Positions 1 through 64,000 of a stretch of 64,000 bases of DNA are shown here, one piece after another. The stretch is from Burkholderiaceae bacterium (GTDB lineage Bacteria; Pseudomonadota; Gammaproteobacteria; Burkholderiales; Burkholderiaceae): positions 1-64,000 of the forward strand of contig CANJBQ010000009.1 in assembly GCA_947472645.1 (NCBI GenBank), given 5' to 3'. Position 1 is the stretch's first letter. Each line of letters begins with the position of its first letter. The notes under the pieces are model-generated. The model saw only the letters and a program-made list of their open reading frames with translations, had not been told where the DNA came from and ran no database searches. The translations under genes were made by a program, and so were the position numbers.

Positions 1-2
1 AA

Positions 3-656
3 AAATTAGAAAATATTCCTAAATGGGAACACGTCAAAGAATATTTCCAATATTCTACCCGCCAAAAATGGGATAGCGCATCTGAGTTTTTATTTAACTC
101 TTCTTTGATCCAATATGATTCGCGGTACGTTCAGTTTGCAAAAGATGTATTTTTACCCAATCGAAGTATTTTAGATGGCGCTATAGCACTGATGGAGCAA
201 ATTTATGATCAATTTGAATATCAAACAAAATCAACAGATATAAACACTCCAACGCTCGAAGCTTTTGATCAGCGAAAAGGTGTATGCCAAGATTTTTCTC
301 ACATATTTATTAGCTGTATGCGAAGTATTGGCCTGCCAGCAAAATATATCAGCGGCTATCTTTTAACCACCCCACCACCAGGTAAAATAAGACTTATCGG
401 TGCTGATGCATCTCACGCTTGGGCATCTGTTTATATTCCTTGTTTTGATCTTTACAATAAGTTGTCATCTGGAGTGTGGTGCGATTTTGATCCAACAAAT
501 AATCGTTGGGGAATCGGAAGCCCTGGTGAGGACTATATCTTTTTAGCGCAAGGACGAGATTATGCAGATGTCTCTCCGATCAGGGGCGTTATCAAAGGCG
601 GCGCTAATCACGACTTAAAAGTTTCAGTAACGGTTCGTCCCATTCAAACGAATTGA
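3..656 (+). CDS. Transglutaminase-like domain protein, 5' truncated by the window edge
   Basis: Core motifs GVCQDFSH, DASHAWAS and WCDFDPTNN give a Cys-His-Asp triad. The frame is open upstream of the listed TTG at 105 to the window edge (KLENIPKWEHVKEYFQYSTRQKWDSASEFLFNSS). Confidence 0.8.
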   Translation, partial: KLENIPKWEHVKEYFQYSTRQKWDSASEFLFNSSLIQYDSRYVQFAKDVFLPNRSILDGAIALMEQIYDQFEYQTKSTDINTPTLEAFDQRKGVCQDFSHIFISCMRSIGLPAKYISGYLLTTPPPGKIRLIGADASHAWASVYIPCFDLYNKLSSGVWCDFDPTNNRWGIGSPGEDYIFLAQGRDYADVSPIRGVIKGGANHDLKVSVTVRPIQTN

Positions 657-720
657 GCAAAATAGAAGACGAATCACTTTCTTATGTTATGGTGATATCA
701 ATAAATACAAGGGGATTGAC

Positions 721-1680
721 ATGAACCAACGTAGAAACATATTAATGGCTTTGGGTGCAAGTTTTGCTTCAAATGCCCTCGCCCAAACCACCCCTCCCAA
801 TCAGTTACCTAAAGGTCCTATCGTATGGGGGGATATGGATCAAGCCACTCTTGATAATTCTTATGACCAAAGTGTCTATGCTCCCAATATCAGACAAGTT
901 CAAAACAGATACGCCTTTAATAGTGAAATCACCAGAAGTCGGTTAGGAAATCCAACAAGACTGGCATATGGTCCCACTTCGATTGAGGCACTTGATGTTT
1001 ATTTGTGTAAACAACCAAAAGCACCAATTCAAATTTTTATTCATGGTGGAGCTTGGCGGGCTGGCCTAGCCAAAAACTTTGGCTTTAAAGCAGAAACTTT
1101 TGTGAATGCCGGAGCTCATTTTGTGGTTCCAGACTTTATTAATGTGATTGAATCCAACGGTGACCTAATGCCTATGATCGATCAAGTTCGGCGGTCTATT
1201 GCTTGGGTTTATCAAAATGCCCACACATTGAACGGTGATCCAAATCGAATCTATATTTCATCCCACTCATCAGGTGCACATTTGGCAGGAGTTGCATTGA
1301 CAACCGACTGGGCAAAAATGAGCCTTCCTAAAAATATTATTAAAGGTGGCGTCTTATGCAGCGGTATGTATGATCTAAAACCTGTTCGTCTGTCAGCTAG
1401 AAGTAACTATGTCAAATTTACAGATGAAGTTGAGGATGCTCTTAGCTCACAACGTCATCTTGAATTTTTAAATACGCCCATCATCGTTGCACATGGTGAT
1501 ATGGAAACCCCCGAGTTCCAACGCCAGTCCAAAGATTTTGTAAAGGCGGTTAAAGAAAAAGGTAAGCCCGTTGATTACATCCTTGGAAAAGCTTACAACC
1601 ACTTTGAACTACCAGAAACATTTGCTAACCCATTCGGCATTCTCGGCAAAGCGACTTTGGAGCAAATGAAATTAGCTTAA
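721..1680 (+). CDS. Exported alpha/beta hydrolase (esterase / kynurenine-formamidase-like)
   Basis: N-terminal signal ending ...SNALAQ, HGGAW oxyanion motif, nucleophile region YISSHSSGAHLAG, C-terminal YNHFELP. Confidence 0.75.
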   Translation: MNQRRNILMALGASFASNALAQTTPPNQLPKGPIVWGDMDQATLDNSYDQSVYAPNIRQVQNRYAFNSEITRSRLGNPTRLAYGPTSIEALDVYLCKQPKAPIQIFIHGGAWRAGLAKNFGFKAETFVNAGAHFVVPDFINVIESNGDLMPMIDQVRRSIAWVYQNAHTLNGDPNRIYISSHSSGAHLAGVALTTDWAKMSLPKNIIKGGVLCSGMYDLKPVRLSARSNYVKFTDEVEDALSSQRHLEFLNTPIIVAHGDMETPEFQRQSKDFVKAVKEKGKPVDYILGKAYNHFELPETFANPFGILGKATLEQMKLA

Positions 1681-1684
1681 GTAA

Positions 1685-4075
1685 TTAGGTAATCTTCCCC
1701 AAACTCCTCAATATCTTTTCTGGAGTCACTGGCTGATCAAAGTTATAAACGCCAAATGGGGCAATGGCATCATTGATGGCATTAACTACCGCCCCAGGCG
1801 CACCTGCTGTACCTGCTTCGCCAGCCCCCTTAGCGCCCAGTAAAGACGATTTCGTTGGGGTTTGTACGTGAGCAACTTCAATGTCTGGCATCTCTGAGGC
1901 CATTGGCACTAAGTAATCAGCCATATTTCCATTGATCATCTGACCTTGAGAGTCATATAAGCACTCTTCAAATAAAGCTCCTCCAATACCCTGCACAATA
2001 GCACCACGTATTTGTTCATCGACTAACATGGGATTAATGACTCGACCACAATCTTCCACTGCCCAATGCTTGAGTAACTTCACAAAGCCTGTATGAACAT
2101 CGACTTCTACATAAGATGCCTGAACACCATTCGTAAAAATAAATGGGAAATCTTTTTGGGAGTAGTGACGAGTTACTGTTAATTCCGCATGAAGATCTCT
2201 GGGTAGAGTATCTGAACGGTAATAACTAACCCGACCAACCTCACTTAAAGGAATTTTTTCTTGTTGCGTCAGACGATCAACTACTTTACCGTTTTTGACA
2301 TTGAGTTGACTGGAATCTATTTGTAATATAGCTCCAGCAATCTTCAGAATATTTTCTCGCAGAGCTATACCAGCCAACAGAACTGCTTCACCTCCAATAC
2401 CTGCTCCACGTGAGGCCCAAGTTCCACCACCGTAAGGAATCGTATCCGTATCTCCAGTTCTCACACGAATTTGATGGATGGATACACCTACTGCATCTGC
2501 TGCAATCTGAGCAAAAATACCTTCTGCACCCTGGCCTTGTTCACCAACACTCACCGATACCGAAATCACACCAGTCGGATCCATGCGAATCGTTGCACCA
2601 TCCTGTGAGGCAATTCGCGCACCACCAACGCCATAAAACGCCGCGCTTGGATTAGTGAGTTCAATTAACGTAGCAAAACCGATGCCCCGATAAATACCTT
2701 GCGCACGAAGAGATTTTTGTTCCGCTAATAAGGTTGAATAGTCCATCAATTCTTCGATTTTGGCTAAACACTGTTCATGCGATAACACTTCCAATTTAAT
2801 ACCTGATGCGCCAGTGTAAGGATATGCGTCATCAGGTATCACATTGCGTTTACGAAACTCTAAAGGATCCATTTTTAATTTTCTGGCAGCAAGGTCAACC
2901 AAGCCTTCTGTTACAGCGCAAGCAATTGGATGTCCAACACCCCGATACTGACAAGTGGGCGTTTTATTCTGAAAAACTACATTCAAATTAGCGCGGTAAT
3001 GTTTGTGTTTATATGGGCCACCAACTAAATTAACAACTTGATTGCCTTCAATGGCGCTGGTTCTTGGAAACATCGAATATGGCCCAATACCGGTCAGATC
3101 ATCAATCTCAAAGGCCAATATTTCACCATCTTTTGAGGCAGCAATTCGCCCTTTAATCACATGCTCACGTGCATGAATATCACTCAAATAAGACTCTAAA
3201 CGATCTGCTACAAACTTAACCGGACGTTTGAGCATGATGGAAATTCCAACCGTGGCAAAGTCATCTGGATAGGCGTGTACTTTAATTCCAAACGAACCAC
3301 CTACGTCATAACACACGACTCGGACATCCGACTCTATTAAATCAAATTGACGGCAATATAAATCCTGCATCATATGTGGGGCTTGTTGCGAGTGATACAC
3401 CGTCAAACGACCGTCAGGGGAATAATGCGCAATTTGTGAACGAGGCTCTAGAGTCACTCCGGTATGGCGGCCAAACTTAAAAGTTGCTTCAGCAACAATG
3501 GCAGCTTGACTAAATTGAGTATCAACATCACCGACAACTAAAGAGCGTTTAAAACAAATATTGTCGCCAAGCTCTGGGTGTATCGACATCTGATTTGGGT
3601 CTAATGCAGCGTGCATATCGAGCATTGCAGGCAACTCTTCCCAGTCCACTTGTAAATGTGGTAACGCATCTTCGGCTTGAGCTCTCGTCTTAGCGACAAC
3701 CGCAACGACTGGCTCACCTTGCCAACAAGCACGGTCAACTGCTAGCGCATGTTGCGGCGCTGATTTCATCCCTACTAGGTGGCTAAGAGTTGCAACCCAG
3801 GGCTTACAAATTTGTGAAAGCTCTTTACCGTCAATTACGGCTACAACTCCCGGCATACTTAAGACACTGTCTTTATGAATTTTTTTGATACGCATATGTG
3901 CCACAGGTGAGCGCCAATAAACCACATGCACCATACGAGGTAATTGCAGATCATCAATGTATTTACCTTGTCCCTCAGTCAGGCGCTTCGCTCCATGACG
4001 AGGTTCACTACTACCGATGTAACGCTGCTCATTCGTAACAGGAGACAAAATAGGAAGTTCACTAGGTTTATTCAT
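1685..4075 (-). CDS. Xanthine dehydrogenase family molybdopterin-binding subunit (CoxL-like); start trimmed to MNKPSEL
   Basis: Large-subunit motifs GGSFG, CQYRGVGHP, GEQGQG and C-terminal GAKGAGEAG. The longer ORF start at 4207 would run into the upstream 2Fe-2S subunit gene. Confidence 0.9.
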   Translation of the reverse strand: MNKPSELPILSPVTNEQRYIGSSEPRHGAKRLTEGQGKYIDDLQLPRMVHVVYWRSPVAHMRIKKIHKDSVLSMPGVVAVIDGKELSQICKPWVATLSHLVGMKSAPQHALAVDRACWQGEPVVAVVAKTRAQAEDALPHLQVDWEELPAMLDMHAALDPNQMSIHPELGDNICFKRSLVVGDVDTQFSQAAIVAEATFKFGRHTGVTLEPRSQIAHYSPDGRLTVYHSQQAPHMMQDLYCRQFDLIESDVRVVCYDVGGSFGIKVHAYPDDFATVGISIMLKRPVKFVADRLESYLSDIHAREHVIKGRIAASKDGEILAFEIDDLTGIGPYSMFPRTSAIEGNQVVNLVGGPYKHKHYRANLNVVFQNKTPTCQYRGVGHPIACAVTEGLVDLAARKLKMDPLEFRKRNVIPDDAYPYTGASGIKLEVLSHEQCLAKIEELMDYSTLLAEQKSLRAQGIYRGIGFATLIELTNPSAAFYGVGGARIASQDGATIRMDPTGVISVSVSVGEQGQGAEGIFAQIAADAVGVSIHQIRVRTGDTDTIPYGGGTWASRGAGIGGEAVLLAGIALRENILKIAGAILQIDSSQLNVKNGKVVDRLTQQEKIPLSEVGRVSYYRSDTLPRDLHAELTVTRHYSQKDFPFIFTNGVQASYVEVDVHTGFVKLLKHWAVEDCGRVINPMLVDEQIRGAIVQGIGGALFEECLYDSQGQMINGNMADYLVPMASEMPDIEVAHVQTPTKSSLLGAKGAGEAGTAGAPGAVVNAINDAIAPFGVYNFDQPVTPEKILRSLGKIT

Positions 4076-4085
4076 GACAATCTCC

Positions 4086-4568
4086 TTATTTAACGTTAGA
4101 TTGACGTTCTTCAAGAACGTGCGCGATAGCATCAACAATGGCGTGGTAACCAGTGCATCGACAATAATTACCCGAGATCCACTCTCTGATTTCAGTTCGA
4201 CTTGCATGTGGCTTTGTTTCGATCAGTTCAGCACCCGCGAGTAACATCCCTGAAGTACAAAAACCACATTGCAACGCATTGAATTGCAAGAACGCTTGTT
4301 GCAAATCTTTATAAACTCCATCTGCAGTTAACCCTTCGATGGTCTGCACATCTGCACCATTAGCCTGCACTGCCAAGACTAAACAACCCCGCACAATTTG
4401 ACCATTGACCTTGACGGTGCAAGCACCGCACGCACCCTGCTCACAACCCAAATGGGATCCAGTAAGGTTTTGATCTTCGCGGATAAAATCTACCAAATGT
4501 TGTCTTGGTTCAACTTCTGCATGGATTAATTGTCCATTAAGTGTCATCGAAATCGACGTTGTATTCAT
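4086..4568 (-). CDS. (2Fe-2S)-binding small subunit of Mo hydroxylase (CoxS-like)
   Basis: Cys motifs GCEQGACGACTV and CGFCTSGM...NYCRCTGY. Start MNTTSIS preferred over 4598. Confidence 0.93.
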   Translation of the reverse strand: MNTTSISMTLNGQLIHAEVEPRQHLVDFIREDQNLTGSHLGCEQGACGACTVKVNGQIVRGCLVLAVQANGADVQTIEGLTADGVYKDLQQAFLQFNALQCGFCTSGMLLAGAELIETKPHASRTEIREWISGNYCRCTGYHAIVDAIAHVLEERQSNVK

Positions 4569-4584
4569 AATCAATTTCCTTTCT

Positions 4585-5454
4585 TTATTGATGAGCAATA
4601 TGCTTTAGAGCACGTTCGAGTAACACGCCAACAAGATGAGTTTTCATCTGGGCTGAATTCGTTAAATCAGCCAAGGTTGCTATTTCTGACTTAGCTGTTT
4701 GAATCGTATTTGCCAGGAATTCAGTGTTTGATAACGACTGAATATTTTTTCCTTGTAGGCTCTCTTGAACACCTAAGGCCATTACCGGAGTTGATGACAC
4801 TGAAAAATACACGATTCGAGCATGACTAATCACTTCTTGATTGAGTTTAATCTGACAAACAATACCCGTCACCGCATAATCACCATGACGACGTGAGAGT
4901 TCCTCAAAATAGTGCTTAGTGACGTTAGAACTTAAGTTAAATTCAGTAGCCACTAAAATCTCATTCGAGGCTAAAGCTGTGGTGTATAAATCCAAGAAAA
5001 AATCTTTTGCCAAGACTCTTCTCTCACCCTGCGCGCCTTGGATCACCATGACACCATTTAAAGCGACAGCACAAGCTGGCCACTCCGCAGCAGGATCGCC
5101 ATAAACACAAGAGCCACCCCAAGTACCTAAATTACGAATCGCGCGATGGGCAATATGAGGTACTACTTCACTCAAAATAGGAAAATGCTGTTGAATAATA
5201 GGAGAGTTTTCAATCTCAGTATGTGTTGTCATCGCGCCAATCCTAATGACTTGATCCACCTTGGTAATACCTTTAAGTTCTGCAACACTTTGTAAATCAA
5301 TCAATATCTCTGGATTGGATAATCGCATATTCAAAGAAGGTAATAAACTTTGGCCACCAGCCATCAATTTGGCATTGTCTCCATACCTACCCAAGAGTTG
5401 AATCACCTCTTGAACTGAGTTGGCTTTTTGATAATTAAATGCTGCGGCTTTCAT
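4585..5454 (-). CDS. FAD-binding medium subunit of Mo hydroxylase (CoxM-like)
   Basis: MAGGQSLLPSLNMRL and IRNLGTWGGSCVYGDPAAEWPA FAD-binding motifs. Confidence 0.93.
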   Translation of the reverse strand: MKAAAFNYQKANSVQEVIQLLGRYGDNAKLMAGGQSLLPSLNMRLSNPEILIDLQSVAELKGITKVDQVIRIGAMTTHTEIENSPIIQQHFPILSEVVPHIAHRAIRNLGTWGGSCVYGDPAAEWPACAVALNGVMVIQGAQGERRVLAKDFFLDLYTTALASNEILVATEFNLSSNVTKHYFEELSRRHGDYAVTGIVCQIKLNQEVISHARIVYFSVSSTPVMALGVQESLQGKNIQSLSNTEFLANTIQTAKSEIATLADLTNSAQMKTHLVGVLLERALKHIAHQ

Positions 5455-5541
5455 GATCGTCTCCTTCTTTCATTGATTGGCTTTTATTGTCAATTACAGA
5501 ATTTTAATGATTTTTATTTTACTCAATAATACTGCTATTAT

Positions 5542-5569
5542 TTGATGTATGTACATATCAAACTTGATA
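5542..5569. promoter_or_regulatory. Candidate operator in the divergent coxM / VOC intergenic region
   Basis: TTGAT at 5542-5546 followed by a perfect inverted repeat TATCAA-ac-TTGATA (5556-5569), with TATGTACATA palindrome between. Confidence 0.4.
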
Positions 5570-5599
5570 TCCTTTAAATAACTATTGGAGTATAAAAAA

Positions 5600-6079
5600 A
5601 TGGGTGAACTAGTCATTAACCATTTAGCTATTCGTAGTCCCGATGCAGAAAAAACACGTGATTTTTTTATGAAAACACTTGATTTAGTCCCTGGTCCTAG
5701 GCCTAATTTTCCATTTCCAGGCTACTGGCTCTATAAATCAGATTCTGATCATTCTAGCTATTTAAATGCTGTCGTTCATATTGTTGGGATTGACCCCAAT
5801 GATAAAGAAGGCTTGATTCAGTATTTGGGAGATCGAGAGCTTCCAGAACTTCATGGTACTGGCGTAATTGACCATATCGCCTTTTTCGCCACTGGCCTAG
5901 AAGAGATGTTGCAGCATTTAACCAATATTAATATTCCTGTTCGTGAACGTCTGGTACCCTCCATTGGCCTGCATCAAGTTTTTTTAGATGATCCCAATGG
6001 TATTGTGATCGAACTCAATTATCCTGCTCACGAACGTACCGACCTAGATAAAAAAGTTCAGCAAGTTGCTAAGGTTTAA
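5600..6079 (+). CDS. VOC (glyoxalase/bleomycin-resistance/extradiol dioxygenase fold) protein
   Basis: INHLAIRSPDAEKTRDFF start, IDHIAFFATGLEEM, HQVFLDDPNGIVIELNY. ATG at 5600 preferred over TTG at 5585. Confidence 0.85.
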   Translation: MGELVINHLAIRSPDAEKTRDFFMKTLDLVPGPRPNFPFPGYWLYKSDSDHSSYLNAVVHIVGIDPNDKEGLIQYLGDRELPELHGTGVIDHIAFFATGLEEMLQHLTNINIPVRERLVPSIGLHQVFLDDPNGIVIELNYPAHERTDLDKKVQQVAKV

Positions 6080-6103
6080 CTCTCACTCTATTAGATTGAA
6101 TAC

Positions 6104-7336
6104 ATGTCAAAGATTTTAGTCGTTGGAGGCTCTCTTGGTGGCCTTTTAGCTGCAAACCTACTCCGTAGCAAAGGCCATGAAGTGGATATTCTCGAAAAAG
6201 TCTCAGGTTCCCTAGAGGGTCGTGGAGCTGGCATCGTCCCTCATCCCGTATTAATTAAAGCCCTGAAGATGGTTGGAGTTGAAATTGACTATAACTTAGG
6301 TATACAAGTCGACCACCGTGTCACTCTCGATAAAAATGGGGCTCTCATTGCCGATATGGAACTACCTCAACTCTTTACATCATGGGGTAAGCTCTACCAT
6401 CTGTTGAAAGAAAACTTTCCAGACAAACATTATCATTCTGGTAAAAACGTAGTGCATTTTGATCAAGATCAAGAATCAGTAACTGTTTGCTGCGAAGATG
6501 GGACCAGTTATAAAGCTGAATTACTGATCGCCTCCGATGGACTTCGGTCAGCTATACGACAAATTACTGCCCCTCACATTAAACCAGAATATACCGGCTA
6601 TGTAGCATGGCGAGGTGTTTGTGAGGAGAGTGCTTTAAGTCAACATATGCGTGACACGCTCTTCAATCATTTCGGCTTTGGACTTCCCGAGGGTGAACAA
6701 ATGCTGGGTTATCCTGTTGCTGGAAATAACAACAATTTACAAGTTGGACAGCGTCGCTATAACTTTGTCTGGTATCGTCAAGCCCCTGAAAATACGATTC
6801 TCAAAGAATTACTAACCGATGCCGACGGAATGTTTCATCCACATGGGATCTCTCCAGTGCAAGTGAGTTGGCGTCATATTGCAGCAGTTCGTGCAGCAGC
6901 TAAAAAGAATTTAGCCCCGCAATTTGCTGAAGTACTTGAAAAAACCGGAATGGTTTTTTTCCAACCTATCTATGATGTATTCTCAGAAAAAGTTGCCTTT
7001 GATAGGGTCGCTCTCATGGGCGATGCCAGCTTTGTGGCTCGGCCACACGTTGGGATGGGCGTATCTAAAGCCGCAGAAGATGCGCTTTCTATTCTGAGTA
7101 ATATTTCTCAGTATGGTGCGACTATCAAAGCTTTTGAGCAATATCAACAAGATCGACTCATCCCAGGACAACGCGTGATTGCCAGGGCTCGCTACCTTGG
7201 CAAATATATGACCGCTCAAGGTCAAGAAGAACTAAAAAACAATCATATTGGGATTGCACAACGAGTAATGCGAGAAACCGCTATTGATATTTCAGATCTC
7301 ATCATGAGCGATGAACTGATCCCAGAAAATATCTAA
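6104..7336 (+). CDS. FAD-dependent monooxygenase, 2,6-dihydroxypyridine 3-hydroxylase-like
   Basis: Rossmann GGSLGGLLAANLL, GAGIVPHP, LFTSWGKLYHLL, YTGYVAWRG, GDASFVARPHVGMGVSKAAEDA. The overall motif order resembles DHPH-type hydroxylases. Confidence 0.8.
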   Translation: MSKILVVGGSLGGLLAANLLRSKGHEVDILEKVSGSLEGRGAGIVPHPVLIKALKMVGVEIDYNLGIQVDHRVTLDKNGALIADMELPQLFTSWGKLYHLLKENFPDKHYHSGKNVVHFDQDQESVTVCCEDGTSYKAELLIASDGLRSAIRQITAPHIKPEYTGYVAWRGVCEESALSQHMRDTLFNHFGFGLPEGEQMLGYPVAGNNNNLQVGQRRYNFVWYRQAPENTILKELLTDADGMFHPHGISPVQVSWRHIAAVRAAAKKNLAPQFAEVLEKTGMVFFQPIYDVFSEKVAFDRVALMGDASFVARPHVGMGVSKAAEDALSILSNISQYGATIKAFEQYQQDRLIPGQRVIARARYLGKYMTAQGQEELKNNHIGIAQRVMRETAIDISDLIMSDELIPENI

Positions 7337-7362
7337 AAAAAAACCGCATCAAAGATGCGGTT
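7334..7362 (-). terminator. Rho-independent terminator of the minus-strand liv/deacetylase operon
   Basis: Perfect stem AACCGCATC-aaa-GATGCGGTT (7342-7362) followed on the minus strand by an uninterrupted T tract. Confidence 0.8.
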
Positions 7363-7390
7363 GAGCGTGGTGTAGCACTTCTTTTTATTA

Positions 7391-8287
7391 TTATTTCTTA
7401 ATGATAGGCGGCGGAAACTGCGCTCTATATAAATCATTAATCTGCTCACCCGTCCGGATAGATACGCCCTTTTTGGTTTGAATATAATCTAATAACTGTT
7501 CAAAATAGCCAATTCGATGTGGTGCACCAGTAATGTAAGGATGCACACTTATTGCCATGACACGCGGGATGGAATGGCTATCTGAAAGCAAACGGTCGAA
7601 CTGCTCCTTCCCACGTAACAGCATCTCATCACCACGATGCTGCTGTAAAAGCATCATCGGAATATCATTGGTCTCTACAGTGTAAGGAACTGATAAAACT
7701 GGCTTTGGTGAAGCTTCAATCCATGTAGGCTGATCATCTAGCGGCCAATCTGCCACATACTGTATCCCCGCCTGGGATAAGTGATCAATCGTTACTTCGG
7801 ATTCTGTAAGACCAGGACTTTCCCAACCGATCGGATCCTGACCAGTAAAATTCTTAATGGTGTACATCGTCTTTTCAATCGCTTCTAATTGGTCAGGTAA
7901 TTTATGCATTGGTCCCTGAATATAAGAATGTCCCATCATTTCCCAACCATGCTTCAGCGTTGACTCTACAACGCGTGGATAAGATTCGCAAACAATACCA
8001 TTCGTGGCTAAAGTGGGGACAATATTACGCTGAACTAAGGCATCAAAAATACGCCAAAATCCAACCCGCATCCCGTATTCATGCCAAGACCAATTTGGAA
8101 CATCTGGTAATAATGGCTGCCCCATCGGAGGACTGAGTACCATTCTTGGCATGGCATTGGCCATTGTCCAATGCTCAACATTAACAATGATCCATACTAA
8201 TAAATTATTACCGTTAGGTAAATGCCACATTGGACGATCCACAATCGGCAAAAACGGAACACGCTCGCTTGGTAATGAAAATTTCAC
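7391..8287 (-). CDS. Polysaccharide deacetylase (NodB-fold) family protein, allantoinase/PuuE-like
   Basis: VNVEHW, NGIVCESYPRVVESTLKHGWEMMGHSYIQG, SVHPYITGAPHR motifs. Confidence 0.75.
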   Translation of the reverse strand: MKFSLPSERVPFLPIVDRPMWHLPNGNNLLVWIIVNVEHWTMANAMPRMVLSPPMGQPLLPDVPNWSWHEYGMRVGFWRIFDALVQRNIVPTLATNGIVCESYPRVVESTLKHGWEMMGHSYIQGPMHKLPDQLEAIEKTMYTIKNFTGQDPIGWESPGLTESEVTIDHLSQAGIQYVADWPLDDQPTWIEASPKPVLSVPYTVETNDIPMMLLQQHRGDEMLLRGKEQFDRLLSDSHSIPRVMAISVHPYITGAPHRIGYFEQLLDYIQTKKGVSIRTGEQINDLYRAQFPPPIIKK

Positions 8288-8302
8288 AATAAAACCCTTA
8301 AA

Positions 8303-9031
8303 TTAAACACCCATGTATAACTGACGCACCACATCATTGCTTGCAAGCTCAGTAGCGCTTCCTTCAATCTTAATTTCACCATGGACAATAACATATCCAC
8401 GATCAGCAATTCTCATTGCTTGCGTGAAATTTTGTTCAGCCATCAAAACAGTCAAACCTTTTTCTGCTTTTAACTCAGCGATTTTTTCAATCATTTGTTT
8501 AACAATAATAGGCGCTAGACCAACTGAAGGTTCATCAATCAGTAATATTTTAGGCATTGTCATCAAAGAACGTGCCAAAGCAACCATTTGTTGCTCCCCA
8601 CCACTCATACTACCGGCTCGTTGATTAGCTCTTTCTTTAAGTTTTGGAAACACACCAAAACAATAATCTAAATTTTCCTCTACATGAGCACGCGCTAGAG
8701 GTCGAGATGCACCTAAAAGAAGGTTTTCTTTAACCGTCAGCAATGGAAAAAGACGTCTTCCTTCTGGAACCATAGCAACACCAAGATTGACAATGGCTTC
8801 GGGCGATAATTTACTTAAATCATGTATTTGATCATCTATCATGACCTGAGCAATACCGGCAGTGAGCTTGACAAGACCTGCCACACATTTAATCAGGGTA
8901 GATTTACCATTGCCATTTGTTCCTAGCAAGGCAACTGTTTCACCATTGCCAACCTCCATCGAAATGCCATGGAGGACCTGCACGGAGCCATAGGCCGCTT
9001 TAATGTCCTTAAGGATGATTTTATTCGCCAA
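8303..9031 (-). CDS. livF: Branched-chain amino acid-type ABC transporter ATP-binding protein (LivF family)
   Basis: Walker A GTNGNGKSTL, signature SGGEQQM, Walker B ILLIDEPSVGLAP. Confidence 0.88.
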   Translation of the reverse strand: MANKIILKDIKAAYGSVQVLHGISMEVGNGETVALLGTNGNGKSTLIKCVAGLVKLTAGIAQVMIDDQIHDLSKLSPEAIVNLGVAMVPEGRRLFPLLTVKENLLLGASRPLARAHVEENLDYCFGVFPKLKERANQRAGSMSGGEQQMVALARSLMTMPKILLIDEPSVGLAPIIVKQMIEKIAELKAEKGLTVLMAEQNFTQAMRIADRGYVIVHGEIKIEGSATELASNDVVRQLYMGV

Positions 9032-9764
9032 GATATGCCTTAATCACTTCTGGATTACTAATAACTTCTTGCGGATCACCATCAGCTACTTTATTGCCGG
9101 CGACCAATACCATTAAGCGCTCTGAAAAACGCATCACTGCACTCATAATATGTTCAATCATGAGTACAGAAATACCTCTAGCTTTCATAGCCATGATTAA
9201 CTCTAAAATTTCATCTACCTCAGCACCAGATAAGCCCGCTAATGCTTCATCAGCAATCAATAGCTGAGGATTAGCAGACATAGCTCTTGCTAACTCTAAT
9301 TTACGTAATTCAACTTGAGTCAAACTTGATGAAATTGCATCAGCTTTATTCATCAGTCCAACGCTTTGAATAATGCTCAAAGCCTTTTCTTCTTGAGTTC
9401 TATGATCATTCGCATCTGAGCGCAAATGACCGGCGAAATTAATCACTACTTGAATATTTTCAATCACCGTCATAGATTTAAAGGGCTTGGGAATCTGAAA
9501 GCTTCTAGCAATACCCGCGTGGACACGGGCGTGAGTGGCGAGTTGAGTAATATCTTCGCCACGCAAATGAACGCTGCCACCATCCACTTTGAGCATCCCA
9601 GAGATGCAATTCACGAGCGTACTCTTACCAGATCCATTTGGGCCAATTAAACCTAATCTCTCACCAGGATGAATCACTAAATCCACCTGATTTAATGCTA
9701 TAAATCCACCAAATTTCTTGACGATGCCAGAAGCTTTAACGAGGGGTTCTTTAGAATGATCCAT
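9021..9764 (-). CDS. livG: Branched-chain amino acid-type ABC transporter ATP-binding protein (LivG family)
   Basis: Walker A GPNGSGKSTLVN, RSFQIPKPF, LLIADEALAGLS; overlaps livF by 11 bp. Confidence 0.88.
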   Translation of the reverse strand: MDHSKEPLVKASGIVKKFGGFIALNQVDLVIHPGERLGLIGPNGSGKSTLVNCISGMLKVDGGSVHLRGEDITQLATHARVHAGIARSFQIPKPFKSMTVIENIQVVINFAGHLRSDANDHRTQEEKALSIIQSVGLMNKADAISSSLTQVELRKLELARAMSANPQLLIADEALAGLSGAEVDEILELIMAMKARGISVLMIEHIMSAVMRFSERLMVLVAGNKVADGDPQEVISNPEVIKAYLGE

Positions 9765-9767
9765 GAA

Positions 9768-10697
9768 TTATTTCTTTTTAAAAATACCCATTAAACCGTT
9801 CGGCGCCAGAGTCACAAAGAAGACTAATACTGCTCCAACGATCAGCAAATTCCATGTCGCCGATAAAGTCACCGATGCCACTTGTTGAATTGTCCCGAGT
9901 AGCAACGCACCAATCAAAGGCCCTAACCAAGAACCTAAACCACCAACGATTGGCATTGCAATACTATTAACCGCAAAGGATAAATTAAACGTTGCAGTTG
10001 GTTCCATATAGGTAATTAAGTAAGGAAAAGTCGTACCTGCTAAACCCATTAAAGCACCGCTAATCGTGGTGGCAATTAATTTCAGTCTTAACGTTGGAAC
10101 ACCTAAACCCTCAGCAGCAAGTTCATCATCACGAATCGCCATGAGGCCTTGGCCTAATGATGATTTTTCAATCGTGCGTGCCACAATCACTGAGAATATT
10201 GCCATCGCTAAAATCAAGAAAAACAGCCAATGGATATATTGACCAACGCCAATTGGTGACTCTCGCGGAACAATCACATAAACACCCCTTGCGCCACCTA
10301 AAAATGGCGTGTTCGTGACAATCGTATTGAGCACAACAGATAAGGCTAAAGTAGCAATCGAGAAGAATACTCCCTTGAGTCTTAAAGTTAGATAGCCCAT
10401 ACCCAAGCCAATCAGACCAGCCATGAACGTACCTAATAAAATATTGTATCCCTGAGGCCAACCCAACTTATATCCAACGACAGTTGAGTACGCGCCAATC
10501 GCAAAAAAAGCAGCGGTACCAAAATTAACGTACCCAGCATATCCACCCAAGATATTCCAAGCCGTAGCCAGAATAACAAATTGCAAAACTGTATAGGCTG
10601 CAAAAAAGAAATATTCAGATTGAACCCAAAAAGGTAAAGACCCTAATAATAGAGAAATCAGAACAACCCCAATATAAAATGCGTGGTTGGTTTTCAT
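9768..10697 (-). CDS. livM: Branched-chain amino acid-type ABC transporter permease (LivM family)
   Basis: Multi-TM; NILGGYAGYVNFGTAAFFAIGAY and MPIVGGLGSWLGPLIGA motifs. Confidence 0.88.
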   Translation of the reverse strand: MKTNHAFYIGVVLISLLLGSLPFWVQSEYFFFAAYTVLQFVILATAWNILGGYAGYVNFGTAAFFAIGAYSTVVGYKLGWPQGYNILLGTFMAGLIGLGMGYLTLRLKGVFFSIATLALSVVLNTIVTNTPFLGGARGVYVIVPRESPIGVGQYIHWLFFLILAMAIFSVIVARTIEKSSLGQGLMAIRDDELAAEGLGVPTLRLKLIATTISGALMGLAGTTFPYLITYMEPTATFNLSFAVNSIAMPIVGGLGSWLGPLIGALLLGTIQQVASVTLSATWNLLIVGAVLVFFVTLAPNGLMGIFKKK

Positions 10698-11572
10698 TTT
10701 CCGAAAATACCTTGTGGTCTAAAGGCTAAAGTCAACAGTAATAAGCCAAATGAAACTGCTGGGGACCATGACGGCCCAGCAAAAGTTGCTGTCATACTTT
10801 CTGCAACCCCTAAAATCATGGCGGCAAATAAAGTACCCATCAAATTACCCATACCTCCAAGCACACAGACAGCAAAAACTAAACCAATGTAGTCTCTTCC
10901 AGCGGCTGGCTGCACACTCTGAATAATAATTAACATCGCCCCACTAAAGCCTGCGATTAAAATCGATAAGCCAAACGCATAGCCTTTAATTTTCACGGGA
11001 TTGACTCCCATCAGCTGCAAAGCTAATGGGTCTTGAGCAACAGCACTCACAGCTCGTCCGAAATAGGTGGATTTAAAAAACTGTCGAATTAATAACAATA
11101 AACCAATGGATAATAAGCAAGGAATTAACAAACGGTATGGCAGATTCACGAAACCTAAATTAATGGTGGCGTCTGTATAGACGGTGTTCACGTTACGATA
11201 ATCCACTCCAAACAAGAGGAGTAAAAGCATTTCTAAGATAAATAAAATACCAAAGAAAAAAGCCAGACCTCTTAATGAATCACCCCCAGCATTTTTCTCA
11301 AATCGATCGTAATAAATTCGATATATCGACAGGCCTATCAGAAAGAAAAATGGCGACATCAACAAAGCCGAAAATATTGGATCAAGGCCAAAATGCTCAT
11401 TGAGCCACCAGGCAACATAAGCGCCTAACATAATAAATACTGGGTGAGCAATATTGACAATATCGAGCATGCCAAAAGAAATAGATATCCCCAAACTCAT
11501 GGCAGCATAAAACCCGCCAAGTAATAGCCCAGAAATAATTGCATTAAATAGTAAATCTAATGATATATCCAT
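10694..11572 (-). CDS. livH: Branched-chain amino acid-type ABC transporter permease (LivH family)
   Basis: Multi-TM; GLLLGGFYAAMSLGISISFGMLDIVNIAHP and VFAVCVLGGMGNLMGT. Confidence 0.88.
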   Translation of the reverse strand: MDISLDLLFNAIISGLLLGGFYAAMSLGISISFGMLDIVNIAHPVFIMLGAYVAWWLNEHFGLDPIFSALLMSPFFFLIGLSIYRIYYDRFEKNAGGDSLRGLAFFFGILFILEMLLLLLFGVDYRNVNTVYTDATINLGFVNLPYRLLIPCLLSIGLLLLIRQFFKSTYFGRAVSAVAQDPLALQLMGVNPVKIKGYAFGLSILIAGFSGAMLIIIQSVQPAAGRDYIGLVFAVCVLGGMGNLMGTLFAAMILGVAESMTATFAGPSWSPAVSFGLLLLTLAFRPQGIFGK

Positions 11573-11588
11573 TACTCACTCTAAAAGA

Positions 11589-11617
11589 ATCATCTCTGAC
11601 AAAACGTCAGAGATGAT
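11589..11617 (-). terminator. Intercistronic hairpin between livK and livH (attenuator or mRNA-stabilising stem)
   Basis: Perfect 12-bp stem ATCATCTCTGAC / GTCAGAGATGAT with a 5-nt loop, only a weak T-run afterwards on the minus strand. Confidence 0.6.
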
Positions 11618-11627
11618 AAGGTTTCTA

Positions 11628-12896
11628 TTATTTACTTGCCTCTTGATAAGGAGTAATTAATTCTCCAGACTTCATATCAATTGGAGAAATAATCGGCGCA
11701 GGACCAGGTTTGCGGAACTGATCAATGTCGTTACCCTTCACATCTTTGTATTGGACGTACAAAGGACGACCAACTTCCCATTCGCCATTTGATGCAAACT
11801 TAACATCACCAACAACAGTATTAAACTTCGTGGCATGGATGTAGTCAATCAGCTTTTTATTATCAATGCTGCCAACCTTTTCCACTGCTTGTCCGAGTAT
11901 TTGCATTTCAGCATAAGCGTAAGGCGGCAAATAATAACCTAATGGATCTACCCCTTCTTTTTCAGCACGAGATTGATAAGTCTTTAAGAAAGCTTCAACG
12001 CCAGGGAACTTTACCGTCTTCTCTGGGACATAAAGTTCATAGCAAAGTAGTCCATTCAACAATGGCCCTAATTGTTTCTTTACAGACGCAGAACCGCACC
12101 CAATCATTGTTCCACCAAAGACCGTGGTTTTTAAACTGATCTCACGTGCCGCACGAATAATCCCAGGGGTTTCACCGGGGTAAGAAGCTACATAAACGAT
12201 ATCTGGATTAGTCGCTTGTATCGCACGTAGGACGGGCGTGTAATCTGTCGTATTCGGCGGGTATGTCTTGTCGTAAACCACTTTTAAGTTATATTTCTTG
12301 GCGACTTCTCTTGCGCCTTCAATGGTCATCGCTGGGAATTCTGCATCACCACCAATAAAGGCAACCGTTTTGGGTTTTTCTTTTGCAGTCATCGCGGCAT
12401 CAAAAAACCCTCCAGCTAATCCCACTGCTGGATCTTTTCCATTCGGCATCATTTGGAAGTAACCAGGATAGTTAAACTTCGCATTAACATTAGTTCCAAA
12501 CAAAGTAATAAAGACTAAATTACGTTGCATTACAGTTGGCATTGCAGGAGCAATGAGGTTTGTTCCATAAGGAGACACAACCATATCAACTTTATCGGAA
12601 TCAAGTAACTTAGCATATAAACCCGGAACTAAAGATGGATTGCCTTGATCATCATAGTAAACGTATTCAACTTGCCGACCAATCAAACCACCCTTTTTAT
12701 TAGTCTCTTCTTTCCAAATTTCCATCGATAACAGAGCAGCCTTACCATTCGCAGCAAGTGGACCAGTCAAAGCCATACTAAAACCAATTCGTAATGGTGG
12801 TTTATTTTGAGCAAAACTTGATGCTGCAAATCCCAAAGAACTCAATACAACAACTGATAACGCTAAAAAGTGACGACGAAAAGTGAAACCCAACAT
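11628..12896 (-). CDS. livK: ABC transporter substrate-binding protein (LivK / Peripla_BP_6 family)
   Basis: Signal peptide ...AASSFAQ, LRIGFSMALTGPLAANGKAALLSMEIWKEETNKKGGLIG. Confidence 0.88.
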   Translation of the reverse strand: MLGFTFRRHFLALSVVVLSSLGFAASSFAQNKPPLRIGFSMALTGPLAANGKAALLSMEIWKEETNKKGGLIGRQVEYVYYDDQGNPSLVPGLYAKLLDSDKVDMVVSPYGTNLIAPAMPTVMQRNLVFITLFGTNVNAKFNYPGYFQMMPNGKDPAVGLAGGFFDAAMTAKEKPKTVAFIGGDAEFPAMTIEGAREVAKKYNLKVVYDKTYPPNTTDYTPVLRAIQATNPDIVYVASYPGETPGIIRAAREISLKTTVFGGTMIGCGSASVKKQLGPLLNGLLCYELYVPEKTVKFPGVEAFLKTYQSRAEKEGVDPLGYYLPPYAYAEMQILGQAVEKVGSIDNKKLIDYIHATKFNTVVGDVKFASNGEWEVGRPLYVQYKDVKGNDIDQFRKPGPAPIISPIDMKSGELITPYQEASK

Positions 12897-13166
12897 AACT
12901 AATTCTCCATAAATTTACTAATGATCAAATGCTAATCTATTTCCATGGAATTGCTATCTATGGAAAACCCTTAAAGATGCATAAACTTTGCATAATTTTT
13001 TAAAATAATGATTATTTAAATTGATATCGACAACCTACTAAGGTATTCATCTCATTGAAAAATCTCATAGAGTTATAAAAATCAAAGTTTGTCTTCTCAT
13101 AGTAAAAATCACAAATCTTCGTAAAAATAAAATAGCTATTTCTGATCAATTAAACAAAGCAAGTTA

Positions 13167-14084
13167 TCAATAACGAGTTGGCCAATCTAAACGAAGTTTA
13201 GAGACGAAATGATGATTTGTATGAGTTATCGGATCAGTAAACTTGAGTTCTTTTGCTAAAAGCTGTAAGGGGTTTTCATAAAGACGATACTCCGGAGCGG
13301 TATATGACACCATTTTAGGGTAAATCTGATCATGGCGTATCGGTATGCCAAGGGCACTCATATGAACACGTAACTGATGTTTTTTACCTGTCTGAGGCAG
13401 CAGTTGATAAAGCGAAAACTGGTCTTCATGCTGCAGCATCTGAATCGTTGTGATGGCATTAGCAACTCCTTCAGACTCTTGCATTTGCATAAAACGAGCT
13501 CCATTTTCAATACGACTCTGTCGGGTATGGGGCCAAGTGAACTGAGGGGTATAGCCAGCTACCGCTAGATAGGTTTTTTGTATCAACTGTTGACGAAATA
13601 AAGATGCATAAAGATCACGTGTCTGTGCTTGCTTCGTAAAAATTACTAGCCCTGCAGTTTCTAAATCCAGTCGATGCGCTGCACTTAAGTTATCAATGCC
13701 CGTTAGGTTTCTTAACCGAACCAATAAGGTTTCTTGAATATAGGGACCGACTGGTGTCACTGGCAAAAAATGGGGCTTATCAGCGACCAACAAATAGTCA
13801 TCTTCATAAATAATGGATTCCTGAAAAGGGATCACAAAGTTTTCTTGAGCTTCACGATAGTAATAGACCATCCGCCTAGGCAAATATGGGGCATCAGGTT
13901 TCAAAGGGTATCCAAGATCATCAAAGACTCTCCCAGCTAGCATCCTTGCTTCCCAACCAGCTCTTGTACCCCTCGGGAACCTCTTCTCAAGAAAATCAAG
14001 TACTAATAAATAAGGCCCTTCTGGAAGAAAGACCTTACTGGGACCTACACCGTTGATATTGAGAAGACTCTTACGTATCATCAA
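13167..14084 (-). CDS. RluA-family pseudouridine synthase
   Basis: Catalytic AAHRLDLETAGLVIFTK and DYLLVADKPHFLPV. Confidence 0.88.
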   Translation of the reverse strand: MMIRKSLLNINGVGPSKVFLPEGPYLLVLDFLEKRFPRGTRAGWEARMLAGRVFDDLGYPLKPDAPYLPRRMVYYYREAQENFVIPFQESIIYEDDYLLVADKPHFLPVTPVGPYIQETLLVRLRNLTGIDNLSAAHRLDLETAGLVIFTKQAQTRDLYASLFRQQLIQKTYLAVAGYTPQFTWPHTRQSRIENGARFMQMQESEGVANAITTIQMLQHEDQFSLYQLLPQTGKKHQLRVHMSALGIPIRHDQIYPKMVSYTAPEYRLYENPLQLLAKELKFTDPITHTNHHFVSKLRLDWPTRY

Positions 14085-14106
14085 GAATCTCTCTTCTCAA
14101 GAATGA

Positions 14107-15927
14107 TTAATCACGCGAAGCTTTTTTACGCTCATGCTCTTTTAAGTAACGCTTTCTTAAACGAATACTTTTAGGCGTAACCTCAACTAACTCATCATCA
14201 GCAATGAATTCTACGGCGTATTCCAATGACATCTGAATCGGTGTTACTAATCGCACCGCCTCATCTGTTCCAGAAGCACGAACGTTCGTAAGCTGCTTAC
14301 CTTTAATTGGATTAACGACCAAATCGTTATCCCGTGAGTGAATACCAATAATCATTCCCTCATAAAGAGGATCGCCCGGTGAAACAAACATACGTCCACG
14401 ATCTTGTAATTTCCATAAGGCATATGCTACGGCTTCACCATTATCTTGACTAATCAAAACACCATTATGTCTTTCACCTAAGATACCGTCTCTGACAGTG
14501 TCGTAGGTATCAAAGGTATGACTCATTAGGCCAGTACCACGAGTCATCGTCAAGAAGTCCCCTTGGAACCCAATCAAACCTCTTGCAGGGATACGGTACT
14601 CTAAGCGGGTCCGCCCCTTACCATCACTAACCATATCTTGTAACTCGCCCTTGCGCTTACCTAACTCTTCCATCACGGAACCTTGAGTCACATCCTCAAC
14701 GTCAACGGTTAAATTCTCATAGGGCTCTAATTTATTACCATTCGCATCTTCATGAAATACAACTCGTGGACGAGATACCGCTAACTCGTATCCTTCACGA
14801 CGCATGTTCTCAATCAAAATCGTTAAATGTAATTCACCGCGACCTGATACTTCAAAAATCGTGTCATCGTCTGTATCTTTGACACGCAGTGCCATATTGG
14901 CTTTTAGCTCACGTTCTAAACGATCGCGTAACTGACGGCTCGTGACAAACTTACCTTCTCTACCAGCTAGCGGGCTAGTGTTGACCATGAAGTTCATTGT
15001 CAAAGTTGGCTCGTCCACCTTCAGCATCGGCAACGCATCTGGATTATCTACTGCACAAATTGTTGTACCAATCGCAATTTCCTCAATACCGTTAATCAAA
15101 ACAATATCACCAGCAATGGCTTCGGTAACAATCTCACGCTCAAGACCTTTAAACTTTAAGCACTGATTAATCCGCCCCTTAAATGGCACGCCATCAGGAC
15201 CATTCATACAAATGACATCCATGCCCGGCTTAATGGTTCCACGTGAAATACGCCCAACACCAATTTTTCCAACATAACTGTTGTAATCAATCGATGAAAT
15301 TTGTAACTGCAGCGGACCAATAATGTCATCATCACGAACGGGTACGTGCTCAATCAATGTCTCAAATAAAGCCCTCATATCACCCTCACGTACATCAGGC
15401 TTCATCCCTGAAAAACCATTTAAACCCGAGGCATAAACAATCGGAAAATCTAACTGCTCTTCAGTTGCACCTAACTTATCGAATAACTCAAATGTTGCAT
15501 TTTCAACATACTCAATACGTGCACCAGGACGATCTACTTTATTGATCACAACAATCGGACGTAATCCTAAAGCCAAGGCTTTTTTAGTCACAAAACGAGT
15601 TTGTGGCATTGGGCCTTCAACCGCATCTACCAATAACAATACGCCATCCACCATCGACAAGACACGTTCTACTTCACCACCAAAGTCAGCATGACCAGGA
15701 GTATCAACAATATTAATATGTGTGCCCTCATACTCGACAGCACAGTTTTTTGCCAAAATGGTAATACCGCGTTCTTTTTCAAGATCGTTAGAGTCCATCA
15801 CCCGTTCAGTCATGGCTTGATTGGATCGGAAGGTGCCAGATTGACGTAATAACTGATCCACGAGAGTCGTTTTACCGTGGTCAACGTGGGCAATAATGGC
15901 AATGTTTCGGATAGCGCGCTTGGTCAT
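14107..15927 (-). CDS. typA: Translational GTPase TypA/BipA
   Basis: NIAIIAHVDHGKTTLVDQLL, DTPGHADFGGEVER, VINKVDRPGAR, GRGELHLTILIENMRREG. Confidence 0.97.
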   Translation of the reverse strand: MTKRAIRNIAIIAHVDHGKTTLVDQLLRQSGTFRSNQAMTERVMDSNDLEKERGITILAKNCAVEYEGTHINIVDTPGHADFGGEVERVLSMVDGVLLLVDAVEGPMPQTRFVTKKALALGLRPIVVINKVDRPGARIEYVENATFELFDKLGATEEQLDFPIVYASGLNGFSGMKPDVREGDMRALFETLIEHVPVRDDDIIGPLQLQISSIDYNSYVGKIGVGRISRGTIKPGMDVICMNGPDGVPFKGRINQCLKFKGLEREIVTEAIAGDIVLINGIEEIAIGTTICAVDNPDALPMLKVDEPTLTMNFMVNTSPLAGREGKFVTSRQLRDRLERELKANMALRVKDTDDDTIFEVSGRGELHLTILIENMRREGYELAVSRPRVVFHEDANGNKLEPYENLTVDVEDVTQGSVMEELGKRKGELQDMVSDGKGRTRLEYRIPARGLIGFQGDFLTMTRGTGLMSHTFDTYDTVRDGILGERHNGVLISQDNGEAVAYALWKLQDRGRMFVSPGDPLYEGMIIGIHSRDNDLVVNPIKGKQLTNVRASGTDEAVRLVTPIQMSLEYAVEFIADDELVEVTPKSIRLRKRYLKEHERKKASRD

Positions 15928-15947
15928 CGTAATACTTTCAATAAAAA

Positions 15948-16967
15948 CTAAAAATGAGAATTCTGTAAATGATGCTTGATAGATGTGTCAGTCATTAGAG
16001 AATGGGAAATAAAACTTTGTTCTAAAACATGTTCTAAACGATCAGTAGCTAATAAACGTTTTGGATGTAAGACTTCATTCTTAACGTCTACTAAACCCAT
16101 AAATTGCTGAGAGTTTTCTTGAAGATGATAAATTCTTAAAATCGGCGCATTTGAAATTTCAGGGCCAGCGTCCCGAATAGCGTCTCGTAAATGAATCCGT
16201 TGCCCCATCTTCAAGCGAAGGGCTAAATGGTGTTCAAGCACCAAAGCAGGCACATGGGTAATCAAGGAATCTACTTCCATCATCTCTGGTAAATGAGCCA
16301 CCTGTTCGATAGAGTAAGCATTTTCAATCCGTAGATGGCCAATTTGCGTACGGCGCAGTTCTGTCATATGAGCCCCACAACCTAGAGCATCTCCCATATC
16401 ACTAATTAAACTTCGAATATATGTTCCTTTGCTGCAACTCACTTTCATCACCGCCACAGGCCAAGTAGCAGATAAAATCTCCAAATGCGTAATCGTGACT
16501 TCCCTAGCTTCTAAATCAAACATTTCACCTTCACGTGCGTAGGCGTAAAGAGGCTTTCCATCCCGTTTAATCGCAGAATACATGGGAGGTACTTGAGCTA
16601 TTTTTCCTAAAAACCGTGGCACAATATTTTGTAATTGTGCGGCAAATTGATCCATCAATAACAGTGGAATATCTCCTGTTCTGGAAATTACTTTTCCTTC
16701 AGAATCGCCAGAGTCAGTTTTAACGCCAAATAACATCGTAGCGATATAGGTCTTGTCAGCATTCAATAAATCTTGTGAATACTTAGTAGCCTCACCTAAG
16801 CAAACGGCTAATAAACCTGTCGCAATCGGATCCAGCGTACCCGTATGACCGGCTTTATCAGCGTGCATAGCATGCTTGACCATAGTGACTGCTTTTTGAG
16901 AGCTGATTCCGCGAGGCTTATCAATTAATATCACCCCATCAGTCCAGCGCGATGCTTCATAGCGCAT
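15948..16967 (-). CDS. truB: tRNA pseudouridine(55) synthase TruB
   Basis: GVILIDKPRGISSQKAV, KAGHTGTLDPIATGLL, GTYIRSLISDMG. Confidence 0.96.
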   Translation of the reverse strand: MRYEASRWTDGVILIDKPRGISSQKAVTMVKHAMHADKAGHTGTLDPIATGLLAVCLGEATKYSQDLLNADKTYIATMLFGVKTDSGDSEGKVISRTGDIPLLLMDQFAAQLQNIVPRFLGKIAQVPPMYSAIKRDGKPLYAYAREGEMFDLEAREVTITHLEILSATWPVAVMKVSCSKGTYIRSLISDMGDALGCGAHMTELRRTQIGHLRIENAYSIEQVAHLPEMMEVDSLITHVPALVLEHHLALRLKMGQRIHLRDAIRDAGPEISNAPILRIYHLQENSQQFMGLVDVKNEVLHPKRLLATDRLEHVLEQSFISHSLMTDTSIKHHLQNSHF

Positions 16968-17344
16968 TAATGTTCCTCTTTGGGGTTTTGAGGAACGCTA
17001 CTTTGCAACGCTTGATCAATCAATAGCGACATTGCAATCCCACGCTCAATCGACTGATCTAATAAAAAATGTAACGTTGGGACAGTATGAATATGTAAGC
17101 GCTTAAATAATATTGAATGTAAATAACCTGCTTTTTCTCTTAAGATTCTGGCAGCAATCTCTGGATCAGCGCCCAAGACAGAGTAGTACACCTTGGCATG
17201 AGCCAGATCTGGTGTCAGCTCGACAGATTGTAAGGTCACTAAACCCATCGAAGAGTCACGAATCTCCTGCGGAATGATCTCTGCTAGATCGCGCTGAATT
17301 TGATCCGCAACCCGTTGGTTACGATGTTTAGGTGCTTTTGCCAT
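16967..17344 (-). CDS. rbfA: Ribosome-binding factor A
   Basis: [20 protein letters not shown]...[23 protein letters not shown]; located between truB and infB. Confidence 0.95.
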
Positions 17345-17349
17345 GACTC

Positions 17350-20151
17350 TTAGAGGGTTCTTGCAACTTCGGTAACTTCAAATATTTCTAACTGGTCACC
17401 CTCTTGAATATCGTTGTAGTTTTTCAGCGACAATCCGCATTCAAGACCTGCTCTAACCTCTTTGGCATCATCTTTAAAGCGTTTGAGAGAGTCGAGCTCA
17501 CCTGTCCATACAACCACATTATCTCTGAGTAAGCGCGCTTTAGACGTACGTTTAACAACGCCATCCACCACCAAACAACCCGCAATCGAACCAATCTTAG
17601 AGACTGAAAATACTTGACGTATCTCAACGAGGCCAGTAATTTCCTCTTTCTTATCCGGGGTCAACATACCACTTAACGCGGCTTTAATTTCATCTACAGC
17701 GTCATAAATAATGTTGTAATAACGAATATCAACACCATTGGATTCTGCTAATTTTCGGGCTAATGCGTCAGCTCTGGAATTAAATCCGATCACAACCGCT
17801 TTTGATGCAACTGCCAAATTAATATCTGTTTCAGTAATGCCACCAACGGCAGCATGCACAATTTGGACTTTCACTTCAGGCGTAGAAAGTTTGGTTAAAG
17901 ATTGAGACAAAGCTTCTTGCGAACCTTGTACATCAGCCTTAATAATAATTGGCAAGAACTTGGTTTCAATACTACCTTCACCCACATTTTCAAACATGTT
18001 TTCTAGCTTGACAACTTGCTGTCTAGCTAATTTCACATCTCTGAATTTTCCTTGACGGAACAGGGCAATCTCACGCGCCTTACGTTCATCAGACACGACC
18101 AATACTTCTTCACCAGCAGCAGGCACTTCAGATAAACCTTGAATCTCAACCGGTATCGAAGGACCTGCATCTTGGCAAGGCTTACCATTTTCATCCAGCA
18201 TCGCACGAACACGACCAAATGACTGGCCAACCAACAACATGTCACCACGTTTTAATGTCCCAGACTGTACCAAAATAGTTGCAACCGGTCCTTTACCTTT
18301 ATCAAGTCTTGCTTCAATGACTAAACCTTTTGCAGGGGCATCAACTGGAGCTGTTAACTCCATCACCTCTGCTTGTAATAACACACTCTCTAATAACTCA
18401 TCAATACCTAGACCTGTCTTCGCAGAGACCTCAAGAAATGGAGAATCCCCACCATACTCTTCAGGAAGAACTTGCTCAGCAACTAATTCTTGCTTTACAC
18501 GTTCCGGATTTGCCTCTGGCTTATCAATTTTATTCACTGCAACAATAATCGGTACCCCAGCCGCTTTTGCATGTGCAATCGCTTCTTTGGTTTGCGGCAT
18601 AACGCCATCATCCGCAGCTACTACTAAAATAACAATATCCGTAGCTTGTGCACCACGCGCACGCATGGCAGTAAAGGCCTCATGGCCTGGTGTATCTAAA
18701 AACGTAATCATTCCACGAGGTGTTTGAACGTGATATGCCCCAATATGCTGAGTAATACCACCAGCTTCACCAGACGCCACTTTAGATAAACGAATCTTGT
18801 CCAGCAAGGAAGTCTTACCGTGGTCAACGTGACCCATTACAGTCACAACAGGAGGACGAGGAAGTTTGACAAAATCTACATGAACTTCTTGATCACCTAA
18901 ATCTAGTTCAGGATCATCGATTTTGGCAGCGTGTGCAACGTGACCCATTTCTTCCACAATAATCATGGCCGTATCTTGATCGAGCACTTGATTAATGGTG
19001 ACCATCTGCCCCATGCCCATGAGTAACTTAATTACTTCAGCAGCCTTCACCGCCATCTTGTGAGATAAATCAGCAACGGTAATCGTCTCAGGAATATGCA
19101 CATCACGAATGACTGGCTCAGTTGGCGCCACAAAATTGGTCGGTACATCAGAGTTTGAGGAGTGGGATTTTTTTCTTCCTCCACCAGTTCTCCATCCACC
19201 ACCAAGACCACCCGTTGAATCCCCACGAGTTTTAAGAGTCTTCTTTTTAGCGCCTTCTTCTTGCCAAGTAGAAGAAGTTTCAGTGGTTTTGATTAACTTG
19301 CCAGTTGGCTTAATAATCGCTTTTTTCTTTTCTTCAGCACCTTCAACTTTAACGGGCTTATGTAATGTCCCTTTTTTATCTTCTACAACGGGAGCTACAG
19401 GAGGAACTGGGGCTTTCAGAACACGCGAAGGCGCACTCATCATCTCGCGAATCGCTAATGCCTCAGCTTCAGCAACAGCCCTTCTAGCACGTAAAGACTT
19501 TAAATCTTCTTCAGAAGTATCTTTTTCTTCAACGACAGGAGCCGCAGGTTTTACAGCGGCAGGCTCTACTTTAGAACCATCGCTTGTATCTAAAACAGTT
19601 GCTTCTGGGATAATCTCTGTTTTAACTTCTTTAGCTAATTCTGCATCTTTAGCAGCCTGAATTTTTAATTTACGAGCATCTGTTGCTGCTTGAAGTTCAG
19701 CTTCTTGACGAGCAAGTAATTCTGCTTGACGATTTGCCTCCGCTTCACGTTTAGCTAATTCAGCATCGTCTAAGATCGAAACTGGCTTGGCAGGTTCAAC
19801 AATAGAAGCAATTACTGGTATAGCTTGAGCGTCGTCTGCACCACCCTCAGAACCTTTAACAATCACTCTTTTTTTACGGACTTCTACCTGCACAGTACGT
19901 GTTCTTCCAGCAGAATCAGATTGACGAATTTCACTCGTCTCACGTTTCGTTAAGGTGATTTTTTTACGTGCACCAGCATCTGTAGGGGCGGGTGTGTTTT
20001 CAATATGATCCAATAGTTCCTTCTTCTCTTTATCCGTCAGCGTATCTGTTTCAGCTTTTTTATCAATCCCAATCGACCTTAATTGCTCAAGAACTTGATC
20101 AGTCGAGCGCTTTAACTCTTCAGCCAATGTCTTTACAGTAATAGTCGCCAT
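17350..20151 (-). CDS. infB: Translation initiation factor IF-2
   Basis: [47 protein letters not shown]; 933 aa with a charged N-terminal region. Confidence 0.98.
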
Positions 20152-20166
20152 GCGCTGTCTTTATCC

Positions 20167-21642
20167 TCAATTAAACCAATGTGCACGTGCAGTCATGATC
20201 AGTGTCTTAGCGCTTTCTTCATCCATTTGAGTCATATCCATCAACTCATCAACAGCTAACTCCGCTAAGTCTTCCCGCGTTTGAATCTGATTCTCTTGTA
20301 ACTTTAAAATCGTCTCAGGCAAGATACCAGTCACAGAAATCAACTCTTGAGAGACTTCTTTCGTAGAAGCGTGTAACGCATCTTCCATCTCTTTCAGTGA
20401 GTCACGCGCCCTAGTTCTCAACTCATTAACAGTATCTTCGTCAAAGGCCTCAATTTCTAGCATTTCGCTTAATGGAACATAAGCAACTTCTTCAAGACTA
20501 TTAAAGCCCTCTTCAATTAAAATGTCAGCGACTTCAGCATCGACATCTAACTTGGCCATAAATATCTCGCGAACCTTTTGCATCTCATCTTCTAATTTTT
20601 TAGCAGACTCTTCAGGAGTCATTATGTTGATTTGCCAACCTGTGAGTTCACTGGCTAATCGAACATTCTGCCCACTTCTTCCAATGGCAATGGCTAAATT
20701 TTCTTCATCAACGACGACGTCCATGACATGTTTTTCTTCATCAACCACAATTGATGAAACCTGTGCCGGTGCCAAAGCTCCAATCACAAATTGCGCTGGA
20801 TCTTCAGACCATAAAACAATATCCACAGCTTCGCCAGCAACTTCATTACGCACCGCAGTAACACGCGTTCCACGAACTCCAACACATGTTCCAATAGGAT
20901 CAATACGTTTATCGTGCGTAACTACCGCAATTTTTGCCCGGATGCCAGGATCACGTGCAGCGCCTTTTAACTCTAAAAGACCTTGCTCAATTTCTGGAAC
21001 TTCGTTTTCAAATAATTTGAGTAAAAATTCAGGACAAGTTCTCGATAATTCAATTTGCGGACCACGCGCCTCACGATCAACTTTTAGAATATATGCGCGA
21101 ACGCGATCACCACTGCGTAAATTCTCTTTCGGGATCATCTGATCACGACGCAATAAAGCCTCAACACGACCCGACTCAATAATTAAGCCATTCTTATCAG
21201 CACGTTTAACAGTACCGTTCATCACTTTTTCGCCACGCTCAAGGAAGTCATTCAAAATCTGTTCACGTTCTGCATCGCGAATACGTTGCAAAATAACTTG
21301 TTTTGCAGCTTGCGCGCCAATACGACCAAAGGCAACTGATTCAATCTGCTCTTCAATATATTCGCCCGTCTCAATATCAGGAATTTCCTCTTGAGCTTCA
21401 AATAACAAAATCTCTTTATCTGGTTCTTGTAATCCAGATTCGCTAGGAACAACTAGCCAACGACGAAATGATTCGTATTCACCAGTTTGACGATCAATTG
21501 CTACACGTATATCCACATCAATGTCATAACGCTTTTTTGTGGCTGAAGAAAGCGCCATCTCTAAAGCATCAAAAACAACGCCTCGATCAACGTTTTTTTC
21601 GTGTGCAAGCGCATCTACTAAAATGAGAACTTCACGACTCAT
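20167..21642 (-). CDS. nusA: Transcription termination/antitermination factor NusA
   Basis: S1/KH region [36 protein letters not shown]-terminal helix-hairpin-helix repeats. Confidence 0.98.
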
Positions 21643-22133
21643 GATTTTTTTCCTTTGAAATCAAGTACTGGAACTAACCGCGCTTTATCAACGTCAGTTA
21701 ATGAAAACTCAAGCATTGCTGACTCACCAGGTTTTGGCTCTATCAATAATCCCCAAACCGCATCCCGAGATTGAGGATCGCCTGACAGCAGACCCTGCAA
21801 TATCCCAGAAAAATTCTTTCTGTTAGCCATTGCCACATGCAACTTCAACGTGATCTCCAACCCCTTAAAACGCTCAAAATCTTGCGCTGTTTTAATGATT
21901 CGATCAACTCCCGGAGATGAAACTTCCAATCTTTCGAAAGCAATATTCTCAACCGGCAACATATAGGTCAATTGATGGCTCACCTTTTCACAATCCGCGA
22001 CCGTTATTGGCGTCTCAACATCCCGATTCTCAATCGTAACTCGAAGTAATCCCCTACCTTCTCTCTCAATATCTACAAGGTGGTAGTCCAAATTCTCAAC
22101 AACGTTCGCAATTACTAGGTTTTGATCAGCCAT
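21639..22133 (-). CDS. rimP: Ribosome maturation factor RimP
   Basis: [49 protein letters not shown] overlap with nusA. Confidence 0.94.
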
Positions 22134-22169
22134 ACATTTATGTCAAACTTCTAAAAACGATTTCATGCA

Positions 22170-22194
22170 AAAAAAAATGGGCAAATGCCCATTT
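22170..22194 (-). terminator. Rho-independent terminator between rluB and rimP
   Basis: AAATGGGC...GCCCATTT stem followed by a T-run on the minus strand. Confidence 0.75.
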
Positions 22195-22241
22195 CTTGCT
22201 AAAACTCTTCGAATTTCAGCAAAATAGAATTATAAACTAAT

Positions 22242-24026
22242 TTATTCCATACCACTAGGTTTCTTTGGTCTTGGACCCTTAAAACCGGTTTTTGGGCGAT
22301 TTTTCGGCCCCCGATTAGTAGGGCGACCACTTCGTTGACCTCCAGCACCCCCTGCTGTAGATACAAAACCGCTCTCATGAGTAACTTTTGGACCGCCAGG
22401 ACGTTGATGACGACCACCTTTTTTAGCTTGTCCACCGTTATTGCCATTTTGGTTCGAGTTTTGACCGTTTTTATGCTGAGTTAGCCCTAAATGATTATCT
22501 GCCATTTTTAACGCCTCTCTAGACCCCCAATAAGATACGGACGTTTGCATAGGATCTGGTTGTCCCTGAGCATCAGTATTGCGGTCATGGCCTCTTTGGG
22601 GCGATTTACCAGTTCCTGGAGAAACTGGCGCTTTAAGGCCTGCCATCTTCATGAGCTGTATCACTTGATCAGTAGGAACTTCTTCAAAACGTCCTCGTCT
22701 TAACCTAGGAGGCAAAATAAAGATGCCGTAGCGGGTTCTAATCAAACGGGAGACCATATGTCCAACGGCTTCAAACATTCTGCGCACTTCACGGTTTTTA
22801 CCCTCTGTAAGCGCAACATGGTACCAACGATTAGCCCCGTCACCACCACCATCAGCTAAACGCAAGAACTTCGCTACTCCGTCCTCTAACGTAATACCCA
22901 TTTTTAAAAGTTGCGACTGATCATGCTCAAGCTCACCCATAATACGCACAGCGTATTCACGCTCAATCCCGTAACGAGGGTGCATTAAACGATTAGCAAG
23001 CTCTCCAGAAGTCGTAAATAGTAAGAGTCCTTCGGTATTAAAGTCCAAGCGACCGACAGCAATCCAACGACCATTTTTGGCTTTTGGTAAACGTTCAAAT
23101 ACCGTTGGGCGACCTTCTGGATCAGACTGACTAACAATTTCTCCTGCTGGCTTGTGATACATCAGTACCCGTGGTGGCTTCGTCTGAATCTTACGATGCA
23201 CCATCTTGCCATTAATGCGGACTTGATCCGTCGGCCCAATCCGCTGACCAATATGAGCTGGCATACTATTCACAGAAACACGCCCCTGAATAATCAGTTC
23301 TTCCATCTCACGCCGTGAACCCATTCCAGCATCAGCTAATACTTTATGTAACTTGACCGTGTCTTCATCTTCGACTTCATCATCTAAACCATCTAGATCA
23401 GACCAAACTTCATTACGCATTGACATCGGCAAATCTTGCACATTGGCAAATTGATATTGATTCAGAGCCTCATCATTGTCAGGTTGCTCATGATTATCAT
23501 TCGAATCGTCCCATTCTGAAGAACTTGCATCCTGGATTGCTTTTAAACTAGGGTCGACCACAGTCATCTGTGAGTTTTCATCATCACTCGTTGTACTCGC
23601 CGTTACTTCTACCAATTCCGGACTATCTAACAATGCATCAAACTCACCCGAAACAACTTGTGCAAATAATTGCTCGCTTTGTTCCTTTAAAGGATTTGGT
23701 TTATTCTGTTGTTGGGGACGTTGTTGGGGGCGTTGTTGGGTACGTTGATGAGGATGGCGCGCACCAGTTCTTGGACGATTACCACCTTCACTGCCCTCTT
23801 GAGGATTAGCACCTTCAGTACCATCTTCGGATGGCGCACCCTCCGGACGTGGACGTTTATTTCCGAAGCGCCCACCTTTACGCCCATAACGGGGATTTCT
23901 AGGACGTTTTGACTCTCCACCTTCTGCGTTTTGTGGTGAACCTTGATCTGCAGAAAGCGCTTTATTGTCTGAAGATCCCTCTGTTACAACTTTGGGTACT
24001 TCATCAGGTCTTTCTATTTCAGTCAT
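22242..24026 (-). CDS. rluB: 23S rRNA pseudouridine synthase, RluB-type, with long low-complexity N- and C-terminal extensions
   Basis: S4 domain [47 protein letters not shown]; basic/Gln-rich tails. Confidence 0.92.
23708..23755. repeat. Imperfect 12-bp tandem repeat in rluB encoding a QRPQ-type stretch
   Basis: gttgttggggac / gttgttgggggc / gttgttgggtac / gttgatgaggat. Confidence 0.8.
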
Positions 24027-24723
24027 GGGTCTTATTCTTTTCGTCTATCGGTACTTCTATAGTTGCATCAGTTTCAGATGAAGCATCATGGCTTGACACA
24101 TCTTCACCAAGTTCATCTGGAGCCAAGCCTTGTTCTTCTGGAGAATCATTAGCCGTATCTAATAAAGCACCTTCAAAATTAATCACCTGTTGAGCAATTT
24201 GATCAACAATGACACCATCTTCAAGCGAAGGCAAAGATTGAAGATTTGGAATACTCATATCGTCTAAAAACTGTTTGGTGGTGGCATATAAAGCAGGTCG
24301 TCCAATCGTATCTTTGTGACCAATGACCTCAATCCAAACCCGGTCCTCAAGCTGACGAATAATCTGTGTACTAACAGTTACCCCACGAATTTCCTCTATC
24401 TCACCGCGCGTTACTGGTTGACGATAAGCAATAATTGCCAAAGTTTCCATGACTGCACGTGAATATTTGGGGGGCTTTTCTACTGTTAATCGATCTAAAT
24501 ATTCACGCATCGACAAACGGCTTTGAAAGCGCCAGCCTGTAGCGATGTTCACTAGCTCCATCCCTTTTTCAGACCAGTCCCTTTGTAACTCGTTCAGCCA
24601 AGTAATAATATTTTCAGGACTGACTTCATCGCCATAAAGACGTGTCAATTCATTCATCGATAAAGGCTCCTCGCTGCACAAAAGAGCAGTTTCGAGCACT
24701 AACTTATAGTGGTTTTCAATCAT
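24019..24723 (-). CDS. scpB: SMC-Scp complex subunit ScpB
   Basis: [56 protein letters not shown]. Confidence 0.95.
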
Positions 24724-24949
24724 ATTTCAATGAGATTTGAAATTACTTTCAATCTTTACTTTCTATTTACTCTCTCAAGAGTTATGAAACTCAGTGTTTT
24801 CAATTTGATGTATTACTTGATTCTCTCAATCAGAAATTAGTCTTTAATGATTATCAGAGGAGGACATTCAGTACTGATTCATCTTTGTTATCTATCCGTT
24901 GATGATTCAGCTCTTTTGCGAATAAGCTATTATATCGGAATCCTTACCA

Positions 24950-24972
24950 TTGGTAAAAATTGTTTTTACCAA
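24950..24972. promoter_or_regulatory. Perfect inverted repeat just upstream of the patatin gene
   Basis: TTGGTAAAAA-ttg-TTTTTACCAA (10-bp arms, 3-nt loop), overlapping a second palindrome TACCAtTGGTA. Confidence 0.5.
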
Positions 24973-24999
24973 CAAATTGTACCCCTTCTAAAGATACTC

Positions 25000-25986
25000 A
25001 TGAAAATGGTTCAAAAAATTTCGGTGTATCCAGCAATTAAACTGACTATATGTTTGTGTTTGTGCCTTTATGGTATCACGGCATGCTCACCGATACCCCC
25101 TAAAAAAGAGGCGCCAGTTGACTCCGATGTGAAACTAATACCCCCTCTAACTCTTGCTCCACCTCCACCCCCAGCCCCTCCTGTCGCGCCTCCAAGGATT
25201 CCGGTCATTGGTCTCGCATTGGGTGGAGGTGCGGCAAGAGGATTTGCACATATTGGCGCAATCAAAGTCTTAGAAGCAAATGGCATCAAACCGGACATCA
25301 TCGTCGGTACCAGCGCTGGTAGCGTGATTGGATCCATTTATGCCACAGGCATTTCTGCCGGCGAATTACAACGAATCGCCATCAATCTCGACGAGGCAAC
25401 CATCACCGATTGGATGAATCCATTCTCTAGTAAATTAGGTGGAATGATAAAGGGGGATGCTTTGCAATCAACCGTCAATCAAATGGTTAAAAACCGCTCC
25501 ATCGAAAATATGAAAATTCGTTTAGGTATCGTAGCTACTGATTTAAAAACAGGTAACTCGATTTTGTTTCAGCGAGGTAATACTGGCCAGGCCGTTCGGG
25601 CGTCAAGTAGTGTTCCCGGTATCTTTATGCCAACGATTATTGCCGGAAGAGAATACGTGGATGGAGGGTTATCTTCACCAGTTCCCATTAGATACGCAAA
25701 AAATTTAGGGGCTGATATCGTCATCGCCATTAATATCTCAGCAGACCCATCCAATCAAAATGTATCCGGAATCTTAGGCACTCTGCTGCAAACAACCACG
25801 ATTATGGGAAGTGCCATTACCCGTTGGGAGTTGCCACTCGCAGACGTTGTTGTCGTCCCTCAACTACCCCAAATGAAGGGCACTGACTTTAACGCTAGAA
25901 ACTCTGCCATCCTTGCCGGTGAAGAGGCTATGCAACAACAAATCCTACTACTTAAAATGAAAATCGAGGCTTTTAAAAAACAATAA
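25000..25986 (+). CDS. Patatin-like phospholipase, predicted lipoprotein (RssA-like)
   Basis: Signal ending GITAC lipobox, proline-rich linker, GLALGGGAARGFAHIGAIKVLE, GTSAGSVIGS nucleophile, DGGLSSPVP. ATG at 25000 preferred over 24847. Confidence 0.9.
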   Translation: MKMVQKISVYPAIKLTICLCLCLYGITACSPIPPKKEAPVDSDVKLIPPLTLAPPPPPAPPVAPPRIPVIGLALGGGAARGFAHIGAIKVLEANGIKPDIIVGTSAGSVIGSIYATGISAGELQRIAINLDEATITDWMNPFSSKLGGMIKGDALQSTVNQMVKNRSIENMKIRLGIVATDLKTGNSILFQRGNTGQAVRASSSVPGIFMPTIIAGREYVDGGLSSPVPIRYAKNLGADIVIAINISADPSNQNVSGILGTLLQTTTIMGSAITRWELPLADVVVVPQLPQMKGTDFNARNSAILAGEEAMQQQILLLKMKIEAFKKQ

Positions 25987-26011
25987 AGGGTAGCCAAAGC
26001 TACCCTTTATT
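25982..26011. terminator. Bidirectional hairpin terminator between convergent patatin and NlpC/P60 genes
   Basis: 13-bp perfect stem AATAAAGGGTAGC-caaa-GCTACCCTTTATT; overlaps the patatin stop codon. Confidence 0.85.
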
Positions 26012-26028
26012 ATGACTATTTTGGAAAA

Positions 26029-26598
26029 TTACTTCGTAATCATATCCATTTGAATAGAGTTTTTATAGACAGGATCTACACGGCGGGCACCATCAAAACG
26101 CTTATCCCAATAAACAGTTGTCATGTCATCTACACGAACTCCAGATCCCCGCGCAGGCGCGTGAATAAATTTATTCTCACCAACATAAATACCAACGTGC
26201 GAGTTCTCACGTTGCAAGGTGTTGAAAAAAACTAAATCGCCAGGCATCAAACTCTCTCTAGAGATTTGTAATCCGACCTTGCTCATATCATCCGTTTTAC
26301 GCGGGAAGAGAAATCCTAAATTATCTTTGAATACATACTTCACAAATGCACTAGCATCAAAACCAGTTTGAACTTTATCATCCCAACGATAACGAACACC
26401 AATAAGCTGCATGGCGTTATTAATCAAACTCCCTGTACTATCGGAAACGGTAACTGCAACTTTTCTGTAAAAAGCTGGCTTAGCAACTGCCTCTGTCGAA
26501 GCTTCTTCAGTCGATTGCGCCAAAACCATGGAGGACATCAATGCCGCCATGGCTAAGGGAACCACTAAGAATGTTTTCGTAAGTTGTTGATTATTCAT
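26029..26598 (-). CDS. Exported NlpC/P60 (C40) family protein with substituted catalytic cysteine
   Basis: LIGVRYRWDDKVQTGFDASAFVKYVF, MPGDLVFFNT, SHVGIYVGENKFIHAPARG, YWDKRFDGARRV. The usual FDCSG is FDASA. Confidence 0.85.
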   Translation of the reverse strand: MNNQQLTKTFLVVPLAMAALMSSMVLAQSTEEASTEAVAKPAFYRKVAVTVSDSTGSLINNAMQLIGVRYRWDDKVQTGFDASAFVKYVFKDNLGFLFPRKTDDMSKVGLQISRESLMPGDLVFFNTLQRENSHVGIYVGENKFIHAPARGSGVRVDDMTTVYWDKRFDGARRVDPVYKNSIQMDMITK

Positions 26599-26679
26599 GT
26601 TTTAATAATTTAAAGTAAATGCTTTTCCTAAGTCTAAACGACTTTCGGACAAATTTCAATGGTTGATGATCAAAAAATA

Positions 26680-28308
26680 TCAAAAGGCTTCATATATTAG
26701 TTGCTGGGTATAGGCGCTTTTAGGGGCTTTAATGATCTCTTCCGTCTCGCCAAACTCCACAATATCGCCATGTTGCAACACCATAATCCGGTGAGACATC
26801 GCTCGAACAACTGCAATATCATGACTGATAAAAATATAGGCCAAATTGTATTTTTGCTGCAAATCCGTCAATAGCGCTAAAACCTGCTTCTGAATGGTGA
26901 CATCTAAAGCTGAGGTGGGCTCATCCAAAATCAAGATTTCTGGCTTTAATATCAAGGCCCTAGCTATAGCGATCCGCTGACGCTGCCCACCAGAAAACTC
27001 ATGAGGGTAACGATCAATAGCCGACTTCTCCAGACCTACCTCTGCTAAAACATCCGCTACACGAGCTAATTTCTGAGCTTGGCTCAAATTGGGTTGATGC
27101 ACGTCTAAACCCTCAGCAATAATCTGCCCTACGGACATCCGTGGAGATAAGGAGCCAAATGGATCCTGAAAAATGACTTGAAACTTAGCGCGCATAGCTC
27201 GTTTATCCGAGGCGCTCAATTTCGTCCAAGAGCTCCCTAGTAATTCAACATTCCCCTCCATCTTTGCTGAGGTTCCCGCGAGAAGATCCAAAAGCGCCAT
27301 ACCTAATGTGGTTTTACCCGAGCCTGATTCACCAATAATCCCAAGTGTCTCCCCTTGGCGTAAATCAAAATTGATCCCTCTTAAAACTGAGGTATATTTC
27401 GTTTTTTGATAAAAATGGAGTAATTGACTCCACCCGGATTGTTCCGCAGGGTAACCCACCTCTATACCTTTAGCATCTAATAAATGGGTCGCTAGCGGTA
27501 TTAAAGGTAATAGATTTTTTTCAGGACGGCTATTAACTAGAGACTGTGTGTAAGCAGTTTGAGGGGCTTCAAAAATATTCTGTGTGGAACCACTTTCAAC
27601 CACTTTACCCTGATGCATCACCACCACCTGTTGAGCAAATTTTTTCACTAAATTAAGATCATGGCTAATCAACAAAATTGACATGCCTTGATTTTCAGAG
27701 TGCTTCTGTAAATCTTTTAACAAATCTAAAATTTGTTTACGTAAATTAACGTCGAGCGCTGTCGTGGGCTCATCAGCAATTAATAACTTAGGCTTTGTCG
27801 ACAACGCCATGGCGATCATGGCTCGTTGTCTTTGCCCTCCCGATAATTGATGCGGATAAGCGTGCATCTTATTTTTCACATCCGGCAACCCAACACGCTC
27901 TAACATTTCCATCGCGCGACGAGTAGACTCTTCTTTACGAAGCATGGGCTCATGAATCGTAACCGCCTCAATGATTTGATAACCAATGGTAAATAATGGA
28001 TTAAGGGCTGTCATCGGCTCCTGGAAAATCATGGCAATCTCACGTCCTCTGATGGCTCTTAATTCCTCCATCGGAATTCTTAATAAATTCTTATCACCCC
28101 AATGAATATGTCCTCTTACATCAGCACCATCAGGTAACAAACCTAAAATCGATAAAGCCGTTAATGACTTACCCGAACCTGATTCCCCAACAATCGCAAT
28201 CCGCGATCCCGGTGGAATCTCTAGGTTGAGGTTTTCAACCACATTACGCTCTTTACGACCTTGCCCAAAAGAAATATTTAAGCCTTGTATTTTTAAGGAC
28301 GGAATCAT
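26680..28308 (-). CDS. yejF: Oligopeptide/microcin C-type ABC transporter ATP-binding protein (duplicated ATPase, YejF)
   Basis: Two ABC cassettes: GESGSGKSLTAL/SGGQRQRAMIAMAL and GESGSGKTTLGM/SGGQRQRIAIARAL. Confidence 0.92.
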   Translation of the reverse strand: MIPSLKIQGLNISFGQGRKERNVVENLNLEIPPGSRIAIVGESGSGKSLTALSILGLLPDGADVRGHIHWGDKNLLRIPMEELRAIRGREIAMIFQEPMTALNPLFTIGYQIIEAVTIHEPMLRKEESTRRAMEMLERVGLPDVKNKMHAYPHQLSGGQRQRAMIAMALSTKPKLLIADEPTTALDVNLRKQILDLLKDLQKHSENQGMSILLISHDLNLVKKFAQQVVVMHQGKVVESGSTQNIFEAPQTAYTQSLVNSRPEKNLLPLIPLATHLLDAKGIEVGYPAEQSGWSQLLHFYQKTKYTSVLRGINFDLRQGETLGIIGESGSGKTTLGMALLDLLAGTSAKMEGNVELLGSSWTKLSASDKRAMRAKFQVIFQDPFGSLSPRMSVGQIIAEGLDVHQPNLSQAQKLARVADVLAEVGLEKSAIDRYPHEFSGGQRQRIAIARALILKPEILILDEPTSALDVTIQKQVLALLTDLQQKYNLAYIFISHDIAVVRAMSHRIMVLQHGDIVEFGETEEIIKAPKSAYTQQLIYEAF

Positions 28309-29336
28309 GCATTACTCCTGCGGCGTGGATCAAAGGCATTCCTTAAAGCTTCACCCATAAAGGTTAACAATAATAATGTTCCAACCAACACAATAAAAGT
28401 CGCTAGTGATATCCACCACGCATCTAAGTTCGATTTACCCTGTGACAACAATTCTCCAAGACTGGGCGTGTCTGGAGGAACACCCAAACCCAAAAAGTCT
28501 AAACTAGTCAGCGATAAAATAGCTGCACTCATCTGAAAGGGTAAAAAAGTAATCACTGGTATCAAACTGTTTGGCAAAATATGCCTATACATAATCTGCC
28601 AATTCGATAAACCTAGTGCTCTTGCCGCTTTCACATACTCCAAACTACGATTACGATAAAACTCTACGCGCACATAATCAGATAAGTGAATCCAACTAAA
28701 CAGAGATAACAAGATGACTAATAACCAAATACTTGGACTAAATACAGATGCAAAAATAATCAATAAATACAACTCTGGCAAAGATCGCCAGACATCAATG
28801 ATACGTTGAGTAATAAGGTCAAATCTACCCCCAAGATAGCCCATCAGACCGCCTAACAAAACGCCAATAATGACTCCTACAATAGTTAAGGCTAAACCAA
28901 ATAAAACAGAGAGCCTGAATCCATAAATCAAACGCGCCAGAACATCTCTACCTCGGTCGTCAGTGCCTACCCAATTATCCATTGAAGGTGATGCAGGATT
29001 AGGTTGTTTTGAAAAGTAATTAAGCGATAAGTAACTGTATTCAATCGGAGGGAAAATAGCCCAGTTCCTCTTACTTTGGAGATGCTTTCGAATCAAGGGA
29101 TCATGGAAATCAGTCGGTGTTTCAAAGTCACCACCAAAAACCGTTTCTGGATAATCTTTCACAATTGGAAAATAAAATTGCCCTTCATAATGCACAATCA
29201 AGGGACGATCATTGGCAACAAATTCAGCGCACAAACTAATTCCAAACAGGATTAAAAAAATCCATAGGCTGGAATACCCTAATCGATTACTTTTGAATCG
29301 TTGCCAAGCAGAATTTTTTTTCTTGACGGTTGCCAT
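28305..29336 (-). CDS. yejE: ABC transporter permease (YejE)
   Basis: DPP/OPP-type permease; WVGTDDRGRDVLARLIYGFRLSVLFG, DPRRRSNA C-terminus. Confidence 0.9.
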   Translation of the reverse strand: MATVKKKNSAWQRFKSNRLGYSSLWIFLILFGISLCAEFVANDRPLIVHYEGQFYFPIVKDYPETVFGGDFETPTDFHDPLIRKHLQSKRNWAIFPPIEYSYLSLNYFSKQPNPASPSMDNWVGTDDRGRDVLARLIYGFRLSVLFGLALTIVGVIIGVLLGGLMGYLGGRFDLITQRIIDVWRSLPELYLLIIFASVFSPSIWLLVILLSLFSWIHLSDYVRVEFYRNRSLEYVKAARALGLSNWQIMYRHILPNSLIPVITFLPFQMSAAILSLTSLDFLGLGVPPDTPSLGELLSQGKSNLDAWWISLATFIVLVGTLLLLTFMGEALRNAFDPRRRSNA

Positions 29337-30409
29337 TACGAACCCCCACTACCAAATTGAATCCTTGGGTCAACGAGAACATAACCAATATCAGAGAGTA
29401 ACTTTGTGAATAATCCAATCAAAGTAAATACATACAAAGTTCCAAATACCACTGGATAATCTCTGCGCATAACCGCTTCAAAAGACATCAACCCGATACC
29501 ATCAAGAGAAAATAAAGTCTCTATCAATAACGATCCAGCAAAAAAAGCTCCAATAAACGCCGCAGGAAACCCAGTAACTAAGGGGATCATGGCGTTACGA
29601 AATATATGTCGCCACAATACTAAATGCTCCGGCAAACCTTTCGCTCTTGCAGTAGTGACGTACTGTTTACGTATTTCCTCTATAAAAGAATTTTTAGTCA
29701 GCATGGTAATCACGGCAAAGCTACCCAAGACAGAAGCAGTAATTGGTAATACTAAATGCCATAAATAATCTAATATTTTTGACGTCAAGGAGAGTGATTC
29801 AAAGTTATCAGAGACTAGTCCTCGTAATGGAAATATTTGTAAAAAAGAACCTCCCCCAAAAAGGACAAGCAATAAGATACCCATAACAAATCCAGGGATA
29901 GCATAACCAATTAAGACCAATAAACTGGAAATCGTATCAAAGCGCGTGCCGTCCCGAATCGCCTTGGATATACCCAGTGGTACGGAAATTAAATACGTGA
30001 TGAAAAAAGTCCACAAACCGATACTGATAGAAACTGGCAACTTTGTCAAAATCAATTGCCAAACACTCTGATGCTGATAATAGCTTTCTCCTAAATCAAA
30101 CTGTGCAAATTTTCCAAGCATACTAAAGTATCGTTCGATCGGGGGTTTATCAAAACCATATAGAGCTTTAATTTCTGCTAATCTTTTCTCATCAATACCC
30201 TGCCGACCACGATAGGTACTTCCTCCTCCGGTTGCCTCGCCAGCACCTACCCCAGCTCCGCCCCGCCCTTTTAACTCAAGCACCATTTGCTCAACAGGTC
30301 CTCCAGGCACAAACTGAACCACAGCAAAAGTTAAGGTTAAAACCCCAATCAATGTTGGAATCATGAGTAATAATCGTTTGACGATGTAAGGAGCTAAACC
30401 ATGTCTCAT
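29336..30409 (-). CDS. yejB: ABC transporter permease (YejB)
   Basis: YIVKRLLLMIPTLIGVLTLTFAVVQFVPGGPVEQM; start trimmed to MRHGLAPY. Confidence 0.9.
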   Translation of the reverse strand: MRHGLAPYIVKRLLLMIPTLIGVLTLTFAVVQFVPGGPVEQMVLELKGRGGAGVGAGEATGGGSTYRGRQGIDEKRLAEIKALYGFDKPPIERYFSMLGKFAQFDLGESYYQHQSVWQLILTKLPVSISIGLWTFFITYLISVPLGISKAIRDGTRFDTISSLLVLIGYAIPGFVMGILLLVLFGGGSFLQIFPLRGLVSDNFESLSLTSKILDYLWHLVLPITASVLGSFAVITMLTKNSFIEEIRKQYVTTARAKGLPEHLVLWRHIFRNAMIPLVTGFPAAFIGAFFAGSLLIETLFSLDGIGLMSFEAVMRRDYPVVFGTLYVFTLIGLFTKLLSDIGYVLVDPRIQFGSGGS

Positions 30410-30411
30410 GT

Positions 30412-32253
30412 TTATTCTTTCTTCAGCGGTTGAGCTTCGCGCCACCAGTTACTTAAAACCCAACCCTCGGCAGTGTAATACAAAGGGGGGGTTGGAAAAC
30501 CTAACTGCGAGCTATAAGCAACTCGGTGGGTCGGGTTATACCAGTGGGGTACGACAAAATAATGATGAATCAAAATACGGTCAAGAGCGCGAGTAGCAAC
30601 GTAGAGCTTTTCGCGAGTCTCGGCTCGAGTAATCATCCCAATTAAATCATCCACAGCGCGCAATTGAACCCCAATTTGGTTATCAGAACCTTTTTGCCCT
30701 GCCGCTTCGCTCCCAAAACGATCCCACAACTCATTACCAGGACTTTGGGTATCTTGATACCGAATCGTCGTCATCTCAAAATCGTGCTCATTGAGACGTT
30801 GTTGATAAAGCGCATTATCGGTTGTCCTCACATTAGCCTGAATCCCTAATTTCTCTAAATTACGGACATATGCAGTCAGGATTCGTAATAAGAACGGACT
30901 ATCTTCCAACATTTCAAAGACAAAGGGCTGACCCGCTTTATTCCGTAGCGCGCCATCTCGATATGTCCAACCCGCTTGTGCCAAAAGATCACGCGCTTTC
31001 AGTAAATTTTTTCGGAGAGACTGAGGTTCATTCGTGCTAGTAGGTGAAGGCATAGGGCCTAATATCTCTGGAGTTATCTCACTGGGATATTTTTGTTGCA
31101 AGCTCTTTAATAAGCGTAACTCTTCACCATCAGGAAGACTATTCGCCTCATAAGATGCGCCAAGTAAAGAGTTCGCAAAATAACTATCTAAACGTTTATA
31201 TTGACTATAAAAAATCTGCCGATTGAGCCACTCAAAATCCAGCGCCAAACCCAGTGCTTGACGTACTCTTGGATCTTTAAAAACTTCCTTACGCGTATTC
31301 ATGGCAAATCCTTGCATACCAGCGCCATTCTGGTGTTTAAACTCGTGCTTGATGAGTTGCCCATTATTAAATTTCGAACCTACATAACTTTTCGCCCATA
31401 ACTTGGCGCGATACTCGACAATCGCATCAAACTCACCTGCTTTAAAGGCTTCTAAGCGAACCGTGTCATCACTAAATAATTTATAAACAATCCGGTCAAA
31501 ATTAAAGCTCCCAATACGAGCATTAATATTCTTACCCCAATAATTGGGGTTCTTTTTAAAGATGATATTTCTTCCAGTTTGATAAGACTCGATGATGTAG
31601 GGACCACTGCCAATCGGTGACTCAAAAGCCAAATCGTTAAAAGCCACTTTGGTTCCATCCTTTTTTTGGCCCCAATGCGGTGAAAAAATCGGCATCGTTC
31701 CAACTAATAAGGGCGCTTCACCAGTTCGAGATCTAAAGTCAAACCGAACGACACGATCCGAAACCACCACCGCTTGTTTAATATCCGCAAATATCGTGCG
31801 ATATCGAGGATGACCTAGCTTACTCATTAACGTATCAAAACTATATTTAACATCGCTGGCAGTGATCGTAGTTCCATCACTAAATTTAGCTTCTGGACGA
31901 AGATGAAATGTCATCGATAAATGATCTGGAGATATCACCATGTCATCTGCAATTAAACCGTAAATGGTGGAAGTCTCATCAGAACTCCCAATAGCAAGTG
32001 ATTCAAACATTAAATCAGCAATACCTGGGGCGGAAACACCTCTTAAAGTGAAGGGATTAAATTTATCAAAACTGGTTCGACGATCCGGATTAGCTAACGT
32101 GAGCGTTCCACCCTGAGGTGCTTGGGGATTAACAAAATCAAAGGCTAAAAAATCTTTTGGGTATTTGGGCTCTCCATATTGAGCAAAAGCGTGCGCCGCC
32201 CAACCAGATTGGGGGAAAAAAAGAATACTCAGAAATAATAGGATGATTTTCAT
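30412..32253 (-). CDS. yejA: Extracellular solute-binding protein family 5 (YejA)
   Basis: Signal peptide; HAFAQYGEPKYPKDFLAFDFVNPQAPQGGTL; FDKFNPFTLRG. Confidence 0.9.
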   Translation of the reverse strand: MKIILLFLSILFFPQSGWAAHAFAQYGEPKYPKDFLAFDFVNPQAPQGGTLTLANPDRRTSFDKFNPFTLRGVSAPGIADLMFESLAIGSSDETSTIYGLIADDMVISPDHLSMTFHLRPEAKFSDGTTITASDVKYSFDTLMSKLGHPRYRTIFADIKQAVVVSDRVVRFDFRSRTGEAPLLVGTMPIFSPHWGQKKDGTKVAFNDLAFESPIGSGPYIIESYQTGRNIIFKKNPNYWGKNINARIGSFNFDRIVYKLFSDDTVRLEAFKAGEFDAIVEYRAKLWAKSYVGSKFNNGQLIKHEFKHQNGAGMQGFAMNTRKEVFKDPRVRQALGLALDFEWLNRQIFYSQYKRLDSYFANSLLGASYEANSLPDGEELRLLKSLQQKYPSEITPEILGPMPSPTSTNEPQSLRKNLLKARDLLAQAGWTYRDGALRNKAGQPFVFEMLEDSPFLLRILTAYVRNLEKLGIQANVRTTDNALYQQRLNEHDFEMTTIRYQDTQSPGNELWDRFGSEAAGQKGSDNQIGVQLRAVDDLIGMITRAETREKLYVATRALDRILIHHYFVVPHWYNPTHRVAYSSQLGFPTPPLYYTAEGWVLSNWWREAQPLKKE

Positions 32254-32366
32254 AGCAGAACGTTTATCTTACTTCAGGTCGGTCATGAGTGATGTGACAC
32301 AATTGTAGTTGGCTGAAAAGTTTTTGTAATAATTGTAATAGTCGTCATTTTCATAAGGAAATTAAC

Positions 32367-33149
32367 ATGGGTTTTCTATCCGGTAAAAAAATTCTCATTA
32401 CAGGTGTCTTATCCAATCGATCCATCGCTTATGGGATCGCTAAAGCCTGTCATCGGGAAGGTGCAGAATTAGCATTTACCTATGTCAGTGAGCGCTTTAA
32501 GGAGCGTATTACGGGTTTTGCAGCTGAATTTAACAGCCAACTCATTTTTGATTGTGATGTCAGCAGCGATGAACAAATATCACAGCTTTTTACCGATTTA
32601 GCCAAAACATGGCCTCAGTTTGATGGTTTTGTACATTCCATCGGTTTTGCCCCAAAAGAAGCCATCATGGGTGACTTTATCGAGGGTCTAAGTCGTGAAG
32701 CTTTCCATATCGCTCACGATATCTCTGCATATAGCTTTCCAGCAATGGCTAAAGCTGCACTACCGATGCTCTCGCCTCAAGCCGCCTTGCTGACATTAAC
32801 CTATTTAGGGTCCCTGCGCGTTGTTCCGAACTACAACACGATGGGACTTGCCAAGGCCTCTCTAGAAGCGAGTGTGAGATATCTAGCTCAATCTTTGGGT
32901 AGCCGAGGCATACGCGTGAATGGTATATCGGCTGGACCTATCAGAACTCTAGCAGCTAGCGGCATTAAGGATTTTGGAAAAATCTTGGAAAGCGTTGAGA
33001 AAAATGCCCCTCTGCGTAAAAATGTGACGATTGATGATGTCGGTAATGCCGCCGCCTTCTTTATGTCTGAATTAGCTGGAGGCATTACTGGGGAAATTAC
33101 CTATGTAGATGCCGGCTATAGTCAAGTTGTCGGTGGTATGTCCGAATGA
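32367..33149 (+). CDS. fabI: Enoyl-[acyl-carrier-protein] reductase FabI
   Basis: [35 protein letters not shown]...[19 protein letters not shown]. Confidence 0.96.
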
Positions 33150-33156
33150 TCACGGA

Positions 33157-34509
33157 ATGACAACTCATCAAGCACCCACAGCGTCCTTCCGGGACGCTGT
33201 TTTATTTTGGTTCAAATTAGGCTTTATCAGTTTTGGAGGACCTGCCGGACAAATTGCGACGGTCCACCAAGAGCTCGTCGAAAATAAGCGCTGGATCTCT
33301 GAACAACGATTTTTACATGCTCTAAACTATTGCATGCTGTTGCCAGGCCCAGAAGCCCTGCAATTAGTGATCTATATGGGCTGGCTTTTACATCGAACGA
33401 TTGGTGGATTGATTGCCGGCTTTCTGTTTATTTTTCCAGCGATTCTTTTACTCATTGTCTTATCCTTGATCTATGTCGTCTTCGGACATACCTCACTCAT
33501 CGAAGGTATCTTTTTAGGGATTAAACCGGCAGTTACAGCAATTGTGATTGCAGCAGGTTACCGAATTAGTAAACGAATTCTAAAAAAACCAATCCATATT
33601 GCCCTAGCCGTGGGTGCATTTTGTGGGATACAACTCCATGTTCCCTACCCTATCATCATTATCGGTGCCGGATTGATTGGATTTTTCGCTCACCGGAAAA
33701 ATCCAGAACTGATGGGAGGCACCACAAGCTCACACGCTTCATCATCAAATTCAACAGTACATCATCCCGCCATCATCGATGATGATTCAATACAGTTGTC
33801 TCATACATTTTTCAGTATCAAAAAAATCATTCTAGTACTGTCCGTCTCCATCATTGCCTGGGGTATACCTTTTGGATTGTTATGGCATTTTTTTGGTAAA
33901 TCATCGGTCTTCACCCAATTAGCGTGGTTCTTTACCAAAGCAGCTTTACTGACTTTTGGTGGAGCCTACGCTGTTCTCCCCTACGTATTCCAAGAAACCG
34001 TCGAACATTTCCACTGGCTCACCACTGCACAAATGATGGATGGTCTTGCCCTTGGAGAAACAACACCTGGCCCCTTAATTATTGTGGTTACCTTTGTTGG
34101 TTTTATTGCCTCTTATACAAATGAACTATTTTTGAACTCCAAAATATGGTCAGGTATTTTTGGAGGGTTGGTAGTGAGCTGGTTCACCTTTTTACCTTCC
34201 TTTTGTTTTATCTTTTTAGGTGGCCCCTTGATTGAATCCACCCGTCAAGAATTACGCCTACTCCCCATTCTGAATGGCATCACTTGCGCTGTGGTGGGCG
34301 TGATTGCGAGCCTTGCTCTCTTTTTTGGCTTACATACCCTGTTCCCAGAAAATCTCGTCAGCAGTATGTTTTGGCAACACATGATGGTTGCGATAGTATT
34401 GATAGTCGGGTCAAGCATTGCCCTCATTCGTTATGGGCAAAGTATGATGCGTATTATTTTTGGATGCGCCATCATCGGCCTCATCCTCTTTCAAATAGGG
34501 ATGCGTTGA
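33157..34509 (+). CDS. chrA: Chromate transporter (ChrA, two-domain)
   Basis: FWFKLGFISFGGPAGQIATVHQELVENKRWI, ALNYCMLLPGPEALQL, and second half TFGGAYAVLPYV...LGETTPGPLI. Confidence 0.92.
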   Translation: MTTHQAPTASFRDAVLFWFKLGFISFGGPAGQIATVHQELVENKRWISEQRFLHALNYCMLLPGPEALQLVIYMGWLLHRTIGGLIAGFLFIFPAILLLIVLSLIYVVFGHTSLIEGIFLGIKPAVTAIVIAAGYRISKRILKKPIHIALAVGAFCGIQLHVPYPIIIIGAGLIGFFAHRKNPELMGGTTSSHASSSNSTVHHPAIIDDDSIQLSHTFFSIKKIILVLSVSIIAWGIPFGLLWHFFGKSSVFTQLAWFFTKAALLTFGGAYAVLPYVFQETVEHFHWLTTAQMMDGLALGETTPGPLIIVVTFVGFIASYTNELFLNSKIWSGIFGGLVVSWFTFLPSFCFIFLGGPLIESTRQELRLLPILNGITCAVVGVIASLALFFGLHTLFPENLVSSMFWQHMMVAIVLIVGSSIALIRYGQSMMRIIFGCAIIGLILFQIGMR

Positions 34510-34950
34510 TTAAGGTTTGATATAAGCGAAATGTTCTTTAACTTGTAAATCAGCAATTCGCACAACACCAGAAGGCGTAAAGTCGGATTCTAAAATAAAT
34601 GTCTCTTTTTTGAGGTCTCTATTTTTTAGCGTAATCTCACAAACCTCAAACCTTACTCCACGTGATTTCAATGCCGAAATTAAAGGCGCATATTCCACTT
34701 GGTTTTTTTGATCTTTCGCCCCCTCCATCAACAGATCAACGCCAAATGCATGTGTCACCACAACAATCTTTGTCGATGGCGAAACATCAAGATGATTACG
34801 AATATTACGCAGCCCTTTTAACCCTTGAAACTGTGTATCATCAATGTGATAGACCACTTGTGTAGACTGGGGCTGCGCCATTGATGGGACAATAAATAGG
34901 TTAGACAATATGTATACAGTAATGATCGACAAGTATTTCAATGTGTTCAT
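34510..34950 (-). CDS. Exported DsrE-family protein
   Basis: Signal peptide ...PSMAQ, VVYHIDD, IVVVTHAFGVDLLM, ALKSRGVRFEVCEITLKNR. Confidence 0.8.
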   Translation of the reverse strand: MNTLKYLSIITVYILSNLFIVPSMAQPQSTQVVYHIDDTQFQGLKGLRNIRNHLDVSPSTKIVVVTHAFGVDLLMEGAKDQKNQVEYAPLISALKSRGVRFEVCEITLKNRDLKKETFILESDFTPSGVVRIADLQVKEHFAYIKP

Positions 34951-35006
34951 AAAGCTACCCTTTTAAAGTTTTAAACAGAAATGATTCCATCAAGCACAAT
35001 CGGAAT

Positions 35007-36713
35007 TCAGGATACACCTTTGATAATGGGTTGATTAGGCTTTACAGTTTTAACGATCTTCACCTCCCGAAGATGTCTTGCCACCACATCCCAAATCGGC
35101 TCACCACCTTGTTCTCTCGATGCCTCACTCACTCCTGCCCAACCAGCTACTTTATAGTTTTTATGAGCTTCAATCAATTGCCCTTTCAGTCGCATATCTG
35201 AAATCCGCTTACCCACTTTCTCACGTGGTTCTATGGTGTACTGTAAACCGCCCACACGGACCATATCCCCTCCCTGCTGATAATAAGGATCAGGGTGGAA
35301 TAAATTATCAGCAACATCCTCTAAGATGTCTTTAATAGCTTGCCCCGTCATTTCATTGACAGTACTATTGGGGTAAGTAATTGCTGTTTGATCCATGAGA
35401 TTTTCCATGGTAATCGCTTGACCAGGAAGGATGGAGGTGCCCCAACGAAAGCCCGGTGAAAAAGCAATCTGCGTATTTTTTTGCGACATCAAACTATCTA
35501 AGATGATTTGATCGAAACTTCCATTAAAGTTTCCACGACGGTAAAGTAGATCATTCGTCACGGCTAGCTTTTCTTGTAACTTCGATTCATAGGGACGCCG
35601 AATATTATTAATCAATGTTGTCATAGCAACATCTGGCTCAATGAGGTTGGAAAATATAGGCAACAATTTATACCTAAAACCTACTGGTTCTGAACCTTTG
35701 ACTTCAACATCTAAAACACCCAAATATTTACCATTGGAACCTGCATTTGTGACTAAGGTCATACCACCAGGATTTTTAACTTGTACTGGAACAGGAACGC
35801 CATCATGCGTGTGCCCACCAAGGATGGCATGTAGTCCACGCAATCGTGAAGCCAGCTTCAAGTCAACATCCATACCGTTATGCGATAAAAGAACAACCAG
35901 CTTCGCCCCCTTGCTCTTCACTTCATCAATCGTTTTTTGTAGATTTTCTTCTTGAATACCAAAGGTCCAATTCGGAATCAAATATCCAGGATTAGCAATG
36001 GGGGTATACGGAAATGCTTGTCCAATAATTGCTACAGATACCCCATTCATTTGACGAATAGAATAGGCAGGAAATACTTCATCACCAAAGTCAGTTGTTT
36101 TAACGTTTTGGGCTAAAAAATCAATTTTTCCCTTGAAATCTTTTTGAATGATTTCCATGACACGCGCATCACCTAATGTCATTTCCCAGTGAGCCGTCAT
36201 CATGTCAACACCAAGCGCTAATGATGCTTCAACCATATCTTGGCCTTTAGTCCATAACGCCGTCGCAGAACCCTGCCAAGTATCGCCACCATCTAAGAGC
36301 AAAGCCCCAGGACGCGACGCTTTTAATTGCCGAACAAGAGTTGATAATTGCGCAAAACCACCAAGCCGACCATAATTTTTAGCCGCTTGAGTAAAATTGA
36401 GATGGGTAAAGGCATAAGCATCTCTTGAACCCGCAGCAATACCATTGGCTTTTAATAAAGCCTCACCCACTAAGTGGGGTGTCTTACCAAAGGATAGTCC
36501 CGCTCCAATGTTGATGCTTGGCTCGCGAAAATAGACAGGCATTAATTGCGCATGAGAATCGGTAAAGTGCAGTAAATGGACATTGCCATAAGACGGAACA
36601 TCATAGAAAGCTTTTGCTGATTGTTGCGCTAATGAAAAATCACTATAAAGTCCAAGACCGCCTGCCGAAGCAATGGCAAGAGTCTTTAAAAACTCACGAC
36701 GATGAATAGTCAT
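35007..36713 (-). CDS. soxB: Thiosulfohydrolase SoxB (Tat substrate)
   Basis: HRREFLKTLAIASAGG Tat motif; LLHFTDSHAQL; LLLDGGDTWQGSATALWTKGQDMVEA. Confidence 0.95.
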   Translation of the reverse strand: MTIHRREFLKTLAIASAGGLGLYSDFSLAQQSAKAFYDVPSYGNVHLLHFTDSHAQLMPVYFREPSINIGAGLSFGKTPHLVGEALLKANGIAAGSRDAYAFTHLNFTQAAKNYGRLGGFAQLSTLVRQLKASRPGALLLDGGDTWQGSATALWTKGQDMVEASLALGVDMMTAHWEMTLGDARVMEIIQKDFKGKIDFLAQNVKTTDFGDEVFPAYSIRQMNGVSVAIIGQAFPYTPIANPGYLIPNWTFGIQEENLQKTIDEVKSKGAKLVVLLSHNGMDVDLKLASRLRGLHAILGGHTHDGVPVPVQVKNPGGMTLVTNAGSNGKYLGVLDVEVKGSEPVGFRYKLLPIFSNLIEPDVAMTTLINNIRRPYESKLQEKLAVTNDLLYRRGNFNGSFDQIILDSLMSQKNTQIAFSPGFRWGTSILPGQAITMENLMDQTAITYPNSTVNEMTGQAIKDILEDVADNLFHPDPYYQQGGDMVRVGGLQYTIEPREKVGKRISDMRLKGQLIEAHKNYKVAGWAGVSEASREQGGEPIWDVVARHLREVKIVKTVKPNQPIIKGVS

Positions 36714-36721
36714 GAAGGTGC

Positions 36722-37345
36722 CTATTGATTAACGGGCGACTGAGGATCAAGCAACAAAGCCATAACATCCTGAATTTGTTTTTCAGTAAGAATTTTAAAA
36801 TGTCCAAAGCGCGGCATATTGCTACAAGCGTTATACGCCTTGGAATTATTAATCCGGTTCCAGGTGTACTGAATTAATTCAGGGGAGTTACCACGATTCT
36901 TCCCATAATTCCAAAGGGTTGGTCCAATATTGCCATGGGAGATTTCTTTCTGATCTATTTGATGACAGTTATAACAACCACCACCATTGACCATCGCTGC
37001 GCTATCAGACCAAGTCACTCCGCGCCCACTTTGTGCAATCGCTTCGCCACTCTTCCAATCACCAAGATATTTTCCATCCGCAGGTGCTTGTATCGTCGCC
37101 ATATTTATTTTTTGTATTTCTAGCGACTTTGCTGCTCCTGCTTTACTTTTGATCAACCTTGGCTCAGAACAAAGCTGTTGAGTAGCATCTTGTTGAATAC
37201 GATCAATACTTGCATTTCCCTCACTACGAAAACTTTCATACATCATTTTCTGAAACTGGGGATCAGATTTTTGTTGGGCATAGGTCGAACTCGTAACTAA
37301 GAAAAAAATTATCGATAACAAATATGTATAAGTGACAGATCTCAT
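36722..37345 (-). CDS. soxX: Sulfur oxidation c-type cytochrome SoxX
   Basis: NGGGCYNCHQID heme motif, GNIGPTLWNYGKNRG, ACSNMPRFGH; ATGA overlap with soxA. Confidence 0.92.
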   Translation of the reverse strand: MRSVTYTYLLSIIFFLVTSSTYAQQKSDPQFQKMMYESFRSEGNASIDRIQQDATQQLCSEPRLIKSKAGAAKSLEIQKINMATIQAPADGKYLGDWKSGEAIAQSGRGVTWSDSAAMVNGGGCYNCHQIDQKEISHGNIGPTLWNYGKNRGNSPELIQYTWNRINNSKAYNACSNMPRFGHFKILTEKQIQDVMALLLDPQSPVNQ

Positions 37346-38154
37346 CGTTTTAACCCTGGAGTTTGAATCACACCGCCATTGGCATTCATCGCCATATACA
37401 TCGAAAGCGCAACCGTGACATCTGAACCATAAATAGGAAATGCGACACGCTGTTGTCGAAAACAATCATTAAGACGTTGTTGCATCGTCCAAAATTGCCC
37501 ACTAGAAACTCGATACGCTGGCCATGCGCCCCATCCTGCAATAGCACCCTCATGCGTGGTGAGATTCGGTAAGTCTTGCAAACGAATACGACGTCCATCC
37601 TGTGCATGACAAGACGCACATGAAAAATCAAATGGTCCAGCTTGATAGTAAAAAGCTTTTTTACCCATCTCATACATGATTTTTTCTTTGGGGTGCGACA
37701 TGCTGACCTTGACTTTTTGTCCTTTGGAATGCGTCACTATATAAGCAACTAGAACGTCCATATCTTTTTTAAGCCCCACACCAAACTTAGCCTCAATGAT
37801 GTCTTTACTAGCAATGCCTTGAAGTTTTTCCATACAGGTCATGAGCCGTGACTCAAGATCTTGAACGCGTTGCGTGTCTTTAAAATACCTGGGTAGCTGA
37901 GCTGCGGCGCCGTCTACCACCCCAGCGCCCAGTCCAAGGTCACACTTTTCTAACGAAGCATTAAATGGTCCAACTGGTTTTTTCCAAAGCTCTTCACCCG
38001 CCATCTCGTATAACTCCGATGGATTACCATCGGCGATCATCTCGCGATATCTTGCAATGTCGTCAGCTGTATTTTGTGCAAAAGATATATGGCTAATGTT
38101 TAAAAAAAGCACAAAGTATATTAACTTTAATAGATGAATAGATGAGGATTTCAT
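37342..38154 (-). CDS. soxA: Sulfur oxidation c-type cytochrome SoxA
   Basis: CDLGLGAGVVDGAAAQLPRYFKDTQRVQDLESRLMTCM and CASCHAQDG; signal peptide. Confidence 0.93.
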   Translation of the reverse strand: MKSSSIHLLKLIYFVLFLNISHISFAQNTADDIARYREMIADGNPSELYEMAGEELWKKPVGPFNASLEKCDLGLGAGVVDGAAAQLPRYFKDTQRVQDLESRLMTCMEKLQGIASKDIIEAKFGVGLKKDMDVLVAYIVTHSKGQKVKVSMSHPKEKIMYEMGKKAFYYQAGPFDFSCASCHAQDGRRIRLQDLPNLTTHEGAIAGWGAWPAYRVSSGQFWTMQQRLNDCFRQQRVAFPIYGSDVTVALSMYMAMNANGGVIQTPGLKR

Positions 38155-38165
38155 GGATTGTTGGC

Positions 38166-38474
38166 TTAAGAAACAATCAATTCATCAGTGCGTTTATCGC
38201 CTTTGGTATCAACCCAACTTACAACGAGTCGATCGCCTTTGGCTCCTTTAAATTTAAAGTTCAAAAAAGGGTCTTTGGAAACAGCCGAGCCAAACTGAGC
38301 ATTAAAAACCTCTTTGCCTTGTGCTTGAACATTCAAAAGAGTGATAAACCAAGCCGGTATTGTTTTACCATTGGCATCTTTACGCTGCCCCGACTCCATA
38401 TCATGCCTCATTAAAATTTTGACATCAACAACACCATCTTTTTCAGTAGCTCTTAAGCGCATTGGATCTGGCAT
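38166..38474 (-). CDS. soxZ: Thiosulfate oxidation carrier complex protein SoxZ
   Basis: VVDVKILMRHDMESGQRKDANGKTIPAWFI; 102 aa between soxA and soxY. Confidence 0.94.
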   Translation of the reverse strand: MPDPMRLRATEKDGVVDVKILMRHDMESGQRKDANGKTIPAWFITLLNVQAQGKEVFNAQFGSAVSKDPFLNFKFKGAKGDRLVVSWVDTKGDKRTDELIVS

Positions 38475-38509
38475 ATATCTTCCTTAAAAAAAACTTATTA
38501 TGTAATCAA

Positions 38510-38962
38510 TTAACCGCCACAGCCGCCAAGAGTCACTTTGATCTCTTTGACAACCATGAACCATTTTCCCTCTGATTTCACTAAAGCATATACATTAGAT
38601 GTCTGCGCCATTTTGATCCTTGAAGTAACAAAAGACTCGGTCCCAGATGGCAGAAAAAATAACGCCGCTAAAGTATTGGGATTCTTATCCACCAAAATGG
38701 CGATTTGCTCAACTTTTAAATTCGAAGAAATGCTAATGGGTACGACCGCCCCATTTTCAGCAATATCTGGGGCATTAAAAGTTATTGCTGCAGATTTTTC
38801 GGGAGCACCAGTATTCAACACCTTAAATACTTCATCTAAGCTTTTTCCGTCAAAAGCCGATTTATTCCACTCAGCAGCTTGAGCATGACTAATCAAACCT
38901 ACAGATGCCATCAAACCAAAGATGGCGGAGTGTTTTAACAATATCCTACGCTGTTGATTCAT
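38510..38962 (-). CDS. soxY: Thiosulfate oxidation carrier protein SoxY
   Basis: C-terminal swinging arm KVTLGGCGG; signal peptide; start trimmed to MNQQRRIL. Confidence 0.95.
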   Translation of the reverse strand: MNQQRRILLKHSAIFGLMASVGLISHAQAAEWNKSAFDGKSLDEVFKVLNTGAPEKSAAITFNAPDIAENGAVVPISISSNLKVEQIAILVDKNPNTLAALFFLPSGTESFVTSRIKMAQTSNVYALVKSEGKWFMVVKEIKVTLGGCGG

Positions 38963-39031
38963 AAAATCCCCTTCATTCAAACTAATCTACTATTTTATAG
39001 GTAGTTTGAATAATCGACTTGAATCTGATGT

Positions 39032-39892
39032 TCAGAGAAGATTAATGGGTAGCTTTAAGTAGGAGACGCCATTTGACTCTGGTGAGGGAAATTCTCCAGC
39101 ACGGATATTGATTTGCACGGAGGGCAAAATTAAGGCTGGCATTTCCAAGGTCTTATCTCTTGCCGTTCGCATTTCAACAAAATCAACTTCAGAAACACCA
39201 TCATGAACATGGATATTACCTTTTCGTTGGAGAGCGACCGTAGTCTCACACTGGATCATCCGACCCTCTGGTGGGTAATCATGACACATAAAAAGTCGTG
39301 TACTCAGTGGTAGATTTAAGATTTTTTGAATCGATTGATAGAGAGCCTTCGCATTACCACCTGGGAAATCACACCGTGCTGTTCCAACATCAGGCAAAAA
39401 CATCGTATCGCCGACAAACACACAATCACCTATCTGATAAGCCATGCATGCGGGTGTATGGCCTGGCACATATAAACATTGAATACTTAACTGACCACAA
39501 AATATTTCTTCATTTTCATCTAGTAAATAATCAAACTGCTGACCATTTGGAATAAAGGTTGAATCTAAGTGAAAAATTTCTTTAAAAACCTTTTGTACTT
39601 GCTGAATTTGCGATCCAATCGCTAGCTTTCCACCTAGCTTACGCTTCAGATAAGGCGCCGCTGTTAAGTGGTCAGCATGAGCATGAGTCTCTAAAATAAA
39701 AACTACATCTAACTTATGATCCTGAATAAATGTAATCACCTCATCAGCACTGTGTGTTGATGTTCGACCTGACTTCGTATCGAAATTCAAAACAGAATCA
39801 ATAATTACACACTGACTAGAGACTTTTTCGTAAACAACATAGGTGAATGTTCCTGTCGGTGCATCAAAGAATGATTCAACAATAGGGTTCAT
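39032..39892 (-). CDS. MBL-fold metallohydrolase, persulfide dioxygenase (ETHE1/Blh)-like
   Basis: ETHAHADHLTAAPYLKRKLGG, CLYVPGHTPACMAYQIGDCVFVGDTMF, FMCHDYPPEGR. Confidence 0.87.
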   Translation of the reverse strand: MNPIVESFFDAPTGTFTYVVYEKVSSQCVIIDSVLNFDTKSGRTSTHSADEVITFIQDHKLDVVFILETHAHADHLTAAPYLKRKLGGKLAIGSQIQQVQKVFKEIFHLDSTFIPNGQQFDYLLDENEEIFCGQLSIQCLYVPGHTPACMAYQIGDCVFVGDTMFLPDVGTARCDFPGGNAKALYQSIQKILNLPLSTRLFMCHDYPPEGRMIQCETTVALQRKGNIHVHDGVSEVDFVEMRTARDKTLEMPALILPSVQINIRAGEFPSPESNGVSYLKLPINLL

Positions 39893-40066
39893 ATTCTTCT
39901 CTTAGGTTGGTGAACTACGTAGGTAAATTATAGGTGAAGATAAACAATATAACCAAAATTTATTAGTTAATTACTTTATTATCTATATACTATAAAGAAC
40001 CTCCTACGAAGTATGGCATCACACGTGATGTTAATAGATTTAAAGTACCCCTTTTAAAGAGATTAT

Positions 40067-40873
40067 ATGGCTCCTGTATTTTTTGAGACCGCTGGATTAG
40101 GTATTTTAATCGGTATCATCATGGGCATTACCGGCGCTGGTGGAGGAATTCTGTCTGTACCGATTCTAGTATTTACACTGAATTTACCTATCGCTCAAGC
40201 TAGTCCAATCGCACTATCAGCAATTACATTGGCCGCCGCAGCTGGAGCTTTAATTGGCTTTCAGGGAAAGGTTCTTCGCTACAAAGCCGCTTTCTTAATG
40301 TCTTTGATAGGACTCCTTCTATCACCCATTGGTCTATGGCTAGCACAAATTGTGCCAAATGCACCATTGCAAGTTCTTTTTGGGATCATCCTTCTCTATG
40401 TTTCCGTTAACTTGTTAAATCAAGCTCATCAGGAAAAAAAAGGGCTATCTTCTTTACGAAACCAACCACCTTGTCAACTGAATACCTTAACCGGTAAATT
40501 CAACTGGAGTATCTCCTGCGCTAAATGCTTAATGTTTACTGGAGCACTAGCTGGTTTTCTATCAGGTTTACTCGGGGTTGGTGGCGGATTTGTAATTGTC
40601 CCCGCTCTCAAGAAATTTACTGACCTCCCCATGAAATCAATCGTGGCCACATCCCTTGGCGTCCTCGCTATTGTTAGCGCCGGTGGCGCAACAGTATCTC
40701 TTTTCATCGGCACGCTCAATACAAAGATTGCCATTCCTTTCGCCCTAGGTACGCTCATTGGACTGCTGATCGGCAAAGCTTTGGAAAAGAAAATTAGCGG
40801 GCCGAGAGCGCAGCAAATGTTTGCAACTCTAGCCCTTTTTGTAGGAATCAGTCTAATTGCGAAATCGTTTTAG
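40067..40873 (+). CDS. Sulfite exporter TauE/SafE family protein
   Basis: MGITGAGGGILSVPILVFTLNLPIAQASPIALSAITLAA and GLLGVGGGFVIVPAL repeats. Confidence 0.88.
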   Translation: MAPVFFETAGLGILIGIIMGITGAGGGILSVPILVFTLNLPIAQASPIALSAITLAAAAGALIGFQGKVLRYKAAFLMSLIGLLLSPIGLWLAQIVPNAPLQVLFGIILLYVSVNLLNQAHQEKKGLSSLRNQPPCQLNTLTGKFNWSISCAKCLMFTGALAGFLSGLLGVGGGFVIVPALKKFTDLPMKSIVATSLGVLAIVSAGGATVSLFIGTLNTKIAIPFALGTLIGLLIGKALEKKISGPRAQQMFATLALFVGISLIAKSF

Positions 40874-41958
40874 ACTTCGTTCTTGATCGGGTTACGAATT
40901 AAGCCAATCCCAGTAACTTCAGATTCCATTACATCACCAGGTTTTAAAAATTCAGGCGGCTTGCGACTAAACCCTACCCCTGGCGGAGTACCCGTAGCAA
41001 TAATATCGCCAGCCTCTAGTGTTAATCCTCGTGATAACTCGGCAATAATGCTCGGAATCTTAAAGAACATTTGTTTGTAAGATCCATTTTGTTTTTCAAC
41101 ACCGTTGACTCGGCATATTAAACGCACACTATCTAAATCTACCGCATTGGCCGTCATGATCCAAGGCCCCATCGGCCCATAGCCATCTATGCTCTTACCT
41201 TTAAACCACTGCCCACTATGGCGTTTTTGTTGGACATCTCTCAGTGTCGTATCGTTATAGACTGAATAACCGTAGACATAATCCATAGCTTGAGCTTCTG
41301 GGATATTTTTTCCAGTTTTACCGATGATTAGAGCTAACTCAACTTCCCAATCAGCTTCCGGAGAATTAGACGCGTCATACGGAATAGGATCGAAAGGCCC
41401 ATTCATTGTGTATACACCTTTGGTAAAAAATACTGGATTTTTTGGATACTCTTTAATACTCTTATCCGCTCTTGCTTGCATACCCTCTTCAAAGTGATCT
41501 AAGTAGTTCCAACCAACAGCATAAATATTACTTTGTGGCCGAGGTATAGGTGAAAGTAGTTTCACTTGATTCATCAGTGGTCTCATCATTCGCTTCTTCA
41601 TGCCCTGTGAAACAATTTGCTGTACTTGTGCAAGACCAATCTCACCAGCATGAATGAGTGACAACATGGAATAAGGATCAAAACCGAGTTTTGACCCACG
41701 CCCTTCAATGGCAATATCCAAAACTTGTCCATCATTGAGAACCACGCCTAGGCGAGGTTTTTCTTGAGCACTTGGTACAAAGGTAACTAAACGTAATCCT
41801 GGCTTTACCATCGGAGGTGGAACTGATTCTGGACTCATATTGACGGAACTCTGAGCTTGAGATTGAACGGAACCACCTAATAACAAACCTGAGGCTACTG
41901 TACCTTTGATCAAATCTCTACGACTGATGTTGAAATTAGTATTATCTTTCTGATCCAT
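40870..41958 (-). CDS. Fumarylacetoacetate hydrolase family protein with Tat-like signal
   Basis: FAH fold: AVGWNYLDHFEE, PVFFTKG, EADWEVELALIIGKTGKNI, DIIATGTPPGVGFSRKPPEFLKPGD. N-terminal NISRRDLIKGTVASGLLLGGSVQSQA. Confidence 0.88.
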   Translation of the reverse strand: MDQKDNTNFNISRRDLIKGTVASGLLLGGSVQSQAQSSVNMSPESVPPPMVKPGLRLVTFVPSAQEKPRLGVVLNDGQVLDIAIEGRGSKLGFDPYSMLSLIHAGEIGLAQVQQIVSQGMKKRMMRPLMNQVKLLSPIPRPQSNIYAVGWNYLDHFEEGMQARADKSIKEYPKNPVFFTKGVYTMNGPFDPIPYDASNSPEADWEVELALIIGKTGKNIPEAQAMDYVYGYSVYNDTTLRDVQQKRHSGQWFKGKSIDGYGPMGPWIMTANAVDLDSVRLICRVNGVEKQNGSYKQMFFKIPSIIAELSRGLTLEAGDIIATGTPPGVGFSRKPPEFLKPGDVMESEVTGIGLIRNPIKNEV

Positions 41959-41980
41959 GATTTATTCTCCTTCTGTCTTT

Positions 41981-42979
41981 TTATAAATTGAGTTCAGTTT
42001 TTGCCTGGGCAACTGACATCTGTTTTGATAACTGTACTCCATTTTTCACAGCTAATATCTCAGCCATCACACTCACTGCAATTTCTGAGGGGGTTTTACT
42101 CCCAATATAAATACCAATTGGACCGCGTAACTTTTCTAAAGACTCGTGGGTATGGTCAAAATGTTCAATTAAGCGTTGTTTGCGAGACTCATTGTTGCGG
42201 CGTGAGCCAATCGCACCTACATAAAATGCATCCGTCTGTAATGCCTCTATTAGGGCCAAATCATCTAACTTAGGATCGTGGGTCAAGGCAACAATACATG
42301 TTCTCGAATCAGGCTTTAAATTCGTCACCATATCATCTGGGGAACCATGATCGAGGTTTACACCAGGGACGGACCATGAACTTCGATATTCATCTCTTGG
42401 ATCACAAACCGTCACTGAAAACCCATTAAATAAAGCCATCGTCGCTAAATACTCACTCATTTGACCAGCACCAATAATCAACATCCTATATTCAGGTCCA
42501 AAAGTATTTACTAGATGTTGAGTACTAAGGCTTAATTCTGCAGGTTTGTCTGTGGCCATTAACTTTACCTGGCCAGTTGCTAATTCCACCTGACGCGAGA
42601 CTAAAGAACCGTGACTTAATAAATCAATAAGTTCTCTTAATGATTGTGCATCCGGGTTGTATTCCAAAAGTAACTCTAAGGTTCCGCCGCAAGGCAAACC
42701 AAAACGATGTGCTTCATCAGCAGAAATTCCGTAGCGCAAAAATTGCGGTACCTGATCCGCTAAAGCATGTGCTTGCGTATTTTGTCGAATTAAATCGTCC
42801 TCTATACATCCCCCAGAAACACTCCCAGTGACTCGACTATCTTCACACATGGCCATAATTGACCCAATGGGTCTAGGCGAAGACCCCCAAGTCCTCACAA
42901 CAGTAACAAGTAAGGCTTTTTTATTCTCCATCCGCCAAGCTAGTAATTGACGTAACACAGTAATATCAATATTTTCCAT
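41981..42979 (-). CDS. xdhC: XdhC/CoxI family protein (Mo-hydroxylase maturation)
   Basis: VTVVRTWGSSPRPIGSIMAM, GSVSGGCIEDDL, GLPCGGTLELLLE, YVGAIGSRRNNESRKQRL. Confidence 0.9.
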   Translation of the reverse strand: MENIDITVLRQLLAWRMENKKALLVTVVRTWGSSPRPIGSIMAMCEDSRVTGSVSGGCIEDDLIRQNTQAHALADQVPQFLRYGISADEAHRFGLPCGGTLELLLEYNPDAQSLRELIDLLSHGSLVSRQVELATGQVKLMATDKPAELSLSTQHLVNTFGPEYRMLIIGAGQMSEYLATMALFNGFSVTVCDPRDEYRSSWSVPGVNLDHGSPDDMVTNLKPDSRTCIVALTHDPKLDDLALIEALQTDAFYVGAIGSRRNNESRKQRLIEHFDHTHESLEKLRGPIGIYIGSKTPSEIAVSVMAEILAVKNGVQLSKQMSVAQAKTELNL

Positions 42980-42996
42980 CTGTAATAAATCTTCCT

Positions 42997-44775
42997 TTAT
43001 TGAGGATCTTGATATGGTAACTCGATATACATCCCAGTTTTACTTTGGAAATCCATCATATCCTCTTCAGAGTCTATATCAAAGGTGAAATGATGATTAT
43101 TCGATGCCCATTGAGTTACCCTGTGTGGATGTAAATCCATAAAATCTCGAACCGTCATCTTCTCATTACAATTGATGATTTCTTGTAAAGCTTTGCCAGA
43201 AAGTAATACTGGATTACCACGTTGACCATTTACCATGGGGAGTAAAAAATCACCTGAGGGCATGACCTTAAATTGTTCAATGAGCTGTCGTAAATCAGAC
43301 TCATCAAGATAAGGTTGATCCCCTAACACCATGAGTACAACATCCAAGTCCTTTGTTTGCTGATAGATAGTCTCTAATCCTATACGAACAGAACTCGACT
43401 GCCCTCTCGCGGGATCAGAATTAGTTACCAGATGAACATCGGGTAGATAAATCGACGAACGAATTTGCTGCTCATAATAACCCGTCACAATCACTACGGG
43501 TGTAGTAACAAATCGACCTACCGCCTCTAAATGACGATTTAGTAACGTTTTACCATCTATCTTCATCAATGATTTAGGAATCGATCCTAAGCGAGTACCC
43601 TGGCCAGCCACTAATAATATAGCGCCAATTTGAATTTTCTTTTCACGCTTTAATTTTTGCAACATCTTAACGTTTGGGTCTGAATACACCGGCATGATGT
43701 GAATACCCGCAGGATCTAAACTGATAAATAAACGATCATTTTTCAGTAATTGAAAATCTTTTACCATCCGTGTACTTAACTCTAAATACATCATTTCTGA
43801 AAAAGGTAAATCTAAAGAAAATGTGATGCTCGAGATATCCCCTAACTGCATAATCTCTTCCACTTTGGCGCTAATACAATTCGTACGACCTTGATTGTCT
43901 CTAGATAACTCAACAAACTCACCGGAGATGACCCATTTGACTTCGGTGTTATCTGGCAAGCGCCCCTTATCTTCAATCTGTAATTTCATCGAGTGCACTC
44001 CTTGCCCCCATTGCAAATATGCCCTACGCACATCACTAGAAGAAAAATCACTCTTAAAAAAAGTACCTGAATAGATATCTGTTAAACCAACGAGTTCTGC
44101 AACACGCGCGTTACGTGGACTAGAAAAAATATGGGCAGGTGATGCTTGTTGTAATGTTTTACCTTGATCCAAAATACACATCCGATCACAAAGCAGTCTA
44201 GCTTCTTTTAAATCATGCGTCACCATCACGATAGGGATATCAATGCGTTGCCTGAGCTTAATCAATTCTTCATACAAGATTTTTCGTGTTGGATGATCGA
44301 CTGCTGAAAACGCTTCATCAAGTAAAAGCAACTTTGGATTCCTGGCAAAAGCTCTTGCTAAAGCTACTCTCTGCCGCTGTCCGCCAGAGAGCTCATGCGG
44401 GAAACGCTTTTGTAAATCTAGCAAGCCCATGTCCCTCATTAAACTTTCAACCAGTTCCGAACTTTGATGTTGAGCAAGAGCCAGAAAAATATTGTCATAG
44501 GTATTTAAGTGGGGAAATAGTGCGTAGTTCTGAAAAACCATTCCAACACTTCTCTGAGCAGCTGGAATAGATATCTGATGCGTTGCATCAAACCAAATTT
44601 GACCATCCACCTGAATCAAACCATCATGCAATGGCATGAGTCCCGCCAGAGATCTCAATGCACTTGTCTTACCACTCCCGGATGGTCCTACCAAAGCTAA
44701 TAGCTCTCCCCGCTGACACTCAAAAGACATGTCTAAAAGAACAGGATTTTGGGAACGTAATACCGCTTTTAGCAT
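42997..44775 (-). CDS. Fused molybdate ABC transporter ATPase (ModC) plus MobA-like NTP transferase (MocA-type)
   Basis: N-terminal ABC cassette GPSGSGKTSALR / SGGQRQRVALARAFA / LLLDEAFSAVD with TOBE-like region. From about 43640 downwards, IGAILLVAGQGTRLGSIPKSLMKIDGKTLLNRHLEAV...VLGDQPYLDESDL...NGQRGNPVLL. Confidence 0.88.
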   Translation of the reverse strand: MLKAVLRSQNPVLLDMSFECQRGELLALVGPSGSGKTSALRSLAGLMPLHDGLIQVDGQIWFDATHQISIPAAQRSVGMVFQNYALFPHLNTYDNIFLALAQHQSSELVESLMRDMGLLDLQKRFPHELSGGQRQRVALARAFARNPKLLLLDEAFSAVDHPTRKILYEELIKLRQRIDIPIVMVTHDLKEARLLCDRMCILDQGKTLQQASPAHIFSSPRNARVAELVGLTDIYSGTFFKSDFSSSDVRRAYLQWGQGVHSMKLQIEDKGRLPDNTEVKWVISGEFVELSRDNQGRTNCISAKVEEIMQLGDISSITFSLDLPFSEMMYLELSTRMVKDFQLLKNDRLFISLDPAGIHIMPVYSDPNVKMLQKLKREKKIQIGAILLVAGQGTRLGSIPKSLMKIDGKTLLNRHLEAVGRFVTTPVVIVTGYYEQQIRSSIYLPDVHLVTNSDPARGQSSSVRIGLETIYQQTKDLDVVLMVLGDQPYLDESDLRQLIEQFKVMPSGDFLLPMVNGQRGNPVLLSGKALQEIINCNEKMTVRDFMDLHPHRVTQWASNNHHFTFDIDSEEDMMDFQSKTGMYIELPYQDPQ

Positions 44776-44776
44776 C

Positions 44777-45454
44777 TTAGGTCACTTGCCGTTGAATATG
44801 ATTGGGTCGATGTAAAAAAAACTGAGTCAACAATATGGTTAAAAATGAAACGAATAAAAGCATCAGCGCCATAGCCCCAGCTTCATCCATATGAAGGGTT
44901 TGCATCTGATCGTAAATGGCAATCGAAATTGTGCGTGTTTGATTGGGAATGTTTCCACCCACCATGAGAACTACCCCAAACTCACCTAAGGTATGGGTGA
45001 AAGTCATGATTAAACCCGTCAAAATACCCTTCCACGCCAGCGGTAATTCAATTTTCAAAAGAGTGTGCCAAGTACTTAAGCCACACGTTTTAGAAGCATC
45101 CTTTAAGTCCTGAGGAATACTTTCAAAGGCTCGTATAATTGGTAACCAGGCAAACGGGATATTAAATAATAAACTCGCTAACCAAATGCCTGTAAATGAA
45201 AAAACTAAAGATACATGGGTCAATTGATAAAAGTAATTACCGAGCCAACTCCCCCTGCCAAGACCCACCAATATGTAATAGCCTAAGACCGTTGGCGGCA
45301 AGACTAAGGGCAAGGTGAAAAGTACTTGAAAAGATTGATTCACTAAACTAGACTGACGTTGTAGCCAGTAGGTAATAAAAATACCCGAGGGGATTAAAAA
45401 TAGCGCCGTTAATAGGGCTAATTCAATAGAAAGACGGAGGGATTCCCAATCCAT
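44777..45454 (-). CDS. modB: Molybdate ABC transporter permease ModB
   Basis: PLVLPPTVLGYYILV, IIRAFESIPQDLKDASKTCGLSTWHTLLKIELPLAWKGILTG, HTLGEFGVVLMVGGNIP. Confidence 0.93.
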   Translation of the reverse strand: MDWESLRLSIELALLTALFLIPSGIFITYWLQRQSSLVNQSFQVLFTLPLVLPPTVLGYYILVGLGRGSWLGNYFYQLTHVSLVFSFTGIWLASLLFNIPFAWLPIIRAFESIPQDLKDASKTCGLSTWHTLLKIELPLAWKGILTGLIMTFTHTLGEFGVVLMVGGNIPNQTRTISIAIYDQMQTLHMDEAGAMALMLLFVSFLTILLTQFFLHRPNHIQRQVT

Positions 45455-45474
45455 CTTAATAGATACCCTTTAAA

Positions 45475-46293
45475 TTATTCATAACCATATTTTCGCCAAA
45501 TTTTACGAGCTTCATCCGTTTGTAAGAATTGATAAAAACTTTTTGCGTTCTGAGTGGCAGTTTTCATCAAAACCATTTTCTGCAAAATTGGCGTGTGTAA
45601 TTTTTCTGGAATGACCGTATAAGGGCCATTGATCGGAGGATTCGGAGGTAGCACCATTGAAAGCGGTACCATGCCCGATTGTGCGGCTTGTGTTTTTAAA
45701 AATAGCATCGTTTGACCAACATCACTACCCATCACTAAACGTGGTTTGACTAAGTCCGATAATCCATACATCCGTAAACTTTCAGTCGCAGCAAGGCCAT
45801 ATGGTGCCAAAGCTGGATTCGCAATGGCAAATTTATCAATTCGTCCATCTTGCAAAGCGCGCTTTAGATCAGCAAAATTTTGGTCTAAAATCACCTTACT
45901 ATTTGGTGAAACCAGAAGCACTAATCTTCCGCGAGCGTAGACAGTACCAATTCCTTGCGTCAGCGCTAAATTCGCTAATCGGTCGGCAAATTCTTCATTC
46001 GCTGACAGGAATATATCAAACTGAGCCCCCTGCACAATTTGTTGGTAAAAGTTACCAGACGCTCCATAAACCACATCAACAGATTGTTTAGTCTGCTCCT
46101 TAAAAAGAGCCGACAGCTCATTTAAGACCCCATTCAAATTTGCTGCAGCAGCAATTCTTAAAGGAGGTAGCTCAGCAGCATGAGTCGGCAATATCATTAC
46201 TGAAAAGCCCATTAAAAAACAGGCTTGGTAAGCTATTTTGCACAAAACAGACCGAAACACAGAGCTTGTCATTTTTATCCTTATTGATGGCAC
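45475..46293 (-). CDS. modA: Molybdate ABC transporter substrate-binding protein ModA
   Basis: LRIAAAANLNGVLNELSALFKEQT, VYGASGNFYQQIVQGAQFDIFLSANEEFADRL. The true start may be slightly downstream. Confidence 0.93.
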   Translation of the reverse strand: MPSIRIKMTSSVFRSVLCKIAYQACFLMGFSVMILPTHAAELPPLRIAAAANLNGVLNELSALFKEQTKQSVDVVYGASGNFYQQIVQGAQFDIFLSANEEFADRLANLALTQGIGTVYARGRLVLLVSPNSKVILDQNFADLKRALQDGRIDKFAIANPALAPYGLAATESLRMYGLSDLVKPRLVMGSDVGQTMLFLKTQAAQSGMVPLSMVLPPNPPINGPYTVIPEKLHTPILQKMVLMKTATQNAKSFYQFLQTDEARKIWRKYGYE

Positions 46294-46312
46294 TCATCAT
46301 GGATTATAAAGA

Positions 46313-46340
46313 ACAAAGCCCACAACGAAGTGGGCTTTGT
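46313..46340. terminator. Hairpin terminator between prx and modA
   Basis: ACAAAGCCCAC-aacgaa-GTGGGCTTTGT, 11-bp perfect stem. Confidence 0.75.
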
Positions 46341-46357
46341 TTGTAAACGACAGAGAT

Positions 46358-46996
46358 TTACTTATTCGGCTGTGGAGTAATCCGTAAATAAGGTCTTGGT
46401 GAAGTAACACCTTTTGGATACTTAGCCTTAATCACTTCTGGATCTTGTACAGTCATTGGAATAATCACATCATCGCCATCTTTCCAATTTCCAGGAGTTG
46501 CAACTGTGTATGCATCGGTGAGTTGTAATGCATCAACAACACGTAAAACTTCATCAAAGTTACGACCTGTACTCATTGGATAGGTAATCATCAAGCGCAC
46601 GACTTTCTTTGGATCGATGACGAATAAAGAACGAACCGTTGCAGTTGCAGATTGGTTCGGATGAATCATGTCATATAAATTGGATACCGTCTTATCTTCG
46701 TCAGCAATAATTGGAAAACCTACAACCGTGTGTTGGGTTTCTTCAATATCTTTGATCCAAGTTTTATGTTTGTCCGCAGGATCAACTGATAAAGCAATGG
46801 CTTTAACATTGCGTTTATCAAACTCTGGCTTTAACTTCGCCGTTAAACCTAGCTCCGTTGTGCAAACGGGCGTGAAATCTGCCGGATGCGAAAACAAAAT
46901 AACCCAAGAGTTACCTGCCCATTCGTGAAATTTAATTTTTCCAATAGAAGAGTCTTGCTCAAAATCGGGGGCTTGATCGCCTAAACGTATTGTCAT
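46358..46996 (-). CDS. Peroxiredoxin (1-Cys Prx6-like)
   Basis: ILFSHPADFTPVCTTELG, LSVDPADKHKTWIKDI; start trimmed to MTIRLGD. Confidence 0.92.
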   Translation of the reverse strand: MTIRLGDQAPDFEQDSSIGKIKFHEWAGNSWVILFSHPADFTPVCTTELGLTAKLKPEFDKRNVKAIALSVDPADKHKTWIKDIEETQHTVVGFPIIADEDKTVSNLYDMIHPNQSATATVRSLFVIDPKKVVRLMITYPMSTGRNFDEVLRVVDALQLTDAYTVATPGNWKDGDDVIIPMTVQDPEVIKAKYPKGVTSPRPYLRITPQPNK

Positions 46997-47048
46997 GTTA
47001 TTTATCCTGTTGTCAATCATGTAGTTCTCATATTATGCACGATTATGA

Positions 47049-48011
47049 TCAGTTTTTTACTAGATTGACCAGCGGCGCTTCATTCAACCAAGCTTCTAAA
47101 GCTTTTACCACCCCAGATGTCAGCCTTTTATAGACAGGCTCTGACACAAAGCCCAAATGTGGAGTCATAAGAATATTACTAATTTGTCTAAATGGATCGT
47201 CTTTAGGTAATGGCTCTTCATCAAAAACATCAATTGCTGCCATCGCCGGTTTACCCATCTTTAATGCCTTTACCAAATCAGCAGTTTGAATCAACGTGGA
47301 TCGGGAAGTATTCACTAGAAGTGCATCAGATCGCATCAATGAAAGCGTTTGAGCATTCATAATGCCTCGGGTAGTTTGTCCGGGAACTAAATGTAAACTC
47401 ACAATCCTAGAGGTGCTTAACAACTCTTCTTTTCTAACCGATTTGACACCATGCTCCGCAGCCCGCTCAGGAGTCATGTTGGGACTCCATGTCACAACGT
47501 CCATTCCAAAAGCAAGACCTACTTTAGCTACCTTAGCACCAATATTGCCTAAACCTAAAATACCTAAACGCTCTCCAATTAGAGCAGGTAAGACTGAATG
47601 TTGATTACGCCATAGTCCATGCTCGATTAATTGACTTTGTTCATTAACCCGTTTGTAGGCAGCCAATATGAGAGCCCAAGTTAATTCCACTGTTGTTTCT
47701 TTGGAAGGACCAAACTCCGTATAACTAATAGGAATTTGACGCTGCTCTAAAACGTCGTAATCCACTAATAAATTGCGACTCCCTGTGAAAACCACATACT
47801 TTAATCGAGGTAATTGATCAATGAGATCCTTTCGAAAAGGTGTCCGATCTCGGCTCATCACAATCACATCGGCAGTCTTTAAAGCTGCGATTAAAGCATC
47901 ACCCACCAAACGATCTTGGTGAATATCAAGAGTAGCTTTGGCAGTAATAACGGGGTTGGTCTTGAGTATCGATAAAGAATTTTCGAAGTCATCTAAAACG
48001 ACTATATGCAT
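47049..48011 (-). CDS. D-2-hydroxyacid dehydrogenase family protein
   Basis: GERLGILGLGNIGAKVAKVG, VNTSRSTLIQTADLVKAL, MTPHLGFVS. Confidence 0.88.
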   Translation of the reverse strand: MHIVVLDDFENSLSILKTNPVITAKATLDIHQDRLVGDALIAALKTADVIVMSRDRTPFRKDLIDQLPRLKYVVFTGSRNLLVDYDVLEQRQIPISYTEFGPSKETTVELTWALILAAYKRVNEQSQLIEHGLWRNQHSVLPALIGERLGILGLGNIGAKVAKVGLAFGMDVVTWSPNMTPERAAEHGVKSVRKEELLSTSRIVSLHLVPGQTTRGIMNAQTLSLMRSDALLVNTSRSTLIQTADLVKALKMGKPAMAAIDVFDEEPLPKDDPFRQISNILMTPHLGFVSEPVYKRLTSGVVKALEAWLNEAPLVNLVKN

Positions 48012-48042
48012 GTATTGCTCCAAGGTAAAGGCTAAATAGTTG

Positions 48043-48339
48043 TCATACTAACGGGATAAATAGCTCTGATTTTCTTTGCGTAGGAAGTCCACTAGCTAAG
48101 GCTAACGCATGAATTTTTTCTGTGAGTTCAGCAGAAACTCCCTCCGGATGACGATACACCTCCATCCAAGTCTCATTTCCATCTGAACCAAGCTCAGGAC
48201 GTTGCAAAATTGTAAATTCCAATGAGGCATCAAACTTGCTTACCTGAGTTTGTAAACGTTCAATGCAAAGACGATATTTTTCATGCTCAGATGGCATTAA
48301 TTTATAGTACACAAATAATGTTGCTTGTTGCATCAGCAT
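48043..48339 (-). CDS. DUF4936-like small protein
   Basis: 98 aa; FVYYKLMPSEHEKYR..., ETWMEVYRHPEGV. Family recalled from memory. Confidence 0.55.
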   Translation of the reverse strand: MLMQQATLFVYYKLMPSEHEKYRLCIERLQTQVSKFDASLEFTILQRPELGSDGNETWMEVYRHPEGVSAELTEKIHALALASGLPTQRKSELFIPLV

Positions 48340-48352
48340 GACCCTCTATTAT

Positions 48353-49336
48353 CTAAAGTTTTTCCATATTTAACTGCACAACTAATTTTTTCCATTTGGC
48401 GACTTCATTAGCAATGATCGATTTGAAATCTTCAGGTGTACCACCTTTAGGATCAATGCCAACACTCTGAAACTTCGCTCTCACCTCAGGATCTTTTAAG
48501 GCTAAATTCACTTCCTTATTTAAACGATCAACTATAGCGCGCGGAGTTTTTGCTGGAAGCGCCATGCCATTCCAAGCCACGACATCATAACCCTTGATAC
48601 CACTTTCACTCATCGTCGGAACCTGAGGAAATCCCTCATACCGCTTCGCACTTGAAACAGCCAGCGCCCTCATATCGCCATTTTTAAGGGATTGCATCGC
48701 TGGGGAGATTACCTCAAAAGCCACAGATATATCTTTCGACTTTAAAGACATAAATAAATTCGATGTCGCCTTATAAGGAATAATCTCGACTTGCAATCCT
48801 GCTAAATTTTTAAATAGACTTGCCGCCATATGCTGTCCACTTCCAATACTGACAGAACCCAAATTATATTTTTCAGGATTAGCTTTAGCCTTCGCAATAA
48901 AGTCCGCTACACTTTGAATATCGGAATTTTTATCGACCAACATGACGACATCAAATGAACCCATCAAGGAAACTGGCTCAAAATCTTTTTGAATATCGTA
49001 AGGCAATTTTTTAAAGATCGCTTCGCTCACAGCATTACCATAATTCAAATGCAAAATCGTATAGCCATCAGGATCAGCTGATGCGACAGCCTGTGCAGCA
49101 ACAATACCTCCGGCGCTAGGACGGTTATCAACAACAATTTGTTGCCCCATGGAATCTGACATTTTTTGGGCGATCATACGTGCCGTAATATCTGCAACGC
49201 CACCAGGCCCATAACCCAAAATCAAACGAATCGGTTTATTAGGATATCCGTCTGCAGCGTGAACTAACGCATTGATGCCTGTAAGGCATAACAGACTCAG
49301 TAGAACTTTAAATAATTTGACATTCAATAATTGCAT
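48353..49336 (-). CDS. Tripartite tricarboxylate transporter substrate-binding protein (TctC/Bug)
   Basis: YPNKPIRLILGYGPGGVADITARMIAQKMSDSMGQQIVVDNRPSAGGIVAAQAVA. Confidence 0.93.
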   Translation of the reverse strand: MQLLNVKLFKVLLSLLCLTGINALVHAADGYPNKPIRLILGYGPGGVADITARMIAQKMSDSMGQQIVVDNRPSAGGIVAAQAVASADPDGYTILHLNYGNAVSEAIFKKLPYDIQKDFEPVSLMGSFDVVMLVDKNSDIQSVADFIAKAKANPEKYNLGSVSIGSGQHMAASLFKNLAGLQVEIIPYKATSNLFMSLKSKDISVAFEVISPAMQSLKNGDMRALAVSSAKRYEGFPQVPTMSESGIKGYDVVAWNGMALPAKTPRAIVDRLNKEVNLALKDPEVRAKFQSVGIDPKGGTPEDFKSIIANEVAKWKKLVVQLNMEKL

Positions 49337-49348
49337 AAATACCCTTTT

Positions 49349-49924
49349 TTATTGTCCAATACCTTCCCAACGTTTGGTCAGATTTGTTTCTATATCAAAT
49401 AGATCCAAACAACGACCAACCGTGTGGTTAACCATTTCATCTAGCGTCGTTGGCTTTGCATAAAAAGCAGGTACTGGCGGCATGATAATTGCTCCGTTTT
49501 CACAAGCCTGTGTCATCGACTTTAAATGCCCCGCATGCAAAGGCGTTTCACGAACCAACAGCACTAAGCGACGACGCTCTTTTAATACAACGTCAGCAGC
49601 TCTAGATAGCAGGCTCGTTGTGCCACCCCAGGCGATTTCTGATAAAGACCGAATCGAACAAGGCGCAACTACCATACCCATCGTTTTAAATGAACCAGAA
49701 GCAATCGTTGCGCCAATATTCTTAATATGATGAACTTCTGTCGCCAACGCTTCAACATCTTTAACAGTCAAGTCCAACTCTGAAGATAATGTTAACCTTG
49801 CAGATTCAGACATCACGAGGTGTGTCTCGATATCGCTATTGATTAACGCTTGCAAAATACGAACGCCATAAATAATTCCAGAAGCACCACTAATGCCTAC
49901 GATTAATCTTTGAGGACTGGTCAT
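49349..49924 (-). CDS. ubiX: UbiX-family flavin prenyltransferase
   Basis: LIVGISGASGIIYGVRILQAL, PCSIRSLSEIAWGGTTSLLSRAADVVLKERRRLVLLVRETPLH. Confidence 0.93.
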   Translation of the reverse strand: MTSPQRLIVGISGASGIIYGVRILQALINSDIETHLVMSESARLTLSSELDLTVKDVEALATEVHHIKNIGATIASGSFKTMGMVVAPCSIRSLSEIAWGGTTSLLSRAADVVLKERRRLVLLVRETPLHAGHLKSMTQACENGAIIMPPVPAFYAKPTTLDEMVNHTVGRCLDLFDIETNLTKRWEGIGQ

Positions 49925-49964
49925 TTTGTCTTTCTATGCTTTCATCAAATTCTTCAAACCTCTA

Positions 49965-51596
49965 TTATGACGGTTCTTCCGGCCTAAATTTCGTTTCTGC
50001 TTTTACATCATTTCTGATCTGTTTTTTACTGATTTTGCCGTTTTCTAGGTAATGGCCCTGAGCTGCTCTTTTCGCTGCCGCATCCCAAACGGGGGACCAA
50101 TCCCCTAAAGAGTATCCAAACCAAGGTGCTTGTGGCTTTAATTTAGGCAACCCCATCTTCTCCCAAAGCTCCTTGGCATGCTCCATATATTCTTGAGTTG
50201 GCAGCGCAAGAGGAGGCATCGGACTTTTCATCGTAGCGTCCATCAGCATTGTGGAGTCTTCTTCGCCATCATTTTCTCGCTTTGGACCGTGTCCCTGCCC
50301 ACGATGCTCGAGCGTCTGAACATCAACAACAGGATTCATGCGATAGGCCATCGCCCATAAAATAGCATCGGCATTATCGGGATCAATATCTTCATCAACA
50401 GCAATACAGATTTTTCCACAATCACCCTTGAAAAAAGCTGCTCCATACAGAGCACGCCAGATTTCAGATTTTGGGACATTTTTCTCAACAGTAATAATCG
50501 TGACTCGGAGCAGTCCCGTCAATGGCTCATGTAAGGAAACCTTTTTAATGCCCTTGATACCTAAACTTTTTCTAAGGTGATTTAAAAACAAAGGCTCATA
50601 AGCTACCCGTTTAATCACACTTGACTCACTTGGGGCTACTTGACTGATGTAGGAAGGAATCACGGGTTGGCGACGATGGGTAATTGCTGTAATGATCATT
50701 GGCAAATTAAACTCTTCCAATGCTACGTGACCATGGGATTCACCAAACGGAGCTTCTGGCTCAAGCCACTCCAAATCGATCAGACCTTCAATCACAATCT
50801 CTGCCTGCGCTGGAACATTCAAATCTACGGAATGTGCCTTAGTGATTTGAATAGCTTCACCAGCTAAACCACCAGCAACATCAAATTCATCAACTCCAAT
50901 GGGTAATTTTTGAGGCCCCATAAAAGCAACGTAAGGTGGGCACCCCAATACAATAGCGCATGGCATAGTCTTATGACCGGCATTTTTCCAAGCCAAATAA
51001 TGCAAATACCCCCCAGCACCACCAACACGAGTTGCCATTCGAACCACTAAACGATCAGGCGCCTTTAATTGGCAACGATAGGTTCCCATATTTTGACTAC
51101 CTGTTACCACATCTTTCGTGATGACATTGGTCGCCGTTAAGGTCGGCGCACTATCAAAACCTGGTGTAGAAATGGGTACCGATAACATGTCAAGACCATT
51201 ACCCTCACCCTGAAGTGCAGCACCTTCAAGAATAACTTCTTGGCACTCAGGATTATCAACAAAAACCGGGGCAATCGGATGCTGGATCGCTTGGTCCCAT
51301 TTATTTTGAATCTCTTCAACTGCGCAATCCATACCTACACTATAAATTTGACGATTCGCCGCAAGTCCGCCAACTAATACAGGAATATCGTATTTTCTAC
51401 CCTGTGCATTAATAATATTGGTAAACAAAAATGCCTTACGCTCAGCTTCTGCCATCCCGCCAACAAACTGCCAACGAACCAGGGGATGCATCTCCGAGTC
51501 CTTATCAATAGGTTGAGTAATCTCTTGTAAAAGACCTTGTTTTCTTAACTCATCAATATGTTGATGAAGATCTCTATATTTGGGTGCCTGGCTCAT
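49965..51596 (-). CDS. UbiD-family decarboxylase (non-ubiquinone type by context)
   Basis: YRDLHQHIDELRKQGLL, GTYRCQLKAPDRLVVRMATRVGGAGGYL, PEAPFGESHGHVALEEF, AVDEDIDPDNADAILWAMAYR. Confidence 0.9.
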   Translation of the reverse strand: MSQAPKYRDLHQHIDELRKQGLLQEITQPIDKDSEMHPLVRWQFVGGMAEAERKAFLFTNIINAQGRKYDIPVLVGGLAANRQIYSVGMDCAVEEIQNKWDQAIQHPIAPVFVDNPECQEVILEGAALQGEGNGLDMLSVPISTPGFDSAPTLTATNVITKDVVTGSQNMGTYRCQLKAPDRLVVRMATRVGGAGGYLHYLAWKNAGHKTMPCAIVLGCPPYVAFMGPQKLPIGVDEFDVAGGLAGEAIQITKAHSVDLNVPAQAEIVIEGLIDLEWLEPEAPFGESHGHVALEEFNLPMIITAITHRRQPVIPSYISQVAPSESSVIKRVAYEPLFLNHLRKSLGIKGIKKVSLHEPLTGLLRVTIITVEKNVPKSEIWRALYGAAFFKGDCGKICIAVDEDIDPDNADAILWAMAYRMNPVVDVQTLEHRGQGHGPKRENDGEEDSTMLMDATMKSPMPPLALPTQEYMEHAKELWEKMGLPKLKPQAPWFGYSLGDWSPVWDAAAKRAAQGHYLENGKISKKQIRNDVKAETKFRPEEPS

Positions 51597-51661
51597 TATT
51601 TAAATCTCTTTATTAATTAATCAAAAATCATATCACCTGAAATCAGAAAATAACTCATACC

Positions 51662-52585
51662 TCAAAAATTCATATTCATACACAAATCATCAATTGATTT
51701 CTCGGTATCCCGCCCCTCTTGGGCTAACCACTCCGTGAATTTTTCGATCAAAGGATTTTCAGGAATCACCAAGGGCGCATTTAGGTAATAACGCCTCGTT
51801 CTTGCCGCCAAAAGTCCTAAAGGTAAGATTAACTTTCCAGAAATCACCTCATCAGCAACTAAAAATAATGGCACCAAAACAATCCCCAATCCTTCTGCTG
51901 CCGCTTGTAATGCAAAATACATTTGCTCAAATTGAAGTAGATTAGCCGGCTTCAAATGAGAGGCTTTCGCGTCTTGCAACCAATCCTTCCAAGCTAATGG
52001 CTCTGTGTCATAACTAATTAATGTATGTTTTGCTAAATCAGCTACCTGATGAAGATGGTTTTTTTCTATCAAATCAGGGTGACAAACCGGCACAATTGTT
52101 TCTGTCATAAATGGAATAGATACGTGATTCGGTAATGCGTTCGAAGAGCCTCGAATCGCAACATCGTACTGACCAGAGCGAAAATCAACTGCCTCTATCG
52201 AAGTGGTTAACTTGATTTCTAAATGGCTCATCTTCTTTTGAAAGGAGGAAATTCTCGGAATTAACCACCTCAAGGTAAATGTTGGAGGGGCACTAATTTG
52301 AAAAATATTACCGGAAGATCTATCTAAAAGCTGTGAAGCGCTGACGGCAATTCGGTCTAACGCTGGCGTTATAGAGGATAAAAATTCTTTACCCGCCGGT
52401 GTCAACGTGACCTGAGACTTATTACGGTTAAACAAATCCAACCCCAACCAGGACTCTAAAATGGCAACTTGTTTGCTAATGGTGCCATGAGTGACAAGTA
52501 ATTCATGGGCAGCTTTAGTAAAACTCACATGACGAGCGGCTGCCTCGAAAGCTCGAATAGCGTTTAAAGGTGGTAGTTTTCTCAT
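51662..52585 (-). CDS. LysR-family transcriptional regulator (GcvA-like)
   Basis: LPPLNAIRAFEAAARHVSFTKAAHELLVTHGTISKQVAILESWLGLDLFNR. Confidence 0.92.
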   Translation of the reverse strand: MRKLPPLNAIRAFEAAARHVSFTKAAHELLVTHGTISKQVAILESWLGLDLFNRNKSQVTLTPAGKEFLSSITPALDRIAVSASQLLDRSSGNIFQISAPPTFTLRWLIPRISSFQKKMSHLEIKLTTSIEAVDFRSGQYDVAIRGSSNALPNHVSIPFMTETIVPVCHPDLIEKNHLHQVADLAKHTLISYDTEPLAWKDWLQDAKASHLKPANLLQFEQMYFALQAAAEGLGIVLVPLFLVADEVISGKLILPLGLLAARTRRYYLNAPLVIPENPLIEKFTEWLAQEGRDTEKSIDDLCMNMNF

Positions 52586-52711
52586 AAAACAGTTAAATTA
52601 CTTCTTAATAGAATTGATGGTATTGTGAGTTTTTTTAACATACTATCAGTAATAATATAGGTGTTTGATAATAATGAAAAAAACCGAGACAAAAAATTTG
52701 GATATGTTTTT

Positions 52712-53605
52712 ATGAAAGCCGCCCCATTTGAGTACTACCCCGCACAAAGCCTAGAGCACGCACTCCAACTTCTCAAAGAGCATGGAGACGATGTCAAGCT
52801 GATTGCAGGAGGTCAAAGTTTAGTGCCGATGATGGCGATGCGCTTAGCTAAGCCCGGACATCTTGTTGATATTCACCGTCTATCTGAATTACAAGGCATC
52901 AACATTGTCGATGGCTTTTTAAGAACTGGAGCAACTGTTAAACAATGCACTTTAGAGCAAAGTCCACTTGCTCAAAAAATTCCCTTATTTGGTATCGCAC
53001 TCCCCTGGATTGGACATCAGCAAACTCGTAACCGTGGCACCGTTGGTGGCAGTCTTGCTCATGCTGACCCCTCCGCTGAACTCCCACTGATTGCAACACT
53101 GCTTGGTGCAAAAATTCATTTTCAAAGTATCGATCAAGGTCAGCGTCATTGTCTGGCAAATGAGCTTTTTCTAGGCCCTATGTGGACGAATATTGACCCT
53201 CAAGAATGCTTGACGCATATTGATTGGCCGATTTGGTCAGGGTCAGGCATTGGCTACGCCTTTGAAGAAACATCGATTCGACAAGGTGACTTTGCGATGG
53301 CCTCCGCAGCAACCCAACTTCAATTGGATTCGCAGCAAAAAGTGTTGCGAATGACATTTGGCGTAGGCGGTATGGGAGGGACGCCCTACTGCTTTGATGA
53401 CTTATCTCAATCCATGCTCGGTCATCCCCTGAACAATGATGCAATCGATCAATTGGTAGATAAGGCCATACAACAAACTGAGCCTGCTAGCGATCTTCAC
53501 GCAAGTGCTCCTTATCGTCGAAATTTGGCAAAGACCTTGTTAAAAAGAACTATGCAACAAGCTGCTCAGTTGGCTTTAACATCATCTAAATCCTCATCTT
53601 CATAA
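52712..53605 (+). CDS. FAD-binding subunit of Mo hydroxylase (CoxM-like)
   Basis: LIAGGQSLVPMMAMRLAKPGHLVDI, TRNRGTVGGSLAHADPSAELPL; start trimmed to MKAAPFEYY. Confidence 0.93.
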   Translation: MKAAPFEYYPAQSLEHALQLLKEHGDDVKLIAGGQSLVPMMAMRLAKPGHLVDIHRLSELQGINIVDGFLRTGATVKQCTLEQSPLAQKIPLFGIALPWIGHQQTRNRGTVGGSLAHADPSAELPLIATLLGAKIHFQSIDQGQRHCLANELFLGPMWTNIDPQECLTHIDWPIWSGSGIGYAFEETSIRQGDFAMASAATQLQLDSQQKVLRMTFGVGGMGGTPYCFDDLSQSMLGHPLNNDAIDQLVDKAIQQTEPASDLHASAPYRRNLAKTLLKRTMQQAAQLALTSSKSSSS

Positions 53606-53620
53606 AAAGAACATTATCTG

Positions 53621-54094
53621 ATGAAAAACATTTCTATAGAACTGGTAATCAATGGCCAAACCATTCAATCGACGGTTGAACCGCGCACAACTTTAGTTGA
53701 TTTTTTACGCGATGAACTCCGTTTAACTGGCACCCATGTAGGTTGCGAACACGGCATCTGTGGAGCCTGTACAGTATTGATGAATGGCGATCCCATAAGG
53801 TCTTGCTGCATGTTCGCCGTGCAAGCCAATGGCGTTGAAATAACCACTGTAGAGGGTTTAGCACCTGAGCGTGGACAACTCTCCAAAATTCAAGATGCTT
53901 TTTGCGAAAAACATGGTTTGCAATGTGGTTTTTGTACCCCTGGAATGCTCATTACTTGTCAAGGACTACTCAATAAAAATCCGCATCCGACTGAGCATGA
54001 AATCCGTGAAGCTATTAGCGGCAACTTATGTCGCTGCACAGGATATCAACAAATTGTTGATGCTGTGGTTTATGCGACGAGGGAATCAACATGA
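53621..54094 (+). CDS. (2Fe-2S)-binding subunit of Mo hydroxylase (CoxS-like)
   Basis: GCEHGICGACTV, CGFCTPGM...NLCRCTGY. Confidence 0.95.
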   Translation: MKNISIELVINGQTIQSTVEPRTTLVDFLRDELRLTGTHVGCEHGICGACTVLMNGDPIRSCCMFAVQANGVEITTVEGLAPERGQLSKIQDAFCEKHGLQCGFCTPGMLITCQGLLNKNPHPTEHEIREAISGNLCRCTGYQQIVDAVVYATREST

Positions 54095-56508
54095 CCCAAA
54101 ATAACTCATCTCCCCCATCTCATTACGATCAATTTAAATATATTGGCAAACACCGCCGTGCGGTAGAACATCGTCGCTTTGTCGTTGGGAAAGGTAATTA
54201 CGCTGGGGATGTTTTAAAACCCGGAACTCTTCATGTTGCGATTGTTGCAAGCCCTTACGCCAGCGCAAAAATACTGAGAATTGATGCCAGCCAAGCTTTA
54301 GCACTACCCGGTGTAAAAGCAGTAGTTACTGGTGAAGAAATCTATGCCGCAGTATTGCCAGTCTTACCTGGTGTCGATGCCCCAGAAGTTAAACGTTATC
54401 CTCTTGCAAAAGATGTAGTTAGATATTCTGGGGAGTGGGTTTGTGCCATCGTTGCAATTTCAAGAGCGATTGCCGAAGACGCCGCAGAACTCATTCAAGT
54501 GGACTATGAAGAACTCCCTTACATCATGGATCCTGAAGAGGCGATGCAAGACGCCGCCCATATTGTGCATCCAGATGCGAAAACAAATCTCATCTTTAAT
54601 CGTCAATTTATTTGGGGGCCCGTCGACGCTGACATGGCCAAAAGCGCGCACCAATTAAGCTATCGTGTTAAATGGGCAAGAAGCTCAACAGTCCCTATCG
54701 AGACTTTTGCACTGACCTGCGAATGGTCTGATGCGACCGGAATATTAGATGTTTGGGCATCCGTTCAAATGCCTAAATATCCCGAACAAATTGCGAGTTC
54801 ATTACAACTACCAACGAACGCCGTACGGGTCCACTACGATATTGATGTAGGAGGAAGCTACGGTGTTAAGCGTGGACTTAAACACGCCATCTTAGTAGGC
54901 TATTTGGCCAAAAAATTAGGTAAGCCCATCCGATTTATCGAAGATAGATTAGAAAATATGCGGGGCGGTGATATGCAAGGCCCTGACCGTCTTTTTGAAG
55001 TCACCCTTGGATTTGAAGCAGATGGTGAAATCACTTGTATGAAAATGCGCGCACTTGAAGATATCGGCGCTTATGCCGGTCGCTCACCCTTGCAACTCGG
55101 CAAACCCATTGGCGCGATTTGTGGTCCTTATCGGATTAAAAGTGTGGCCTATTTAGCCCAAGCAGTCCTTACCAATAAGACTCCCCAAGAAGCTGTTCGG
55201 GGTTTTGGTCAAGCCCCTACCAACTATGCTTTAGAAACAGGTATCGATAAAGTGGCTAGATTCTTGAAAATGGAACCGATTGCCCTGCGTAAGCGCAATC
55301 TCATTAACAAGGATGAATTTCCTTACCTCATACCTAGCGGCACATCGTATGACTCAGGGGATTATGCAACGGTGCTGGACAAAGCCCTGAATCATGCTAA
55401 CTTGGAAAGCTTAATCATTGAGCGCGATGCTCTGCGAGCACAAGGTTTACTTGCAGGAATCGGTGTTTCTACTTGTCTTGAACCTTCTGGTGGTAATTCT
55501 TCTTTTGAGCCTTTATTTAACCCAAAAAATGAAACTACAACTTGGATGGAATCCTGCGTGGTTCGGATAGATCTTGGCGGTCAAGTGACAGCCTTGATGG
55601 CCACATCGACCTCTGGACAATCTCATGAAACTTTGGTCTCTACAGTTCTAGCAGAAATTCTTTTACAAAATCCGGAATCAATCCGCGTACTTCACGCCGA
55701 TTCACTCAATGCTTTACCTTCAAATAGTCCAGTAGGTAGCCGTATGGCCATTATGCTGGGGGGCGCCGCCGCAGGTGCGGCTAAAAAATTACGCACAAAA
55801 TTAATTGCTATTGCCGCAAAACAATTAGAACTTACCCCAGATCAACTAGTTTTTAATGGTACTGAAGTTTATGCCAGCAATAATCCCAATCAGAAAGTGA
55901 GTTGGTCAGAACTCGTGGCCATTGCACATCGCAAATATCACCTTCTGCCTAAAGATATGGAGCCAGGTCTGCAAGAAAAATTCGTGTGGGAAGTACCCAC
56001 CGGTGGTGACTTACCCGATGAGCATGGTCGCGTACAAATGTATCCTTGCCACTCCTTTGAGTCTCATGTGGTGTTTGTGAGTATTGATCGAGAAACCGGG
56101 AAATCAACGATTCGTAAATACGTATGTGGCCATGATTGCGGAGTCATGATTAGCCCTGATGTCGTTCATGGTATGACCTATGGTGGTATCGCGCATGGCA
56201 TCGGCGCAGCACTAATGGAAAAGTTCGCCTACTCTAACGAAGGTCAGTTCTTATCTGGAACATTTATGGATTACCTACTCCCGAGCTCTTCTGAAGTTCC
56301 TGCAATTTCCATTGTTGATCACTGTACCCCTTCTCCTTTAACCGAATTTGGGCAAAAAGGATCTGGCGAAGCAGGTTATTTAGGAAGCCCTGCCGCAATT
56401 GCAAACGCCATTAATGACGCATTAGCTACAATCAATACTTCGATTGACTATTTACCAATGACACCCAATGCCATTTGGGACGCTATACAAAACCAAACAA
56501 CTTCTTGA
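54091..56508 (+). CDS. Molybdopterin-binding large subunit of Mo hydroxylase (CoxL-like)
   Basis: DVGGSYGVKRG, EAVRGFGQAP, C-terminal GQKGSGEAGYLGSPAA. Lacks the AYRCSFR loop of form I CO dehydrogenase. Confidence 0.92.
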   Translation: MTQNNSSPPSHYDQFKYIGKHRRAVEHRRFVVGKGNYAGDVLKPGTLHVAIVASPYASAKILRIDASQALALPGVKAVVTGEEIYAAVLPVLPGVDAPEVKRYPLAKDVVRYSGEWVCAIVAISRAIAEDAAELIQVDYEELPYIMDPEEAMQDAAHIVHPDAKTNLIFNRQFIWGPVDADMAKSAHQLSYRVKWARSSTVPIETFALTCEWSDATGILDVWASVQMPKYPEQIASSLQLPTNAVRVHYDIDVGGSYGVKRGLKHAILVGYLAKKLGKPIRFIEDRLENMRGGDMQGPDRLFEVTLGFEADGEITCMKMRALEDIGAYAGRSPLQLGKPIGAICGPYRIKSVAYLAQAVLTNKTPQEAVRGFGQAPTNYALETGIDKVARFLKMEPIALRKRNLINKDEFPYLIPSGTSYDSGDYATVLDKALNHANLESLIIERDALRAQGLLAGIGVSTCLEPSGGNSSFEPLFNPKNETTTWMESCVVRIDLGGQVTALMATSTSGQSHETLVSTVLAEILLQNPESIRVLHADSLNALPSNSPVGSRMAIMLGGAAAGAAKKLRTKLIAIAAKQLELTPDQLVFNGTEVYASNNPNQKVSWSELVAIAHRKYHLLPKDMEPGLQEKFVWEVPTGGDLPDEHGRVQMYPCHSFESHVVFVSIDRETGKSTIRKYVCGHDCGVMISPDVVHGMTYGGIAHGIGAALMEKFAYSNEGQFLSGTFMDYLLPSSSEVPAISIVDHCTPSPLTEFGQKGSGEAGYLGSPAAIANAINDALATINTSIDYLPMTPNAIWDAIQNQTTS

Positions 56509-56522
56509 CTACTGGAGAAACA

Positions 56523-57257
56523 ATGAGCACTGATGTAATCGTTCAACAAGATGGGCGCCTATTACGGGTAACGTTTAATCGTCCCGAAGATAATGCTGTT
56601 AGCGACGGCATGGCTCTTATTTTAAGTAAGGCTTTAGATCAAGCTCACCTAGAGTCAGATGCTGTTCTCATTACCAGTATTGGCCCAGACTTTTGCACAG
56701 GCCGTAAGCGTAACGCTGACGCCCCACCCGCTTCACCAGAAGCGTATGAGCGTCGCTCTGAATACGATTCTATATTTGGTTGCTACAAAGCGATTCGTGA
56801 CTGTAAAGTCCCTGTCATTGTGGCCGTTGAAGGACGTGTCATGGGCTTTGGCACAGCTATTACCGCCCTAGCAGACGTTTCCTTTGCAAGCGATACAGCC
56901 AGCTTTAACATCCCAGAAATCGAACATAATGTCATGCCAACCATGGTCATGTCAGCCTTATACGACCGAATTAACCGCAATGCAGTTTTATATATGGCCT
57001 ACTCTGCAGACTTTATCAATGCGCAAGAAGCTCAACTTCTCGGCTTTACCAGCAAAACATTACCCGCTGCGAGCTTTAAGGCCGGTGTTGAAAATTTCCT
57101 AAAGACCTTGTTGTCAAGACCGCGTCCCGCCATCCTTGGATTAAAAGAATATACACATCACGCCGCAAGAATGGATGAAGCTGGCGCTATTGACTATGCA
57201 AGAAGTCTGCACTCAATAGTGAACACTTCCGCCGCAATGAAGAAAAAATCGCACTAA
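56523..57257 (+). CDS. Enoyl-CoA hydratase/isomerase (crotonase) family protein
   Basis: VTFNRPEDNAVSDGM, GPDFCTGRKRN, AVEGRVMGFGTAITALADVSFAS; start trimmed to MSTDVIV. Confidence 0.88.
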   Translation: MSTDVIVQQDGRLLRVTFNRPEDNAVSDGMALILSKALDQAHLESDAVLITSIGPDFCTGRKRNADAPPASPEAYERRSEYDSIFGCYKAIRDCKVPVIVAVEGRVMGFGTAITALADVSFASDTASFNIPEIEHNVMPTMVMSALYDRINRNAVLYMAYSADFINAQEAQLLGFTSKTLPAASFKAGVENFLKTLLSRPRPAILGLKEYTHHAARMDEAGAIDYARSLHSIVNTSAAMKKKSH

Positions 57258-57286
57258 AATAGGATTTAACTTAAGGAAAAATCATT

Positions 57287-57943
57287 ATGGAAATTCTTGG
57301 CTCACAAATTATTCCCGCAAATCAACAAGCTGTTTGGGACGCACTCAACAGTCCTGAAGTTCTTAAGAAGTGCTTGCCTGGATGCGAATCCGTGGAACGA
57401 GTGAGCCCAGACCTTTTCAAAGTCATTATTACCGCCGCTATAGGTCCCTTGAAGGCTAAATTTAATGGCACTTTAAATGTTACAGAACCCAATGCACCTA
57501 ATTCTTGTGTCTTGATTTTTGAAGGACAAGGTGGCGCTGTCGGATTTGGTAAAGGTTCTTCTACCGTTACATTAAAAACGGTTGAAAATGGCACCGAACT
57601 TACCTACTCCGCTCAAGCGCACGTTGGTGGAAAACTAGCACAAATTGGTTCACGTTTAATTGATAGCGTTGCTAAAAAAATGTCGGATGACTTCTTTAAA
57701 GCCTTTAATAAAGAGCTCGGTGGCGGATCAAATTCACAAACTACAGTCTCAACTACTGCAACTGCGAGCGTTTCAAATACAGCCGCAGTACCAACCATTG
57801 GCTCAGCAGTGACCACCAATCACACGCCATCGGTAATTTCAGAAAGTTCTAGTCCAGAGAATAAAGTTCCCGCATCTTGGCTGATCATTGCAGCTGGAGT
57901 TGGCGCAGGGATTGTGATTGTTGCTCAACTTCTCTTGAAATAA
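57287..57943 (+). CDS. CoxG-like SRPBCC protein with C-terminal membrane anchor
   Basis: MEILGSQIIPANQQAVWDALNSPEVLKKCLPGCES; Thr/Ser-rich linker then SWLIIAAGVGAGIVIVAQLLLK. Confidence 0.9.
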   Translation: MEILGSQIIPANQQAVWDALNSPEVLKKCLPGCESVERVSPDLFKVIITAAIGPLKAKFNGTLNVTEPNAPNSCVLIFEGQGGAVGFGKGSSTVTLKTVENGTELTYSAQAHVGGKLAQIGSRLIDSVAKKMSDDFFKAFNKELGGGSNSQTTVSTTATASVSNTAAVPTIGSAVTTNHTPSVISESSSPENKVPASWLIIAAGVGAGIVIVAQLLLK

Positions 57944-57946
57944 TTC

Positions 57947-58942
57947 TTGATGTCTTTTCATCCATTCAGTCACGTTCGACGCCAAGTTCTTCTGGGCATA
58001 GGCGCCTTAGGAGTTGCGCCACGCATTTTCGCGCAAAGTAACTCTAACAAAATCGTCAAAGTCATAGTGGGCTTTCCGGCGGGTCAAGCTACCGATCAAG
58101 TTGCGCGCATGCTCGCTGAAAAAATGCAAGCGGTGAGCGGTGATAATTATGTGATTGAAAATCGCCCTGGACAAGGCGGAAGTATCGCTCTGGGTCAATT
58201 GGCTCACTCTAACAATAATGGCAGCGTCATGATGCTCGCCCACATGTCTGCAATTGCAACGAACCCACATATTTACAAAAGTATCAATTACGACTCCCAA
58301 AAAGACTTCAGCGCTGCCGGGTTAGTTGGCGATCTCCCTTTCGTTCTGGCCGTTAATCCTAATCTACCAATCAAAAACTTAAAAGAACTGGTGGATTATG
58401 CAAAAGCCAACCCGACCTCACTGAGTAACTCCTCGTCGGGGATTGGAACGGTCTCTCATTTAGCCTTAGAAGAATTTAAACGTCGCGCTGGCATACAATC
58501 ACTGCATGTCCCCTATAGCGGCAGTGTCGCTGGTCTAACGGACGTCATTGCGGGTAATTTAACGATGGCGCTAGAGACGGCTTCAGCAATTCGGCCACAC
58601 GTAGAGTCTGGGAAGTTACGCGTCATTTCTGTCGGTAGCTCAAAACGACTCGGCGGAGTTTATAAAGATACTCCGACCTTTATTGAACAAGGATACAAAG
58701 ACTTCACGGCCGCCACCTGGATTATGTACATCTATCCAACAGGTACCCCTAAAGCCGAAATCAATGCGACCTACAATGCCGTCATGAAAGTCATGTCTTC
58801 ACCTGATGTCGATCAAAAACTCATCTCCATAGGCTGCATTCCTAGAACCTTTTCGAGCATTGATGAATGTAACCAATATATACAAAAAGAGTACGTTAAT
58901 TGGGGTGAGATTGTTGCCAGAAATAACGTATTGAAGGTCTAG
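57947..58942 (+). CDS. Tripartite tricarboxylate transporter substrate-binding protein (TctC/Bug)
   Basis: VIVGFPAGQATDQVARMLAEKMQAVSGDNYVIENRPGQGGSIALGQL. Confidence 0.9.
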   Translation: MMSFHPFSHVRRQVLLGIGALGVAPRIFAQSNSNKIVKVIVGFPAGQATDQVARMLAEKMQAVSGDNYVIENRPGQGGSIALGQLAHSNNNGSVMMLAHMSAIATNPHIYKSINYDSQKDFSAAGLVGDLPFVLAVNPNLPIKNLKELVDYAKANPTSLSNSSSGIGTVSHLALEEFKRRAGIQSLHVPYSGSVAGLTDVIAGNLTMALETASAIRPHVESGKLRVISVGSSKRLGGVYKDTPTFIEQGYKDFTAATWIMYIYPTGTPKAEINATYNAVMKVMSSPDVDQKLISIGCIPRTFSSIDECNQYIQKEYVNWGEIVARNNVLKV

Positions 58943-59024
58943 CCCTTCTTTTAGGGAAGTACCTAGCACAAAGTATCCTCAAGTTCGGTTATATTGAAGG
59001 ATAAATATAACTTTTGGAGCAAAA

Positions 59025-59486
59025 ATGACGATCGAACTTCAAGTCAATGGGAAAATGAAATCCGTTGATACATCACCACAAACCCCCCTACTGTATGCGC
59101 TGCGTAATGACTGTGATATCAATTCTGCTAAATACGGTTGTGGTCAAGGACAATGTGGTTCCTGTACCGTCATTATTAATGGCAATGCGGTTCGCTCTTG
59201 CCTTATTGAAACCAGCAAGGTACAAGGCAATATCACTACTTTAGAAGATTATAAAAACGATCGCGTTTTAAGTGCTTTGAATAAAGCTTTTATTGCAGAG
59301 CAAGCTGCTCAATGTGGTTTTTGTATCTCCGGCATGATGATGAGTGCCAAGGCTCTTCTCGATAAAAATAGAAACCCTACCGATGACACGATTCGAAAAG
59401 CTCTCAATGGCAATCTATGCCGTTGTGGAACCCACAGTAGAATTCTGCGGGCGATTAAAGTTGCCGCGAAGGAGTTACAAGCATGA
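59025..59486 (+). CDS. (2Fe-2S)-binding protein, isoquinoline 1-oxidoreductase alpha-like
   Basis: GCGQGQCGSCTV, CGFCISGM...NLCRCGTHSRILRAIK. Confidence 0.92.
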   Translation: MTIELQVNGKMKSVDTSPQTPLLYALRNDCDINSAKYGCGQGQCGSCTVIINGNAVRSCLIETSKVQGNITTLEDYKNDRVLSALNKAFIAEQAAQCGFCISGMMMSAKALLDKNRNPTDDTIRKALNGNLCRCGTHSRILRAIKVAAKELQA

Positions 59487-61711
59487 ACGCCCCTACCAAA
59501 AACTCCCGCCGCAAGTTTCTCATTCAAAGTACAGGTCTTGTTATTGGCTTTAGTGTTGGTAGTGAACTTTTTGCCGATAATACTGCCCCAGATCTCCCAA
59601 TTGACCTTAAAAATAACCTCAATATTAATAGTTGGCTGTACATTAACCCTGAAGGAAGTATCGATGTCTTCTCAGGGAAAGTTGAGTTTGGGCAAGGTAT
59701 TGCCACTGCATTTAGCCAAATTGTTGCTGATGAAATGGACGTTGATATTAAACGTATCCATATTCTATCTTCTACAACGGGCATTTCCCCCAATGAAGGC
59801 GTGACCTCGGGAAGCCAGTCAGTTGAGTTTGGTGGATTAGCATTACGCTATGCCTGCGCTCAAGCGCGTGGCACGATGCTTGAAAAAGCGGCTCAATCTT
59901 TAAATGTCTCAGCATCTGACTTAACCATCAAAGATGGCGTGATTACCGCTTCAAATGGGAAGTCCGTTAACTATTGGAAACTCACTTCCAATGAACTCTT
60001 ACAACAAAAGGCTGATGGTAAATATAAGCCCAAACCTATTTCTTCGCACCGCTATATTGGGCAATCCATCGAACGCATAGATATACCTGCAAAGGTATCT
60101 GGTGGTGAAGCCTATGTGCAAGACATGAAACTTCCTGGCATGCTGCATGCCCGAGTGATTCATCCCCCTGCACCAAGAGCTACTCTAGTGAGTATTGATG
60201 AGGCGGCAATTAAATCAATGACGGGTGTTGTGGCGCTGATAAAAAATGGTAACTTTTTAGCCGTTGTAGCAAGTCGTGAAGAACAAGCTATTGATGCATT
60301 AAATGCTGCTAAAAAACTCTGTCAATGGGACTTGAAGAAAGATCTGCCAAGCTCAACCTCAGCATGGCTTAAGAGCATGGGCGAGTTAACAAGTATCGAC
60401 ACAGAACATGCTGTCAAACAAGACTCGTCCAAAAAAGGTGGGCGATATGTGTCTGCAGAATTTACCAAACCTTTTACAGCCCATGGCAGTATTGGGCCTT
60501 CATGTGCAGTGGCAATTTTTAAAGATGATGTCACTACAATTTATACGCATTCACAAGGCATGTATCCGCTTCGTACCGATATTGTTAAAGCCCTCAATGT
60601 AACCCCAGAAAAAGTGATCTGCATCCATAAGGAAGGTTCTGGCATGTATGGCCAAAGTGGTGCTGATGACGTCGCACTAGACGCTGCTTTAATTGCTCGC
60701 GAACTCCCTAACCAACCGATTCGTTTGCAATGGATGCGTGATGATGAATTTCAATGGGAGCCATATGGCAGCGCCATGACGGTGAAAATTAGTGCCAGCG
60801 TCGATGACAAAGGCATGATTTCTGATTGGAATGAAGATGTTTACAGTCATACTCACAGCACACGTCCTGGCGAAAAAATAGGCAACAACCTTGTAAGTAG
60901 CTGGTATATGGCTAATCCTCAACAGCCCTCACCTGTCACCAATATCCCACTACCTGCGGGCGGCTCTCATCGCAATGCGCTTCCGATGTATGTCTTTCCC
61001 AATCAAAAAATTGTTAATCACCTAATTGCCGAAATGCCTATTCGAGTTTCCGCACTGAGAACATTAGGAGCTTATGCGAATGTCTTTGCCATCGAATCAA
61101 TGATGGATATATTAGCCAAAAAAGCTAGAACTGATCCTGTCGAATTTCGTTTACAACATCTGCAAAATCAACGAGCCAAAGATGTGATTAACAAAGTAGC
61201 TAGTATGGCAAACTGGACGCCAAACGAAAAACGCATCAAACGAGATGGCAAAATTATTGGTCGAGGTATTGGATTTGCCCAATACAAAAATTTACAAGTC
61301 TACTGCGCTGTCATCGCAAGAGTCGAAATAGATGGCGCCGGTAAAGTTCGCGTCACTGAGATGTGGGCCGCGGCCGATGCTGGTCTGATTATCAATCCTG
61401 ATGGCTTTAAAAATCAAATCGAAGGTGGTCTCGTTCAAACAGCAAGTTGGACTATCTTCGAGGAAATAAAATTTAATCAAGAGATGATCCAGACGAGTAC
61501 TTGGGGTGAGTATCCCATCTTACGGTTTGAAGATGTGCCTCAAGTGCATGTAGAACTGATTAACCGTCCTAATGAGAAATCAGTTGGTGTTGGCGAAGGT
61601 TCCCAAGGACCAGGTGTGGGAGCCATTGCTAATGCAGTTGCAATGGCAACAAATGGTCGTATTTATAATTTACCGATGACCCCCGCTAAAGTCAAAAAAC
61701 TCTTTACCTAA
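59483..61711 (+). CDS. Isoquinoline 1-oxidoreductase beta-like molybdopterin-binding protein with Tat signal
   Basis: SRRKFLIQSTGLVIGFSVG Tat motif; VEFGQGIATAFSQIVADEMDV; IGQSIERIDIPAKVSGGEAYVQDM; GVGEGSQGPGVGAIANAV. Confidence 0.92.
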   Translation: MNAPTKNSRRKFLIQSTGLVIGFSVGSELFADNTAPDLPIDLKNNLNINSWLYINPEGSIDVFSGKVEFGQGIATAFSQIVADEMDVDIKRIHILSSTTGISPNEGVTSGSQSVEFGGLALRYACAQARGTMLEKAAQSLNVSASDLTIKDGVITASNGKSVNYWKLTSNELLQQKADGKYKPKPISSHRYIGQSIERIDIPAKVSGGEAYVQDMKLPGMLHARVIHPPAPRATLVSIDEAAIKSMTGVVALIKNGNFLAVVASREEQAIDALNAAKKLCQWDLKKDLPSSTSAWLKSMGELTSIDTEHAVKQDSSKKGGRYVSAEFTKPFTAHGSIGPSCAVAIFKDDVTTIYTHSQGMYPLRTDIVKALNVTPEKVICIHKEGSGMYGQSGADDVALDAALIARELPNQPIRLQWMRDDEFQWEPYGSAMTVKISASVDDKGMISDWNEDVYSHTHSTRPGEKIGNNLVSSWYMANPQQPSPVTNIPLPAGGSHRNALPMYVFPNQKIVNHLIAEMPIRVSALRTLGAYANVFAIESMMDILAKKARTDPVEFRLQHLQNQRAKDVINKVASMANWTPNEKRIKRDGKIIGRGIGFAQYKNLQVYCAVIARVEIDGAGKVRVTEMWAAADAGLIINPDGFKNQIEGGLVQTASWTIFEEIKFNQEMIQTSTWGEYPILRFEDVPQVHVELINRPNEKSVGVGEGSQGPGVGAIANAVAMATNGRIYNLPMTPAKVKKLFT

Positions 61712-61721
61712 GGAAAAAGGA

Positions 61722-62009
61722 ATGCCGAATTTAAATTTAGAAGAATTTACCAAAGCATCTATTGAAAAAGGCTATGATGGGGTTGCTGTGCGTGAATGGG
61801 CAGCGAACTCAGTGAGTGAATTACATACTCATGAGTTTTCAGTGCATGGTATGGTTACTCAAGGTGAAATGTGGCTCACACGCGGTGATCATACAGATCA
61901 TCTGAAAGTGGGAGATACCTTTACCATGGAGGCTGAAACTCCTCACGCCGAACGCTATGGTAGCGAAGGAACCATCTATTGGGCAGCTAGAAAATTTCCA
62001 AAAGTCTAA
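61722..62009 (+). CDS. Small single-domain cupin
   Basis: LHTHEFSVHGMVTQGEMWLTRGDHTDHLKVGDTFTMEAETPHAE. Confidence 0.85.
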   Translation: MPNLNLEEFTKASIEKGYDGVAVREWAANSVSELHTHEFSVHGMVTQGEMWLTRGDHTDHLKVGDTFTMEAETPHAERYGSEGTIYWAARKFPKV

Positions 62010-62037
62010 GGTCGTCAAAGTTTTCTATAATGGGGTG

Positions 62038-62571
62038 ATGAATTCACCCTATTATCGTCTTTGGTGGCTATTACAGAACTTTCTCGTTGTATCTTGCCTG
62101 ACTATCTTAATGTCCTTGCCAGCTTTAGCAAAACTCAATCTTGGCGATTCATTACCAACCATCTCTGGGCATGTATTCAATAAAGAGACTTTTTCCACCA
62201 AAGAGTGGCAAGGTAAAGTCATCTTAATCAACTTTTGGGCCAGTTGGTGCGAGCCCTGTAAAGAAGAATTACCTCTCTTGCAATCGTTTTATCAAACTTA
62301 TCATGCAAAAGGTCTAGAGATATTGACCATTAGTATGGATAAGCCTGCTGATATGGTGATCGCAAAAAAATTGATTGCCACTTACCCTTTTACCAATGCT
62401 TATAAAGAAGATCTTACTCTTCAAGAGTTCGGGAGGATATGGCGAATTCCTAGTACCTTTATCATTAATCGACAAGGCATTATTGTCAAAGATGGACTCA
62501 AAGGAGAGCCGTTGGTGAATGAATCTTTCCTTCGCCAAGTAGTTCTTCCTCTGATAGAAAATACTAAATAA
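62038..62571 (+). CDS. Exported TlpA-family thiol-disulfide oxidoreductase
   Basis: VILINFWASWCEPCKEELPLLQSFY; N-terminal hydrophobic signal; ATG at 62038 just after the cupin stop. Confidence 0.92.
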   Translation: MNSPYYRLWWLLQNFLVVSCLTILMSLPALAKLNLGDSLPTISGHVFNKETFSTKEWQGKVILINFWASWCEPCKEELPLLQSFYQTYHAKGLEILTISMDKPADMVIAKKLIATYPFTNAYKEDLTLQEFGRIWRIPSTFIINRQGIIVKDGLKGEPLVNESFLRQVVLPLIENTK

Positions 62572-63564
62572 TCAAAAACTGACCCTTGCCCCAACACTAA
62601 AGATAAACGATGGAGTTATTTGAATGCCGTTGACATTTTGATAAATAGGGATCTGAATATTCGAATAAATTGTAGTTCTATCGCTCACCGGAAATATCGC
62701 CCCTGGTGTTAAATAGACCAAAGTCCCACCAGTAGCATATGTATCTGCGACGTCACCGGAGTCTGTTTTTACAAATCGCGTATTAATTTGCAAGGTCGGT
62801 TTAACCCATTCGTAATTTTCATAACGTACCCCAACATTGGCATTTAACCCATCGCCAGGCCTATAAGATCCACCCGCTAAGTTCGAATAATTTAAAGCTC
62901 TTTGATATAAAGCTTGACCAAAATAACCCCAATGATCATTCCAATTGTTGTGGTAATAAACACCAAGAATAATATCCGTTGTTCCCGTCCCAAGTTGCAA
63001 GCCTGGATCTACAACCGTGGAACCATCGTTAGCTAATTGATTCGTCCGACCAGTAGGCATCTTCAAACCAGCCTGAATTCCAAAGTTCTTTTGCTCTGAA
63101 AAGCCATAATAGCGCCCTATGAGTCGAATATCACCAACCCCAGATGTTTGAGAACTGTAAGCATTCGATCCTGGAGTAAATCCATCCGGTGAATCAGTAC
63201 CAAAAGTCATATGGTCTCGACTGAGGTACGGGACGAGTAAGCTAAGTCCCCAAGACTCTCCATTGTTATAGTCGATGGTCGCTGTGACGGTTTGACTTTT
63301 GGTGTACTTTTCTACTTCAGCATTTGAATTGGTTTGTGTATTAATGGCACTCACGCCAACCGCTGGTGAAATCTTGCCAGTTCCAGACCATAATTGATTT
63401 TGATTTAAATAGTCGTAGCGTAAATCAAGACTCCAACCTGGTTGAGTCGATAAACCTTGGGTACCCCAATCTGCATTTAAACTACAACCACAACTCGCAC
63501 ATGCCAACACCAGCTCCATTTGAACAAGGAAAAATACACTAAATACAATTCGTAAATATTTCAT
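62572..63564 (-). CDS. Predicted outer-membrane beta-barrel protein with N-terminal CxxCxC motif
   Basis: Signal then CASCGCSLNADWGTQGLSTQPGWSLDLRYDYLNQNQL; alternating strands to the C-terminal aromatic residue (VGARVSF). Confidence 0.65.
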   Translation of the reverse strand: MKYLRIVFSVFFLVQMELVLACASCGCSLNADWGTQGLSTQPGWSLDLRYDYLNQNQLWSGTGKISPAVGVSAINTQTNSNAEVEKYTKSQTVTATIDYNNGESWGLSLLVPYLSRDHMTFGTDSPDGFTPGSNAYSSQTSGVGDIRLIGRYYGFSEQKNFGIQAGLKMPTGRTNQLANDGSTVVDPGLQLGTGTTDIILGVYYHNNWNDHWGYFGQALYQRALNYSNLAGGSYRPGDGLNANVGVRYENYEWVKPTLQINTRFVKTDSGDVADTYATGGTLVYLTPGAIFPVSDRTTIYSNIQIPIYQNVNGIQITPSFIFSVGARVSF

Positions 63565-63612
63565 AACAGCCTCAAAAAATATTGAAAACCCACTAAAGGG
63601 GAAAATCAAGAA

Positions 63613-63998
63613 CTAGTTTGAGGTCTGAGGGGGCCCGCGAGATGGGGTCGATAACCAACTAAAAAGTGGCTGTGGTGATTGATAAAATAAAGCTGGAAAC
63701 TCTACTAAGGGGGTAGAAATTGCAAATACCATAGGCTGATAAAGCACAAGGTCTTGCGAGAAACTGGAGCAACATAATTGACAGTGGGATTCACTCGTTA
63801 ACTCTATGGAGCTCTCGGAACTACCTAGACTCACCTTTACCTGATCTTTATGCCCACTAGTGGAACAAATCTCCATGGTCAAATAAGCATCTTGTGAAGC
63901 GAACACTGATGCAAAGGTTGGAGCTATGTTCAAAAACAAAAAACTCAACATCACCAAGCCATGCCATACACAAGTTTTGGGTGATCGATAAATATGGT
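63613..63998 (-). CDS. DUF2946-like protein, probably 5' truncated by the window edge
   Basis: SESHCQLCCSSF motif. The frame stays open upstream of the listed start to the edge (NHIYRSPKTCVWHGLV). Confidence 0.55.
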   Translation of the reverse strand, partial: HIYRSPKTCVWHGLVMLSFLFLNIAPTFASVFASQDAYLTMEICSTSGHKDQVKVSLGSSESSIELTSESHCQLCCSSFSQDLVLYQPMVFAISTPLVEFPALFYQSPQPLFSWLSTPSRGPPQTSN

Positions 63999-64000
63999 TT

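Follow-up and report, generated by a model that had tools for sequence, protein, structure and literature searches.

A molybdate-importer-type ATPase and a MocA-type cytidylyltransferase domain in one reading frame in freshwater Polynucleobacter

MCD is the cofactor of many Mo hydroxylases of the xanthine-oxidase family. In the window, that is, the whole stretch of 64,000 nt analysed here (contig CANJBQ010000009.1, assembly GCA_947472645.1), a single gene seems to encode both the ATPase of a molybdate importer (ModC) and the enzyme that would make this cofactor (MocA), raising the question of whether the two are truly one protein and, if so, what their joining might do for the cell. The original prediction had placed an uninterrupted 592-aa frame at 42997-44775; the frame stands, but its strand had to be corrected to minus, the plus strand of this interval being full of stops. 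The predicted gene order on one strand (modA-modB-fusion-xdhC-FAH) is borne out by the domain and family matches of all neighbours, as follows:

40870..41958, minus strand: FAA_hydrolase-family protein, the downstream gene (FAA_hydrolase match)
41981..42979, minus strand: xdhC-family Moco chaperone (XdhC match)
42997..44775, minus strand: modC::mocA fusion gene, 592 aa, ATG start, stop included
44777..45454, minus strand: modB, molybdate permease (TIGR02141, over the curated NCBIfam cut-off)
45475..46293, minus strand: modA, molybdate-binding protein (TIGR01256, over the curated NCBIfam cut-off)

The spacers in this operon are 1-22 nt long (1 nt from modB to the fusion and 17 nt from the fusion to xdhC), and ModB, which adjoins the fusion, is present in a single copy in the genome of the window. 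The FAA_hydrolase gene is found at this place in only part of the fused species; the N-terminus of its product looks twin-arginine-like by eye (ISRRDLIKG...), which suggests export. In the gap that separates modA from the preceding peroxiredoxin gene is a terminator-like hairpin of 12 pairs (46341-46312, minus strand), which leaves only ~20 nt to the listed start of modA; no Moco riboswitch or other Rfam element was detected in 37000-52000.

A Pfam search placed ABC_tran (8e-34) and NTP_transf_3 (9.7e-28) within the same protein, in which a complete ModC-type ABC ATPase (residues ~1-365) is joined through 16 linker residues to an equally complete MocA-type cytidylyltransferase domain (residues ~382-592), with the following parts:

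44308..44733, minus strand: ABC_tran nucleotide-binding domain (residues ~15-156)
43681..44085, minus strand: OB/TOBE-like C-terminal region of the ATPase half (residues ~231-365)
43633..43680, minus strand: linker (residues 366-381)
43000..43632, minus strand: MocA-type cytidylyltransferase half (residues 382-592)
43129..43623, minus strand: NTP_transf_3 domain (Pfam, residues ~385-549)

The ATPase motifs are intact (Walker A GPSGSGKT, signature LSGGQ, Walker B LLLLDE and, further on, the H-loop H187). Over its first 372 residues, the protein matches importer ATPases of the PhnT2/PotA/WtpC/CysA/ModC group; none of the curated cut-offs shown is reached, and the ModC equivalog TIGR02142 scores 184 bits, below its cut-off of 285. 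Sequence matches in the PDB include PotA, MalK and the ModC of M. acetivorans, and the first ~375 residues of an AlphaFold model resemble CysA, MalK, PotA and ModC. Pfam gave no TOBE match in the fusion protein; the OB/TOBE-like region is assigned by alignment to a TOBE-bearing ModC (L105) and by model likeness. Further, the ModC of unfused relatives (366-379 aa) ends where the ATPase half of the fusion ends. With the TIGR02142 cut-off missed, we base the ModC identity on the surrounding operon and on the closest homologue from an unfused modABC, and the ATPase half probably serves molybdate uptake.

For the last 220 residues, the best model is MocA (TIGR03310, 114 bits) and the second a DVU_1551-type NTP transferase (100), followed by the weaker GlmU (<=58 bits), IspD (34) and MobA (~28-36) models. 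The MocA score lies below the equivalog cut-off of 186 bits, which says little because this narrow cut-off is passed by no protein of the 398 genomes of the order and is reached in one of 14 control genomes. The best PDB matches are 3d5n and the MocA-related 2we9. The half carries VAG, GQxSSV and LGDQP-type motifs, which we take to be MocA motifs, at the positions where the MobA of the same genome, encoded separately in a moaA-mobA-moeA cluster, has CGG, GPLAG and PCDSP, presumably the MobA equivalents. The remaining NTP_transf_3 matches that were read are GlmU-like or sugar-nucleotide/CMP-Kdo-type enzymes, and the fusion is the sole MocA of the window genome. A second domain belonging to an unrelated nucleotidyltransferase, which had been named beforehand as a way for the prediction to fail, is rejected by the family scores, with TIGR03310 the best model, and by the MocA-type motifs. 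The fusion protein also has no MoCF match, that is, no MoCF_biosynth domain N-terminal to NTP_transf_3. Taken together, the family searches, the operon context and the position of the sole MocA beside the sole ModB support the ModC and MocA identities that had been proposed, each half scoring below its own NCBIfam equivalog cut-off, and the C-terminal half is likely to have MCD-synthase activity.

Of 186 Polynucleobacter genomes, 15 carry the fusion as a frame of 587-603 aa, counted as congeneric genomes with the TOBE-MocA join in one frame; in one of them a contig end interrupts the gene. In public genomes, a scan recovered 13 loci from the isolates P. kasalickyi VK13 and P. rarus MT-CBb6A5 and from MAGs; each has the two halves in one frame, which in one MAG is split over two contigs. 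The other fused proteins are 55-86% identical to that of the window. The fusion directly follows modB in every fused genome and is directly followed by xdhC in 14 of the 15 (the exception being G015), and 14 of the 15 fused species have it as their only MocA-like protein. An additional stand-alone MocA is found in the MAG G544 (5% contamination) near a Mo-hydroxylase gene (G544:C72:8246-8860), and could be either a second enzyme or contamination of the MAG. Two records titled Thermoflexus hugenholtzii JAD2 (L082, L086) encode Polynucleobacter-type genes; they are the same contig as G025, which is placed in Polynucleobacter, and the title looks wrong. Across 14 species the ATPase and MocA motifs are kept with small variants (LSGGQC and LSDQP in G015; LGDLP for LGDQP in four species). 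Both halves are under purifying selection, with pairwise dN/dS, for which dS is near saturation in some pairs, of 0.03-0.07 for the ABC domain, 0.03-0.17 for the OB/TOBE-like region and 0.06-0.15 for the MocA domain.

How the fusion might have arisen can be read from its unfused relatives. In the unfused Polynucleobacter genomes that we inspected, mocA is separate from the modB-modC pair and frequently adjoins a different xdhC; the ModC of these genomes (369-399 aa) is 38-44% identical. Three genomes (G016, G461 and G462, with loci L042, L122 and L121) keep modA, a peroxiredoxin gene, mocA and xdhC together, with modBC ~280-400 kb away; this is possibly the arrangement that preceded the fusion, and we rejected the idea that these genomes are secondary splits of it, as no ABC remnant lies beside their stand-alone mocA. 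The fused domains form one clade in the MocA tree (94/94), nested among the stand-alone MocAs of the genus; six unlabelled rows in this clade are loci of fused genes, so that the seven label changes counted on the tree are a labelling artefact. The ATPase halves likewise form one clade (99/96), whose sister (99/98) is not the usual Polynucleobacter ModC but the 366-aa ModC of an ordinary modABC set in a different family (L105, L106); this tree has long branches, and we are unsure of the donor. With one clade for each half, it is most likely that the fusion arose once, and the simplest history would be that a foreign modABC arrived upstream of a native mocA-xdhC pair and that the modC stop was then lost.

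The genomes that carry the fusion are also rich in Mo hydroxylases. The window itself holds the three Mo-hydroxylase systems that had been predicted for it (at ~1685-5454, 53621-56508 and 59025-61711). Matches to PF20256 (MoCoBD_2), for which some proteins give two matches, number 10-29 in the 15 fused genomes (median 18, 7.0 per Mb) vs. 2-9 in 27 unfused congeners (median 6, 2.7 per Mb), which we selected and most of which are complete genomes; the medians differ about threefold. A Mann-Whitney test on these counts gives p ~1e-7, a value that overstates the evidence because the species are not independent, the fused ones being a single clade, and the unfused set was chosen. The fused species also have larger genomes.

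Hence, we favor the hypothesis, which we consider quite probable, that the protein is bifunctional, serving both as importer ATPase and as MCD synthase, and that it tethers MocA to the molybdate importer, with the history outlined above. The N-terminal half would be the ATPase of ModABC, two copies of which dimerise under two ModB subunits and drive import; the C-terminal half would add CMP to Mo-molybdopterin to give MCD; and the short linker would hold the MocA domain, presumably tethered to the membrane in this way, at the cytoplasmic face of the importer. The MCD synthase would then be made in a fixed ratio with the importer, at the membrane, near the point of molybdate entry and probably near XdhC. 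The substrate of MocA is Mo-MPT, made by MogA/MoeA, which ligate molybdenum to MPT (PMC2997495); since these enzymes act in between, direct channelling from importer to MocA is unlikely. A spatial or stoichiometric form of the coupling between import and MCD synthesis that had been proposed is plausible, and gains some support from the abundance of Mo hydroxylases in the fused genomes. A benefit of the tethering as such is speculative, and we hold it to be somewhat doubtful; less likely still is the broader picture of a membrane assembly point for import, MCD synthesis and XdhC loading, with MoeA/MogA recruited, that aided the expansion of Mo hydroxylases.

Alternatively, a stop might simply have been lost between operon neighbours, leaving two halves that work independently, with equal expression as the only gain. 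This explanation, to which we give even chances, shares the bifunctional part of our preferred hypothesis and denies only the benefit of tethering, and it would account well for the weak sequence conservation of the linker, in which 2 of 16 residues are invariant, for most of the genus keeping modC and mocA far apart and for MocA not acting on molybdate. It accounts less well for the constant length of that linker (16 residues in all 14 species aligned), for a join that tracks Mo-hydroxylase-rich genomes and for its retention in 15 of 15 fused species down to ~55% identity, among which we recognised no copy that had been split again. In fused Mo insertases, the linker can matter (PMC11489736); the AlphaFold model of the present protein renders its own linker as a short helix (mean pLDDT 76, pTM 0.43), and the inter-domain placement in this model is not reliable, given the pTM value.

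Two proteins could also be made from the one frame, with a separate MocA released by internal initiation or by proteolysis of the linker. A Met in GIHIMPVY just before the linker in all species, as well as further start codons in some linkers, would allow internal initiation, but no convincing Shine-Dalgarno sequence precedes these codons by eye, three species have no start codon in this place other than the Met within the conserved strand that closes the ATPase half, and the conservation of that strand itself explains this Met; we therefore regard such a split product as improbable. Even less probable is that the MocA domain has lost MCD synthesis and now regulates the importer by sensing a nucleotide or cofactor. 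C-terminal regulatory domains are common on importer ATPases and the MocA half scores below the MocA cut-off, as this explanation would have it, whereas the catalytic-site motifs are conserved and 14 species, all with many Mo-hydroxylase domain matches, have no MocA-like protein besides the fusion. Finally, the window genome is a draft of 103 contigs, but a frameshift, chimera or other sequencing error joining adjacent genes, which had been named as a possible refutation, has a negligible chance and is excluded by the occurrence of the same frame in 15 Polynucleobacter genomes, including those of the isolates P. rarus (on a 3.15 Mb contig) and P. kasalickyi.

Compared with known systems, the proposed bifunctional protein resembles the ModC of ModABC importers (M. 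acetivorans ModBC, PDB 3d31) in being a complete MalK/CysA-type ATPase with a nucleotide-binding domain, an OB-type C-terminal region and adjoining modA and modB, and differs in its extra MocA half of ~210 residues and in falling below the TIGR02142 cut-off. It shares the domain, the motifs and the genomic link to xdhC with MocA proteins (E. coli MocA/YgfJ; B. subtilis PucB; PMC2997495), except that its MocA domain is joined to an importer ATPase rather than free-standing. Proteins with MoCF_biosynth + NTP_transf_3, which appear in our surveys of the order and the phylum, also combine a Mo-cofactor domain with a C-terminal MocA-type domain, the partner being a molybdopterin-binding domain there and a transporter subunit here. 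In plants, the molybdate importer MOT2.1 interacts with Cnx1 of the Moco machinery (PMC10780190), a precedent for coupling importer and Moco synthesis, although this interaction is non-covalent, involves an unrelated transporter and is coupled to Mo insertion, that is, to the molybdate-using step.

Beyond the genus, a survey of 398 genomes at the level of the order and 399 at that of the phylum, made with a profile of this fusion, found no ABC-MocA fusion; an independent fusion with unlike domains could escape such a profile. Among the long MocA-bearing frames inspected elsewhere, L089 and most of L172-L179 turned out to be MoCF_biosynth+MocA, frames with an N-terminal part matching nothing (e.g., L101) are likely high-GC extensions, and for L091 and L093 no informative match was obtained. 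A 400-aa frame in family f18 of the same order (L099:1973-3172, genome G181) combines dihydrofolate reductase (DHFR_1, 4.4e-45) with a MocA-like NTP_transf_3, a further unusual fusion of this domain. Mo utilisation has been compared on a large scale in a study that lists molybdoprotein fusions and whose main text names neither ModC nor MocA (PMC6147048); our search, largely of papers available without subscription, found no literature on a ModC-MocA fusion. Hence, within the collections and literature searched, the concern that the fusion is already widely described did not materialise, and it seems to be an undescribed, new combination of two known families.

In general, the fusion of two genes is a sign that their products act together. 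The fusion described here would link the uptake of a trace metal to a step of cofactor synthesis that follows metal insertion, in the Mo-hydroxylase-rich genomes of a lineage of freshwater Polynucleobacter. With cultured carriers at hand (P. rarus and P. kasalickyi), the idea of Moco synthesis at the importer may be tested directly in bacteria.
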